IMG/VR virus record: IMGVR_UViG_3300032285_003623 | Span: 1-47,789 of that record | Origin: a virus | Length of the DNA: 47,789 nucleotides | Reading direction: 5' to 3' (one strand) | Shown here: piece after piece, positions 1 through 47,789 of the stretch | Position numbering within the stretch: position 1 is the stretch's first letter | Layout of the letters: each line of letters opens with the position of its first letter | Notes under the pieces: generated by a model | Seen by the model: the letters and a program-made list of their open reading frames with translations, nothing else | What the model was told of the DNA's origin: nothing | The model's database searches: none | Program-made: the position numbers and the translations under genes

Positions 1-927
1 AACCCAGAACAATCAGCACGATTCTTGGACTATATGTTCGATGCTACCGTAATTGGTAAAGTTGCACGTACTGTCCGAATGAAGGCTGACACAACAGAGA
101 TTGATCGTATGTCTATTGGTGAGAAGCTTGTAAAGCTTGCATCAGAAGGCGAGAATACCGCATCAAACAGCGGAGTAACTTTCTCAAAGATTTCTCTTTC
201 AACAAAGAAGCTTCGCATGGATTGGGAACTTTCAACTGAGTCTCTAGAAGACAACATTGAAGGTGCTGATCTTGAAGATCACATTGCCAGAATGATGGCA
301 ACACAGGCAGGTAACGACATTGAAGATGTTATCCTTAATGGAGATACAGCTCTTTCAAGCGATGCTCTTTACAAGTCATTTGATGGTGTAGTTAAGAAGG
401 CAAAGACAAGCGGTCACGTAGTCGATGCAGCTGGTGCGGGAATTTCTCGTGCAGTATTTAACTCAGCACTTAAGGCACTTCCACGTAAGTACAAGCAACG
501 TCGTACAGACCTTCGCTTCCTTTCAGGATCAAACTTGATTCAGGATTATCTATACAAGACCTCTACATCAGAGAATTTTGTTAACCCACAGGATATTGCT
601 TCTGGCATCATCCGTGGTGATGTCCCTGTTCTTGGTGGTCCAGCAGGTTATGTAGCTCCATACGCTTTTGGTATTCCAATCGTTGAAGTTCCATTGCTTC
701 CAGAAACACAAACTGGTACATATTCAAGCCCATCAGGTTCACATGGTGATATCCACTTGACATTCCCAAATAACGTTGTTATTGGTATCAAGCGTGATGT
801 AACTGTTTACCGCTTCTTCTGGCCACGTAAGGACTCAATCGAGTACACAATGTATACTCGTGTTGGCGTTCAGATCGAGCAAGCAGATGCTTGGGTAGTT
901 GTAAAGAACGTTAAAGTCGCTTCCTAA
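1..927 (+). CDS. Major capsid protein, HK97-like fold (5' partial)
   Basis: The reading frame is open from base 1, so the gene begins upstream of the window; 308 residues are visible and a TTG at 25 is an internal leucine codon rather than the start. The length, the N-terminal stretch beginning NPEQSARFLD, and the place directly before connector genes match HK97-fold capsid subunits of tailed phages, which assemble the icosahedral head. Arginine is written mostly CGT, unlike the AGA-rich genes nearby, which fits a very abundant protein. A strong intrinsic terminator follows at 951-985. The portal, protease and scaffold genes that usually precede it are outside the window. The assignment rests on sequence character plus context; I cannot see the fold directly. 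Confidence 0.85.
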   Translation, partial: NPEQSARFLDYMFDATVIGKVARTVRMKADTTEIDRMSIGEKLVKLASEGENTASNSGVTFSKISLSTKKLRMDWELSTESLEDNIEGADLEDHIARMMATQAGNDIEDVILNGDTALSSDALYKSFDGVVKKAKTSGHVVDAAGAGISRAVFNSALKALPRKYKQRRTDLRFLSGSNLIQDYLYKTSTSENFVNPQDIASGIIRGDVPVLGGPAGYVAPYAFGIPIVEVPLLPETQTGTYSSPSGSHGDIHLTFPNNVVIGIKRDVTVYRFFWPRKDSIEYTMYTRVGVQIEQADAWVVVKNVKVAS

Positions 928-950
928 TTAATTAGAATTGACTTGCAAGA

Positions 951-985
951 AAGGCCCCCAATTAATTTTGGGGGCTTTTCATTTT
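951..985 (+). terminator. Intrinsic terminator after capsid gene
   Basis: GCCCCCA (954-960) pairs with TGGGGGC (969-975), extended by AAG/TTT with one G-U pair, around an 8-base loop, followed by TTTTCATTTT. It ends the capsid transcript, separating it from the connector operon. Confidence 0.9.
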
Positions 986-1004
986 AATTTAACAATGCTA
1001 TAAT
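976..1004 (+). promoter_or_regulatory. Extended -10 promoter for connector genes
   Basis: TGC-TATAAT (996-1004) is a consensus extended -10. The -35 at 976-981 (TTTTCA), 17 bases upstream, is weak and overlaps the T-run of the terminator. Predicted start near 1011, leaving a short leader with an AGAGGAG ribosome site before the ATG at 1034. Confidence 0.7.
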
Positions 1005-1033
1005 TAAAGAACCTAGAAAGAGGAGAAATAAAT

Positions 1034-1426
1034 ATGTCATTTGACACATTAAAAGTAGCCGAGCTAAAGGCAATTGCAACAGATTTTGCAGTTGACACAG
1101 AAACACGAAAGAATAAAAAAGATGTAATAGCAGCACTAGCTGAAGAAGGCGTCACATGGGATGTATATCAAAGTACTTTGCAAGCAATTGAAAAGGATAC
1201 AGAAGAAATTGAAATTCTTCCAAAGTTTGATCCAAAGGCACATGCCGAGGGAACAGTTTTAGTTAGAATGACTAGAGATAACTTTAGATATGATATTCAA
1301 GGATATACTTTTACTAAAGATCACCCATTTGTTGCAATGCCAGAAGATGATGCTCAAAAAATATTTGACTCAGAGGAGGGTTTTCGTTTAGCGACACCAA
1401 AGGAAGTTCAAGACTTCTACAACTAA
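1034..1426 (+). CDS. Small head protein with Rho-N/SAP-like N-terminus
   Basis: 130 residues. The first ~45 residues (L-x-V-A-E-L-K-A-I-A ... K-x-D-V-I-A-A-L) have the two-helix pattern of Rho N-terminal / HeH / SAP-like domains, which bind nucleic acid or act as small docking modules. The rest is acidic and unrecognised. The ATG has a good AGAGGAG site 8 bases upstream and its own extended -10 promoter. Proteins with this N-terminus are common between capsid and connector genes in actinophages and are usually annotated only as hypothetical head proteins. Its exact role, possibly capsid decoration or head-tail connection, is inferred from position alone. Confidence 0.55.
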   Translation: MSFDTLKVAELKAIATDFAVDTETRKNKKDVIAALAEEGVTWDVYQSTLQAIEKDTEEIEILPKFDPKAHAEGTVLVRMTRDNFRYDIQGYTFTKDHPFVAMPEDDAQKIFDSEEGFRLATPKEVQDFYN

Positions 1427-1442
1427 ACGTTAATATAAATTA

Positions 1443-2390
1443 ATGGAAATATTAGTAGGAACAAATTCACCAATAAAACACAGGGTATTTTGGAAAGGCG
1501 AAACTGTTAATGCAGATAGCCTACCAACTGTTAACCTATATGATTCTATATCTAATACGTTAGTATATTCAGATACAGCAGAAGCATCAGAGACTGACAT
1601 TGGAGTTTATAATTTATTTCCAGATTTATCAATTACCGATTCCGCAAAAGAATTAAAGGCTGAATGGGTTTATGAAGTAGAGGGATATCCTGTTTCTAAA
1701 ATACATGATGTTTCTATTATTCAGCCATATACAGACATATCTCAATCAATAGATTCCCTTGGACTTGGATCAGATTATTCGGATCCAAATCATAAAACTT
1801 ATTCAGAACTTATTGATGCAGAAAAATATGCAAGAAAAGTAATTGAAAAATATACTCAGCAAAAGTTTTATATTTATGAAGATACATCAGTTGTTTATGG
1901 CGCAGGTACAGATGTTTTATCTCTTCCAAATAGAATAGAAAAGATAGATCAAATTTCTGTAAATGATATATTGCTGATTGATAATATAAATAATGTAAAT
2001 AATTGGGGAATACCAGTACAAATTACAGAAAGTAATTTTGGTATCAGAGTAAATAGAGCTAACATGCTTGATAATGCTGTATATACGGCTAATGGTATGG
2101 TGCCTCCAACTATAAATGATTATGCTGGGTTATTTAATAAAGATGCAAGATACACAATAACTGGAAAATACGGATGGTCTTCTGTACCATCAGATGTTGA
2201 AATTGCATGCATTGAATTAATGAAAGATTATTTTTCAAAAGATAAAGTGTGGAGAAATAAATATATTAAAAGCATATCAACCTTTGACTGGCAATTTGAT
2301 TTTAATAGCTCAACCTTTTCTGGTACAGGTAATAATTATGTAGATCAATTATTACTTCCTTATGTAACAAGTAAAATGGTGCTTATTTAA
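1443..2390 (+). CDS. Head-tail adaptor (connector) protein
   Basis: 315 residues. The C-terminal two thirds, from about residue 105, look like head-tail adaptors of the gp6/gp15 type: a helix with A-x-x-Y-A-R-K-V-I-E-x-Y-T-x-x-x-F, then a beta region with an L-S-L-P-N-R-I motif, then a late helix (A-C-I-E-L-M-K-D-Y). Such proteins form a ring beneath the portal. The first ~100 residues form a separate beta-rich domain with a W-x-Y-E-V-E-G segment. The start has no strong ribosome site; the gene probably depends on translation from the preceding gene, 16 bases upstream. The stop abuts the next ATG. Confidence 0.65.
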   Translation: MEILVGTNSPIKHRVFWKGETVNADSLPTVNLYDSISNTLVYSDTAEASETDIGVYNLFPDLSITDSAKELKAEWVYEVEGYPVSKIHDVSIIQPYTDISQSIDSLGLGSDYSDPNHKTYSELIDAEKYARKVIEKYTQQKFYIYEDTSVVYGAGTDVLSLPNRIEKIDQISVNDILLIDNINNVNNWGIPVQITESNFGIRVNRANMLDNAVYTANGMVPPTINDYAGLFNKDARYTITGKYGWSSVPSDVEIACIELMKDYFSKDKVWRNKYIKSISTFDWQFDFNSSTFSGTGNNYVDQLLLPYVTSKMVLI

Positions 2391-2816
2391 ATGAATAATC
2401 TTGTTGATTCTATTTTAAATATGAAAATGGATGTGTATATTCAACAAGATATACAAGACCCAGATACTGGGGCTATGAAAAAATCATGGATATATTCTAA
2501 AACTTTACCTTGTTATGCAAAGGGTATTATTACAAACTCTTCCTCAAGAACTGCTGACAAACAATCAATGGGAAATACTTATGTAAATCAACAAATGATT
2601 GAAATCAGAACGGAAGCAAGAGTAACTATTAGAGAAAAAATTACAAATATAAGAGATGCTTTTGATAAAGTAATATGGACAGAATTAAACTATCCAACAG
2701 AAACTCCTACAGTTTTTGAATTAATGGGAAATACTCCAATTACAGATCCATTTGGTGGAGTTTTAGGATATAACTCTCTTGCCCGTAGATCGGAGAATCA
2801 GGTAATTGGACTCTAG
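2391..2816 (+). CDS. Head-closure / head-tail joining protein
   Basis: 141 residues, starting immediately after the preceding stop. The pattern MDVYIQ-x(2)-I-x-DPDTGA-x-K-x-W, a central I-E-I-R-T-E strand and the I-T-N-I-R-D segment resemble head-closure (SPP1 gp16-like stopper) proteins, small beta-barrels that seal the portal after DNA packaging. Position between the adaptor and tail-completion genes supports this. Codon use is AGA-rich like its neighbours. The family call is moderate because these proteins are very divergent. Confidence 0.55.
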   Translation: MNNLVDSILNMKMDVYIQQDIQDPDTGAMKKSWIYSKTLPCYAKGIITNSSSRTADKQSMGNTYVNQQMIEIRTEARVTIREKITNIRDAFDKVIWTELNYPTETPTVFELMGNTPITDPFGGVLGYNSLARRSENQVIGL

Positions 2817-3600
2817 TGTTGCTCTTTTAAGTACAGCAAGCGGTTTAGAAAAACCCATGTCTGGTATCCCATCTGGAATGATACATGACACTTCAGTTGC
2901 ACAAATATCAGCTTTTCTTTATTATCAAGCAAATGTAATAGGCAAATTAACATCAAATAGAGAATTTCAAAATTTATTTAAAACTACTATTTTCAATCAA
3001 ATTAATAAAGACTTTGGTGAATTTATAGATTCTTCAGCAAGAGTAAAGCCAACAGCTCTTCATCATGTCTATGAATGGAATAAAGTAGGTCAAGAAAATT
3101 CAAGACTTTTTAAATTAAATAAAATTGATGAATCAGTAAATGGATTTTCTTTTAAAATAGGATATGATTTTAGTTTATCTAAAACATCAGTACCTTTAAA
3201 AAATAAAAAACAAAAGAAAAAATATATATTTGCAAATAAAGCATCTGTAATGGAAGCAGGAATGCCTATAATTATTCGTCCAAGTTCTGCAGAAAGACTT
3301 GTATTTGAATTAAATGGAACAACAATTTTTATGCCCAAAGGTACATCTGTAACTGTAAAAAGTCCTGGAGGAAAAGCCTCCAGTAATCAATTTAGATTAC
3401 ATTACGGTAAATATTTTGGAGGACAAATGGTTAACCATTCAATAAAAAGTTCGGGCCTTCAAAACATTTTTAACTCAAGATTAAATCAGGCTTTAAAAAC
3501 ACCACTAGGAATAAAAAAAATGCAATATAGCTTCACACCTGGTAAAATTAGACTAGAGGCTGACTATGAGCTCAAGAAAGCCTTTGGAGGAGCATTATGA
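2806..3600 (+). CDS. Tail-completion / neck protein, unrecognised family
   Basis: 264 residues. An in-frame stop at 2803-2805 forces the start to TTG 2806, with GGAG about 10 bases upstream, or to the ATG at 2856. I prefer TTG, which overlaps the previous gene by 11 bases. The protein is basic with a lysine-rich patch near residue 140 (K-N-K-K-Q-K-K-K). It sits where phages encode the neck or tail-completion protein between the stopper and the tail terminator, and ends with an ATGA overlap with the next gene. I do not recognise a domain; the structural role is inferred from gene order. Confidence 0.5.
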   Translation: MDSSVALLSTASGLEKPMSGIPSGMIHDTSVAQISAFLYYQANVIGKLTSNREFQNLFKTTIFNQINKDFGEFIDSSARVKPTALHHVYEWNKVGQENSRLFKLNKIDESVNGFSFKIGYDFSLSKTSVPLKNKKQKKKYIFANKASVMEAGMPIIIRPSSAERLVFELNGTTIFMPKGTSVTVKSPGGKASSNQFRLHYGKYFGGQMVNHSIKSSGLQNIFNSRLNQALKTPLGIKKMQYSFTPGKIRLEADYELKKAFGGAL

Positions 3601-4106
3601 CAACAAATTACAAAATAGATGCAGCTTTTGAGCTTCGTAAATTTTTATGGAATGAATTAAAAGGAAATAATATATTTGATATAAATGAATATTATAGTGA
3701 AAATGTTGGTATGGAAATTATTCCAATCATTCCTATTCAGCAACAACCAGAACTTAATCAATTTTTAAGCGGGAAAAAGCATATTGTATATGATAAGATC
3801 GGATCTTCTTATGAGGATATATGGCTTATTTGTACAGAAAAGATTTTATTCACAGTATATTCAACAGATATATATGACATTTATGAGGTCAGGAATATGA
3901 TGACAGATTTATTCAGAAGAATGGATGAATCCGCCAGAGATGTTAATAAATTTAAAGAAGAGCCAATGCTTAAATTTCATAGTATTCATATTATTGAGTC
4001 TTCTCCAATAACTCCATCCGAAGAGCTTCAGGGCTTCTTATCTGCAGATATAATATTAGAGGTCAAATACTCCAGAATAACTGGGCCAGACGGCAGATTT
4101 GCCTAG
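3597..4106 (+). CDS. Tail terminator-like protein
   Basis: 169 residues; ATG overlaps the previous stop (ATGA) and has GGAGG seven bases upstream. Alternating helix and strand with an E-V-R-N-M-M-T-D-L-F-R-R-M-D helix and a final I-L-E-V-K-Y-S-R strand fits tail-terminator proteins, which cap the growing tail tube and bind the head. Position directly before the tube gene supports this. No catalytic motif. Family assignment is by context and length. Confidence 0.5.
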   Translation: MTTNYKIDAAFELRKFLWNELKGNNIFDINEYYSENVGMEIIPIIPIQQQPELNQFLSGKKHIVYDKIGSSYEDIWLICTEKILFTVYSTDIYDIYEVRNMMTDLFRRMDESARDVNKFKEEPMLKFHSIHIIESSPITPSEELQGFLSADIILEVKYSRITGPDGRFA

Positions 4107-4107
4107 C

Positions 4108-4136
4108 TTGCTTTTGGGGCCATTATACACTAAAAT
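4108..4136 (+). promoter_or_regulatory. Promoter for tail tube gene
   Basis: TTGCTT (4108-4113), 17-base spacer, TAAAAT (4131-4136). No TGN extension. The predicted start near 4143 gives a ~77-base leader containing a hairpin (AAAAGC 4150-4155 with GCTTTT 4163-4168) and AGGAGGT at 4207-4213. Confidence 0.5.
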
Positions 4137-4219
4137 TGGGTAAGAGGAAAAAAGCCTAGCCAGCTTTTGATTTAGATTTAAATTAATATATATATGTTCA
4201 TTTAACAGGAGGTTTTACA

Positions 4220-4960
4220 ATGGCACAGAATACAGGTAATGCAAGAAATATTCTCGTTGGTGCTTCACCACTATTTCTTTCAACACTAGATATTACATCT
4301 GCAGATTACGGCGACTTCGAAGCTGGAGTTGCTAAAGCAGGTACAGCTACAAAGAATAACAAGGTTCCAGCATTCGCAGCTGCAACAACACAAGCAGCAG
4401 GTACATCTTATACAGATACACTTAACAATCTTGATGCAGGTGTAGGACAAGATGGAGCTTACCGTAACGTAGGTTACACAAACAACGGTCTTCAAGTTAC
4501 ATATAACCCATCATACGGTTCAGTAACAGTTGATCAGCTTCTTGACTCAGCAAAGCTTTTCAAGGAGACAATGGAAGTTCAGATCGCAACAGAAATGGCA
4601 GAAGGTACTCTTGAGAACGTTCTTGCAGTATTTGGTCAGCGTTCATCAACACTTGATACAACAACAGATGCAGCTAAGAAGGTCCTCGGACTTGCTGGTG
4701 GTGCACTTGGTGAGGCTCCAACAGAGCGTCAATTAATTGCAGTTGGACAAGCTCCAACATCTGCAGCAGCTTCAGCTACTGAGCGTGTATATTATGCACG
4801 TCGTGTTCTTTCTGTACAACAGTCACAGTTCTCTTTGGCTCGTAACGCAGCATCAACATTCCCAGTAACATTCCGCTTGCTTCCATCTGGTGACTCAGCT
4901 CACGCAGGTAAGGAATATGGTTTCATCGTAGACCGTGTTCTTTCGAAGCTTCCAGCATAA
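4220..4960 (+). CDS. Major tail (tube) protein
   Basis: 246 residues. Its own promoter and AGGAGG site, strong terminator and CGT-dominated arginine codons mark a very highly expressed gene, as expected for the subunit that polymerises around the tape measure to form the tail tube. Position between the tail terminator and the tail-assembly chaperones fits. The sequence is Ala/Thr-rich, with a central Y-N-P-S-Y-G-S-V-T-V-D-Q-L-L-D segment and a C-terminal beta region (F-P-V-T-F-R-L-L-P). Assignment is from context, length and expression signature. Confidence 0.75.
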   Translation: MAQNTGNARNILVGASPLFLSTLDITSADYGDFEAGVAKAGTATKNNKVPAFAAATTQAAGTSYTDTLNNLDAGVGQDGAYRNVGYTNNGLQVTYNPSYGSVTVDQLLDSAKLFKETMEVQIATEMAEGTLENVLAVFGQRSSTLDTTTDAAKKVLGLAGGALGEAPTERQLIAVGQAPTSAAASATERVYYARRVLSVQQSQFSLARNAASTFPVTFRLLPSGDSAHAGKEYGFIVDRVLSKLPA

Positions 4961-4980
4961 TTAATTAATATTAATTAATA
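4961..4980 (+). repeat. Tandem decanucleotide TTAATTAATA x2
   Basis: Two exact copies directly after the tube stop codon and just before the terminator. A similar TTAATTA run follows the capsid stop (926-935). Possibly simple AT-rich spacer. Confidence 0.6.
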
Positions 4981-5010
4981 GAGCCCCCCAAGAAATTGGG
5001 GGGTTTTCTA
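4981..5010 (+). terminator. Intrinsic terminator after tail tube gene
   Basis: CCCCCCAA (4984-4991), GAAA tetraloop, TTGGGGGG (4996-5003), then TTTTCT. Same design as the terminator after the capsid gene. Confidence 0.92.
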
Positions 5011-5039
5011 TTGCCATGGTATTTTGAATATGATACAAT
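5011..5039 (+). promoter_or_regulatory. Promoter for chaperone / tape-measure operon
   Basis: TTGCCA (5011-5016), 17-base spacer, TGA-TACAAT (extended -10, hexamer 5034-5039). Start near 5046, then AGGAGG at 5057-5062. Confidence 0.75.
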
Positions 5040-5068
5040 AATTAAGACTAAATCCTAGGAGGATTAAA

Positions 5069-5401
5069 TTGGCAACTACAGTATATGATGTTGAAGAAAT
5101 TCAGCTAGCAAATGGCGTTAACGTTAAGCTTAAGCCTTTAACAATTAAAGAGCTTAGAAAGTTTATGGCAGCCATCAGCAAGACAGCGGATGCAACAACA
5201 GAAGATGAAACACTAACAATTCTTATTGATGCATGTGCAGTAGCACTAGAAAAGCAATTACCAGAACTGGTAGTTGATAGAGACGCATTTGAAGATGTTC
5301 TTGATGTACCAACTATTAACCGCATTCTTGAAGTATGTGGTGGAATTAAGATGGACGACCCAAACCTTCTAGCGGCAGCGGTTCTGGCTGGTCAGAACTA
5401 G
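5069..5401 (+). CDS. Tail assembly chaperone, short form (gpG-like)
   Basis: 110 residues from a TTG start with AGGAGG seven bases upstream; no ATG lies near. Acidic helical protein with the opening ... V-N-V-K-L-K-P-L-T-I-K-E-L-R-K-F typical of siphovirus tail chaperone N-terminal domains. Such proteins coat the tape measure during tail assembly and are not in the virion. It lies between the tube and tape-measure genes, and its tail end holds a -1 slippery site, CCCAAAC at 5359-5365, giving the longer form described next. Confidence 0.85.
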   Translation: MATTVYDVEEIQLANGVNVKLKPLTIKELRKFMAAISKTADATTEDETLTILIDACAVALEKQLPELVVDRDAFEDVLDVPTINRILEVCGGIKMDDPNLLAAAVLAGQN

Positions 5402-5727
5402 ATCTAGCCGCTTTAGAGGGAGAAGTTTTTCTTTTAGGTAATTGGAAGAATTACGAAGAACTAGAAGATAATCTTTCAATGCCAGAATTAATAACAACAT
5501 TTAAAGCAATGCAAAAAACTGAAACTGAAAAACGAAAGTTTTTAGCTTCAATTCAAGGAATTGATTTAGGTGAAAATAATAATGAGGAGGGATCTACCTT
5601 CGAAGATATTAAGCGTAGAGCTTTAGGAATAGATGCATCAGCAGACGATGTAGTCTCATTACAAGGTTCATTTGCAGATGATGCAGGGTTTGGTATTGAC
5701 GCTGGTTTAGGATATTCTATAGAGTAA
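5069..5727 (+). CDS. Tail assembly chaperone, -1 frameshift fusion (gpGT-like)
   Basis: Predicted 219-residue product: 99 residues in the first frame, then a -1 shift at CCCAAAC (5359-5365), reading on from 5365 to the TAA at 5725-5727. The new frame opens at 5350, so fusion is possible only in a short stretch containing this heptamer. Across the shift the peptide becomes a Ser-Gly linker (PSSGSGSG), then a conserved-looking segment with F-L-L-G-N-W-K-N-Y-E-E-L, the second chaperone domain. The C-terminal domain has no good ribosome site of its own. In lambda and most siphophages the fusion is made at a few percent and its T domain recruits tube subunits to the tape measure. The tape-measure ATG follows 9 bases after the stop. 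Confidence 0.85.
5359..5412 (+). promoter_or_regulatory. -1 ribosomal frameshift signal
   Basis: CCCAAAC (5359-5365) fits X-XXY-YYZ in the zero frame (CCA-AAC). After a 5-base spacer comes a structure: AGCGGC (5371-5376) pairs with GCCGCT (5407-5412), and inside it GGTTCTG (5380-5386) pairs with CAGAACT (5393-5399). The zero-frame stop (5399-5401) lies within the structure. Confidence 0.85.
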
Positions 5728-5736
5728 CATAGTAAT

Positions 5737-8700
5737 ATGGCAGAAAATAACTTAACGACGTTTATTACCGCCAATGCAGATTTTTCGAGTTTAAGAACTC
5801 AATTAGCTGCAGTTACTGCCCAACTCGTAAAACTTCAAGAAACAACAGTAGGAACTAACGCAAAGCTCGGCAACCAGATTGCCGTAATGAACAAAGCTTT
5901 CGCCGAGACTTTGCGATCCACTGGACAGTATTCAACTCATTTTGTAACATTAAGTTCAGATGTAGAAAAGTTTGGAAAAAACTTAGATACTGGAAAATTA
6001 AAATTAAGTCAATATTTTAGAGTATGGCAAGATCATACTCAAAAGTCAGGCGGATTAATAAAAAACCTTGCTAAACAGCAAGTAATGCTTGAGCAAGCAA
6101 TCGTACAGCCACTTGGTAAAAATGCACAAGGCATAATGCAATACAATGTTCAGGTTGCAAAAGGTCTTGATGAAATAAAAAATAAAACAGCTTTAGCAAG
6201 ACAAGAAGCATCAATTATGAACAAAGTGATGCTTGATGGATCAAATCAATTAATTAACTGGGGTAAAAATACACAGTGGGCTGGACGTCAGCTTACTGTA
6301 GGATTAACTGTCCCACTAGCGGCGTTTGGTGCTGCTGCACAAAAAGCTTTCTTAGATGCAAATACCGAAATGGTAAGATTAACTAAAGTTTATGGCGGAC
6401 TAGCTGCAACATCTTCATCTGAATTAGCAAAAGTACAAAAAGATGTTGCTGCAACAGCAAAGCAAATGGCATCATCATATGGTGTTGCATATAAAGAAAC
6501 TATTGCACTTGCAGCTGATATGGCAGCTACTGGTAAACAAGGTAATGATCTTATTGCTTCTACCACACAAACAACAAGACTTTCAGTCTTAGGTGAAATT
6601 GATAGACAGTCTGCAATGAAAGCAACTCTTGCTATTCAAAATACATTTAAACAAAATACAGATCAATTAACTCAATCTATTGATTTTCTTAACGCAGTAG
6701 AAAACCAGACGTCTACTAGCCTTCAAGATTTAACAGATGCAATTCCAAAAGCTGGCCCAGTAATTCAAGCTATGGGTGGAAGCGTAAAAGATCTTGCTCT
6801 TTATTTAACAGCAATGAAAGAAGGAGGCATTGACGCCTCATCTGGTGCAAATGCACTTAAGTCAGCACTTGCTTCTCTTGTAAACCCAACTAAAGTTGCA
6901 ACAGATATGTTTGCAGGATTTGGCATTGATTTAAAAGGAATTGTTTCAAAAAATGCAGGAGACTTAACAGGAACTATTCTTAACCTTCAAGCAGCATTAG
7001 ATACTCTTGATCCATTAAAGAAACAACAAGCATTAGAACAACTTTTTGGTAAATTCCAATTTGCTCGTATGAATGCTTTATTTTCTAATTTAGGTAAACA
7101 AGGATCTCAAACACTTAAGGTTATGGACCTTATGAAGGCTAGCTCACAAGATTTGGCAAATGTATCTAGTCGAGAATTAAGCATGATGACAGAATCTGCA
7201 TCAGGTAAATATAAAAGAGCTCTTGCAAGTGTTCAAGCAGATCTTGCTCAAGTTGGAAAACAATTTTTAACAATTAGCACATATGTATTAAGAATCGTAG
7301 ATGGAATTGTTAAGTTCTTTGATAAACTTCCAGCACCTATTAAAACAGCCCTAGGCTTCCTTGGTGGACTTACAGCAGTCGCTGGTCCACTCATCATGCT
7401 TACTGGTGTTCTAGGCAACTTTGTTGGATATGTAATTAAAGGAGTTTTCCACCTTAAATCTTTAATTAAGGGTGGACAAGGATTTAAGCTCTTAACACCT
7501 GAAATTGTTGCAGCTATGGAAGCTGGTAAAGGTTTATCTACAACATTTTATAATGATGCAGAAGCAACTAATATTCTTACAGCAGCCGTAGATACATTAA
7601 CACAATCATTTAATAATTTAGAATTAAGAGCAAATGCAGCAAAAGTTGCAATGAATCCAGCAATTACCACTGTTGCAAATAGTGTTATATTGCCAGGACA
7701 AGCTGCAGTAGAATCTGCTTCAGGTAGAGTTGTAGATAAAAATAATCCGTTAGCTGGAAAACCTTATACAAGACAAATGGCTCATTTGATTCCTGCTGCA
7801 AGCGAACAGCCTGGAACAATTTTTGGAGTTGTCCCAAATCCTGGACCAGTAAATGTTAGAATTGGAAAAAATCCACAAGCTTATATGAATTCTGATCTTC
7901 CAAAGATTCCAGGACTTACTTCTATTAATGGTGTATCTACTGGAATTGTTGCAGAAGAAGCTGCAAAATGGCATGCAATGACTGGTGCATTATCAATGCA
8001 ATCAGAGGCAGAGCTAAAAGTATTAAAAACAGAAGTAAATGCAACAGGAACAATTACAAAAGAATTAGCACAATCTTATCAAGCCTTACTTCCAGAATTT
8101 ACTACAATAACAACGTTGGCTGCAGAAGAAACTGCTGCAATTGTTGCAGAGGTTCAAGCAAATAAAATTAGCGTAGAAGCTGCTAGAGCAAAAATTGTCG
8201 CATTAAATGCTGAAGTAGAATCAATGCTTGCAACTACAACTACTCAAGTTGCATCTAATTTAGGCAGAACTGCCAATATAGAAACAGTTCCTTTAACTAC
8301 ACAACCAGCAGTAGATGCAAATGGAAAGTCTAATATGAAAGAATTATTTCATAAAGGAAAAGTTTCTACTCTTGTGGATAAAATTGCTAGAGCATTAGGT
8401 GGAGTAAAAACATCAGGCGCAGGGTATTCAATTCATACAACAACTCCTAAGTTTAATACTGGTGGAATGATTGAAAACTTTAATGCAGGAAAAACACAAG
8501 TATCTGGCCCAGCATCTATTAAATATGATGATCGAATGGGAAGCGTTCCCATAGGTGGATATGTATTAAATCAAGCAGCATCCATGGATCCAAGAAATGC
8601 CCCACTTGTTGCTGCTGCATCTTCTACGTATAATGGTGGAGGACAAATAACCGCATTATTGACTCCAAAAGAAACAGTATTTGGAGCAGGAATTCAAAAT

Positions 8701-11700
8701 AATCCTAAGTTATTATCTGCTGTTCATGCAGCAAATAATGGAACACCGCTACCTCAACATATGGCAGGTGGAAAAATTGGTTTAACAAGAACAAGATATG
8801 GACTGCCAGCACCAACAGAAAAATACTGGAAGACAAGACTTAAAGAATATTTCCAATTTATAAATGATCCAAGATACGAAGAAAATATTCGTATGAGAAT
8901 GATTATGCTAGATGCAGCTGAATTAGCAGATCACATGTCTGTTTCTACTGCAATTGATATTGCAAAAAGTAATTTTGATGACGCTAAATATAAATCTCGT
9001 GGAAGCCAAGATGCATTTATTAGAATAAGACAAATGCAAACAGATATGCTTGAACAGCAATTTGGAGGAAGAGACGTATTAAGATTGGGTGTAGATGCAG
9101 GTGGTCAAGACACAGCAAGAAGCACTGCATTAAATAGAAACTTAAATTCTATTAGAAAATCTATGTTATTAAGAAAAGATTTTGCTTCTATTAAAGATTT
9201 AATTGAGGCAGTTCCAAAAACAACAGGAATAAATAGCCAGGGCGTTCCATATTTAAATGGAAACGTTAGAGGTCATTTAAGCAGAAGAGGAACAATTGCA
9301 GGCGGAGGATCAAGAGGATTCTTTGGAGTTGCTGCAGTAATGCCTCATTCGTTAAACGACTTGGCAGCTAAACTTCAACAAAGAGGATTACTTCCAGATA
9401 TTGTTCATGTAACACAATCAAAAGCAATTAGCGATTTTGAATCTATGATTGAAAAAACTGGCCTTGGAAAACATGTAACTGTAGAAGATATAGCCAAAAC
9501 ATTATCTCATGATACACGATTCCCATCAGCTGCTAATTTAGCAAAAGATCGTATAACGCCTCCAACAAAAGAACAAAGAAGCTTTACAAAAATGTTCATG
9601 GATGCAGTTGCATCTAATAAAAGATGGATGCCTAAAGGCGGTCAATTAATACTTCGTAACCTCGGAGGAATGATTGGCGGAACTATCCGTAGAGGAAAAA
9701 ATAATTATGGAATAATGAATAGTAATCTATTCATGGCTAAAAATCCACAAATTTATAATAGATCATCCCTAGGAATAAATCCAGAAAATTGGTTAAAGCA
9801 TGGAATGACAGAAGCAGAAATGCTTGCTGCACAAAGAGAGTTTGCTAAATATCCAAACGGACAAAAGCCTACTATTTATAATCCAGCAAAACCTGCTGGA
9901 AAGTTCCCACTTCCTGGTTCTTATTATCAAGATCTTGCAAATACTGATCCTCTTCATGGAGCTCTGCAAATTGGTAGATATCAAGGAGCTATGGGAATAA
10001 GAAGCCAACATGTGGCTCCAAGAGTTATTTATAGCAATCAATTAGGATTTATGAAAAGAGGAAGTGCTCCAGCTTTTGAAACTGGAACACTTGAATCTAG
10101 AGCTAGATCAGCATTATTTAATTATATGCAAGGAGATTATGCTGCTATAGATGATCCTGCAGTTCAATCATATTTATCAGCACTTAGAACAAAATTTACA
10201 GGAACACTACATCGTGGAGTAAAACATACATCAAGCCTGCCACCAGTTATTAGAGAATTAATAAATGCTGGAAGATGGGATGATTTAGTTGGTAAAGAAT
10301 TTATCATGCGTCGCTCTTCTTGGAGTACAAATAAAGATACAGCGGTTGGATTTGGCGATGTATTATTAACTGCAAATGTAAAAAATAGAAATGCAGTTCC
10401 TGCTTCACAGATTTTCCCAGAATTAACATTTAATACCCCTCAAGGCCCTGTAAAGGTCAACGAGAGCGAAGTATACATGGGAGGTAAGTTTAAGGTTGTA
10501 AGAGCCTCTAAGGGGCATCTACAGCTTCAGGCAGTATATGATGCAGCTCGTGAAAACGGCGGACCAGTAAACGCTGGAAGACCTTACCTTGTAGGAGAAA
10601 AAGGCCCAGAGTTATTTGTTCCTAAAAATAGTGGCGGAATAATTCCAGGATACGCTTTGGGTGGCAGAATAACTTCTGCTAAACATAACTATGGACTTAT
10701 GGGAACCATAGGTAAAGGTATTTTGGCACAAGGTCCAGGATTGGTTGGTTCTCTTTTAGGAGGAAAATTACTAAGCTCACTAGGAGTACCATACGGAGAT
10801 TTAATTGGAAGCATAGCTGGCTGGTCTGCTGGCGCAGCAGCTGGAGAAAAAGTATTAGGTCATTTTGCAAAAGGAGCTGTAGAAGCAGGGGCTAAAGCAG
10901 AAACAGCCGCAGCAAAAACTGGATTACTTGCAAGAGCTGGTAAACTTCTTCCCGATGTTTTAAAGGGCACAGTATTTGGAATAAGTAAATTAAATATTGC
11001 ACTGACAGTAGCATCAGTAGCAGCATCTGCAGCTTATAGTTCTTGGAAAAATCATAAAGAGACTTTAAGACTTCAAGCTTCAGCATTTGGATTATCTGCT
11101 GCAGCTGCTCAAAAAGCAGGACTTAAGTATAAAGATTTTAATCAAACGATTAAAGACGTAATGGAAAATGCAAAACTTTCTAAAGAGAATGGAAAAGGTT
11201 TATTTGAAAACTTTGCGTCATCTGGTACTGGATTAAATCTTACAATAACACAATACAAAGCTTTGAAAAAAGAAGTTCAAGCAACTTATGCAGATCAAAT
11301 CAAGTTATTCAATCAAAGTAAAAAATCAGATGTTAATAGTATTGCAGTAGAACTTAAAACTCAATTCATGGCTGCTGGAATGTCAGCAGAAGATGCAACA
11401 AAGAAAATTTATGCAATGATTGCAGCATCTAATAAACAAGCTCAATCAGGTTCTGCAACAATCGCAAATAAAGATTTTACTAACATTAAAACTCCAAAAG
11501 ATGTTGGAGTGGCTGGCGTAAAGGGATTTGATACAGCTTCCAGACTAGGTGATGTAACAGCACAAGCAGCAGCACTATATACAGCAATAAATGGAATTGA
11601 TACTGGAATTGCAGGAATTTCTGCAGAAGCAGAAAAAACTGCCAGAGCAGCTAACAAAACAGTTGATTCAGCACAAATTCAAGCAGATGCTATTAAAGCA

Positions 11701-14700
11701 CAGATGGAAGCTATTGGAACTGGCCACCAAAAGATTTCTCTTGATTTAATTAATGAGCTTGCTAAAACAAATCCAGCTATTCGTGAATTTGCAAGCACTC
11801 AAGATACAGTCTTAAGTTTATGGCAAAAAATTAGAATTGAAGCTCACGGATATACTGGTGATTTAACTCAATTAAATGCAGAACAAGTAGATGCGCTTTA
11901 TAAACTTCAAGCAGCAGTAGATGCTGGCGTTGCTGCAGCAACTGGTGCAAAAAATGGAATAATGGCAAAACAAACTGCAACATTAAAGGCAGATATAATA
12001 TTGCAAGAAAAATATGCCAAAGCAGCAATGGGACAATCTGTCAAATCTCAAATTAGTGCAAGAGATCAAATTGCATCACTACAAAAACAAATTGATGCAA
12101 ATAATAAACTTGCAGATGCAAGATTAAAAGCATTAGATGCAGCAAAAGCAGAATCTGATTTATCTAATCAAATTGCTAAAAAGCAGGCAGAATATCAGTC
12201 AGCCTTAGCAACTGGAAATACTGCACAAGCTCAACAGGCAAGCCTTGATATACAAGGACTTCAAAGCCAAATGCAATATGATGCACAACGCAAAAATATT
12301 CAAGATGCAACTACTGCAAAAAATGCTCCACTTGAAGCTCAAGTTGCTTCACTTCAAGCAAATCAACAAAAACTTTCAGATACAGCAGCTCTCGCAAGCG
12401 AAAATCTATCTAAGCTAAATACTAAAATAGGAAAAGAAAAAGAAGGTATTGATAATGTAAATACCGCTTTAGCAAATCTTAAGTTAGCATTAATTAATAA
12501 TAAAACAGATTTAGATGGATTAATGAAGAAATACCCAGATCTTTATAAGAGCCTACTTGGCAAATTAACAGAAGCTATGACCAATGAGGGATTAATTCCA
12601 AAGGGTGTTAAAAATGCTAATGATTATGCAGCTGAAGCATTTAAAACAATGAATGATGCATTTTCTAATTTTAGTGCAACAAATGTAACTATCGTTACGC
12701 AAAAAGCTATCTTAGATAAAAATGGTGGAAAAAATACACTTGATACTAGCCCATCAGTATTAGCGGCAAATGACAAGCTACCAAAAGCTGGAGACAGCGT
12801 AACTAGAGTAGACTCATCTGGAAAGAAAACAACAGTCACGCTAACACCAAAAGACCCTGGTGTTAGAAATCCAAATCTACCTCACCTTCCAGCTTCAGGA
12901 AAAGAAGGTTGGTTCCACTGGAATAAATTTACTTCAGGTCAAGAGGTAACTTCAAATGCAATTGCAGCAGCAGGAATAAAATCTCATACACCTTATCAAG
13001 GACTAGATGGCAACTGGTACGTTTGGATGGGTGAATCAACTGTTGGATTAGTATTTAAAGATAAAGGTGGTAAAAAACAGTTAGGTCAATGGTCTGCATT
13101 TAATGATAATGGGCAAGTTATTGCTTACGCTAAAGGTGGACAAATTGGAAACTATGATGGTGGAGGTAATGTAAAGGGCCCAGGAACTGCAACTTCAGAT
13201 TCAATACCTGCATACTTATCTAATGGAGAATATGTAATTCGTGCATCATCTGTATCTAAATACGGAAAAGATTTTTTTGATGGATTAAATACACAAAAAT
13301 TTGCAACAGGAGGACATGTTCAAAATTTTGTTAGTGGCGGAGCAGTTGTTGAAATTGGAAGAGCAATATTTAATTCTCTTAAAAATGTTCCTCATATCAT
13401 TGAAGCATTAAAGTTTTTAAAAATTGGAACACACAATTCAACTAATCCAAATTTAGCATCGTCTTTATTACATCCAAATGATTACGCTGCAGGAAAAGAA
13501 CAAACATTAGGTAATTTTACGCACTTTGCTTTAAACTCAGAATATCAAGCTAATCAAAGATATGGATCAAATACATATAAAACTAAATTAACTCCAGCCG
13601 CAATAGCTGCAATCTTAAAGAGCAAGGGTTTTGCAAATTCTTCTCAGATGGCAAAATTTGGATATCCATATGGAATGAATGGTGCAAAATTCTCAGATCA
13701 AGCCATACAAGATGCAATTAATGCAGGTTATATCGGAGCAAAATATGTTGTAGGAAATCCAAAAGTTGATCAATTCTCTAATTTCTTTACTGGAATAAAA
13801 GGACATCCACTAGGACAAATAAAGGGACACGCACTTGGCGGTATGATTCCAAAATTTGGATTTGGTGGATTCTTAGGACTTTTTGCAAAGAAGATTCCTT
13901 CAATAATGGCATCCTCTGCACTATGGCAAACAATGGAAGAAGGAGAAAAAGCACTTTCATTAAAATGGGGTGCAAATCAAAATGCTTCAGGATTCTCAAA
14001 ATGGTCTAGAGCTTTAGCAAGAGTTGCATATGATTCATTACAAGGTGGAGTCTCAGGATTACCATTTGGAGGCGGAGCAGGTTTTGTAGGAGGATCAGTT
14101 GCAGGTCTTGTAGAAGGTTTAGTTGGTCTAGCTAAAGATGGATCACAATTTGGAGTTAAGGGTGGATCACACTCCACAGATAAAGGATTTAGTGCTAAAA
14201 AAGAATTAGCAAATATGAGCATTGCTAACTCATTAAAGAATATTGCAGTCACTGCTGGACTATCAGTACCAATGGGATTTGCTGGGCATTTAGCTGGTCC
14301 TTTATTAAAGAAAATAACACAGCCAGCATTGAATAAGGTTGTATCATCAAATCTTGCACAAAAACTTACACCAAAAGATCTTTCTACATTAAGTAATACA
14401 CAATATAAAAAGCTTGTAAATTCTATATACAAAAGAAATAATTTAAAAGTAACAATTGGTAAAGATGAACACATCTTGCCAACATATACTCTAGGAAAAA
14501 CAAAATTTGCATTCCAGGGCAGTGGTCAGGACATAGCTGGACTTGCTGGTTCTGGGGTTGAAATTGTTCCAACTACACCTATAGGAATACTTCAAGCTGC
14601 TTTAAAGTTAAATCCAAAAGATAAAACATTAAAGTCATTATTAAATAATTTCAGTAAAAATAAGATTTCAGATAAAGAAATTAAATTCTTAGATAGTATG

Positions 14701-16101
14701 CTTGCCTCTGTTGCAATAAACAAGCGTGGTGGAGTATCTTCAATAGAAACAACTGATGGCTTTGCAATGCTATTAGCATCTTTAAACAAAAATAAAAATG
14801 CTCAAAAAATAATAACATATAAAACTAATAAATATTTAAATGCTGTAAAGAATAAAGATTTACTTAGAAAACAAGAAGCTGCAGCAGGAGCAGGAAATCC
14901 AAATTGGAATGATATTATTGCAGATCCTTCAACTGTTCCAGTAATACATTCAACTAAATTCCCAATAATTCGTGATAAGAGCGGTAATGTTGTTCTCAAT
15001 ACTTATGGAGATCATAATATGGGAACGGATCAAGCTTATCCAAGAGCTTCATTGCACTTTACATTAGAAGCACCAGTTCAATCTCATTTATTTGGACAGT
15101 GGGCACCTACACAAAATAAAATTGTTTCTCCTTTAAATTCAATGATAGCAGATAACGGGCTGCCTTATAATTTAAATTCAACAGATACTTGGTGGATGAG
15201 AAATCCAGGACAAGCCTTAAAGATATCAAATTCTAGTGTTATTAAACCTTTTACAGATATGATTGCTTATAGAAAAGAATTAATATCAAGAGGTTTAATA
15301 GATCCAAGTAAACTAACTCCACTTGTTGCTGTAGATCCTGCAACAAAAGAAATTTTACATGTAAATAAAAAACTTTATGGTTCTGTTGATAGACTGCAAA
15401 TATCTAGAATGCTTAAAGATTTAGATTTAGGGTATAGCGTAAAACCAGGAGAAGAAACTGCAGCATTAGATAGAATTGCAATGCAGCTTGCTAAAAAACA
15501 AATAGGTATAAATTCTAACCCAGTAAACCTAGAGCAACATGGACTTGGAAATACTGAAAGACAAAATTATATATACAAACTTTCAGATATGTTAGGTTTA
15601 AGTTCAGAAATTCATAGTGGTTCAGTTCCAGAAAGAGCTGAGTCAAGTTTTGCAAAAAATAATAAAGGTAATAGAGAAATACCATATGGAAGAGTAACCG
15701 ATAGTATTGAGGCATTAAGAATGCTTGCAGCTAACGGAGGGTTTGGCACTTATTTAAAGAGACTTCCAAATAAAGATGACTTTAATTGGGCACAAGGTGG
15801 ATTAATTAATATCCCTAAATTTGAAAATGGAATTAATATGGTCCCTGCAAATATGCTTGCTATGCTTCACAAAAATGAAGCAGTGGTTCCTGCTAACATG
15901 AATCCATTTAATCCTAACGCTAATAATGCTACAATGAGTGGAGCAACTTATAATATTACTAATAATATTAGCGGATATACAGGAGATATAAATCAACTTT
16001 CAGATGTTGTTACTAGAAAAACAATTACTGCAATTAAAACTATGGATTCTACCAATGCAAAAATGGTGGGAACCTCAAAGAATGTGAGTATTAGAGTATG
16101 A
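5737..16101 (+). CDS. Tape measure protein with embedded ADP-ribosyltransferase-like domain
   Basis: 3,454 residues, the largest gene here; it sets tail length and is normally ejected with the DNA. Residues ~180-500 match TP901-type tape measures (V-P-L-A-A-F-G-A-A ... A-M-K-E-G-G-I-D-A-S-S-G-A-N-A-L). A hydrophobic segment lies at ~535-573, others near 1,675-1,770, and a coiled coil at ~2,080-2,265. Familiar tape-measure pieces include V-G-E-K-G-P-E-L-F-V-P near 1,625 and S-D-S-I-P-A-Y-L-S-N-G-E-Y-V-I-R near 2,490. Residues ~1,455-1,592 look like an ADP-ribosyltransferase: R1493 in TLHRG, S-W-S (1528-1530) followed by A-x-x-F, and E-S-E (1576-1578) followed by G-x-K-F-K-V. Other unknown globular modules are separated by glycine linkers. 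Weak ribosome site; coupled to the chaperone stop. Confidence 0.9.
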   Translation: MAENNLTTFITANADFSSLRTQLAAVTAQLVKLQETTVGTNAKLGNQIAVMNKAFAETLRSTGQYSTHFVTLSSDVEKFGKNLDTGKLKLSQYFRVWQDHTQKSGGLIKNLAKQQVMLEQAIVQPLGKNAQGIMQYNVQVAKGLDEIKNKTALARQEASIMNKVMLDGSNQLINWGKNTQWAGRQLTVGLTVPLAAFGAAAQKAFLDANTEMVRLTKVYGGLAATSSSELAKVQKDVAATAKQMASSYGVAYKETIALAADMAATGKQGNDLIASTTQTTRLSVLGEIDRQSAMKATLAIQNTFKQNTDQLTQSIDFLNAVENQTSTSLQDLTDAIPKAGPVIQAMGGSVKDLALYLTAMKEGGIDASSGANALKSALASLVNPTKVATDMFAGFGIDLKGIVSKNAGDLTGTILNLQAALDTLDPLKKQQALEQLFGKFQFARMNALFSNLGKQGSQTLKVMDLMKASSQDLANVSSRELSMMTESASGKYKRALASVQADLAQVGKQFLTISTYVLRIVDGIVKFFDKLPAPIKTALGFLGGLTAVAGPLIMLTGVLGNFVGYVIKGVFHLKSLIKGGQGFKLLTPEIVAAMEAGKGLSTTFYNDAEATNILTAAVDTLTQSFNNLELRANAAKVAMNPAITTVANSVILPGQAAVESASGRVVDKNNPLAGKPYTRQMAHLIPAASEQPGTIFGVVPNPGPVNVRIGKNPQAYMNSDLPKIPGLTSINGVSTGIVAEEAAKWHAMTGALSMQSEAELKVLKTEVNATGTITKELAQSYQALLPEFTTITTLAAEETAAIVAEVQANKISVEAARAKIVALNAEVESMLATTTTQVASNLGRTANIETVPLTTQPAVDANGKSNMKELFHKGKVSTLVDKIARALGGVKTSGAGYSIHTTTPKFNTGGMIENFNAGKTQVSGPASIKYDDRMGSVPIGGYVLNQAASMDPRNAPLVAAASSTYNGGGQITALLTPKETVFGAGIQNNPKLLSAVHAANNGTPLPQHMAGGKIGLTRTRYGLPAPTEKYWKTRLKEYFQFINDPRYEENIRMRMIMLDAAELADHMSVSTAIDIAKSNFDDAKYKSRGSQDAFIRIRQMQTDMLEQQFGGRDVLRLGVDAGGQDTARSTALNRNLNSIRKSMLLRKDFASIKDLIEAVPKTTGINSQGVPYLNGNVRGHLSRRGTIAGGGSRGFFGVAAVMPHSLNDLAAKLQQRGLLPDIVHVTQSKAISDFESMIEKTGLGKHVTVEDIAKTLSHDTRFPSAANLAKDRITPPTKEQRSFTKMFMDAVASNKRWMPKGGQLILRNLGGMIGGTIRRGKNNYGIMNSNLFMAKNPQIYNRSSLGINPENWLKHGMTEAEMLAAQREFAKYPNGQKPTIYNPAKPAGKFPLPGSYYQDLANTDPLHGALQIGRYQGAMGIRSQHVAPRVIYSNQLGFMKRGSAPAFETGTLESRARSALFNYMQGDYAAIDDPAVQSYLSALRTKFTGTLHRGVKHTSSLPPVIRELINAGRWDDLVGKEFIMRRSSWSTNKDTAVGFGDVLLTANVKNRNAVPASQIFPELTFNTPQGPVKVNESEVYMGGKFKVVRASKGHLQLQAVYDAARENGGPVNAGRPYLVGEKGPELFVPKNSGGIIPGYALGGRITSAKHNYGLMGTIGKGILAQGPGLVGSLLGGKLLSSLGVPYGDLIGSIAGWSAGAAAGEKVLGHFAKGAVEAGAKAETAAAKTGLLARAGKLLPDVLKGTVFGISKLNIALTVASVAASAAYSSWKNHKETLRLQASAFGLSAAAAQKAGLKYKDFNQTIKDVMENAKLSKENGKGLFENFASSGTGLNLTITQYKALKKEVQATYADQIKLFNQSKKSDVNSIAVELKTQFMAAGMSAEDATKKIYAMIAASNKQAQSGSATIANKDFTNIKTPKDVGVAGVKGFDTASRLGDVTAQAAALYTAINGIDTGIAGISAEAEKTARAANKTVDSAQIQADAIKAQMEAIGTGHQKISLDLINELAKTNPAIREFASTQDTVLSLWQKIRIEAHGYTGDLTQLNAEQVDALYKLQAAVDAGVAAATGAKNGIMAKQTATLKADIILQEKYAKAAMGQSVKSQISARDQIASLQKQIDANNKLADARLKALDAAKAESDLSNQIAKKQAEYQSALATGNTAQAQQASLDIQGLQSQMQYDAQRKNIQDATTAKNAPLEAQVASLQANQQKLSDTAALASENLSKLNTKIGKEKEGIDNVNTALANLKLALINNKTDLDGLMKKYPDLYKSLLGKLTEAMTNEGLIPKGVKNANDYAAEAFKTMNDAFSNFSATNVTIVTQKAILDKNGGKNTLDTSPSVLAANDKLPKAGDSVTRVDSSGKKTTVTLTPKDPGVRNPNLPHLPASGKEGWFHWNKFTSGQEVTSNAIAAAGIKSHTPYQGLDGNWYVWMGESTVGLVFKDKGGKKQLGQWSAFNDNGQVIAYAKGGQIGNYDGGGNVKGPGTATSDSIPAYLSNGEYVIRASSVSKYGKDFFDGLNTQKFATGGHVQNFVSGGAVVEIGRAIFNSLKNVPHIIEALKFLKIGTHNSTNPNLASSLLHPNDYAAGKEQTLGNFTHFALNSEYQANQRYGSNTYKTKLTPAAIAAILKSKGFANSSQMAKFGYPYGMNGAKFSDQAIQDAINAGYIGAKYVVGNPKVDQFSNFFTGIKGHPLGQIKGHALGGMIPKFGFGGFLGLFAKKIPSIMASSALWQTMEEGEKALSLKWGANQNASGFSKWSRALARVAYDSLQGGVSGLPFGGGAGFVGGSVAGLVEGLVGLAKDGSQFGVKGGSHSTDKGFSAKKELANMSIANSLKNIAVTAGLSVPMGFAGHLAGPLLKKITQPALNKVVSSNLAQKLTPKDLSTLSNTQYKKLVNSIYKRNNLKVTIGKDEHILPTYTLGKTKFAFQGSGQDIAGLAGSGVEIVPTTPIGILQAALKLNPKDKTLKSLLNNFSKNKISDKEIKFLDSMLASVAINKRGGVSSIETTDGFAMLLASLNKNKNAQKIITYKTNKYLNAVKNKDLLRKQEAAAGAGNPNWNDIIADPSTVPVIHSTKFPIIRDKSGNVVLNTYGDHNMGTDQAYPRASLHFTLEAPVQSHLFGQWAPTQNKIVSPLNSMIADNGLPYNLNSTDTWWMRNPGQALKISNSSVIKPFTDMIAYRKELISRGLIDPSKLTPLVAVDPATKEILHVNKKLYGSVDRLQISRMLKDLDLGYSVKPGEETAALDRIAMQLAKKQIGINSNPVNLEQHGLGNTERQNYIYKLSDMLGLSSEIHSGSVPERAESSFAKNNKGNREIPYGRVTDSIEALRMLAANGGFGTYLKRLPNKDDFNWAQGGLINIPKFENGINMVPANMLAMLHKNEAVVPANMNPFNPNANNATMSGATYNITNNISGYTGDINQLSDVVTRKTITAIKTMDSTNAKMVGTSKNVSIRV

Positions 16102-16784
16102 CAATGACATTGCCTTTAGGGTCAGCTATCTATTTGGATAGCACATATAATGCTGCAACTCCAGTATGGAATGCAATATCTGAACATAATAGAGCACCAA
16201 TTTCTGTAGATGTAATGAGAATTGAAAAATCTCAAAGAATGGCAAATGGCACATTAAGAAAGATATTTATTGCAGATAAAAAAACAATAAGTACAAGCTG
16301 GACAATGCTGCCATCATACTCAACAATGACTGTTGACGGAAAATGGGGAGCACTTGATATTAAATCTTTTTATGAAAATCAAGGAAAAGGTGTAGTTAGA
16401 TTAAAGATTTCTCCTAATAATACCACAGACAGAGAACAAACTATTTATATGGCATTTACATCAGCTTCATTTACGATGGTCAAAAGAAATGTAAAGACTG
16501 GAACAACATTTAAAAATGCTACAGTAACTGCTATAAACTATGCAACTGGAGTAACAACATATACTGCATCAAATCAATTTGCAGCAGGAGACAAAGTCAC
16601 TATCACAGGTGCAACTTTTCCAGCATATAACGGAACTTTTACAATAGCATCTGCAACAACTACAGCATTTACTGTAGCTGGAACTGTAGCTGGAACACCA
16701 ACAACATCTAAAGCAGTAGCTGTTACAGCATTACCAGACGCACAAGAATTCTGGGACGTATCTATCACACTGGAAGAAGTATAA
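16098..16784 (+). CDS. Distal/minor tail protein with inserted beta domain
   Basis: 228 residues; ATG overlaps the tape-measure stop (ATGA). The outer parts (residues ~1-130 and the end, W-D-V-S-I-T-L-E-E-V) look like a distal-tail protein that links tube and tip. Residues ~135-215 differ: a Thr/Ala-rich beta segment (F-A-A-G-D-K-V-T-I-T-G-A ... Y-N-G-T-F-T-I-A) resembling small Ig-like or adhesion modules often spliced into tail proteins. The next gene starts on the last base of its stop codon. The tail location is clear from context; the exact part is inferred. Confidence 0.6.
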   Translation: MTMTLPLGSAIYLDSTYNAATPVWNAISEHNRAPISVDVMRIEKSQRMANGTLRKIFIADKKTISTSWTMLPSYSTMTVDGKWGALDIKSFYENQGKGVVRLKISPNNTTDREQTIYMAFTSASFTMVKRNVKTGTTFKNATVTAINYATGVTTYTASNQFAAGDKVTITGATFPAYNGTFTIASATTTAFTVAGTVAGTPTTSKAVAVTALPDAQEFWDVSITLEEV

Positions 16785-19700
16785 TGATTTCGGCAACAAA
16801 CGCTTTATCATATATAAATCAATCACAATCATTCAAAATGCTTGAGGGATGTTGGGTTGAATATAATATGAATGATTTAATTGATGGGGTATCAATTACA
16901 GCTCCAGATGGAGTTATTACTCAAAAGCTTACAGCTCCAGCTGATCAAGGCGGGTATGAATATAAACCTTTTGAAAAAATATTTCCAATAACTAGCATAA
17001 TAGATCCTAGAAGACCAAAATCAGCAGGAATTCAATATATGATTTCTGGGGATCCAAGTATTACACAAACTTTAAAAGATGGAATTGGCTCCTATGCTAA
17101 ATATTCATCATCACAATCTTTTTCAAAAAGACTATATTTTTCTAGTATTAAAACTGCATACAAGTATTGGGTAACACCAAAAGCAGGATCAGATAAATCT
17201 TTATCTAATTGTATACTTACAGTTTCATATCCAGCAGCAAAGACTGCAGTAGCTAATAAAATAACTATTAAATTTGAAACCTCACATTCAAAGCCAACTT
17301 CATGGAGCTTAAAAATGCTTGATTTGACGGGATCTGAATCGATAGTTTATAACGGATTAACATGCGGTGACAACGGAGTAGTAAATTTATATTATAATGG
17401 AAACACCTGGACAGAAACAGAGTTAGATACTCCTTCGGCTGGTTTAAACTTAAGTGGTTTAAAGCTGCAAATAAACTCCATTGATACAGCTAGTGGGTAT
17501 TTAGGTATAATAGAAATAGCAGCAAAATATGTTGTTGATATATCTCAAAATTTAAAAAGTATAAGATTAAGTCAAACAGCATCAGATTCCGCTGCTGAAT
17601 TAGTTCCAGTAGGAAATGTTACAGCAAATTCATTATCACTGTCTTTATTTTCTTATGATCAAATGTATTCTGTATATGATAAATCAACAGCATTTGATAA
17701 GACTAAATTAAATTTATATAAAAATGTAATACTAAGACCTTATGTTTTAATAGAATCAGAAAAAATAAACTTAGGAAAATTTTATACAGATAGCTTTACA
17801 ACAGGTGAATTTGGAGATATTTCTATAGTTGCACTTGATGGAGCAAGAGAGCTCCAATATATTAAGCCGCCAGACATTATAACTAAAGACATGTCCTCTG
17901 TTGCAATTATTAGAAGATTGCTAGATTCAGTAGGTTTTACTAATTATCACTTTAATCTTGCAGATGATGATTCAGCTACAATAAAACCTCTGTATTGGTT
18001 TACAGATCCAAATAAGACAGTGTGGCAGCATATACAGGATTTGTGCCAAGATACTCAAATGATTGCATCATTTGATAATAATGATATATTACAATTTTAT
18101 CCAAGAGATTATATTTTTAAAAATAAAAGTATTCAGGCTTCTTTTAGATCAAAGTCACATACTGGAAGTTCTAATTTACCAAACATTGCAACTATGTCAA
18201 TTGAAAATGTCCCATCAGTAAAAGCTATTAAAGTTTTATACAATGCACAACTAAGTTCATCATACATACAAAATGCAGATCCTTTATATTCATCACCAGT
18301 AGTAACTTTAGGTGCTGCAGCACTAACTGTAGATTTGGGTCCAGTTGAAAGTGCATATCTAACTCCATCTGATTCAATGTATGCTCCAAAAGGAATTGTA
18401 AACTTAGAGCCAGTTATTACAAGCGGGGAAGCAAAGCAGCTTTACTCCTATTCAGGATACCTGGTAATACAAAAAGAAGTTATAGAATATGATGCAATAG
18501 GATATTCTTATCAGCCAATTGATACTACTCAGGGTGTCAAATATATGTGGATGACATCAGAATCTGATGTTCAAAAACATCAGGGTCTAGCCTTGCCAAA
18601 TACATTTACGGCAACTGGACAATATAGAATAAAAAATAGAAATGTGTTTAACACAGTTGATTCTACAGATACAGCATCATTAACACATATTGCTACTAAT
18701 ACAGATGCCCTTGCTGCAGAATGGGAAGCAAGAACATTAAATATTACAACACAAACACCAGGTGCTGTAGATTCTAATCTTTTTACATTAAAAGATATTA
18801 AAGTAACTACAACTACATTACCAAATGGAGTAAAGCAGGTAGATCATACATCACATAATTTATTAAATTCAATATCTAAATCAATGATGACAGTATTTTC
18901 ACCAAATGGAACTCCAGTTGTAAGTACTGACCCAGCAGTTCCAGATAGCTATATTCCAAATAATGTATATTCTTTTGTAGCTGCAGATGCTAAATATTTA
19001 GATGGAGAAAATTTTGTTATTGGAACAAACATGTATTTCCCATTTGTAGTTGATTCAAAAACTGGTAATGCCACGGGAGATCAAAGAACTATGGCAGGAC
19101 TAGCATTTTCTTTGAATGCAGATAATACAAGTGGTTATTTGTTGACAATTCAAACTACTCAAAATTATCAAAATGATAAAAGCTACAGAGATGTTAATTT
19201 TTATAAAATTGTAAATGGCAAATTAGTCCCATTAAAAAATTCACAAAAAGATACAGATGGAACTATTATAACAAATATAAATGGTGGAAAGCTTTATCGA
19301 GTGGATATTCGTGCTAATTATTCTATTCCTCAAAATGGAACAAAAAAAGTATTGGCATTAAAGATTTTATTAAACAATAAAACATTTGCAGTGGTTGATA
19401 CAGATCCATTAAACTTAACTGAAAGAATTGCATTAGTTTCAGGTGCTGGCACCTGCTCATTTGATTATGTTTATACTTCTTCAATAACAAAAGAAGAATT
19501 TTTATCAAATTCAGGATTTGATTTATATAAAGGATTTTTAGGTGGACAATCTACATTGATTAAAAACTTTGCAGATTTTATATTTAATCAAGGACAAAAA
19601 GATAAAAGCCCAATGTGGTTAAAAGAATTTGGTCCAGTTGCAAGAGAGTTAAGAAGAATACAAACACGATATTCAAGTCCAGGTTTTCCCAGATACCCAA

Positions 19701-20212
19701 ACCTTGTTCAAAATCCAGATGTTACTATAGTTGGTTCCGCCCTAGATTCATTTACAATGGATACCTATATCATGAATAATACTGGAGTATTTACTGATCT
19801 TGCAAATGGACAAGAAAAACAATTTATTATTGTAGGAGATTATGTATCTCAATCAGATCCATTTGAATATACTGATCCAGATTTGACTGATGCAGAAAAA
19901 GCAGAACAAGTAGGTTTTCAATCTACATGGATTCAAACAGAATCAGATGCAAAAGCTTTAGCAAAATGGATGAAGGATAAATGGTCACATCAACAAAAAG
20001 TGTTGACAATGGATGTATTTGTTAACCCCTTGCTTCAAATCGGAGATATAATTGAAGTATCCTATCCAGAGAGTAGAGTTTATTCCTCAGAAGACTCTGG
20101 AATTCCAACAGGATATTCAGCTGAAAAATTTGTAATATTATCATTAGATACCACATACGATAAAGATACTCAGCCAACTACAACTATTGTTTGTAGGTCG
20201 ATTTTTGCTTAA
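16784..20212 (+). CDS. Tail tip hub / minor tail protein, large
   Basis: 1,142 residues; its ATG shares a base with the previous stop (TAATG). The middle (residues ~270-480), with S-L-S-L-F-S-Y-D, G-K-F-Y-T-D-S-F and W-Q-H-I-Q-D-L-C-Q-D-T, resembles tail-tip hub proteins. Residues ~725-905 form a beta-rich region (M-A-G-L-A-F-S-L-N ... Y-R-V-D-I-R-A-N-Y) like concanavalin/laminin-G folds, a plausible glycan-binding module. The C-terminus (V-F-V-N-P-L-L-Q-I-G-D-I-I-E-V) again looks like a hub barrel. It sits after the distal tail gene as expected. No lysozyme or peptidase motif is visible. Role well supported by context; domain names are tentative. Confidence 0.65.
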   Translation: MISATNALSYINQSQSFKMLEGCWVEYNMNDLIDGVSITAPDGVITQKLTAPADQGGYEYKPFEKIFPITSIIDPRRPKSAGIQYMISGDPSITQTLKDGIGSYAKYSSSQSFSKRLYFSSIKTAYKYWVTPKAGSDKSLSNCILTVSYPAAKTAVANKITIKFETSHSKPTSWSLKMLDLTGSESIVYNGLTCGDNGVVNLYYNGNTWTETELDTPSAGLNLSGLKLQINSIDTASGYLGIIEIAAKYVVDISQNLKSIRLSQTASDSAAELVPVGNVTANSLSLSLFSYDQMYSVYDKSTAFDKTKLNLYKNVILRPYVLIESEKINLGKFYTDSFTTGEFGDISIVALDGARELQYIKPPDIITKDMSSVAIIRRLLDSVGFTNYHFNLADDDSATIKPLYWFTDPNKTVWQHIQDLCQDTQMIASFDNNDILQFYPRDYIFKNKSIQASFRSKSHTGSSNLPNIATMSIENVPSVKAIKVLYNAQLSSSYIQNADPLYSSPVVTLGAAALTVDLGPVESAYLTPSDSMYAPKGIVNLEPVITSGEAKQLYSYSGYLVIQKEVIEYDAIGYSYQPIDTTQGVKYMWMTSESDVQKHQGLALPNTFTATGQYRIKNRNVFNTVDSTDTASLTHIATNTDALAAEWEARTLNITTQTPGAVDSNLFTLKDIKVTTTTLPNGVKQVDHTSHNLLNSISKSMMTVFSPNGTPVVSTDPAVPDSYIPNNVYSFVAADAKYLDGENFVIGTNMYFPFVVDSKTGNATGDQRTMAGLAFSLNADNTSGYLLTIQTTQNYQNDKSYRDVNFYKIVNGKLVPLKNSQKDTDGTIITNINGGKLYRVDIRANYSIPQNGTKKVLALKILLNNKTFAVVDTDPLNLTERIALVSGAGTCSFDYVYTSSITKEEFLSNSGFDLYKGFLGGQSTLIKNFADFIFNQGQKDKSPMWLKEFGPVARELRRIQTRYSSPGFPRYPNLVQNPDVTIVGSALDSFTMDTYIMNNTGVFTDLANGQEKQFIIVGDYVSQSDPFEYTDPDLTDAEKAEQVGFQSTWIQTESDAKALAKWMKDKWSHQQKVLTMDVFVNPLLQIGDIIEVSYPESRVYSSEDSGIPTGYSAEKFVILSLDTTYDKDTQPTTTIVCRSIFA

Positions 20213-20217
20213 TAAAA

Positions 20218-20226
20218 TGGTAGAAT
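20218..20226 (+). promoter_or_regulatory. Leaderless extended -10 promoter
   Basis: TGG-TAGAAT; the hexamer ends at 20226 and the ATG starts at 20233, seven bases on, so the predicted transcription start is the A of the start codon. No ribosome site is present. The -35 (TCGATT, 20198-20203) is poor. Confidence 0.6.
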
Positions 20227-20232
20227 GTTAAT

Positions 20233-20601
20233 ATGTCAGATAATATAAAAAGACCCGCATCCGAAACAGCAAAACCTCATAAGTTGCTCCTGTTTCCTGG
20301 CGATCATTTAATTAATGTTTTAAAGCCAGATTATTATATTATTGTAGACCCATCAACTTTGCAAGATGTAACTCAAGCAATGATTGATAATCCAGATGCT
20401 TATCAAATTCCAGATGACGGTGGGGAAGACCCAGGATTTACAGATCCCAGTTCATTACAAGCACCTAATCTAGAAGATATAGTACTTGTTAGTAAAACAA
20501 TAGTAACAGATAAAAATAAAAATCAATTTGTTGATTTTGTTTTTGAAATAAAAAATCACGTAGGTTCCGATGTTGTGGGGGTAAATGCATATGGTCAATA
20601 A
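20233..20601 (+). CDS. Small tail-region protein, unrecognised
   Basis: 122 residues. An N-terminal segment with P-G-D-H-L-I-N-V-L-K-P-D-Y-Y-I-I-V is followed by an acidic, proline-rich linker (G-E-D-P-G-F-T-D-P) and a short beta-like end. Nothing I recognise. It lies in the tail-tip/fibre module and its stop overlaps the next start. A TAGAAT -10 six bases before the ATG suggests its mRNA is leaderless, so this may be the first gene of a separately transcribed fibre unit. Function unknown; a minor tail role is inferred from position. Confidence 0.6.
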   Translation: MSDNIKRPASETAKPHKLLLFPGDHLINVLKPDYYIIVDPSTLQDVTQAMIDNPDAYQIPDDGGEDPGFTDPSSLQAPNLEDIVLVSKTIVTDKNKNQFVDFVFEIKNHVGSDVVGVNAYGQ

Positions 20602-21538
20602 TATTAAATTTTCAGGTGAATATATATTTAATGATAATGAATATACATCTAAAAATATATTAACTAAATTTGGAAAAAGATACTTAACCCAATACCTTGC
20701 AGGACAAGCCGTATCTTTTGAAAAAGATATTGCCATAGGTGTTGGTTCAACTGCTGCAACAATTAACGATACACAGCTTGAATTTGAATTTTATAGATCA
20801 GCAGTGAAATTATCTAGCATGGATATAACCACTGACCCAATAACTGGAGATAGTACATATGCTGTTGTTTACAAAGCAACAATACCAGTCGACGTCTCTG
20901 GAGTAATTAAAGAAATTGGTTTATTTCCAAATAAAGTTTTTGGTACAACAGATTATTCTAGCAACGCAATATCTTTGTTTACAAATAGACAGCTATGGAC
21001 AGATTCATCAGGTGCTTATCCTACTACAATTTCATCTCCTACGCCAAACATAGGAACAGACTATACATCTGTTACAGCTTTATCTTCAGGGCATAAAGAA
21101 TATTTTTATGACTTAAATTTAGATATTTCAGGATATAGCCCAAATGATAGTTTTACTATTGCATATAATCAATCTGATTTAAATTTAGATTATATTTATA
21201 TTAGGACCTATGATTCAAATAATAATTATTATGAAATTAGATATCCTGCAGATAATACAACAGGATATAAAATTAAATCATTAACATTAAATAATTTATA
21301 TAGCAGTGGTTACGGAAGTGGGTCACCTGATAATACAGCAATAGTTAAAATATCTGTTGGAGTGCAAGCAAAAAGTAGTGGATCCTCTACAGTTTTATTT
21401 GATGGATTAAGAATTAATGATGAAGATTCATTTAGGTCAGACTATGGATTAATTAGCAGATCAGTTTTAGCAACACCAATAATAAAAACTTTTGGTAAGC
21501 AGATGGATATAGAATACAGATTGGGATTAACATTTTAA
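20591..21538 (+). CDS. Tail tip / fibre-associated protein
   Basis: 315 residues from ATG 20591; a GGGGG run ends ten bases upstream of it and only four upstream of an alternative ATG at 20585, so I prefer 20591. Overlaps the preceding gene by 11 bases. The N-terminus (G-E-Y-I-F-N-D, K-F-G-K-R-Y-L-T-Q-Y-L-A-G) and I-A-I-G-V-G-S-T-A-A resemble baseplate or tail-tip proteins that carry fibres; the rest is beta-rich with Gly/Ser/Asn. The stop directly precedes the fibre gene. No enzyme motif visible. Structural role inferred. Confidence 0.55.
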   Translation: MVNNIKFSGEYIFNDNEYTSKNILTKFGKRYLTQYLAGQAVSFEKDIAIGVGSTAATINDTQLEFEFYRSAVKLSSMDITTDPITGDSTYAVVYKATIPVDVSGVIKEIGLFPNKVFGTTDYSSNAISLFTNRQLWTDSSGAYPTTISSPTPNIGTDYTSVTALSSGHKEYFYDLNLDISGYSPNDSFTIAYNQSDLNLDYIYIRTYDSNNNYYEIRYPADNTTGYKIKSLTLNNLYSSGYGSGSPDNTAIVKISVGVQAKSSGSSTVLFDGLRINDEDSFRSDYGLISRSVLATPIIKTFGKQMDIEYRLGLTF

Positions 21539-24391
21539 ATGTACGACATATTAGGTGGTGGAGGAAGCGTAGACGTACCAGTCGTCCCTCCTGATTTACA
21601 AAAAACTGCAGCAGATGCTGCTGCAGCAGCTTCACAATCCTCAACAAATTCTTATAAAAAAACAATAAGGATGCCATTATCTGTAGGCAAAAAATATAAA
21701 TTTTATTTTACATATTTATATAAAGATCCAGATACTCAGCAAATTGTTGAAAGCGATAGATCTCCAACAGTTACTTATACTTTTGATATTCCTAATTTAA
21801 CTAAACCAGTACAAAATTTAATTTTAACTCCAGGATTTAAATCATATGGAATTAAATTTGATATTGATACAACAAGTGTACAAGAAGATATGGTATTTTT
21901 TGAAAGTCCTACTGGTGTTTTTGCAGGAGAAGAACATATTGTATATGTTGGAACATCAACAAATGTAACAATTAATACAGCTGATTTTACACCTAGATGG
22001 GTTAAAGTAAGAGCAAGAGATAAATGGCTAGATGCAAATCATTCAGATGCAGTTGCTGGACCAGTTACACCACAAACTGCAGATATAGATACAACATATA
22101 CTGTTGCAAATCCTGCTAGCACTTCAGCTGTTGCTTCAATTGATTCAAAAGATTTGAGCGGATTTAGTGTTGTATCTACTATAACTTGGCCAACTTCAAC
22201 TGATACAAAAACTGCAGGGTATGCAATAAGATGGTCATCAACAGATCCTGCAACAACTACCCCATTGTGGGAATATGCACAGGTAGCTGGTAAAGATACA
22301 TTAACTTATACAATTACAGGGTTAATTCCAAATACAACATATTACTATCAAGTTGCATCTTATACTGCATACGATGTTATAAATTGGACATCTCCAGCTG
22401 TTTCTACCTTTAAAGCTCAAGATTCAGATGGAACTGCTGCAGGTGCACTTGCAAGATTAAAATCATACATAGCAATAGGTGGAGCATCTCAAGATTTATT
22501 TAAAATAGGAACTGGTATATCTCAAAGTATTAATTTAAATACAGATCCACTTACAAGCCCAACATTAACTGCAGGAACATATCATGGAATTATTCTTAAT
22601 AAATCAACAACAAATGTTGGAAATAATTTTTGGCTTACTACAGGACAATTTAGAGTAGGAAACTCAACAGAGTTTATGTACTGGAATGGTACAAATCTAT
22701 ATTTAACTGGAAACATAAATGCAACTGGTGGAAAGTTTACAGGTAATTTGCAACTTGCAATTCCAACAGGTGGCACTATTAGTGGTTCATTATATGCTGG
22801 ATCCTCTGCAACAACTGGAGCTAGAGTAAAATTTAGTGATCAAGGAATTTTTGCATACGACTCTACAAGTACAAGTAATACTACAGGAAATACTGTGTCT
22901 ATTACTGCCGCTGATGGAAAGCTAGATGCAAAAAAGGGATCGATAGCTGGATGGACAATAGATATCCCAACTGGTCAAACATATGGTTCTATATCAAGAA
23001 ATGGAACTATTTTTGATAGCAATGGAAATATAACTCTAGGAGATACCACAGGAACACTTTCATCAATAGTTAGATTAAGTTCAACAGATCCTACATACAG
23101 GTTATGGATAGGATCTCAATCTTCTTCTAATGCACCATTTAAAGTAGATGCAAATGGAAAACTTTATGCAACTGGAGCTGTATTTACTAATGCTTCTATT
23201 GATGCAGCATCTTTAAGTGGATACGCAAAGTTATCAGATTTAAGTGGATATGCAACAGCATCTTCCGTAAACTCAAAAAACTCGACGTTTGCTCAAGACA
23301 CAGCTCCAACTGCTACAAAGGTTGGAGACATTTGGATAGATACATTAAATGGCAACGTAATCAAAACATGGACTGGATCAGTTTGGACTCAAAGAACTGA
23401 TACTACATATGCAACAAAAACATCTCTTTCTACTAAATTAGAAGCGGGTGGTTATCTTATAGCAAATGCATCCAATCAGGTAACTGGAATAACTTCAAAT
23501 GGTATTACAATAACATCTAGCGGATTTAAAATAAATACCGATACTGTTGCACAAGCAGGATCAAATATGGTTATTTTAAATAGTCAAGGAATTGCTGCCT
23601 ACGACTCAACAGGAACAACAATGTTCTCAATTAATTCAAGTGGTAATGCAGTATTTAATGGTAATATAACTGGATCAAGCGGAACTTTTAAAGGAACTCT
23701 TAGGGCGGGGGCTGGAAATGCTTATATTGATACTGCAGGAAGTATTAATGGAATACCAACGATTTCATTAGGTGCTATAGGATTTAATGATTCTTCAACA
23801 GGAGGATGGACATCTCACTGCTACCCGTATGTATCTGGAGGAAACTTTGACTTAGGTGCTATCGCTTTCCCATGGAATGATTTAAGAGCAAGCGGCTCTG
23901 TAATGGTTGGCTATACTGCTAGCGGATCAGATGCTGTTGGAGTTACTGGAGGTCCAAAAACAAAATTATTTGCTGGAGGAAGCATTTATGCTAATACTTT
24001 AGGAACTACTACTACAGCACCAGCATCTGGAAATGCAATTGTTCAATCTGGCGGATATTTAAGAGTTTATGTATCTGCTTCTAGCCGTAAATACAAAGAA
24101 AATATAATACATAAAGATACAACAAATCTTTATGATTTATTTAAAAATGTAAATCCTGTAACATTTAATTATAAAGCAGATTTTTCAGATAGACCAGATG
24201 AAACCCACCTTGGATTTATTGCAGAAGAAGTAGAAGAGGCGTTGCCAGGAAACGATTTGGTCATATATAAAGATGGCATTCCAGATGCTGTTGCTTATGA
24301 AAAAATTCCAGTACTTTTAGTTGGAGCTTTTAAAGAAATGGCATTAAAAATTGAAAATCTTCAAAAAGAACTTGACAATCTCAAGAAGTAA
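21539..24391 (+). CDS. Tail fibre with FnIII domain and S74 self-cleaving chaperone
   Basis: 950 residues, likely the host-recognition fibre. A Gly/Ala-rich N-terminus is followed by a fibronectin III-like domain at ~185-295 (Y-A-I-R-W, L-T-Y-T-I-T-G-L-I-P-N-T-T-Y-Y-Y-Q-V), then repeated beta segments. Residues ~848-950 are an intramolecular chaperone of the peptidase S74 family: S848-S-R-K-Y-K853 has the serine and the lysine five residues later used for autocleavage, followed by P-V-T-F-N-Y, H-L-G-F-I-A-E-E-V and a final coiled coil. Known S74 proteins trimerise a beta-helical fibre, then cut themselves off, which would leave an 847-residue mature fibre. A promoter overlaps its 3' end. Confidence 0.82.
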   Translation: MYDILGGGGSVDVPVVPPDLQKTAADAAAAASQSSTNSYKKTIRMPLSVGKKYKFYFTYLYKDPDTQQIVESDRSPTVTYTFDIPNLTKPVQNLILTPGFKSYGIKFDIDTTSVQEDMVFFESPTGVFAGEEHIVYVGTSTNVTINTADFTPRWVKVRARDKWLDANHSDAVAGPVTPQTADIDTTYTVANPASTSAVASIDSKDLSGFSVVSTITWPTSTDTKTAGYAIRWSSTDPATTTPLWEYAQVAGKDTLTYTITGLIPNTTYYYQVASYTAYDVINWTSPAVSTFKAQDSDGTAAGALARLKSYIAIGGASQDLFKIGTGISQSINLNTDPLTSPTLTAGTYHGIILNKSTTNVGNNFWLTTGQFRVGNSTEFMYWNGTNLYLTGNINATGGKFTGNLQLAIPTGGTISGSLYAGSSATTGARVKFSDQGIFAYDSTSTSNTTGNTVSITAADGKLDAKKGSIAGWTIDIPTGQTYGSISRNGTIFDSNGNITLGDTTGTLSSIVRLSSTDPTYRLWIGSQSSSNAPFKVDANGKLYATGAVFTNASIDAASLSGYAKLSDLSGYATASSVNSKNSTFAQDTAPTATKVGDIWIDTLNGNVIKTWTGSVWTQRTDTTYATKTSLSTKLEAGGYLIANASNQVTGITSNGITITSSGFKINTDTVAQAGSNMVILNSQGIAAYDSTGTTMFSINSSGNAVFNGNITGSSGTFKGTLRAGAGNAYIDTAGSINGIPTISLGAIGFNDSSTGGWTSHCYPYVSGGNFDLGAIAFPWNDLRASGSVMVGYTASGSDAVGVTGGPKTKLFAGGSIYANTLGTTTTAPASGNAIVQSGGYLRVYVSASSRKYKENIIHKDTTNLYDLFKNVNPVTFNYKADFSDRPDETHLGFIAEEVEEALPGNDLVIYKDGIPDAVAYEKIPVLLVGAFKEMALKIENLQKELDNLKK

Positions 24392-24401
24392 TTGGTACAA
24401 T
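24372..24401 (+). promoter_or_regulatory. Consensus -35 with extended -10 promoter
   Basis: TTGACA (24372-24377), 18-base spacer ending TGG, TACAAT (24396-24401). It sits across the end of the fibre gene. The predicted start near 24408 rules out the upstream TTG at 24392 as the start of the next gene. Confidence 0.78.
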
Positions 24402-24424
24402 ATAAAAGAGAGAAAAGGTATAAA

Positions 24425-24580
24425 ATGGATAACAAAGCAGAACTAGTAATTCAAGCACTACAAGAGCGTATTGGTCAGCTTGTTTCAATGTATGAAACAA
24501 ATATGGCTATACTCCGTGCAGAAATTACACAACTCACTGATCAAATTAAAGAATCAGAAAATAATAGTACGCAGGAGTAA
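24425..24580 (+). CDS. Small coiled-coil protein
   Basis: 51 residues (MDNKAEL...). The frame could be extended to TTG 24392, but a consensus promoter lies over that extension, so ATG 24425 is the likely start, with GAGAGAAAAGG upstream. Predicted as one long helix with heptad-like leucines (I-G-Q-L, M-A-I-L-R-A-E-I-T-Q-L), then an acidic tail. It may pack against fibre or tail proteins, or be an assembly helper. Function unknown. Confidence 0.6.
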   Translation: MDNKAELVIQALQERIGQLVSMYETNMAILRAEITQLTDQIKESENNSTQE

Positions 24581-24582
24581 AA

Positions 24583-25020
24583 ATGACAGAATTAGTATCA
24601 AGAAACATCCAGCCTGGAGACCCAGTTACTGCTGAAATCATTAATAATCTTGTTATAGATTTAAATACAGTAAATAAAGCAGCAACAGTATCTAACATTG
24701 TCCTAGACAATACTGGCAGTTCTGGTACTCAACAATCAATTGCCAGTGCAGTTTGGCAATCGGGCCCAGTTTCTGTAAAGGTTACATCAGGAACTCCAAA
24801 ACCAGTAGTATTTAAATTTGGAAATCAAAAATGGGCTTCTGCCCCAGCTGTGTGGGTTCAATTTTATATTGAAGGAATAACAAAACCAACATGGGCTCAA
24901 TCTCAAATTTTTACACAGATATCAAGTGTAACAACAACAGAGGCACAAGTTCTTTTTAGATCAGCATCTGCATCTACTATTAACGTTGTTCTCTTTGCAA
25001 CTGGAACTCCAGTAGTATAA
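24583..25020 (+). CDS. Unrecognised beta-rich protein at end of tail module
   Basis: 145 residues with GCAGGAG about six bases before the ATG. The opening (I-Q-P-G-D-P-V-T-A-E-I-I-N-N-L) resembles the start of several tail-fibre or tip proteins; the rest is beta-rich (V-W-V-Q-F-Y-I-E-G, N-V-V-L-F-A-T-G). It is the last gene of the structural module, followed by a promoter and a terminator. A virion or receptor-binding role is possible, inferred from position only. Confidence 0.5.
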   Translation: MTELVSRNIQPGDPVTAEIINNLVIDLNTVNKAATVSNIVLDNTGSSGTQQSIASAVWQSGPVSVKVTSGTPKPVVFKFGNQKWASAPAVWVQFYIEGITKPTWAQSQIFTQISSVTTTEAQVLFRSASASTINVVLFATGTPVV

Positions 25021-25024
25021 CCTA

Positions 25025-25052
25025 TTGACAATTTAAACCTATATGTTACAAT
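25025..25052 (+). promoter_or_regulatory. Strong extended -10 promoter before DNA-metabolism genes
   Basis: TTGACA (25025-25030), 16-base spacer, TGT-TACAAT (hexamer 25047-25052). Predicted start near 25059, only a few bases before the hairpin at 25066. Confidence 0.8.
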
Positions 25053-25065
25053 TACTGTAACATCA

Positions 25066-25089
25066 AAGTCACGTACCCGTGACTTTTTT
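25066..25089 (+). terminator. Intrinsic terminator / attenuator
   Basis: AAGTCACG (25066-25073), TACC loop, CGTGACTT (25078-25085), with six T bases (25084-25089). It lies downstream of the promoter above and upstream of the metallophosphoesterase ATG, so it can end upstream tail transcripts and also act on the new transcript. Confidence 0.85.
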
Positions 25090-25105
25090 CGTATTGAGGT
25101 ATTTA

Positions 25106-25909
25106 ATGAGTAACGATTTAAAGTGGATGTTATCATCCGATCAGCAGTTTCCGTATCAAGACGATAAGATGATTGCTTTGTGGTTTAAGGTAATGAAATG
25201 GTTTAAACCAGATGTAGTAGATTATCTAGGAGATACTGATGATCAAGCTTGCTATAGTAAATATACTGAAGGTCGCTCTGCAGAATTTCTTCAATTACAT
25301 AAAGACGATAGTCGTGATTTAATTGTTCCAATGATGCGTCATGAAGCAAAAGGGGCAAGAGATTTTTATGCCAAGACTAGAGAGATGCTTCCAGATGCAC
25401 AATTATTTTCTGCATTAGGAAATCACGATATTCGCATCTTTGATTATATTGATAAGAAGCTACCAGATTATGCAAAAGATGTTACACCAGAGTCACTTTG
25501 GTCTCTTGATTCTTTAGGGTATGAATATATTTATTATAACGAATTACCAAAACGACGTTTTGGAGATATTCACGTACACCATGGACTTTCAATTGCGGCT
25601 ACTGGATCTGCAAGAAAAGATATGGAAGACATGCAGGTTTCTTTAATTAGAGGGCATTCTCATAGAATTGCTTCACATATGGTTACATATGAACTTAGAA
25701 ACGGCGGCCAAGGAGAAACACTTCGTGGTTATGAGATAGGTCACATGTGTGATGAAAAAAGTGACGGAATGAAGTATACTCAGCACCATGATTGGCAAAA
25801 GGGTTTTGCTATTGCACATATTGAAAATGGAGAATATCCACATGTACAGATGATTCATGTTTCTCCAAATTATTCATGTGTAGTGGATGGAAAGTTGTTT
25901 ACACTATAA
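25106..25909 (+). CDS. Metallophosphoesterase (calcineurin-like)
   Basis: 267 residues from ATG 25106 with TGAGGT upstream; a GTG at 25079 is inside the terminator hairpin and is unlikely to be used. The metal-binding motifs occur in order: S-D12-Q-Q14, G-D43-T-D-D, G-N106-H107-D108, H159-G and G-H184-S-H186. These bind two metal ions in enzymes that cleave phosphoesters, from protein phosphates to nucleic acids (SbcD/Mre11 type) or cyclic nucleotides. The first motif has Gln where many members have His. Being first in the DNA-metabolism block suggests a nuclease or phosphatase acting early. Substrate cannot be told from sequence. Confidence 0.78.
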   Translation: MSNDLKWMLSSDQQFPYQDDKMIALWFKVMKWFKPDVVDYLGDTDDQACYSKYTEGRSAEFLQLHKDDSRDLIVPMMRHEAKGARDFYAKTREMLPDAQLFSALGNHDIRIFDYIDKKLPDYAKDVTPESLWSLDSLGYEYIYYNELPKRRFGDIHVHHGLSIAATGSARKDMEDMQVSLIRGHSHRIASHMVTYELRNGGQGETLRGYEIGHMCDEKSDGMKYTQHHDWQKGFAIAHIENGEYPHVQMIHVSPNYSCVVDGKLFTL

Positions 25910-26094
25910 TGTGGTGTGGAAAATGTAAAGGAAGAGTTTTTGTAGATAGAGTTTTTTCTCAAAAACTACATATGGAACTGTATTGCATCATGTGCGGTAA
26001 GCGATGGATGGTTAGTAAAGAAACGAGTGCATTCGGAAGATGGCTATTTCAAAAAGAAACAGAGTATCAAAAAAATTACGGTATTTCTTCTTAA
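25909..26094 (+). CDS. Small zinc-ribbon protein
   Basis: 61 residues from ATG 25909, which overlaps the preceding stop (TAATG). Two Cys pairs, C-G-K-C near residue 3 and C-I-M-C-G near 26, spaced like a zinc ribbon, then a basic tail with aromatic residues. Such proteins bind nucleic acid or another protein; the role here is unknown. Its 3' end overlaps the next gene by 55 bases in another frame. Confidence 0.6.
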   Translation: MWCGKCKGRVFVDRVFSQKLHMELYCIMCGKRWMVSKETSAFGRWLFQKETEYQKNYGISS

Positions 26095-26525
26095 ACGATA
26101 AAGTACATAAAGTTCTTAGTGCATCAAGATCAAAAGATGAACTTGTAGCTTGGTGTTACCCAGATCATAAAAGAGTTATGTATTCTTATTCTCAAGTAAG
26201 AAAAAATATGGAAAATGCATATACCATTGTTGAAGTTTCTAGTATGTTGAATAAACATAGGGTTACAATTCAAGATTATATTCTTGAAGGAAAAGTAATT
26301 ACTCCAGCAAAGATATATCCGATTGGACAACCTGATAGTATAAATTGGTCTAAGTATATGTTTAATCAAAAGCACATATTAGATATACATCAACATATAT
26401 TAGATTCAGGTCATTCATCTGAAATACCATCTAAAGCAGAGTTACAAGCACTTCTCAAAACTAACTTTATATTGTATACTAAAACAGAAGATGGAAAGTT
26501 CGTACCTGTATGGAAGGCGGAGTAA
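26040..26525 (+). CDS. Helix-turn-helix DNA-binding protein (MerR/excisionase-like)
   Basis: 161 residues from ATG 26040. The segment Y-T-I-V-E-V-S-S-M-L-N-K-H-R-V-T-I-Q-D-Y near residues 61-80 is a winged-helix HTH of the MerR/excisionase type; the N-terminus (Y-F-F-L-N-D-K-V-H-K-V-L) resembles a family widespread in phage genomes and of unproven function. The real start could be further in, since the N-terminal 15 residues overlap the previous gene and lack a ribosome site. Likely binds phage DNA as a regulator or replication accessory. Stop overlaps the next ATG. Confidence 0.6.
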   Translation: MAISKRNRVSKKLRYFFLNDKVHKVLSASRSKDELVAWCYPDHKRVMYSYSQVRKNMENAYTIVEVSSMLNKHRVTIQDYILEGKVITPAKIYPIGQPDSINWSKYMFNQKHILDIHQHILDSGHSSEIPSKAELQALLKTNFILYTKTEDGKFVPVWKAE

Positions 26526-26629
26526 TGGCAAGATCAATTGTTTGCTCAGTCTGTAAAAAAGAATGGGATCTGCGCTGGGGAGTTTTTGGACATGACAGTT
26601 TATCTAGGCATATGAAGGAGCACAAATGA
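26525..26629 (+). CDS. 34-residue C2H2 zinc-finger microprotein
   Basis: ATG 26525 shares its A with the preceding stop (TAATG), and the TGA at 26627-26629 overlaps the next ATG. Translation gives M-A-R-S-I-V-C-S-V-C-K-K-E-W ... L-S-R-H-M-K-E-H-K, with C7-x2-C10 and H29-x3-H33: a complete classical C2H2 finger and almost nothing else. Such fingers bind DNA or RNA. Tight coupling to both neighbours and the intact metal ligands argue that it is a real gene despite its length. Function unknown. Confidence 0.7.
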   Translation: MARSIVCSVCKKEWDLRWGVFGHDSLSRHMKEHK

Positions 26630-26829
26630 CAACTAGAGTTAAAGTAGATTTATCATTTACACGAAATTTAGGTAATTATGAAAGCATTAAAATTGGAATT
26701 GGTATTGAAGATGATGTAAGAGACGGAGAGCATGTAGATGCTGCAACTGAAAGAGTATATGCTTTTGTTGAAAATAAACTTATTGAAAAGACACAAGAAG
26801 TAGAAGAAGAGCTCAAGCGTGGCAAGTGA
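26626..26829 (+). CDS. Conserved-looking small acidic protein
   Basis: 67 residues with AAGGAG seven bases before the ATG and an ATGA overlap. A beta half (V-K-V-D-L-S-F-T-R-N-L-G-N-Y-E-S-I-K-I) is followed by an acidic helix ending in K-T-Q-E-V-E-E-E-L-K. I have no family name for it. Its place in front of the helicase genes suggests a replication accessory. Function unknown. Confidence 0.5.
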   Translation: MTTRVKVDLSFTRNLGNYESIKIGIGIEDDVRDGEHVDAATERVYAFVENKLIEKTQEVEEELKRGK

Positions 26830-27139
26830 TAAAGGTCCTTACATTCTTTTAAGCTTATACCAATCTTTATTTAAAGAGAAGTATGGTCGTATTCCAACCA
26901 TTAATAAGTTTCGTGAAAAATGGGCTATGCAAGATGTCATTGATAGTGTAGGATATGATCGTGCAAAAGAATTACTTGAATATTATTTTGGCTTAACTAA
27001 AAATGGTCATCCACTGCAATTCTTTTTTTATAACTTTGATAAGATGGATGCACTTAAGATAGAGATTGAAAAAGATAAAGAAAAACGTCGTTTGTTGCTA
27101 GAGGAAACGAAGAAGATGGTTGAAGAAGGCGGAATGTAA
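26819..27139 (+). CDS. Putative helicase-loader-like replication accessory
   Basis: 106 residues from GTG 26819, overlapping the previous gene by 11 bases and touching the helicase ATG (TAATG). All-helical, with K-Y-G-R-I-P-T-I-N-K-F-R-E-K-W-A and a charged C-terminal helix (I-E-K-D-K-E-K-R-R). Small helical proteins coded immediately before a phage DnaB helicase often load it or hold it to DNA. No ATPase motif is present, so it is not a DnaC-type loader. Role inferred from position. Confidence 0.42.
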   Translation: MASDKGPYILLSLYQSLFKEKYGRIPTINKFREKWAMQDVIDSVGYDRAKELLEYYFGLTKNGHPLQFFFYNFDKMDALKIEIEKDKEKRRLLLEETKKMVEEGGM

Positions 27140-28407
27140 TGAATACAGAAGCAACATTAATTTCAGCAGTATGTAAGAACAAAGATATTAGTACATTGCT
27201 TGCAGATAATGTAGATGAACTTTTTACGTCGCATAAAGATATTTGGGAAGGCTTAAAGTCATATTATTATAAGTTTAAAGCCGTTCCAGAAGTTGGTATT
27301 CTTCAAGAAAAGTTTAAAGACTTTGAACCAGTAGAGACTAAAGCGGAGACTGGGTATTATTTAGATACACTTAAAAATGAATTCCTTTCTAGCAAGCTCA
27401 AAAACATTTTATTAAAAAGTGGTTCTGCATTAAAAGAGGATGCTGCTTCAAGAGTTCTTGAACAAATGCAAAGTCAGCTTGCTAGTTTAAGCAAGTTTAC
27501 AAATAATGTTCGAGATCTTGATATTACAGATTCTGAAGCTGCAATTAGACATATGGAATTGTTACGTATTAGGTCTGCAGAAATGGGAGGTTCACCAGGA
27601 ATTAGAACTGGATTTGAAGCTATTGATCTTGCATATCCAACAGGAATGGCTCCAGGACACCTAATTGTTGCCATTGGTTGGCCAGGACGTGGTAAGACAT
27701 GGTTTACCTCATACCTTGCATGTAAAGCTTGGGAACAAGGATTTAAGCCCATGATTGTTTCTCTAGAAATGTCTCCAGAAAATATGCGTGACCGTATTTA
27801 TACTATGCTTGGCTCTGGACTATTTAAGGCTTCTGATTTTTCAAAGGGTGACATTAATATTGATGATTTCCGTTCTTGGTCAGCAAAAAAATTTGAAAAT
27901 AAAAATAGTTTTATTCTTATTTCAAATGAAGGTAATACTGAAGTCACTCCTGCAACTATTCAGGGAAAGATTGACCAGCACAAGCCTGACTTAGTGATCC
28001 TAGATTATCATCAGCTTTTTAATGATAATAAGCGAAGTCAATCTGAAGTTGAACGAAATCGAAATGTATCTCGTGAATTTAAGATGCTTGCTGTTTCAAA
28101 TAACATTCCAATTATTGATATTACTGCTGCAACAGCAGATGATGTTTCAGATCAAGACAATCCTCCGATGATGTCGCAGGTTGCGTGGTCTAAAGCAATT
28201 GAGTATGATGCTGACATGGCTATGGCTGTGCATAGATACCCTGGTACAAATATGATTGAGGTGGTATCACGTAAGAATCGACATGGGCATGAGTTCGGCC
28301 TATACTTAGACTGGGATATCAACCGTGGTATCGTCAAAGAAATTTATGAGAATCCTTTCCAAAATAATGAATCACAAACAGATAAAAAGATTTCAAGTAA
28401 GGGTTAA
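27139..28407 (+). CDS. dnaB: Replicative DNA helicase, DnaB-like
   Basis: 422 residues. An N-terminal helical domain (~1-110) is followed by a RecA-like ATPase: Walker A G-W-P-G-R-G-K-T at 180-187, Walker B L-V-I-L-D289-Y and a final segment with V-S-R-K-N-R-H-G-H-E-F-G. This matches DnaB-type hexameric helicases that unwind the fork 5' to 3' and recruit primase. It is somewhat shorter than bacterial DnaB because the N-terminal domain is small. The primase lies two genes on and the polymerase further downstream, so the window carries a near complete replisome. Its last 41 bases overlap the next gene. Confidence 0.88.
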   Translation: MNTEATLISAVCKNKDISTLLADNVDELFTSHKDIWEGLKSYYYKFKAVPEVGILQEKFKDFEPVETKAETGYYLDTLKNEFLSSKLKNILLKSGSALKEDAASRVLEQMQSQLASLSKFTNNVRDLDITDSEAAIRHMELLRIRSAEMGGSPGIRTGFEAIDLAYPTGMAPGHLIVAIGWPGRGKTWFTSYLACKAWEQGFKPMIVSLEMSPENMRDRIYTMLGSGLFKASDFSKGDINIDDFRSWSAKKFENKNSFILISNEGNTEVTPATIQGKIDQHKPDLVILDYHQLFNDNKRSQSEVERNRNVSREFKMLAVSNNIPIIDITAATADDVSDQDNPPMMSQVAWSKAIEYDADMAMAVHRYPGTNMIEVVSRKNRHGHEFGLYLDWDINRGIVKEIYENPFQNNESQTDKKISSKG

Positions 28408-28657
28408 CTTTAAAGACGACTCAGACATGATAAGAGTAAGGGCTCAATATGATAGTCTACTAACTCAAGACATGAAGGGGAAAGGCTATGCAAGAGTACT
28501 TGACATAGACCCTAGCTTTTCGGTAGAATTTGACGGAGAAACATGGGTGTTCCTAATGACACTTTATGGAGTTTATGTTGGAAAGAAGAAGGCATGGCAA
28601 TCAGAGGGTATAACGCAAGGAAAATTGATTCCACGCAATACGCCCATTCTCAAGTAA
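28367..28657 (+). CDS. Small protein between helicase and primase, unrecognised
   Basis: 96 residues from ATG 28367, overlapping the helicase end by 41 bases and the primase start by 64 bases. Contains V-R-V-N-F-K-D-D-S-D, then L-D-I-D-P-S-F-S-V-E-F-D-G-E-T-W-V-F, a compact alpha/beta pattern. The heavy overlap on both sides argues for conserved gene order. No family recognised; perhaps a helicase-primase accessory. Confidence 0.5.
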   Translation: MNHKQIKRFQVRVNFKDDSDMIRVRAQYDSLLTQDMKGKGYARVLDIDPSFSVEFDGETWVFLMTLYGVYVGKKKAWQSEGITQGKLIPRNTPILK

Positions 28658-29586
28658 AGGCTATTGTAAAAGCTTTAGGTCTTAAGGAAACATCAGAAGC
28701 TAATAATAATTTATTATTGTATTGTCCATTTCATTCAAATAGACATACTGCAAGTTTTAGTATTAGTTGTGATAATGGGGCATGGCTTTGCTATAACCCA
28801 GCATGTGGGGAATCTGGAAGTTTAATTGAGCTTGTTAAAAGAGTGCTACATAAAAATGATTTTGAAGCTCTCAGGTTTATTGGCTCTAAACAAAATGAAG
28901 CTTTAGAAAACTTTGATGAGCTATTAAATGAAATGATGGATGAAAATCCAGAGTTTGAGTTATTCCCGCAGGTTACTCTTGACAGATTGCATGCAGATCT
29001 TGCAGGCAATAAGGACGCCAGAGATTACTTGGAGTCAAGAGGAATTAATGCAGACTCCATGAAGTACTTCTGTCTGGGATATTCTCCAGCTATGAATATG
29101 GTTGTTACTCCAGTCCATAGCCCACTGGGAGATCCTATAGGTATTGTTGGTAGGTCTATTGAAGGAAAATCTTTTAAGAATAGTACCAATTTGCCAAAAA
29201 GCAAAACATTATTTAATATACATCGTGCTAAAAAAATTGGAGACCATGTGATCATTGTTGAATCTAATTTTGATGCCATTAGAATTCAACAGGCAGGGTT
29301 TCCAAATGTTGTTGCAACTTTAGGGGGCTCATTGTCAGTTGAACAACAAAAGCTATTAAATAGATACTTTAGCAAGATAACAATCATGACGGATGCTGAT
29401 GAAGCAGGGCGTGAGCTTGGAATGAGTATTGCTAATAGATTAAATATGAAAGATATCTTGTGGGCTTCTTATGATTATGGTAAGATATACCCTCATGATG
29501 CAAAAGATGCAGGAGATATGACAGACGAAGAAATTAAACAATGTATTAAAAATGCAGTTTCTCATATTGAATATGTCAGCTGGTAG
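28594..29586 (+). CDS. dnaG: DNA primase, DnaG-like
   Basis: 330 residues from ATG 28594, with a good AGAAGAAGG site just upstream; a more distant ATG at 28543 has none. N-terminal CHC2-type zinc site: C44-P-F-H47 and C66-x4-C71. The TOPRIM domain follows (V-E-S-N-F-D-A-I, A-T-L-G-G-S-L-S, M-T-D-A-D-E-A-G-R-E), which holds the metal ions for RNA primer synthesis. There is no C-terminal helicase-binding domain, so it is shorter than bacterial DnaG (about 580 residues). It lies beside the helicase it would work with. Confidence 0.88.
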   Translation: MAIRGYNARKIDSTQYAHSQVKAIVKALGLKETSEANNNLLLYCPFHSNRHTASFSISCDNGAWLCYNPACGESGSLIELVKRVLHKNDFEALRFIGSKQNEALENFDELLNEMMDENPEFELFPQVTLDRLHADLAGNKDARDYLESRGINADSMKYFCLGYSPAMNMVVTPVHSPLGDPIGIVGRSIEGKSFKNSTNLPKSKTLFNIHRAKKIGDHVIIVESNFDAIRIQQAGFPNVVATLGGSLSVEQQKLLNRYFSKITIMTDADEAGRELGMSIANRLNMKDILWASYDYGKIYPHDAKDAGDMTDEEIKQCIKNAVSHIEYVSW

Positions 29587-29595
29587 TGATATAAT
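29567..29595 (+). promoter_or_regulatory. Consensus promoter for ssDNA-binding protein
   Basis: TTGAAT (29567-29572), 17-base spacer, TGA-TATAAT (hexamer 29590-29595). Starts near 29602, with a small leader hairpin (GATGG/CCATC) and AAGGAG at 29634-29639. Confidence 0.82.
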
Positions 29596-29644
29596 AAGTA
29601 ATACAGATGGATCTATACCATCAACTATAAACTAAGGAGATACA

Positions 29645-30316
29645 ATGGGTATCGTTAAAGGACTAAAAGACCTAAATAAGGTTATGGACAAGCCCTCATA
29701 TTCAGAGGGTGATGGAGTAAAGGCTCGTTGGGCCAAGCTTGAAGATGCTGAAAGCGTGAAGGTTCGTTTCCTTCAAGAGCTTGATCCAGATTCACCAACA
29801 TACAACGAAAAAGCTGGACTTGGTTTTATTGCAGTAGAGCATACCAATCCAAAAGATTATCGTCGCAAAGCACTTTGCACAATGGAAGATCAAGGAAAGT
29901 GCTATGGATGCGAACAACACCGAAAAGATTACAAGGCTGGATGGAAGGGCCGTTCACGACTTTACATTAACGTTTTAATTGATGATGGAAAAGAAGATCC
30001 ATATGTTGCAATTCTTTCACAAGGCTCAAGCGGAAAAACAATTACGCCAACACTAATCGAGTACGCAGGAGAAATGGGATCTATTACAAATCTTATGTGG
30101 CGTATTAAGCGTTCAGGAACAAAAACTGATACAAGCTACACAATTATTCCACTTGCAAAAGATGAGTCTCCATTTGATTCATCATCACTTGAATTGTATG
30201 ATTTAGAAACAACTGCAGTTCGTGATCTGCCTTACACAGAGCAAGAATCATTTTTTGCTGGTGAAGGTTCTCAAACAGAAGAGTCTTCTGCTTCAAGTAG
30301 CAGCGTAGACTGGTAA
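29645..30316 (+). CDS. Single-stranded DNA-binding protein (putative)
   Basis: 223 residues. Its consensus promoter, AAGGAG site, dedicated terminator and CGT-rich arginine codons show a high-abundance protein, as ssDNA-binding proteins are. The core has C-T-M-E-D-Q-G-K-C-Y-G-C-E-Q-H, a Cys/His cluster as in T4 gp32-like zinc-containing binders, within a beta-rich OB-like region (R-L-Y-I-N-V-L-I-D-D). The C-terminus is a flexible Ser/Glu-rich tail ending V-D-W, like the acidic tails that recruit partner proteins. It is placed between primase and polymerase. The OB fold itself is inferred. Confidence 0.68.
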   Translation: MGIVKGLKDLNKVMDKPSYSEGDGVKARWAKLEDAESVKVRFLQELDPDSPTYNEKAGLGFIAVEHTNPKDYRRKALCTMEDQGKCYGCEQHRKDYKAGWKGRSRLYINVLIDDGKEDPYVAILSQGSSGKTITPTLIEYAGEMGSITNLMWRIKRSGTKTDTSYTIIPLAKDESPFDSSSLELYDLETTAVRDLPYTEQESFFAGEGSQTEESSASSSSVDW

Positions 30317-30327
30317 TTTAAAATAGC

Positions 30328-30360
30328 TAGGGGCAGTCTATTGACTGCCCCTATTCTATT
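30328..30360 (+). terminator. Intrinsic terminator overlapping a promoter
   Basis: TAGGGGCAGTC (30328-30338), TATT loop, GACTGCCCCTA (30343-30353), 11 perfect pairs, further extendable by AATAG/CTATT across a bulge. The downstream tract is TTCTATTT, so the U-run is imperfect. Confidence 0.8.
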
Positions 30361-30369
30361 TAGTAGAAT
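30341..30369 (+). promoter_or_regulatory. Leaderless promoter within terminator
   Basis: TTGACT (30341-30346) lies in the loop and 3' arm of the terminator; 17-base spacer; TAGAAT (30364-30369). The ATG starts at 30376, seven bases past the hexamer, so the transcript is predicted to start at the A of ATG. Confidence 0.72.
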
Positions 30370-30375
30370 AACATC

Positions 30376-30585
30376 ATGATTTCATACGATATACCAGACC
30401 CATTTACTGCATTTAGAATTGAAAAATATAGCAAACAAAAAAGCGGTTATCGCTATGATTTTTTTTCTGGTGAGTGGGACATGAACTGTGGAACATGCGA
30501 TGAATTACTGACAGCACCAAATAAAAAAACAATGATTAAGATTAGACTTTATCATACTAGAAATGAATGCTTGGGCGGATATTAA
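30376..30585 (+). CDS. Small Cys-containing protein, probably leaderless
   Basis: 69 residues with no ribosome site. Contains C-G-T-C near residue 39 and a later H-T-R-N-E-C near 60, a possible single metal site, with an aromatic-rich start. Unrecognised. It is the first gene after the ssDNA-binding terminator and its stop overlaps the polymerase ATG (TAATG), so leaderless initiation here would feed translation into the polymerase gene. A coupling or regulatory purpose is inferred. Confidence 0.6.
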   Translation: MISYDIPDPFTAFRIEKYSKQKSGYRYDFFSGEWDMNCGTCDELLTAPNKKTMIKIRLYHTRNECLGGY

Positions 30586-33500
30586 TGAACTTTACGCATC
30601 TACATGTTCATTCTTATTATTCATTAATGGATGGATTAAATTCACCTAAAGAACTTTGTCAGGCCGCTCTAGATGCTGGACAGACAGCAATAGCAATAAC
30701 AGATCACGGAACTCTGTCATCTCATAGAGATATGCAAATTGCAGCCAAAGAATTAGGGATTAAACCAATTCTTGGAGTTGAAGCTTATATTTCACCTACA
30801 GATAGATTTGATAGATCTTCTAAAACAGATAAATCAATTCAAGCCTACAATCATATTATTTTGCTTGCTAAGAATAAAAAGGGTTTAGAAAATATTAATA
30901 CTCTTCAAGAGTTAGCTTGGAATGAAGGTTTTTATCATAAGCCACGTATTGATAGAGAGGTATTAAAAGAATATGCAGAAGGTATTATTGTTTTGTCTGG
31001 ATGCCTTAACGGTCTTATTAGCAAATCTATTGAGCGTAAAGAGTTTTCAGAAGCAAAACTTACCCTCAATAATTTTAGGGAAATTTTTCATGAAGATTTT
31101 TATGTTGAGGTTCAGGCTCATAATCCGCCAGAAATCAACGCTAAACTTTTGGAATTAGCTGATGAATTAAAAATTAAAGCGGTAGCAACAGGAGACGCTC
31201 ACTTTGCTAAAGAAGAAGATAGAATTTTAGAAGAAGCATTGCTTATTCTTTCAACATCTCCAAAAGCAGATAAAGATTCAGATTTTGACATGTCCAGAAA
31301 TATAAAGGACATGTTAGACAGATTTAATTATCTTTATCCTGATCGTAGAATTTCATTTCAAGATATGAATCTATTTATTCAAAGCCGTTCAGAAATTGAA
31401 GCAGACTTTAATAAGGTTGGAATTAATCGAACAGACATTTATGAAAACACAATGGAGATTGCTAATAAGGTAGAAAACTATGACTTTTATCAAGGCCTTG
31501 ACCTTTTACCAGTACCAAAAACGGATGCCGATGAAAGACTACGGGAGCTAGCTGAAAGTGGCTTAGAGAGGCTTCAGAAGGCTTCTGATCCTGCATACAT
31601 CGAAAGACTTAACGAAGAGCTATCAATTATTGCTAAGAAAAACTTTGCTTCTTATTTTTTGGTAGTAGGAGATATGATTAATTGGGCTAAAGAAAATGAT
31701 ATTCGTGTGGGTCCAGGCCGTGGTTCCGCTGCTGGTTCATTAGTTTGCTATGCCCTAGGAATTACAGATGTAGATCCAATTGAATATAACCTTTTGTTCT
31801 TTAGATTTATTAATGAAGAGCGTAATGACTTTCCAGATATTGATACGGACTTTGAAGACCGCCGTCGTAAAGAAGTTAAAGATTATTTAAAGAAAAAGTT
31901 TAAGCATGTAGCATCAATTTCAACATATACATATTTTAAAGACAAAGGTGTTGTTCGTGATGCTGCTCGTGTATTTATGGTACCACTTCAAGAAGTAAAT
32001 CGTGCACTAAAGACTGTTGATACATTTGAAGACTTTATTGATTCTCCAAATACAAAAGAATTTAGAATGAAGTACCCAGAAGTTGTGTGGCTCGCAGATA
32101 GATTGCGTGGAAGAATCCGTTCAGTAGGGGTCCATGCCGCAGGCGTTGTGGTTGCCAAAGATGATCTTAGAAAGTTTGCACCAGTAGAGTCTCGTGAAGA
32201 TTCACAAGATAAGGTTTCTGGAAGAATTCCTGTTGTTGCATATGATATGGATACAGTTGCCGACATTGGGCTTATCAAGCTCGATGCTCTTGGATTAAAA
32301 ACACTTTCTGTTATATCCGATACCCTAAAATCAATTAAAGAAAGATCTGCTAAAGATATTGATCTTTCCAAACTTTCTCTTGATGATCCGAAGGTTTATC
32401 AAATGTTGAATGATGGATATACTAAGGGAGTTTTTCAGGCAGAAGCAACCCCATACACAAACCTTCTCATTAAAATGGGTATTGATAAGTTTGAAGACTT
32501 AGCGGCATCTAACGCATTGGTTAGACCAGGCGCTATGAATACTGTAGGTGCATCTTATATCAATAGAAAAAATGGCAATGAGGCAGTAGATTATAGCCAT
32601 ACAATTATGAAGCCTTTTACAGAAAACACTTATGGTGTTATTATATATCAGGAACAGGTTATGCAGGCATGCGTACACCTTGGTGGTATGACTTGGGCAG
32701 AAGCTGATAAGGTTCGCAAGATTATTGGAAAGAAAAAAGATGCAAAAGAGTTCGACCAGTTTAAGGATAAATTTATTACTGGGGCTTCAGAACACATTTC
32801 TAAGAAAAAAGCGGAAGCATTATGGCATGACTTTGAAGCTCACGCAGGTTATTCTTTTAACCGTTCTCATGCTGTTGCTTATTCTATGCTATCTTATTAT
32901 ACTGCTTGGCTCAAAACTTATTATCCTTTGGAATTCATGTTCTCAATTCTTAAAAATGAAAATGACAAAGACGCCAGAACAGAGTATTTGATTGAGGCTA
33001 AAAGATTAGGTCTTAAAGTTTTACTTCCACACATCAATGAATCTGATCTCTACTTCTCTTTACAAAAAGATTCAATCAGATTTGGTTTATCTGAGATAAA
33101 ATTTATTTCAGACAGTATTGCAAATAAGATTATAGAAAGAAGACCATACAGTGATTATGCTGACTTTATTGAGAAAGCATCAAAAAAAGGTTCTGGTATT
33201 AATAGCCGTGCTGTTACTGCTCTTAACGCCATCGGCGGTGCTGCGTTTCCTGATAACAAAAGGCAAGGAAATGAAAAAGACAATTACTACGAATACCTAG
33301 GTATTCCAACATTTAATCTTGAAGGCATTCCTCCAAGAATTAAAGCACAAGCCAGACCTATTAATGAGTTTGATGACCTTGGCTCATTCGTTATGTTTGG
33401 AATGGTTAAGTCTATTAAAAGAGGAAATGGTTGGGCTAGAGTTGAGCTTGTTGATGAGAGTGGAACAGTTGGATTATTTCATACAGAGCAAACTCAAATC

Positions 33501-33854
33501 GAAACAAACCAGATGTATTTTATTTTAGTTGGAGATAATAGAATAGCAAGATATATAAAGGTTTCAGATATTGATCCCCAATCTAACGATATGTTTGTTG
33601 ATTATTTATATAGAAAAGAATACGACTTAGAGGATGATGAATACATTGTGGTAAATTTTACTCCATATACTACAAAAGCTGGTAAACAAATGAGCCACAT
33701 TGTGTTATCTAATAAGAAAAAAGAGCTTACTAGAGCTATTGCTTTTCCAGCTCTATATAAGATGACTCTTGCAAAAATGCGAGAAGGAATGAAATGCAAG
33801 GTTGTATTATCTAAACTAGATGATGGAACATTAAGTATAAAGGAAATAAAATGA
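30585..33854 (+). CDS. dnaE: DNA polymerase III alpha subunit (DnaE-like, C-family)
   Basis: 1,089 residues from ATG 30585 (GGCGG six bases upstream; an upstream TTG at 30567 is unlikely). N-terminal PHP domain: T-H-L-H-V-H-S, I-T-D-H-G-T, G-V-E-A-Y and G-D-A-H-F keep the metal-binding histidines, so 3'-5' proofreading or pyrophosphatase activity is possible. Polymerase core: V-G-P-G-R-G-S-A-A-G-S, then P-D418-I-D420-T-D422-F-E-D with the catalytic aspartates. A C-terminal OB-fold region (V-M-F-G-M-V-K-S-I-K) follows. Near-bacterial length. It is the phage's own replicase; no separate clamp gene is visible in the window, so a host clamp may be used. ATGA overlap with the next gene. Confidence 0.95.
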   Translation: MNFTHLHVHSYYSLMDGLNSPKELCQAALDAGQTAIAITDHGTLSSHRDMQIAAKELGIKPILGVEAYISPTDRFDRSSKTDKSIQAYNHIILLAKNKKGLENINTLQELAWNEGFYHKPRIDREVLKEYAEGIIVLSGCLNGLISKSIERKEFSEAKLTLNNFREIFHEDFYVEVQAHNPPEINAKLLELADELKIKAVATGDAHFAKEEDRILEEALLILSTSPKADKDSDFDMSRNIKDMLDRFNYLYPDRRISFQDMNLFIQSRSEIEADFNKVGINRTDIYENTMEIANKVENYDFYQGLDLLPVPKTDADERLRELAESGLERLQKASDPAYIERLNEELSIIAKKNFASYFLVVGDMINWAKENDIRVGPGRGSAAGSLVCYALGITDVDPIEYNLLFFRFINEERNDFPDIDTDFEDRRRKEVKDYLKKKFKHVASISTYTYFKDKGVVRDAARVFMVPLQEVNRALKTVDTFEDFIDSPNTKEFRMKYPEVVWLADRLRGRIRSVGVHAAGVVVAKDDLRKFAPVESREDSQDKVSGRIPVVAYDMDTVADIGLIKLDALGLKTLSVISDTLKSIKERSAKDIDLSKLSLDDPKVYQMLNDGYTKGVFQAEATPYTNLLIKMGIDKFEDLAASNALVRPGAMNTVGASYINRKNGNEAVDYSHTIMKPFTENTYGVIIYQEQVMQACVHLGGMTWAEADKVRKIIGKKKDAKEFDQFKDKFITGASEHISKKKAEALWHDFEAHAGYSFNRSHAVAYSMLSYYTAWLKTYYPLEFMFSILKNENDKDARTEYLIEAKRLGLKVLLPHINESDLYFSLQKDSIRFGLSEIKFISDSIANKIIERRPYSDYADFIEKASKKGSGINSRAVTALNAIGGAAFPDNKRQGNEKDNYYEYLGIPTFNLEGIPPRIKAQARPINEFDDLGSFVMFGMVKSIKRGNGWARVELVDESGTVGLFHTEQTQIETNQMYFILVGDNRIARYIKVSDIDPQSNDMFVDYLYRKEYDLEDDEYIVVNFTPYTTKAGKQMSHIVLSNKKKELTRAIAFPALYKMTLAKMREGMKCKVVLSKLDDGTLSIKEIK

Positions 33855-34069
33855 CAGAAGATATAAAAGTTTCTACGGCAGAAGAAGTATTTGGTTCGTT
33901 AAGCGTTCCTAAGATTTTGATTGCCTCGCTACAAACTTTGGGAGAAATTGTTGTCTCAACAGATTTATTTTTAAATGCAGGAACAGAAGATCAAGAGCTT
34001 GAAGTTGACTATAACTCTGATAATCAAACATTTACATTTAAGTTAAAGGGCAACGATGTACGAGAATAA
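33851..34069 (+). CDS. Small acidic protein after polymerase, unrecognised
   Basis: 72 residues; ATG overlaps the polymerase stop. Alpha/beta pattern with L-S-V-P-K-I-L-I-A-S-L-Q-T-L-G and an acidic middle. Overlaps the MazG-like gene by 14 bases. A role in replication is possible only by position. Confidence 0.5.
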   Translation: MTEDIKVSTAEEVFGSLSVPKILIASLQTLGEIVVSTDLFLNAGTEDQELEVDYNSDNQTFTFKLKGNDVRE

Positions 34070-34448
34070 AATATCCAAAAGATTTTTAAATAATCATAAA
34101 TTAAATGAGCCAAACTTAGTTACTGATTACGGATTGGATGCATTAGCTGCGGTATTACATGAAACTGCAATTGAAAAAGGTTTTTGGGACGGTCCTAAAA
34201 ATTTTGATGTAATTGGAAATAAACTTGCACTTGTACATTCAGAAGTAACAGAAGTTCTTGAAGCAATTAGAAAAAATAAAGGATCTAGGGATATTGTTGA
34301 AGAAATGGCAGATATTTTAATTAGAACTTTAGACTTGTATGCCTCAATGAGAAATGCTGGCTTTGTAACAGAAAGTCTAGATGAAATTTTATCAGATAAA
34401 ATGAATAAAAATAAACTACGTCCAAAGCTTCACGGCAATTTGTTTTAA
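34056..34448 (+). CDS. MazG-like NTP pyrophosphohydrolase
   Basis: 130 residues with AAAGGG about five bases before the ATG. Carries the helical metal-binding pattern of the all-alpha NTP pyrophosphatase family: H-S-E-V-T-E-V-L-E-A near residue 65 and E-E-M-A-D-I-L-I-R-T-L-D near 88, ending K-N-K-L-R-P-K-L-H-G. Members hydrolyse (d)NTPs to monophosphates; phage copies may clean nucleotide pools, lower ppGpp or remove unwanted dNTPs. All key acidic residues look intact. The recA promoter follows directly. Confidence 0.75.
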   Translation: MYENKISKRFLNNHKLNEPNLVTDYGLDALAAVLHETAIEKGFWDGPKNFDVIGNKLALVHSEVTEVLEAIRKNKGSRDIVEEMADILIRTLDLYASMRNAGFVTESLDEILSDKMNKNKLRPKLHGNLF

Positions 34449-34457
34449 TGATATACT
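34429..34457 (+). promoter_or_regulatory. Extended -10 promoter for recA
   Basis: TGA-TATACT (hexamer 34452-34457) with weak -35 TTCACG at 34429-34434, 17-base spacer. Start near 34464, leaving ~13 bases with AGAGAGAG before the ATG at 34477. Confidence 0.6.
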
Positions 34458-34476
34458 ATAACAAAGAGAGAGATCA

Positions 34477-35481
34477 ATGACTATAACAATAGATAATATT
34501 CTAGCAGGACTAGATCCAAAAACAAGAGCACGAGTTCAAGCAGCGCAAGATGTAAAGGTTGAAAAGCAGGTTACCCCAAGTATTGGTTTAAATATGGCTT
34601 TAAAAGGCGGACTTGGTTATGGTAGACAGGTACTTGTATGGGGAAATAAGTCAGCTGGAAAATCTTCATTTTGTTTGCAAATGATAGCACTTGCACAACA
34701 AGAAGGAAAAACATGCGCTTGGATTGATGCTGAAGCATCATATGATCAATCATGGGCAGAGCAATTGGGAGTAGATTCTTCTTCTCTTATTTATTCTCCA
34801 GCGAAAACTGTTAATGATATGGTTGATGTTGCAACAAAGTTAATGGATGCAGGTGTAGATATTATAGTTGTTGATTCAATCTCTGCGTTATTGCCAGCAA
34901 TTTATTTTGAAAAAGATGGAAATGAAATGAAAGATTTGCAAGATACAAAGCAAATCGGAGCAGAAGCGAAGGATATGACTCATGCAGTCAAAATGTTAAA
35001 TTATGCAAACAAAAATACACTACTGGTTCTCATCTCACAGCAAAGAAATCAATTTGGATCTATGCATGCCTCCCACATCCCGACAGGGGGAATGGCAGTT
35101 AAGTTCTTCTCTTCCACAGTCATTAAGTTATGGTCTTCGGAAGCTGAAGCTAATGCGATTAAGGCTGGCGTTGCGGTTGGTGACAAAATCATTGAACAAA
35201 GAGTTGGCAGACCAGTCAATTGGATTATTGATTACAACAAGCTCGGCCCCCCTAATCTTTCAGGACAATACGATTTCTACTATCAAGGAAAGTCGGTAGG
35301 GGTAGACAGAGTAGGTGAAACGCTAGATGTTGCTGAAATGGTAGGCGCTGTTGAAAAAGGCGGTGCTTGGTATACAGTCAATGGAGAAAGATTACAGGGT
35401 AGGGCAAAAGCAGTTGCTTATCTTAGAGAAAATCCAGAGGTTGTTGGTAAACTGATTGAGGAAATAAATGCCAAATCTTAA
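34477..35481 (+). CDS. recA: RecA-like recombinase
   Basis: 334 residues, close to bacterial RecA (about 350). Walker A G-N-K-S-A-G-K-S-S at 56-64, Walker B I-I-V-V-D-S-I-S-A near 130, the catalytic E of I-D-A-E-A-S-Y, and the glutamine switch I-S-Q-Q-R-N-Q-F-G. Forms filaments on ssDNA and drives strand exchange in recombination-dependent replication and repair. Short C-terminus without the acidic tail of host RecA. Own promoter; the last 14 bases overlap the next gene. The partner nucleases (Cas4-like, RuvC-like) lie 2.6-4 kb downstream. Confidence 0.93.
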   Translation: MTITIDNILAGLDPKTRARVQAAQDVKVEKQVTPSIGLNMALKGGLGYGRQVLVWGNKSAGKSSFCLQMIALAQQEGKTCAWIDAEASYDQSWAEQLGVDSSSLIYSPAKTVNDMVDVATKLMDAGVDIIVVDSISALLPAIYFEKDGNEMKDLQDTKQIGAEAKDMTHAVKMLNYANKNTLLVLISQQRNQFGSMHASHIPTGGMAVKFFSSTVIKLWSSEAEANAIKAGVAVGDKIIEQRVGRPVNWIIDYNKLGPPNLSGQYDFYYQGKSVGVDRVGETLDVAEMVGAVEKGGAWYTVNGERLQGRAKAVAYLRENPEVVGKLIEEINAKS

Positions 35482-35659
35482 TGAATTTTTAAATAAAAAA
35501 ACACAGGTTGCAAACGATTCTACATTCGAAGAGCTTCCAGGGACAAGACCTTGTTCTAGATGTGAGATCGATGTAGATGGTGGGTTGTGGGATTCTAAAA
35601 ATTTAATAATGAAGTGGACTTGCAGTTCAGGTCATGAGACTGTTCATAGGGTTGGTTAA
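35468..35659 (+). CDS. Small zinc-binding protein
   Basis: 63 residues; the ATG overlaps recA by 14 bases, with GAGGAAATAA just before. Cys pair C-S-R-C near residue 29 and C-S-S-G-H near 52 are plausible zinc ligands of a rubredoxin/ribbon-like knuckle. Likely binds nucleic acid or protein. Function unknown. Confidence 0.58.
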   Translation: MPNLNEFLNKKTQVANDSTFEELPGTRPCSRCEIDVDGGLWDSKNLIMKWTCSSGHETVHRVG

Positions 35660-35661
35660 AT

Positions 35662-36483
35662 ATGAAAAAACATGTTATTGCACCTCAAATAGTTGTATAT
35701 AAAAACATATTTAAAAACAGTAAAGAACTAATTAATCTTTTAGAAAATGATAACAAAGATTTAATTTTTGAGTCCTGGAGAGATTGGTATAGTCAAGGAC
35801 ATAGAAAAGATGCTGTATTTAATAAAAGCATGGAGCCAAAAAACAAAAACAATGAGGATTCTGTTAAAGAGCATCTGTATTTAAAAGAAATATGTGATGC
35901 TGTTGATTTTATAAAAAGTGATTATTTTTCTGATTTTGAAAAAGAAAAAGGAGTTTGGCCAAGCTTTATAACCAATTGGGGTAAGGTCAAAGAAAATACA
36001 GATAATTATTATATAGATTATTTCAGATACGATCATAATAAAAATCACTATGGTAGCGATAAAATGTTGATGGACTATCATGTTGATGAATTTCCAATTT
36101 TAAATCAAATAAAAACTAGACGACATGTTATAACAATTAACTTTTATTTAAATGATGAGTATGATGGTGGAGAAATATGTGCATACGATTCAGTATCTAA
36201 AAAAAGCTATAGGTACAAGCCTACGCCTGGAGATGCTGTAGTCATGCCTTCAACAGAACCATTTTATCATGGTGTAAAAGAATTTAAAGGTCACAATAGA
36301 TACTTTTTAAGACTTTTTGTTGATTATGAGGTAGACAAGGACAACGTTTGGACACAAAAGTATAGTCTTAATGACAATGATACAAAAAATGAAATTGAAA
36401 AACAAGAAGATGAATATGTTAAAAAAGATTTACAGCTTATTGTAATATCTTCTTCTGAAGAAATAGTTGAAATAGAGGATTGA
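35662..36483 (+). CDS. 2-oxoglutarate/Fe(II)-dependent oxygenase
   Basis: 273 residues. The prolyl-4-hydroxylase-like core keeps the iron triad H140-V-D142 and H203 and the 2-oxoglutarate-binding R213, ten residues after H203. The surrounding text is typical: Y-L-N-D-E-Y-D-G-G-E-I-C, P-T-P-G-D-A-V-V-M-P-S, F-Y-H-G-V. It would hydroxylate a substrate with O2 and 2-oxoglutarate. Substrate is unknown: proteins, nucleic acid bases and small molecules are all known for phage members. The C-terminal ~45 residues are an acidic tail. It lies between recA and a putative nuclease, oddly for a metabolic enzyme. Confidence 0.82.
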   Translation: MKKHVIAPQIVVYKNIFKNSKELINLLENDNKDLIFESWRDWYSQGHRKDAVFNKSMEPKNKNNEDSVKEHLYLKEICDAVDFIKSDYFSDFEKEKGVWPSFITNWGKVKENTDNYYIDYFRYDHNKNHYGSDKMLMDYHVDEFPILNQIKTRRHVITINFYLNDEYDGGEICAYDSVSKKSYRYKPTPGDAVVMPSTEPFYHGVKEFKGHNRYFLRLFVDYEVDKDNVWTQKYSLNDNDTKNEIEKQEDEYVKKDLQLIVISSSEEIVEIED

Positions 36484-36484
36484 T

Positions 36485-36790
36485 TTGTCAGAAAGATCTG
36501 AAATAAAAAGAGATAATGCTAAAGCACAAAAAAATTCAGGCAGAGGCGATTATCAAAAAGGTGATGCACAATGGAAACAGTTTGTTGTTGATTATAAAGA
36601 GGCAACTGCATCCTTTACTTTAAACAAACAGGTATGGTCTAAAATATGTACAGATACATTTAAGGTTAATAGAGACATGCATCCAGCTTTAAAGATAATA
36701 ATAGGAAATGAATCAAAGGTCAGGCTTGGTATAATAGAATGGACAGTGTTAGAAGAACTAATAGAATTTTGGGAGAAGAATAATGTATGA
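36485..36790 (+). CDS. Putative PD-(D/E)XK-like nuclease
   Basis: 101 residues from TTG 36485 (GAGG about seven bases upstream; no nearby ATG). The segment K-G-D-A-Q-W-K-Q-F-V-V-D-Y-K-E-A (residues ~26-41) has the spacing of a PD-(D/E)XK active site, G-D ... D-x-K, within a beta hairpin, followed by K-Q-V-W-S-K-I. Phage Holliday-junction or end-processing nucleases of this size exist. No clear family name; assignment is by motif and by its place among recombination genes. The stop overlaps the next ATG. Confidence 0.4.
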   Translation: MSERSEIKRDNAKAQKNSGRGDYQKGDAQWKQFVVDYKEATASFTLNKQVWSKICTDTFKVNRDMHPALKIIIGNESKVRLGIIEWTVLEELIEFWEKNNV

Positions 36791-37475
36791 GGTAGATGTA
36801 TACAAAGATAACGATAGAATGCCAAGTGCAAAAATTAGACAGCTTAAAACAAAAAGAGACTGGATGCATGAAGTTACTTACAACTGCACACCAGTTACGC
36901 TTATGAATACTTTAGGCTATGGAATATATTTTGAAGAAGACATTTCTTTTTCATGGGATGGAGACAGAAAAAATCCAGCGGAAGCAAGAATTGGAAAGCA
37001 GTTTGTCTGGTCTGGCAGAGGAGAAGGAACTGTAAGCTTTAATACTAATTTGATATTTAAGACGGATAAAGATGTCAGTATGCTAACTCTTCCAGTGCCT
37101 AATCAATTTATTGAGGGTGCGGAAGTTATATCAACTATACTTTCTACATCTTTATTTACAGGAGCTTTCCCTATAGTGTGGAAACTTCATCAACCAAATA
37201 AAGAATATTTTGTTCCCGCAGGTACAAATGTAGCCTGCTTATTACCAATTTCAGTAGCTCAATTTCAAAATTCAAATATAAACGTAAGTAATCAAGTTTT
37301 TGATCCATCAAAAAGAATTCAAGATAGGCCAGAATATCTTAAAAAAATACAAGAGTATGTTGAGCAAGGTAAAAGAATTAGAATGTATAAAAAAGCTATC
37401 AATGAAAATGGTGAAAAAATTGGTGAGCATGAGGTTGAAAACTTAACAATGAATGTTACGTATAAAAATGACTAG
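36783..37475 (+). CDS. Unrecognised protein, DUF6065-like pattern
   Basis: 230 residues. Features: C-T-P-V-T-L-M-N-T-L-G-Y-G near 35-47, S-F-S-W-D-G, then G-Y/W-rich beta segments, P-V-W-K-like text and P-A-G-T-N-V-A. This reminds me of the DUF6065 family seen in cyanophages and marine phages, whose function is unknown; the match is from memory and should be treated as weak. A basic helical C-terminus follows. Starts inside the previous gene (8-base overlap) and overlaps a microprotein gene at its end. Confidence 0.5.
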   Translation: MYEVDVYKDNDRMPSAKIRQLKTKRDWMHEVTYNCTPVTLMNTLGYGIYFEEDISFSWDGDRKNPAEARIGKQFVWSGRGEGTVSFNTNLIFKTDKDVSMLTLPVPNQFIEGAEVISTILSTSLFTGAFPIVWKLHQPNKEYFVPAGTNVACLLPISVAQFQNSNINVSNQVFDPSKRIQDRPEYLKKIQEYVEQGKRIRMYKKAINENGEKIGEHEVENLTMNVTYKND

Positions 37476-37572
37476 TTTAATTATTGGAATTATGATAGGA
37501 TTTTCTATAGGATACCCGCTAGGATTATTTATAAATCAATTAGACAAAAGGATTAAAAATGACAGAGGATAA
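37468..37572 (+). CDS. 34-residue single-pass membrane microprotein
   Basis: ATG 37468 overlaps the preceding stop by 8 bases, and the TAA (37570-37572) lies 14 bases into the next gene. Sequence: M-T-S-L-I-I-G-I-M-I-G-F-S-I-G-Y-P-L-G-L-F-I, then N-Q-L-D-K-R-I-K. One transmembrane helix with a glycine zipper (G at 7, 11, 15, 19) and a basic C-terminal end. Overlaps on both sides and the clean membrane pattern support a real gene. Could be a small holin-like or host-membrane protein; unknown. Confidence 0.55.
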   Translation: MTSLIIGIMIGFSIGYPLGLFINQLDKRIKNDRG

Positions 37573-37897
37573 AAATACGCTTGAGCTTATTAGCGACATT
37601 ACAGAATTTAATGATCTTCATGAGTTTATGAAAGACGAACATCTAGATAAAGCACTTTCAATAGTTGTTAAGATATTGATGAACCCAGATGTTCCTTCAG
37701 CAAAAGCTCCGCACCTAATTATGGAGTTGCAAGCAATGTCTACTAAATTTGCAGTACTTGCTTCAGTTTATTCAACAATTGCCAAAGATAAAGCTGGAAC
37801 TATAAATAACAATAAGAAAAACATTTATTATTCAGTAAAAGAGTCCATAGACAAGCTTGTAGATGCACTAAAATATGTAGTTAGGTATAATTCATAA
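37559..37897 (+). CDS. All-helical protein, unrecognised
   Basis: 112 residues with AAAAGG ten bases before the ATG. Acidic start, then long helices (A-L-S-I-V-V-K-I-L-M-N-P-D-V-P-S; A-M-S-T-K-F-A-V-L-A-S). The stop overlaps the next ATG (TAATG). I know similar-looking small helical proteins from phage replication regions but no function. Confidence 0.5.
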   Translation: MTEDKNTLELISDITEFNDLHEFMKDEHLDKALSIVVKILMNPDVPSAKAPHLIMELQAMSTKFAVLASVYSTIAKDKAGTINNNKKNIYYSVKESIDKLVDALKYVVRYNS

Positions 37898-38061
37898 TGA
37901 TTAAAGATATTTTTTTCTCTACTTTAACAGGCGCAATTCTTGGCGGAATTTTTGCTGCTTTTAAATTACCAGTTCCAGCCCCACCATATTTTCCAGCGGT
38001 AATGGGCATTGTTGGTATTTGGTTTGGAGCAGATATTGTATTTAGGTTTATAAATGGGTAG
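37897..38061 (+). CDS. XapX-family membrane protein
   Basis: 54 residues; ATG shares its A with the previous stop. Two transmembrane segments: T-L-T-G-A-I-L-G-G-I-F-A-A-F and A-V-M-G-I-V-G-I-W-F-G, joined by the family signature K-L-P-V-P-A-P-P. This is the pattern of XapX-domain (DUF1427) proteins, which are short two-helix membrane proteins in bacteria with no defined biochemistry. It overlaps the Cas4-like gene by 8 bases. Unexpected in a phage; probably acts in the host inner membrane. Family call good, function unknown. Confidence 0.75.
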   Translation: MIKDIFFSTLTGAILGGIFAAFKLPVPAPPYFPAVMGIVGIWFGADIVFRFING

Positions 38062-38845
38062 AGATATAGTAAAGAATCTTAAATTCAAAAAGTACAATGG
38101 TAAATTTTTTGATCCAGAAAAATTTGCTAATCTTTTGGACGAGGCCTATAGAAATACAAAACGTGCTGACGGAGAGATGACAAAGAAATCATTTAGTCCA
38201 AGTGCTTTGGGATATGGACACGGAAGGTGTCCTAGATATTGGTACATGGCTTTTTCTGGCGCAGTATTCATTGATGAAAATGATGCTGTTGCTGTAGCAA
38301 ACATGGCACAGGGAACTCAAGCTCATGAAAGACTTCAAAAACTTATTTCTACTATGCCAGAGTGGAGAGCGGAAGAAGAAGAAATTGTTAATGAGTACCC
38401 ACCCATAAAAGGCTTTATAGATCTTATTATGGAGTACGATGGTGAAACAGTAATTGGTGAAATAAAAACAGCTAAGCAGGAAGTTTGGGATACAAGGCAG
38501 TCAGAAATGAAATCATCTGCAAACCACATGCTCCAACTGCTTACTTACATGAAGCTTAAAAATGCTAAAGAAGGATTTTTCTTGTATGAAAATAAGAATA
38601 CACAAGAGGTCCTTATCATTCCTATTTCAATGAATGAAAAAAATAAAAAAATTATTGAAGACACTTTTCTTTGGATGCAAGAAGTTTGGGATAATTTTAA
38701 AGATGGAGACATCCCAATGAGGCCAGCTGGAGCCACAAAATCAAAGATGCCATGCACATATTGTCCAATTAAAAAAGAATGTTACTCAAAAGAAACACCG
38801 TTGGGTAGCGTTCAAATTGAATTGTTTGAGGTGCCAAGCCTGTGA
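38054..38845 (+). CDS. Cas4-like RecB-family exonuclease
   Basis: 263 residues. A PD-(D/E)XK nuclease core with D123 (G-F-I-D) and E136-I-K138 (I-G-E-I-K-T), plus four cysteines in Cas4/AddB layout: C59 (G-R-C-P-R-Y-W-Y) and C234, C237, C243 (C-T-Y-C-P-I-K-K-E-C), expected to hold a 4Fe-4S cluster. No CRISPR array or cas gene is nearby, so it is a stand-alone phage recombination nuclease of the type that resects DNA ends for RecA. Overlaps the XapX gene and shares a GTGA junction with the next. Confidence 0.85.
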   Translation: MGRDIVKNLKFKKYNGKFFDPEKFANLLDEAYRNTKRADGEMTKKSFSPSALGYGHGRCPRYWYMAFSGAVFIDENDAVAVANMAQGTQAHERLQKLISTMPEWRAEEEEIVNEYPPIKGFIDLIMEYDGETVIGEIKTAKQEVWDTRQSEMKSSANHMLQLLTYMKLKNAKEGFFLYENKNTQEVLIIPISMNEKNKKIIEDTFLWMQEVWDNFKDGDIPMRPAGATKSKMPCTYCPIKKECYSKETPLGSVQIELFEVPSL

Positions 38846-39120
38846 TATGTATAAATTCAGAATGCAAAAAAGATTTTGCTCCTAAGACACATAATCAAAA
38901 ATATTGTTCAGATGAGTGCTGTAGAATAGCAACAAATAAAAGGATTATGGAAAAATATTATGAAAAAAAAGCAATAAAAAATGGTGCACTTAGAAATTGT
39001 AAAAAATGCAAGGCGGAACTAAGTAGATATAATTCTGAAGATACCTGTTCAAGTTGTCAAAAGAATAATTATAAAAAAGCTAAAGATCTTCTTTCGGAGA
39101 TAATAAATGAAATTAGCTAG
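38842..39120 (+). CDS. Double zinc-ribbon protein
   Basis: 92 residues from GTG 38842 (GTGA overlap). Two metal sites: C-x4-C ... C-S-D-E-C-C in the first 30 residues, resembling a small zinc finger, and C-K-K-C ... C-S-S-C at ~53-72. Lysine-rich helices lie between and after. Probably a nucleic-acid-binding accessory; it lies between the Cas4-like nuclease and the RuvC-like resolvase. Confidence 0.6.
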   Translation: MICINSECKKDFAPKTHNQKYCSDECCRIATNKRIMEKYYEKKAIKNGALRNCKKCKAELSRYNSEDTCSSCQKNNYKKAKDLLSEIINEIS

Positions 39121-39673
39121 TTTAATTAAAACAAAGGCTCACAGAGTTCTTGGCATAGATGCTTCAACAAATTCAATAGCATTTTGTTTAATGGAAAATG
39201 ATATACCTTTAAAATGGGGCAAGATAAATCTTTCAGGTGAAGATATATATGAAAAAATATATGATGCTAAAAAGAAAATGTCTATTATGTTAGATGAATT
39301 AAAATCTGATTATATTGCTGTAGAAGGTGCAGTGCTTGTCAGATCCCCTGATGCTGTGATAAAATTGTCTTATGTCTATGGAGTTGTTATTGCTGAGCTC
39401 ATGTCTACTGGCGCTAAGGTTATTACAATTAGCCCATCCGCATGGCAGGCGTACATTGGCAACAAAAATCCTACAAAGGATGAGAAGTCTGCAATAAGAT
39501 TGGCAAACCCAGGATATGCAGATTCATGGTATAAAAATCAATTGCGTAATATGAGAAAGCAAAGAACTGCTGATTATTTTAATAAAAAATATGGATTGCA
39601 TATTTCAGATTTTGATGTTGCAGATAGTTTTGGTATAGCTCATTATAGTAATCAGGTTTTGACAAAAAGATGA
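39107..39673 (+). CDS. RuvC-like Holliday junction resolvase
   Basis: 188 residues. RNase H-fold nuclease with D18 (G-I-D-A-S-T-N-S), E73 (A-V-E-G-A), and D170/D173 (D-F-D-V-A-D-S-F-G-I-A) as the metal-binding residues; P-S-A-W-Q-A-Y-I-G is also typical of phage RuvC-like enzymes. Cuts four-way junctions left by recombination before packaging. Its last base overlaps the next start (ATGA). Confidence 0.82.
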   Translation: MKLASLIKTKAHRVLGIDASTNSIAFCLMENDIPLKWGKINLSGEDIYEKIYDAKKKMSIMLDELKSDYIAVEGAVLVRSPDAVIKLSYVYGVVIAELMSTGAKVITISPSAWQAYIGNKNPTKDEKSAIRLANPGYADSWYKNQLRNMRKQRTADYFNKKYGLHISDFDVADSFGIAHYSNQVLTKR

Positions 39674-39816
39674 AATTATATCAAAGCAAAGATTGGCTTT
39701 ACAGAAGATATGTAGTTCAAAAGAAAAATGTAATAGAAATTGCTAAAGAGTGCGGTGTCTCTGCTATGACTATACAGAGATATTTAGATCAGTTTGGATT
39801 AATTAAAAAAAGATGA
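39670..39816 (+). CDS. 48-residue helix-turn-helix protein
   Basis: ATG overlaps the resolvase stop and the TGA overlaps the next ATG. W-L-Y-R-R-Y-V-V-Q-K-K-N, then V-I-E-I-A-K-E-C-G-V-S-A-M-T-I-Q-R-Y-L, a textbook helix-turn-helix (I-A-x2-C-G-V-S-x2-T-I-x-R-x-L) like sigma-region-4 or resolvase-type DNA readers. Probably a small regulator or a DNA-binding partner of the resolvase or terminase. Very common as a lone HTH in actinophages. Confidence 0.7.
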   Translation: MKLYQSKDWLYRRYVVQKKNVIEIAKECGVSAMTIQRYLDQFGLIKKR

Positions 39817-40142
39817 CTACAGAATACCCAAATAAAAATGGTGGATATCAGGCATGGATTACAGATTTACAGCTAATTGCAACGGCAGCACCATCAGGAC
39901 ACAAAATTATTTCTGAATGTCTTGAGACAGCAGAAATGTTAATTAAAAAAAATATATCTTATGGCAATTCAGCTTTAGAGCCTATTAGAATTTTTTCAAA
40001 AGCAGATTCAAGAGAGCAGATTCGTGTTCGAATTGATGATAAATTAAATAGAATTCAAAATGATCAAGCATTTCCAGGCGATAATGACATAGATGACCTT
40101 ATAGGTTATTTAATATTATTAAAAATTGCAAATAGATCTTAG
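39813..40142 (+). CDS. DUF1599/Nmad1-like protein
   Basis: 109 residues. The core K-K-N-I-S-Y-G-N-S-A-L, I-F-S-K-A-D, R-I-D-D-K-L-N-R-I and D-D-L-I-G-Y-L-I-L-L resembles the DUF1599 family (nucleotide-modification-associated domain 1), a helical, acid-rich family with a probable link to nucleotide metabolism. The call is from remembered patterns and moderate. It ends the DNA-metabolism run; the leaderless promoter for the terminase unit follows at once. Confidence 0.5.
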   Translation: MTTEYPNKNGGYQAWITDLQLIATAAPSGHKIISECLETAEMLIKKNISYGNSALEPIRIFSKADSREQIRVRIDDKLNRIQNDQAFPGDNDIDDLIGYLILLKIANRS

Positions 40143-40154
40143 TCAACTAAAACA

Positions 40155-40163
40155 TGGTATAAT
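40155..40163 (+). promoter_or_regulatory. Leaderless extended -10 promoter for packaging genes
   Basis: TGG-TATAAT, hexamer 40158-40163, ATG at 40170: exactly seven bases from the hexamer end to the A of ATG. No ribosome site. The -35 region (GATCTT) is poor. Same geometry as the sites at 20221 and 30364. Confidence 0.72.
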
Positions 40164-40169
40164 AAACTT

Positions 40170-40718
40170 ATGACAGATTTAGAGCCAGCAATTCATTTTG
40201 ATAGAATGAACAAGGTAGTTGAAGAATTATTAAAAGGTAATTCAGCTACACAAATAGCCTCTATAACAGGGTTTTCTAGAAAAGAAGTACTTGAATACCT
40301 TGATGAATGGAAATCAGTAGTTCATAATGATAGCAATATGCGTGATAGGGCCAGGGAAGCTATATCTGGAGCAGATCAACACTATGCAATGCTTATAAAA
40401 GAAGCCTGGAAAACTGTTGAAGATGCGGATACCCAAGGACAACTAAACGTAAAAGCTGGTGCGCTAAAACTTATTTCTGAAATAGAAACAAAAAGAATTG
40501 CTATGTTGCAATCAGTAGGAGTTCTTGAAAATAATGAGATAGCTTCTCAAATTGCAGAAACAGAAAGAAAGCAAGAGCTTTTGGTCGGTATATTAAAAGA
40601 AGTAACATCTACCTGCCCTAAGTGCAAAATGGATGTTGCTAAGAGGTTATCTCAAATAACAGGAATAGTTGAGTCTGTAAAAATTGAAGAAGCAGAGGTT
40701 ATAACCAATGTTCAATAA
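40170..40718 (+). CDS. Terminase small subunit (putative)
   Basis: 182 residues. N-terminal HTH (N-S-A-T-Q-I-A-S-I-T-G-F-S-R-K-E-V-L) for recognising the packaging site, a helical middle, and a C-terminal C-P-K-C pair near residue 151. Size, HTH and place two genes upstream of the large terminase fit TerS, which binds phage DNA and feeds it to TerL. Its leaderless promoter suggests that it starts the packaging transcription unit. Overlaps the oxygenase gene by 11 bases. Confidence 0.68.
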   Translation: MTDLEPAIHFDRMNKVVEELLKGNSATQIASITGFSRKEVLEYLDEWKSVVHNDSNMRDRAREAISGADQHYAMLIKEAWKTVEDADTQGQLNVKAGALKLISEIETKRIAMLQSVGVLENNEIASQIAETERKQELLVGILKEVTSTCPKCKMDVAKRLSQITGIVESVKIEEAEVITNVQ

Positions 40719-41316
40719 AAATGAATTTAAAGAATTAGGCAATAACATATATGTTTATCACAATTTTTTGTCTGAACAAGAGTGTGAAGACATAATGAAA
40801 GAGATAGAATTAATTCCAGAAAAAGATTGGATAGAAAGAAATCCTATGTATTTTTTGTATGGAAGTAAAACTAAAATAAAGTCTTTAAATCCAGCTATAG
40901 AAAGAATGAATAGCTTTATGCCAGAAGGATTGTACTCAAGTCATCTGGCAAGGCCTTCTAAAATGATAAAAGGTGGATGGAGACACCCACACTCTGATAT
41001 AAATGAATTTCAAGAAGTTTTAGATGAATCAAAAAAATATGTAGAAGGAAATGATTTTGATTTAGCAGACCTTATTCAGTATGGAACAATCATGTATTTT
41101 AATGATTTTGAAGGATGTAAATTATTTTATCCAAATCAAAATAACCTAGAATATCAACCTAAAAAAGGAGATCTTTTAGTTCACGGTGCTGAAGAATTAT
41201 GCAGACATGGACTAACAGAATTATTTAGCGAAGTAAGATACTTTGCTGTAGGCCATTTTTTTACACAGGTAAAAGTTCCAAAGGGGTCAAATTTTTTTAG
41301 AACAAAGGTGATGTAA
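40708..41316 (+). CDS. Second 2-oxoglutarate/Fe(II) oxygenase, between terminase genes
   Basis: 202 residues. The prolyl-hydroxylase-like core shows H95-S-D97 (H-P-H-S-D-I), candidate second iron ligand H167 (C-R-H-G) and R177 (S-E-V-R-Y-F) ten residues on, the same spacing as in the oxygenase at 35662. The C-terminal F-A-V-G-H-F-F follows. It is unlike the first oxygenase in overall sequence, so it is not a simple duplication. The TerS-oxygenase-TerL order is unusual. Substrate unknown; a structural protein or the phage DNA are options. H159 is an alternative ligand. Confidence 0.72.
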   Translation: MFNKNEFKELGNNIYVYHNFLSEQECEDIMKEIELIPEKDWIERNPMYFLYGSKTKIKSLNPAIERMNSFMPEGLYSSHLARPSKMIKGGWRHPHSDINEFQEVLDESKKYVEGNDFDLADLIQYGTIMYFNDFEGCKLFYPNQNNLEYQPKKGDLLVHGAEELCRHGLTELFSEVRYFAVGHFFTQVKVPKGSNFFRTKVM

Positions 41317-41318
41317 TT

Positions 41319-43121
41319 ATGTCATTTGATTTTTCTGACCTTATAGATATTCTAGATGGTGAAGAGTTTGAAGAAAAGCCAGTAGACTTAATAGAGTTTG
41401 TAACTAGCCCAAAATATCTTGGCTTACCACCACTTTCAGAATTGCAATATGAACTAATTGAAAAATCATCTCAGATTTATAAAGAATCAACACTTATAAA
41501 ACTTTATGGTGAAGAAGAAGGCAAAAGAAGATTTAAACAGACTTGTAATGAAGTTATTGCACAGCTTGGAAAAGGTTCTGGTAAAGATTATTCTTCAACT
41601 ATATCTGTTGCATATATGGTTTATCTTTTACTATGCCTTAAAGATCCAGCAACATACTATGGAAAACCACCAGGGGATTCAATTGATATTCTTAACATTG
41701 CTATCAACGCACAACAAGCGTCAAACGTTTTCTTTAAAGGTTTTATAACACGCATTGAAAGATCTCCGTGGTTTGCTGGAAAATATGATCAAAAAGCTTC
41801 CGAGATGAAGTTTGATAAAGCAATTACAGTTCATTCAGGTCACTCACAAAGAGAAGCTTGGGAAGGTTATAACGTTATTACAGTTATACTTGATGAGATT
41901 TCTGGCTTTGCAATGGAAAATACAACGGGACACGATCAAGCAAAAACAGCTGATGCTATATACGATATGTACCGTGCATCAGTTATGTCTCGTTTTCCCG
42001 ATTTTGGTAAAGTGATTTTGCTTTCATTCCCTAGATTTAAAAATGATCCTATTCAAAAATTTTATGAATCAGTTATCGGTGAAAAAGAAACTATTGTAAG
42101 AACAAAAACATTAAAAATGGATGACGATTTGCCAGATGGAATTGTAGGTAATGAGATAACTGTTGAATGGGAAGAAGATCATATAATTTCTTACCTTTAT
42201 CCAAAAACATATGCTTTAAAAAGACCAACATGGGAAGTAAATCCTACTAAAAAAATAGAAGATTTTAAAGTAGATTTTTACAAAAACTCCATGGACGCAC
42301 TTGGCAGATTTGCATGCATGCCTCCAGAAATGATTGATGCATTTTTTAAATCAAGAGAAAAGGTTGAAAAAGCATTTAATAAAACAAATTTAGCTGTTGA
42401 TCAATTTGGAAGACTTGAAGAGTGGTTTATTCCAGATCCAGATAAAAAATATTTTATACACGTAGACCTTGCACAAAAACATGATCACTGTGCCGTTTCT
42501 ATGGCACATGTTGATAGATGGGTAAATGTAAAAGTAACAAATGAATATTCTCAACCAGCTCCAATAATATCGGTAGATGCCGTGAGGTACTGGACACCAA
42601 CTGCAGATAAATCTGTTGATTTTACTGAAGTTAAAGACTATATACTTTCTTTAAAAACAAGAGGTTTTAATATATCAATTTGTACATTTGATAGATGGAA
42701 CTCTCATGATATGATGCAACAGCTAAAATCATACGGCATAAATACAGAAATTTTATCTGTTGCAAAAAAACACTACGACGATATGGCAATGGTTATTCTT
42801 GAAGAAAGAATAACTGGTCCACATATTCCTCTTTTAATTGATGAACTTCTTCAGTTAAAAATTATGAGGGATAAGGTTGATCACCCAAGAAAAGGTTCTA
42901 AAGACCTTGCAGATGCTGTTTGTGGATCAATATTTAATTCAATTAGCAGAACAAGGCCAGATACAAACGGAATGGTAGAAGTACATACTTATGAATCAAT
43001 GAATTATGATCAAGATTTTGGTAAAGATGTAGATGGAGAAGTTAATAGATATAATATGATTAGAGCTCCAAAAATGCCAGAACATTTAAGAGAAGCGGTA
43101 GACAGGATGCAAATAATATGA
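41319..43121 (+). CDS. Terminase large subunit
   Basis: 600 residues. ATPase: Walker A L-G-K-G-S-G-K-D at 83-90, Walker B V-I-L-D192-E-I. C-terminal RNase H-like nuclease: H-V-D383-L-A-Q-K-H-D and D-L-A-D532-A-V. Drives ATP-dependent DNA packaging and cuts the concatemer. It starts two bases after the oxygenase stop with only a weak GGTG site. Portal and capsid genes do not follow as they usually do; the SGNH/carbamoyltransferase block intervenes. Confidence 0.92.
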   Translation: MSFDFSDLIDILDGEEFEEKPVDLIEFVTSPKYLGLPPLSELQYELIEKSSQIYKESTLIKLYGEEEGKRRFKQTCNEVIAQLGKGSGKDYSSTISVAYMVYLLLCLKDPATYYGKPPGDSIDILNIAINAQQASNVFFKGFITRIERSPWFAGKYDQKASEMKFDKAITVHSGHSQREAWEGYNVITVILDEISGFAMENTTGHDQAKTADAIYDMYRASVMSRFPDFGKVILLSFPRFKNDPIQKFYESVIGEKETIVRTKTLKMDDDLPDGIVGNEITVEWEEDHIISYLYPKTYALKRPTWEVNPTKKIEDFKVDFYKNSMDALGRFACMPPEMIDAFFKSREKVEKAFNKTNLAVDQFGRLEEWFIPDPDKKYFIHVDLAQKHDHCAVSMAHVDRWVNVKVTNEYSQPAPIISVDAVRYWTPTADKSVDFTEVKDYILSLKTRGFNISICTFDRWNSHDMMQQLKSYGINTEILSVAKKHYDDMAMVILEERITGPHIPLLIDELLQLKIMRDKVDHPRKGSKDLADAVCGSIFNSISRTRPDTNGMVEVHTYESMNYDQDFGKDVDGEVNRYNMIRAPKMPEHLREAVDRMQII

Positions 43122-43357
43122 GTGAATATCAAGAAAAAGCAAAAGAGTGTAAATGTTGTAGCAAGCATGTGCCATTGCCTACAGTTCTAAGAGAGTACGC
43201 TGGAATAGTTGTATGTCCAACAACATTTGCAAATATAATAGAATATAAAAGAATATGGGATTCTTACGGACAAAGACCTATGGGTAGTATTAGAAAACAT
43301 TTTTCAGAATACGTTCAAGCAATAGTTGAGGAATCAATAAAAAATGACCTACAATGA
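43118..43357 (+). CDS. Small Cys-rich protein
   Basis: 79 residues; ATGA overlap with the large terminase. C-K-C-C near residue 11 and C-P-T-T near 33 could hold one zinc. The C-terminal half is helical (H-F-S-E-Y-V-Q-A-I-V-E-E). Unrecognised. Overlaps the first SGNH-like gene by 14 bases. Confidence 0.55.
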   Translation: MSEYQEKAKECKCCSKHVPLPTVLREYAGIVVCPTTFANIIEYKRIWDSYGQRPMGSIRKHFSEYVQAIVEESIKNDLQ

Positions 43358-44270
43358 GGTTGGTTTTATAAAAAGTAGAACAATTTTACTTAATGAGTCT
43401 GATGTAAAAAAAGAAAAGATGCAAATTTTTTCACAGCATATTCCATCAGTTGAAAGCTATAATTTAATTAATGAAATAATAGAAATGCCAAGACATAATT
43501 ATCAATATAAACTAAATGACTTTGGATCTCGTGGACCAAACATAGCAGGTAATAATAAAGATATAGTTATATTGGGTTGCTCGCAAACTTTTGGAGTTGG
43601 CATCGAGGATTACAAAAACACTTGGGGAAACTTTTTATCTCAAAGTATGGAATTAGATCACATAAACTTATCAAAAGCTGGTGCCAGTATATTTGATCAA
43701 GTTGTTAGATTTTTTAGCTTAGTTGCAAAGCATGGAAATCCAAAATATGTTTTTGGATTATTTCCTCCGCTACAAAGATTTACATTTGGTCAAAATAAAC
43801 ACACAATCAAATTGTCTGGACAAGGTGCCACATCAAATTATCTTGCAACAAGTAATGATGTAATAGACGACTCATATGTTTCAAAAATATTAAAATCTCC
43901 TTATCCAGTAGAAGAAGTTATTAGGCCAGAAACTAGGTATTACTATAATGCTAGAGTAATATTAATGCTAGAACAATATTGTAGGTCAAACGGCATAGAG
44001 TTTTACTGGTCTACATGGGATCACAAAACAAAATCATTTATGAATGATTTAAAATCTTTTTTTCCAAATTATCATAGATCATATGTAGATTCAGACTGTT
44101 TAGATCAATGCTGTGAAGTTCAATGGAATATTAAATATTCTGATTGCCATGAAGAATTTAAAAATATAAAAGAATTTGTTGAGGCAGCAGATAAGCCTAA
44201 TGCACATATGGGTATACACAAGCATTTGCATGCTGCAAATATTTTTTTAGAAAGGGTTAATAAAAAATGA
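43344..44270 (+). CDS. SGNH/GDSL-like hydrolase, copy 1 (divergent)
   Basis: 308 residues. I-V-I-L-G-C-S80-Q-T-F-G-V-G is a GDSL/SGNH block I with the nucleophilic serine; the downstream K-A-G-A-S resembles block II. The end has H-M-G-I-H-K-H-L-H-A-A, a histidine cluster in the place of the D-x-x-H block. A Cys-rich stretch (C-L-D-Q-C-C ... C-H) lies near residues 252-270. SGNH enzymes are esterases or O-acetyl hydrolases/transferases acting on sugars and lipids. It is the most divergent of three tandem relatives. No signal peptide, so it would act in the cytoplasm. Confidence 0.62.
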   Translation: MTYNEVGFIKSRTILLNESDVKKEKMQIFSQHIPSVESYNLINEIIEMPRHNYQYKLNDFGSRGPNIAGNNKDIVILGCSQTFGVGIEDYKNTWGNFLSQSMELDHINLSKAGASIFDQVVRFFSLVAKHGNPKYVFGLFPPLQRFTFGQNKHTIKLSGQGATSNYLATSNDVIDDSYVSKILKSPYPVEEVIRPETRYYYNARVILMLEQYCRSNGIEFYWSTWDHKTKSFMNDLKSFFPNYHRSYVDSDCLDQCCEVQWNIKYSDCHEEFKNIKEFVEAADKPNAHMGIHKHLHAANIFLERVNKK

Positions 44271-44353
44271 TTTATATAAAATATTATTTTTATAAAATTA
44301 TAAATAAAATAAAAAGAAAAAAATATGAAGATAAAGAAAGATTTATTTATTAA
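44267..44353 (+). CDS. 28-residue basic microprotein
   Basis: ATG overlaps the previous stop (ATGA) and its TAA overlaps the next ATG (TAATG). Sequence is aromatic and basic: M-I-Y-I-K-Y-Y-F-Y-K-I-I-N-K-I-K-R-K-K, ending R-F-I-Y. Double coupling suggests that it is translated; I recall similar lysine/tyrosine-rich microproteins in marine phages but cannot name a family. It could also be just a coupling device between SGNH copies 1 and 2. Confidence 0.45.
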   Translation: MIYIKYYFYKIINKIKRKKYEDKERFIY

Positions 44354-45345
44354 TGAGTAAAAATAATTTTTTGCCAGACCATGTTTTTCATCCAAAAAAT
44401 GAAGCCGACCTATGGCATGAAGCTTCATTTCCATTAAATGCTAGTATTTCGGACTGGCAACAAGTTTGTAACTCTATGGGGTTTAGAGGAGAAGAGTTTA
44501 TTGAAAAAGCTGATATAGTTGGTTTAGGCTGCTCTTTTACTTTTGGACTGGGTGTTCCAGAAGGAAAAACTTGGGGCCATATTGTTTCAGGAAGAACTAA
44601 TATGACTTATCATAACCTAGCAGGGGCAGGAAAATCTATAGCTTGGTCTGTTAATAATTTTTTTTCATATGTTAATAAATTTGGAAATCCAAAAATTGTT
44701 TTGTGTCTTTTCCCAGGATTTTTAAGACAGCAAATAACATCAAGATCTTCTAAAATGATTCCAGCGTACAATCAATTCCCAAAACTGGATTTAGATCAAG
44801 ATAAAATTATTAGATACTCTATCTATCCAGGTTATGTTTATGTTGAGCAAGAAAAATATGTAGGCAAGCCCTTTTTAGCAGAATATACAATGCCAAAAGA
44901 AATGGGTATGGATTTATCAATTCAATACATTAAAATGCTGGAAGCCTATTGTAATGCTAGTAATATAAAATTAATATGGACAACATGGTCAAGACAAGAA
45001 GAAATTTGGTTAGATAAAAATATAAAAGAAACTGGATTCAAAAACTATGTTTCTTCTGAAATGAAATACTGGCATAATAGCGAGGGTGATTTACTTCATG
45101 AAAGGCTATGCAATAAATACATAGAGTACTATAATTTAGAAAATGCAAGTGGATATATAACTCCTGAACATATTTGCGGCAAAGACAAAAAATGTTTGAG
45201 CTATATTGATTGTCATAATGAATATAAAGATGAAGAAAATTTTGATGTTGCTTCAGATGCACATATTGGTCCAGGCAGACATTGGGGCATGCATAGACAT
45301 ATTCATATTGCAGAAACTTTTTTAAGTGGTCTAAATGAATTATAA
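44353..45345 (+). CDS. SGNH/GDSL-like hydrolase, copy 2
   Basis: 330 residues. Block I L-G-C-S61-F-T-F-G-L-G; H-N-L-A-G-A-G-K-S as block II; F-G-N-P-K-I-V-L-C-L-F; helix S-I-Q-Y-I-K-M-L-E-A-Y-C; C-terminal D-A-H-I-G ... H-W-G-M-H-R-H-I-H-I-A-E. Cys residues near 274-287 (H-I-C-G-K-D-K-K-C ... C-H) are shared with the other copies. Clearly paralogous to copy 3 across its length. The canonical block III Asn is not obvious. Predicted cytoplasmic. Overlaps copy 3 by 11 bases. Confidence 0.68.
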   Translation: MSKNNFLPDHVFHPKNEADLWHEASFPLNASISDWQQVCNSMGFRGEEFIEKADIVGLGCSFTFGLGVPEGKTWGHIVSGRTNMTYHNLAGAGKSIAWSVNNFFSYVNKFGNPKIVLCLFPGFLRQQITSRSSKMIPAYNQFPKLDLDQDKIIRYSIYPGYVYVEQEKYVGKPFLAEYTMPKEMGMDLSIQYIKMLEAYCNASNIKLIWTTWSRQEEIWLDKNIKETGFKNYVSSEMKYWHNSEGDLLHERLCNKYIEYYNLENASGYITPEHICGKDKKCLSYIDCHNEYKDEENFDVASDAHIGPGRHWGMHRHIHIAETFLSGLNEL

Positions 45346-46315
45346 AAAAATGAAACCATGGATATGGGATAAAGAAAATTCAGACCAACTTTGGAAATGC
45401 GCTACTGATAAACTAAGTGGTGGCTATACTGTTGTAAATATTGAAACAAACTCATTTGGATTTGCAGGCTCAGAATTTAAAGAGGCTGCAGATATTGTTG
45501 CTTTAGGCTGCTCTTTTACTTTTGGTCAGGGCGTGTATCCTGGATCTGCATGGCCAAATCATGTTGGAAAATATTTAAATAAAAAAGTTCATAACTTAGG
45601 AGCGCCAGCAAAAGGTGTCCCGTTTAATATTAATTCTTTTTTTGATTATGTAAATGAGTTTGGTAACCCAAAATATGTTTTATGTTTATTTTCAAATTTT
45701 ACAAGAATTGAAATGGTTTCTAGATCTCATGATACAAGACCATCAAAAAAACATATAACAAGTGGAAGGTTGCCAGAGCTCTATGAAGATGAAAAAATTA
45801 TACAATACTCTTTATCTTTGCCAATATCTTATGATAGTAAGCCAAAATATTTTAAATCTCCACTGCTTGCAGAAGAAATAATTCCACAAGAATTTGCACA
45901 TACAATATCAATTCAATATATTAAAATGTTGGAAGCATATTGTAATACAAATAATATAGTTTTGTTATGGACAACTTGGATGGATGAACAAAACTCATGG
46001 ATAAAAAATAATATTGAAAAAACTTTTTTTAGAAATTTTATTTATTTAAACAATTTAGAATTCCATTCAAGAGAGGAAGATGAAAGAAAAGATATACTTT
46101 GTGATATAAGACACGAACCTGGTAAAAAATGCTATACTGAATCAAATTGCCATCAAAAAGAAAAAGATTTATATGGAAAAAATTTTATGCTTGCCGATGA
46201 TTGGAAGTCTTATAAAGATATAAATATAAGAGGACATTGGGGTGTGCATAGGCACTTACATGTTGCAGAAATGTTTTTGAGAGGAATAAATGACTACAAT
46301 ATTAGGAATAAATGA
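45335..46315 (+). CDS. SGNH/GDSL-like hydrolase, copy 3
   Basis: 326 residues. Same architecture as copy 2: L-G-C-S60-F-T-F-G-Q-G, H-N-L-G-A-P-A-K-G, F-G-N-P-K-Y-V-L-C-L-F, the identical helix S-I-Q-Y-I-K-M-L-E-A-Y-C, and the end R-G-H-W-G-V-H-R-H-L-H-V-A-E. A 24-base DNA identity spans the serine motif in copies 2 and 3, a sign of duplication or gene conversion. Overlaps the carbamoyltransferase gene by 26 bases, suggesting joint expression and a shared pathway. Confidence 0.68.
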   Translation: MNYKKMKPWIWDKENSDQLWKCATDKLSGGYTVVNIETNSFGFAGSEFKEAADIVALGCSFTFGQGVYPGSAWPNHVGKYLNKKVHNLGAPAKGVPFNINSFFDYVNEFGNPKYVLCLFSNFTRIEMVSRSHDTRPSKKHITSGRLPELYEDEKIIQYSLSLPISYDSKPKYFKSPLLAEEIIPQEFAHTISIQYIKMLEAYCNTNNIVLLWTTWMDEQNSWIKNNIEKTFFRNFIYLNNLEFHSREEDERKDILCDIRHEPGKKCYTESNCHQKEKDLYGKNFMLADDWKSYKDINIRGHWGVHRHLHVAEMFLRGINDYNIRNK

Positions 46316-47738
46316 GACATCTCATGATGCTTCTGTTTCTTTAATTAAAGATGGAGAGATATTATTTGCAGGTCATGCAGAAAGATATAGTAAGCAAAAA
46401 AATGATTGGTATATTAATGATCAATTAGTTAATGATGCTTTGTCATACGGTAGACCTGATTACATAGCTTATTACGAAAAGCCTCTTCTAAAGGCCTCCA
46501 GGCTTTTTTTAAAGGGCGGATCTGGGGAATGGAAACCAAAATTTGATATAGAAGATATACCAAGAAAATCTTTTAAGCATCATTATTCACACGCATGTGC
46601 GGGATATTATACAAGCAAATTTACAGATGCAGTAATTGTTGTGCTTGATGCAATTGGAGAATATAATACCTCAACAATTTGGGTTGGAGAAGGCCAAAAA
46701 ATTAAACTAAGATTTAAACAAAATTACCCAGTAAGTTTTGGTTTATTTTATTCAGCATTTACTAAATTAATTGGGCTGATGCCAAATCAAGAAGAGTACA
46801 TTATGATGGGAATGGCTGGCTATGGAGATTGGAGAAGGTATTACAAAGAAGTAAATGAATATTTTCCAAAATACTATAAACAATCATATAATTTTCATAA
46901 AGGAATAATAGATTGGAATTTTCCAATGTCAGATCAAGATAAATTTGATATTGCTGCAGCTGTACAGTTTGTTTATGAGCAAAGGCTAAATGAATTTATG
47001 CGTATGGCAAAAGATCTAACAGGTAAAAATAATTTAGTTTTTATGGGTGGTTGCGCTTTAAATTCATCTGCCAATACGCTTCTTTGGAAGATATTTAAAG
47101 ATGTTTGGATAATGCCAAACCCAGGGGACGCTGGAAGTTCATTAGGCGCAGCAGCAGCAATGTATGGCAAACATATAAATTGGAATGGTCCTTATTTGGG
47201 CTATGATATGGGCGGAGAGTATCCAGTTGAAGAAATAGTTAATTCAATATTAACAGATGGAATTGTTGCTGTTGCATCAGGTAGAGCAGAGTACGGCCCA
47301 AGAGCTTTAGGCAATAGAAGCATTCTTGCTGATCCAAGAGATCCAAACATTAAAGATAAGGTAAACTTAATTAAACAAAGAGAGTTGTTTAGGCCTTTTG
47401 CTCCAGTAATTTTAGAAGAGCATGCATCCGAATGGTTTGATATGGATTTTACAAGTCCATATATGCAATACACAGTTAAGTGTTTAAAGCCTCACTTGAT
47501 ACCATCTGTTGTACACGTTGACGGAACCTCAAGAGTTCAAACAGTTAATCGTGAACAGCACAGAGGTTTATGGAGAGCAATAAATAAATTTTATTTAAAA
47601 ACTGGTGTTCCTATTTTATTAAACACGAGCTTGAATATAAAAGGACAACCTTTATTAAATGATGAGAAGGACGCTATTGACTGGCAGGCACATTACGGTT
47701 ATAATATACTAACTAGCGGCAGTAGCTTAGTTGGTTAA
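46290..47738 (+). CDS. Carbamoyltransferase, NodU/TobZ family
   Basis: 482 residues from ATG 46290 with GAGG upstream. N-terminal ASKHA-like domain (I-L-G-I-N-E-T-S-H-D-A-S-V), metal site H97-H-Y-S-H-A, V-V-L-D-A-I-G, G-G-C-A-L-N near 253, R332-A-E-Y-G-P-R-A-L-G-N-R-S, R-P-F-A-P-V and N-T-S-L-N-I-K-G-Q-P. These make carbamoyl-adenylate from carbamoyl phosphate and ATP and pass the carbamoyl group to an O of a sugar or small molecule. All key residues are present. It ends in L-T-S-G-S-S-L-V-G, whose last codons are the first part of a tRNA gene. Confidence 0.9.
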   Translation: MTTILGINETSHDASVSLIKDGEILFAGHAERYSKQKNDWYINDQLVNDALSYGRPDYIAYYEKPLLKASRLFLKGGSGEWKPKFDIEDIPRKSFKHHYSHACAGYYTSKFTDAVIVVLDAIGEYNTSTIWVGEGQKIKLRFKQNYPVSFGLFYSAFTKLIGLMPNQEEYIMMGMAGYGDWRRYYKEVNEYFPKYYKQSYNFHKGIIDWNFPMSDQDKFDIAAAVQFVYEQRLNEFMRMAKDLTGKNNLVFMGGCALNSSANTLLWKIFKDVWIMPNPGDAGSSLGAAAAMYGKHINWNGPYLGYDMGGEYPVEEIVNSILTDGIVAVASGRAEYGPRALGNRSILADPRDPNIKDKVNLIKQRELFRPFAPVILEEHASEWFDMDFTSPYMQYTVKCLKPHLIPSVVHVDGTSRVQTVNREQHRGLWRAINKFYLKTGVPILLNTSLNIKGQPLLNDEKDAIDWQAHYGYNILTSGSSLVG

Positions 47739-47789
47739 AGCCCCGAACTCATAATTCGGTAATCGTAGGTTCGAGTCCTACCTGCCGCA
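47716..47789 (+). tRNA. tRNA with CAT anticodon, probably elongator Met
   Basis: Full cloverleaf: acceptor GCGGCAG / CTGCCGC (7 pairs), D stem GCTT/AAGC, anticodon stem CCGAA/TTCGG with loop CTCATAA, T stem GTAGG/CCTAC with TTCGAGT loop, discriminator A. The G1-C72 pair argues against initiator Met. Elongator Met is favoured; an Ile tRNA with modified C34 cannot be excluded. The window ends at the discriminator base, so an encoded CCA cannot be checked. The first 23 bases overlap the carbamoyltransferase gene. Confidence 0.92.

Follow-up and report, generated by a model that had tools for sequence, protein, structure and literature searches.

How are two overlapping reading frames, lying between a major tail protein gene and a tape measure gene and set one base out of register, translated in a 47,789-nucleotide record of an uncultured virus (IMG/VR IMGVR_UViG_3300032285_003623; the window, below, is this whole stretch)? 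The first-pass annotation had read them as tail chaperone genes joined by a -1 frameshift, and that reading is borne out by the gene order, the -1 relation in relatives, the codon pattern, the PHROGs matches and the joined annotations of related phages. We predict with very high confidence, on comparative grounds, that the locus encodes the two tail assembly chaperones of a long-tailed phage akin to those of Streptomyces and expresses them via programmed -1 frameshifting, which would make it a well-supported textbook case of recoding in an uncultured virus.

Gene order and identity of the two frames

The chaperone frames with their signal, the hairpin before them and both neighboring tail genes lie on the plus strand. 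The frame-0 ORF (5069..5401; TTG start) encodes a gpG-like tail assembly chaperone, as judged from its match to phrog_10504 (E 3.6e-32) and from tblastn, and the -1 frame is open from 5350 to 5727, where its stop ends, with a C-terminal, T-like domain matching phrog_10474 (E 9.7e-18). On their 5′ side lies the major tail protein gene (4220..4960; phrog_2175 'protein with Ig domain', E 1.2e-29), whose counterpart is so named in the records of three relatives, and directly 3′ lies the tape measure protein gene (5737..16101), named by its position and by its counterpart in relatives. The predicted succession of major tail protein, chaperones and tape measure is the order usual for tail assembly chaperones, here of the G/GT type with two overlapping ORFs, and it is the same as in the Streptomyces phages compared, all four of whose records (Patelgo, TunaTartare, Coruscant and Riptide) place the tape measure gene 3′ of the chaperones. 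Upstream we found a capsid gene (Pfam Phage_capsid above cut-off; phrog_1623) and a head-tail adaptor match (phrog_442). The tape measure ORF is very long, and its 3454 aa would predict a very long tail.

A Pfam search with both chaperone domains recovered no family above the cut-off and a PDB profile search nothing meaningful (one chain, E 0.88); the two are therefore identified as chaperones by their gene order, PHROGs matches and annotated relatives. The tblastn search matched 127 phage records, all of Streptomyces phages; among the 40 matches listed of these 127, most genes bear the name 'tail assembly chaperone' and identity to the Streptomyces phage proteins is about 45-55%. A single joined chaperone CDS spans both frames in the Patelgo and TunaTartare records, and the chaperones of Coruscant and Riptide are annotated as two separate CDSs. 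An excerpt of the Phredrick/Spelly announcement gives a predicted -1 frameshift in the BK1 chaperones (PMC10793280), and, by a further source, 2476 of the 3679 SEA-PHAGES genomes have a frameshift gene annotated as joined, 2397 of these being tail assembly chaperones (PMC10885494). Judged by title, a literature search on CCCAAAC and frameshifting returned no paper on phage recoding, and a search by title returned none on the signal of this virus group.

A terminator-like hairpin (4984..5009), CCCCCCAA-GAAA-TTGGGGGG followed by TTTTCT, separates the major tail protein gene from the chaperone gene and may lower the expression of the chaperones and tape measure relative to the tail tube protein. 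A hairpin with a T-run occupies the same place in 70 of the 80 listed relatives (L001-L080) and appears in 2/80 control stretches inside the tail protein gene; the consensus scan did not report the hairpin at 4984-5009. At the far end of the record, a tRNA-Met gene (anticodon CAT; 47716-47789) ends exactly at the last base, and a Nol-like carbamoyltransferase (46290-47738; phrog_1601, E 1e-103) belongs to the class moron, auxiliary metabolic gene and host takeover. The 10-mer CTAGCGGCAG is present both at 47713, by the tRNA-Met gene, and at the stem discussed below (5369). The record has no exact terminal repeat of 15-500 bases and may therefore be a fragment.

The frame switch and the slip site

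Codon-position diversity across 53 distinct relatives and the window traces which frame is read along the locus. Before the overlap, the frame-0 positions 1/2/3 have diversities of 0.095/0.053/0.354, and within the overlap of 0.056/0.004/0.221, with the lowest variation at 5369-5398 (mean 0.076); after the frame-0 stop, it is the -1-frame positions that show the pattern (0.117/0.051/0.342). The coding frame thus switches from 0 to -1 at the junction, and the coding-type constraint on the -1 frame is already evident from just past the frame-0 stop to 5479.

This last stretch bears on whether a frameshift is needed at all, since the second ORF might instead be translated independently, by reinitiation or from an internal start, be it the ATG at 5479 or a non-standard codon. 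That ATG does give an ORF of 82 aa, and the separate chaperone CDSs annotated in Coruscant and Riptide accord with such a start, but the conserved domain begins before it, at residue 32 (about 5443), in a region of the -1 frame that holds no ATG, GTG or TTG before 5479. Moreover, an independent start would not need the -1 frame to be open back to the heptamer, as it is in relatives. With domain, constraint and open frame all lying upstream of the ATG, we rejected an independent start of the second ORF as very improbable.

Under the frameshift reading, the slip would take place at the heptamer C_CCA_AAC (5359..5365), read directly and recovered in relatives. CCCAAAC is in phase with the frame-0 ORF (codons CCA at 5360 and AAC at 5363), TAA at 5347-5349 precedes the opening of the -1 frame at 5350, and the spacer CTTCT (5366..5370) leads to the downstream stem. 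The predicted frameshift junction, ...DDPN-PSSGSGSGWSEL..., runs into a Ser-Gly stretch. The first-pass annotation had described just this anatomy, from the in-phase heptamer and the -1 frame opening only at 5350 to the Ser-Gly linker of the shifted product, and direct reading agrees with it throughout. An in-phase XXXYYYZ arises within the overlap by chance in 36% of 20000 synonymous shuffles, and in 5.9% the overlap is open as well; the heptamer alone is therefore weak evidence, and the case for frameshifting is made by the stability of the stem and by conservation in relatives.

Three IMG/VR scans (first-domain, second-domain and distant) confirmed 587, 237 and 525 relatives, with 80 matches listed for each; the scans share contigs in part, and all counts below are of matches listed. 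The second-domain scan has CCCAAAC in 80/80, all with the -1 relation, and the distant scan has 57 CCCAAAC, 8 CCCAAAT (one of these loci also with AAATTTA), 1 AAATTTG and 14 with none. In the first-domain scan, CCCAAAC is found in 37/80 and AAATTTG, one codon downstream, in 43/80. A different slip site in relatives was one of the findings that the first-pass annotation had named as counting against it, and AAATTTG is in part such a site, but it keeps the same -1 relation, so that a detail of the reading is altered and the reading itself is not overturned. Pooling the first and third scans (160 listed), CCCAAAC or CCCAAAT accounts for 102 loci and AAATTTG for 44, giving an in-phase heptamer in 146/160 first-domain relatives. 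The second ORF is in the -1 frame and open through the overlap, as in a G/GT pair: all 149 complete first-domain loci carry a long second domain in the -1 frame, whose stop lies 290 nt or more beyond that of frame 0, and the other 11/160 are cut by the end of their contigs.

The frames could also be joined in two further ways, by transcriptional slippage at a run or through a sequencing error by which a single gene was split. CCCAAAC has just three identical bases in a row, a run too short for usual polymerase slippage, and the same frame break is present on many separate contigs (some of them in more than one scan), which argues against an error. Although either event would likewise join the frames, both were rejected, and we assign them a negligible probability.

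The 14 loci without XXXYYYZ are Streptomyces-phage-like and have C_CCG_GAA at the homologous place. In 11/14 (all but L172, L173 and L177), this CCC is the very point at which the -1 frame opens, which suggests that the slip is still present there, with C_CCG_GAA as a candidate site. The Coruscant-like loci (L166-L179, L083 and L084) have the -1 overlap without any XXXYYYZ. As to AAATTTG, a tree of the first gene minus the junction (119 distinct rows) places its carriers in one group of 29 (support 92/85) plus the separate L239, all within CCCAAAC rows; the tree needs two changes for this label, and a single origin of AAATTTG could still be the case. In L030 and L047, GCA replaces CCA and AAATTTG is retained, suggesting that the slip in this clade takes place at AAATTTG. 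The AAATTTG loci (L002-L028 and others) share the downstream stem and linker region of the window. We tentatively propose, at somewhat less than an even chance, that the slip site was displaced by one codon, from CCCAAAC to AAATTTG, with stem, frame relation and linker kept, and that the Coruscant-like clade slips at the same place on a non-XXXYYYZ site, for which C_CCG_GAA is the homologous candidate. If true, this would provide a natural series for the rebuilding of a frameshift signal while the balance of the two chaperones is kept. Only in the replacement of the slip site between sister clades is the locus mildly unusual; with their common stem, these clades offer a small, usable comparative series on the importance of each part of the signal.

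An excerpt of an E. coli survey reports that homogeneous ZZN codons shift better than heterogeneous ones (PMC4066793). By that survey, AAC and UUG both fall in the heterogeneous, less shift-prone class, which suits a low ratio, though these are the rules of E. coli and may not be those of the host, whose tRNAs may differ.

The two-part stem downstream

Following the spacer, an outer stem is formed by the arms AGCGGC (5371..5376) and GCCGCT (5407..5412), and an inner stem by GGTTCTG (5380..5386) and CAGAACT (5393..5399), the latter with one G-U pair; both are drawn from the fold and the alignment. The frame-0 stop TAG (5399..5401) is embedded in this structure, its T ending the inner stem on the 3′ side and its AG lying between the two 3′ arms. 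The two-part stem, the position of the stop within it and the 5-base spacer all correspond to what the first-pass annotation had described, with one proviso: the minimum-energy fold of 5355-5430 (-26.2 kcal/mol) prolongs the outer stem until it takes in the final heptamer base, so that the 5-nt length of the spacer depends on the point chosen as the start of the stem. An excerpt of the relevant literature puts stem stimulators about 5-9 nt after the heptamer (PMC5009743), and the window accordingly has a stable, conserved stem at 5 nt.

The stem segment is more stable than any of the 1741 coding 60-mers of the window and is matched or exceeded by 2/2000 synonymous shuffles; the shuffle preserves the frame-0 protein up to the stop and the -1 protein beyond it and leaves the -1 protein free inside the overlap, so part of the excess in stability may reflect dual coding. 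Dinucleotide shuffles give z values of -2.02, -1.97 and -0.47 for three segments of the window (the last without the 5′ arm of the outer stem), and of -2.71 (L068), -2.39 (L050), +0.05 (L058) and +0.83 (L002) for relatives. The fold is thus no better than shuffles in two relatives, one from the AAATTTG clade (L002) and one from the CCCAAAC clade (L058), and this spread makes the role of the stem less certain in some relatives.

For the pair count we took 220 loci with complete 76-mers, comprising 85 distinct sequences including the window, of which 80 distinct rows were used; 20 loci had been dropped (L166-L180, with no anchor motif, and L022, L042, L189, L224 and L229, cut short), and five distinct Streptomyces-like rows (L181, L182, L183, L186 and L196), too different downstream, were omitted. 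Across the 80 aligned rows, 93.1% of cells pair, against 24-44% in slid versions. One outer-helix pair is compensatory (G-C in 64, A-U in 10 and G-U in 5 of 80 rows) and is the only pair with changes on both sides; its A-U form belongs to AAATTTG rows, and the change may therefore have been a single event. The open pairs are the terminal, outermost A-U (27/80 rows) and two of the inner stem (14/80 and 20/80). The RNAalifold consensus contains the outer helix, with five pairs, and lacks the inner one. The two outer arms of L217 differ in sequence and, by eye, can still pair if the register is shifted. The shared helix of the AAATTTG clade begins just 2-3 nt past the heptamer, which weakens the case for a stem stimulator there.

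These data also weigh on a variant of the preferred explanation, and one not exclusive of it, in which the frameshift is real and the stem minor, the heptamer alone giving a low level of shifting and stem conservation reflecting dual coding and base composition. The segment does code in two frames, with low diversity, the inner stem varies and two relatives fold no better than their shuffles; on the other side, 93.3% of outer-helix cells are paired, with a compensatory change, and the stability is extreme among coding windows of the record. We consider a minor stem unlikely, if appreciably less so than the alternatives rejected above.

Predicted products and known systems

In the favored scheme of frameshifting aided by the stem, most ribosomes would read 5069-5401 into the G-like protein of 110 aa. 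A minority would be held by the two-part stem while CCA occupies the P site and AAC the A site, both tRNAs would re-pair one base back (on CCC and AAA), and translation would continue in the -1 frame to yield a GT-like fusion of 219 aa whose linker reads DDPN-PSSGSGSGW. If lambda is a guide, the short form would bind along the tape measure and the fusion would recruit the major tail protein; the slippage, its rate and the roles of both products are what we infer for this virus. For a great many IMG/VR contigs, the scheme would supply the correct gene products, of 110 aa and 219 aa.

Among the nearest known systems are those of Stanwilliamsviridae Streptomyces phages such as Patelgo and TunaTartare, with homologous proteins, the same gene order and a joined CDS; these have CCCAAAT at the same place with a Ser/Gly-rich linker, whereas the window has CCCAAAC. 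Coruscant and Riptide, unlike the window, have an overlap without XXXYYYZ. The Stanwilliamsviridae relatives infect Streptomyces, whereas the window has a G+C content of 34%.

The slip heptamer of lambda is GGGAAAG, and Xu et al. 2004 reportedly described a conserved translational frameshift in tail genes. In lambda, as given in an excerpt of one account, a low-level -1 shift yields many gpG per gpGT; G binds the tape measure, and T binds the tail tube protein (PMC5009743). The window resembles this arrangement in a predicted -1 slip located towards the 3′ end of the first chaperone gene, in the gain of a second domain by the fusion (PMC5009743, same excerpt) and in chaperone genes that adjoin the tape measure gene. 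It differs from lambda in its protein families (phrog_10504 and phrog_10474), in its heptamer CCCAAAC and in its strong predicted downstream stem. What we predict here is an ordinary, well-supported new case of a known class, the frameshift of the lambda gpG/gpGT type.

Follow-up and report, generated by a model that had tools for sequence, protein, structure and literature searches.

The tail tape measure protein (TMP) encoded in a viral record of 47,789 bases, which over its whole length is called the window here, carries a predicted ADP-ribosyltransferase (ART) domain in the middle of its chain, within a slot whose content is exchanged between related phages. This arrangement is probably best explained by an interchangeable effector that is ejected with the TMP of a siphophage and modifies host or defence proteins before phage genes are expressed. 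The features on which the analysis is based are as follows (window coordinates, strand).

4220..5727, +, Ig-domain/major tail protein and two small genes (phrog_2175, phrog_10504, phrog_10474; Bmoc order)
5737..16101, +, tail tape measure protein, 3454 aa (open frame, PF10145, phrog_10030, Bmoc-like gene order)
6451..7050, +, PF10145 phage minor tail/tape measure core, residues 239-438 (Pfam E=6e-26)
7357..7413, +, residues 541-559, the one strong transmembrane-like stretch in the TMP (Kyte-Doolittle scan)
9682..10548, +, exchangeable cassette slot, residues 1316-1604 (blastp of TMPs)
10099..10512, +, predicted ART domain, residues 1455-1592 (AF2 model, Foldseek, ModA/ModB profile match)
10213..10215, +, R1493 codon, ART R motif in T-L-H-R-G (conserved 41/41)
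10318..10326, +, S1528-W-S1530 codons, ART S-x-S motif (conserved 41/41)
10462..10470, +, E1576-S-E1578 codons, ART E-x-E motif of the arginine-specific type (both E conserved 41/41)
10549..10659, +, right border of the slot, linker with G-G-P-V-N-A-G-R-P-Y-L-V-G-E-K-G-P-E-L-F-V-P, residues 1605-1641
16098..20212, +, minor tail protein genes downstream of the TMP (phrog_1194/584, phrog_10359)

The tape measure protein and its genome context

An initial annotation of this DNA had placed an ART-like segment inside a tape measure protein. The computational analysis bears out this assignment: the frame at 5737..16101 is a genuine TMP, which contains the PF10145 core, matches phrog_10030 with E=1e-118, is the longest open reading frame and lies between the tail tube/chaperone genes and the tail tip genes. 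The order of genes, from the Ig-domain/major tail protein through two small genes and the TMP to the minor tail proteins, is shared with Streptomyces phage Bmoc (Stanwilliamsviridae), and by this order the two small genes 5′ of the TMP occupy the tail assembly chaperone position. An ART label for Bmoc itself was rejected, as its protein is a plain 2,110-aa TMP with neither an ART nor a kinase-like domain.

The terminase shares about 63% identity with the terminase of Streptomyces phages with genomes of about 130 kb, and the closest cultured phages by the TMP N-terminus are Streptomyces and Gordonia phages. The record therefore probably represents part of a larger siphophage of the actinobacteriophage-like kind, for which we infer an actinobacterial host. 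Scanning bacterial and archaeal genome contigs with the ART and with the TMP N-terminus revealed no relative and hence no link to a prophage or host. The G+C content of the window is about 30–40%, the nearest cultured relatives infecting the high-G+C genera Streptomyces and Gordonia; this content suggests an A+T-rich actinobacterial host, perhaps from freshwater.

Elsewhere in the window, a DUF6065 gene adjoins a 2OG-Fe(II) oxygenase gene (35662-37475), and the 3′ end of a gene for a nodulation-type (Nol-like) carbamoyltransferase (46290-47789) overlaps a predicted tRNA-Met that lies right at the end of the record. Within the TMP, residues 2900-3340 (window 14434-15756) form another globular-looking region, with the motifs V-I-H-S-T and R-A-S-L-H-F-T-L, that is present in few relatives only (L059, L065 and L080). 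Its top Pfam match, NrdI (E=0.003), is below the cut-off; the region may be a further cargo domain.

Fold, catalytic motif and conservation of the ART domain

The domain had been annotated with R1493 in T-L-H-R-G, with S1528-W-S1530 followed ten residues on by A-V-G-F, and with E1576-S-E1578 followed by G-x-K-F-K-V. All three motifs are present in the TMP frame at these positions, and the domain runs from residue 1455 (base 10099) to residue 1592 (ending at base 10512), as described. The last element was found as M-G-G-K-F-K-V at residues 1581-1587. A-V-G-F does follow S1530, but at residues 1536-1539, that is six to nine residues past the serine and not ten residues on.

For structure prediction, AlphaFold2 was supplied with an alignment of 25 sequences including that of the window. 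The resulting model is of moderate confidence (pLDDT 73.7, pTM 0.64). When it was checked for the split beta-sandwich of ARTs, the predicted fold was that of an ART, in agreement with the initial annotation. A Foldseek search against the PDB gave 49 matches with E<=1e-3, the best at 5.3e-5 with probability 1.00, and the best 50 matches listed were all ARTs, among them iota-toxin Ia, CDTa, C3, C2-I, Certhrax, Vis, XopAI and Tre1; TM-scores to known ARTs were about 0.4–0.54. Of the significant viral matches that bear a name, most were ARTs from phages or other viruses or were MuF/head proteins; the viral matches were headed by phage ARTs of the ModB-like and VIP2-like types. As a control, a kinase-like module from related TMPs was taken through the identical procedure and returned kinases, not ARTs; the modelling and fold search therefore discriminate.

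Profile comparison by hhalign aligned 122 columns of the ART with relatives of T4 ModA/ModB (P=0.0013), placing L-H-R-G on L-Y-R-G, S-x-S on S-x-S and E-S-E on E-Q-E, whereas the unrelated kinase-like family used as a control gave P=0.35. Because the hhalign probability is just 18.6%, which is low though the motifs are in register, we regard this comparison as support and not as proof, and the weight is carried by the structure. Pfam gave sub-threshold matches to DRAT (PF07357, E=0.087) for the window and to ADPrib_exo_Tox (PF03496, E=0.05) for relatives. No match to these two ART families reached the curated cut-off, and the domain is therefore assigned to neither, although its fold is still that of the ART superfamily. 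Searches of PDB sequences with the single sequence or with profiles found no ART because the domain is too diverged. Taken with the predicted fold, the occurrence of R, S-x-S and E in the order and spacing of the R-S-E class indicates that residues ~1455-1592 are an ART domain of this class, of the E-x-E form.

E-x-E is the form found in arginine-directed ARTs, while C3 enzymes carry Q-x-E. In the TMP domain, E and not Q stands two residues before the catalytic E (E1576 and E1578, in 41/41 copies), which, judged by sequence, points to arginine-directed mono-ADP-ribosylation.

Relatives of the ART were found at 48 loci in IMG/VR, with identities from ~80% down to 34%. R1493, S1528, S1530, E1576 and E1578 were invariant in 41/41 distinct homologous copies, so that the R, S-x-S and E-x-E motifs on which the annotation had relied are conserved throughout. 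G1494, W1529, F1539, G1582, G1583 and F1585 were likewise identical in all 41 copies; the residue between the two glutamates varied (S, Q, K, N, H or E). This conservation is not an artefact of the search, because none of the search patterns included R1493, the loci L045-L057 were found with a pattern lacking the glutamates, and nine ART copies were recovered by patterns from the TMP N-terminus alone. Chance or pattern bias as the source of motif conservation was rejected by means of this last sample. The median dN/dS of the ART was 0.12 across 88 pairs. The catalytic motif is thus intact and the domain is under purifying selection; a degenerate, non-catalytic remnant appears unlikely, since the residues of the motif never change and dN/dS is this low.

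Among 50,697 cultured phage records, no relative of the ART was detected at E<1. A tblastn match in Klebsiella phage KLB28 (30.6%) covered only the downstream linker V-G-E-K-G-P-E-L-F, had no ART motifs and was rejected as a homologue.

An exchangeable slot within the tape measure protein

At least 593 relatives of the TMP N-terminus (residues 150-500) were counted in IMG/VR. When the TMP of the window was compared by blastp with TMPs that lack the ART, homology extended from residue 1 to ~1020–1315, broke off, and in most cases resumed at residue 1605. The cleanest pairs (L096, L097 and L131) were aligned through residue 1315 and again from 1605, and in these TMPs about 500 residues, comprising a ~320-aa kinase-like domain and a ~145-aa module termed M3, replace the 289 residues that make up the ART and its leader in the window. 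The linker motif at the right border is common to TMPs without the ART and to unrelated TMPs of many phages. The module upstream of the ART (residues 1023-1315, window 8803-9681) occurs with either cassette (L096, L097, L131, L144) and is therefore exchanged independently. Apparently complete related TMPs range from 2149 to 4190 aa, with N-termini that are 50–80% identical. Should the additional modules represent folded cargo, the length of the tail may not be readable from that of the TMP in this group.

To survey the content of the slot, 53 distinct related TMPs were drawn by their N-terminus alone, regardless of the ART. Nine contained the ART and 30 a kinase-like domain in that position; six had only M3 and eight none of these. 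The segment is thus both present and absent among relatives of the annotated TMP, and another enzyme-like domain can stand in its position. ART and kinase-like domain never occurred together in 81 distinct long TMPs (38 with ART, 29 with the kinase-like domain). On a tree of the N-termini the ART label needs nine changes (gain or loss), at least six of which are forced by supported branches, from which it follows that the slot was refilled or emptied on repeated occasions in evolution. Because near relatives share labels, the cassette counts are non-independent events, and the forced changes on the tree are the independent ones. The borders of the cassette, its mutual exclusion with the kinase-like domain and its repeated exchange were in this way established by computation.

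The kinase-like domain (~320 aa) was examined in L075:12478-13437 and 25 relatives (alignment A3). K69, E80, D150, N157 and D165 are invariant, as are the motifs F-V-K-P, A-E, R-G-D-x-D-L-x(4)-N and D-x-G. In the model (pLDDT 81) all Foldseek matches listed were kinases, the top one being the HipA-like CtkA with a probability of 0.98–0.99 and an E-value of only 3e-3. On the basis of this model the domain is probably kinase-like. The cultured phage collection had no relative of it. M3 (residues 1652-1796 of the L073 TMP, with homologues) mostly comes after the kinase-like domain, but six TMPs have it alone.

Two protein-modifying folds alternate in the slot, which argues for a role in host takeover or counter-defence rather than in structure. 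With slightly better than even confidence, we propose that the TMPs of this large group of siphophages, which are uncultured and actinobacteriophage-like, contain a dedicated effector port, a linker-bordered slot reloaded with ART or kinase-like enzymes, so that the tail would deliver an interchangeable first-strike enzyme.

Delivery of the ART and comparison with known systems

For several siphophages it is established that the TMP, housed in the tail tube, exits ahead of the DNA. From its location in the TMP, the ART should be present in the virion and be injected. Packed in the tail tube, the TMP would be the first molecule out at infection, and the ART domain would ride with it, to lodge within the host membrane or at its inner face. 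The tail tube may offer little room for a folded ART, and unfolding or stretching is probably needed; the mid-chain domain would pass the tube in this state and refold on the inner side. There it would take host NAD+ and mono-ADP-ribosylate host (or defence) proteins, presumably on arginine, and this modification would precede the expression of any phage gene, as with T4 Alt from the head. The few TMP copies per virion would be enough, since the cargo is an enzyme. The slot would serve as a general effector port, into which sister phages load the kinase-like domain.

Alternatively, an active ART might work late in the producing cell, for example in host modification during assembly or in superinfection exclusion, its delivery being incidental. 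As a late structural protein the TMP is, by general knowledge, abundant late, and the T4 annotation has the phage ARTs ModA and ModB acting in the infected cell after their expression. We nevertheless consider this unlikely: there is no obvious reason for fusing a late enzyme to a tail protein and keeping it there, the alternative occupant of the slot is again an enzyme-like fold, always inside the TMP, and known TMP-fused enzymes act at the time of entry. It is quite improbable, too, that the ART stays in the envelope, where it would modify envelope or membrane proteins and aid the channel or block secondary infection, as NAD+ is generally known to be scarce outside the cytoplasm. This possibility would fit a TMP with a single strong transmembrane-like segment (residues 541-559) and the entry channel that TMPs are thought to make in the envelope (PMC10770324). 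An ART fold kept for structure or binding, with no catalysis, might be favoured as filler by length rules of the TMP, and cassettes of unrelated fold do share the slot; however, five motif residues that are invariant in 41/41 copies down to 35–45% identity, next to a variable residue between the glutamates, and the dN/dS of 0.12 make this very unlikely. A chance likeness of motifs in a domain that is not an ART can practically be dismissed despite curated families giving no match above threshold, as conservation, profile comparison and fold search agree.

If the preferred reading of an effector ejected with the TMP is correct, a tail-borne ART represents a second route beside ARTs injected from the head (Alt, MuF fusions), open to siphophages without ART head cargo and acting with the first molecule out of the virion. 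TMPs are annotated as a matter of routine and then receive no further attention. If the variable middle parts of these proteins serve as effector slots, many unexplained differences in length conceal anti-host or anti-defence enzymes. Virion-delivered ARTs (Alt, MuF-ART) and TMP-fused enzymes are already known; within the open-access papers covered, none described an ART that lies inside a TMP and in an exchangeable slot, a scope that leaves its novelty short of proof.

T4 Alt is carried in the virion and injected (PMC9503650, PMC5512222). Alt, ModA, ModB and other phage ARTs of the Alt/VIP2 family have R-S-E motifs of the E-x-E type like the TMP domain, and ModA/ModB align with it in register. 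In contrast, Alt is a separate protein inside the head while the ART described here is an internal segment of the TMP, and it is too diverged for detection by BLAST or Pfam. MuF-ART/VIP2-like fusions of actinobacteriophages and polyvalent proteins likewise carry an ART on a virion protein and are predicted to be injected (PMC7302621, PMC9503650, PMC5512222). In these fusions the ART is joined to head or portal-proximal proteins and not, as here, to the TMP; neither of two published NAD/ART surveys mentions tape measure proteins. Polyvalent proteins (Iyer et al. 2017) unite a number of effector domains in a single injected chain, to which processing domains of the metallopeptidase type are typically added. 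The present TMP has an ART together with further modules, and a Pfam search found no peptidase in it.

Enzyme domains fused into TMPs have precedents. In Thermus phage P23-45, gp96 is a virion RNA polymerase fused to the TMP of a siphophage and delivered at infection (PMC10770324, accessible text). The polymerase is N-terminal, whereas the ART is mid-chain, and, unlike the TMP described here, gp96 is not described in that text as having an exchangeable slot. The TMP of mycobacteriophage TM4 carries a peptidoglycan hydrolase motif (PMC1796659), which is also an enzymatic motif inside an actinobacteriophage TMP but belongs to a cell-wall enzyme acting outside the cytoplasm, whereas the ART is of the type that modifies host proteins. 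Tme and Sle1, TMP-related effectors of contractile injection systems (CIS) in Actinobacteria, are modular with exchangeable functional domains, and conformational adaptation to the lumen of the CIS tube has been proposed for Sle1 (PMC11126660, PMC13277306); the ART in the TMP would adapt to the tube lumen in a similar way. These systems are not phages, and their functional domains are C-terminal (an endonuclease in Tme), with no ART mentioned. A TMP with a reloadable slot would be a plausible ancestor for these TMP-like, exchangeable-domain effectors of actinobacterial CIS.
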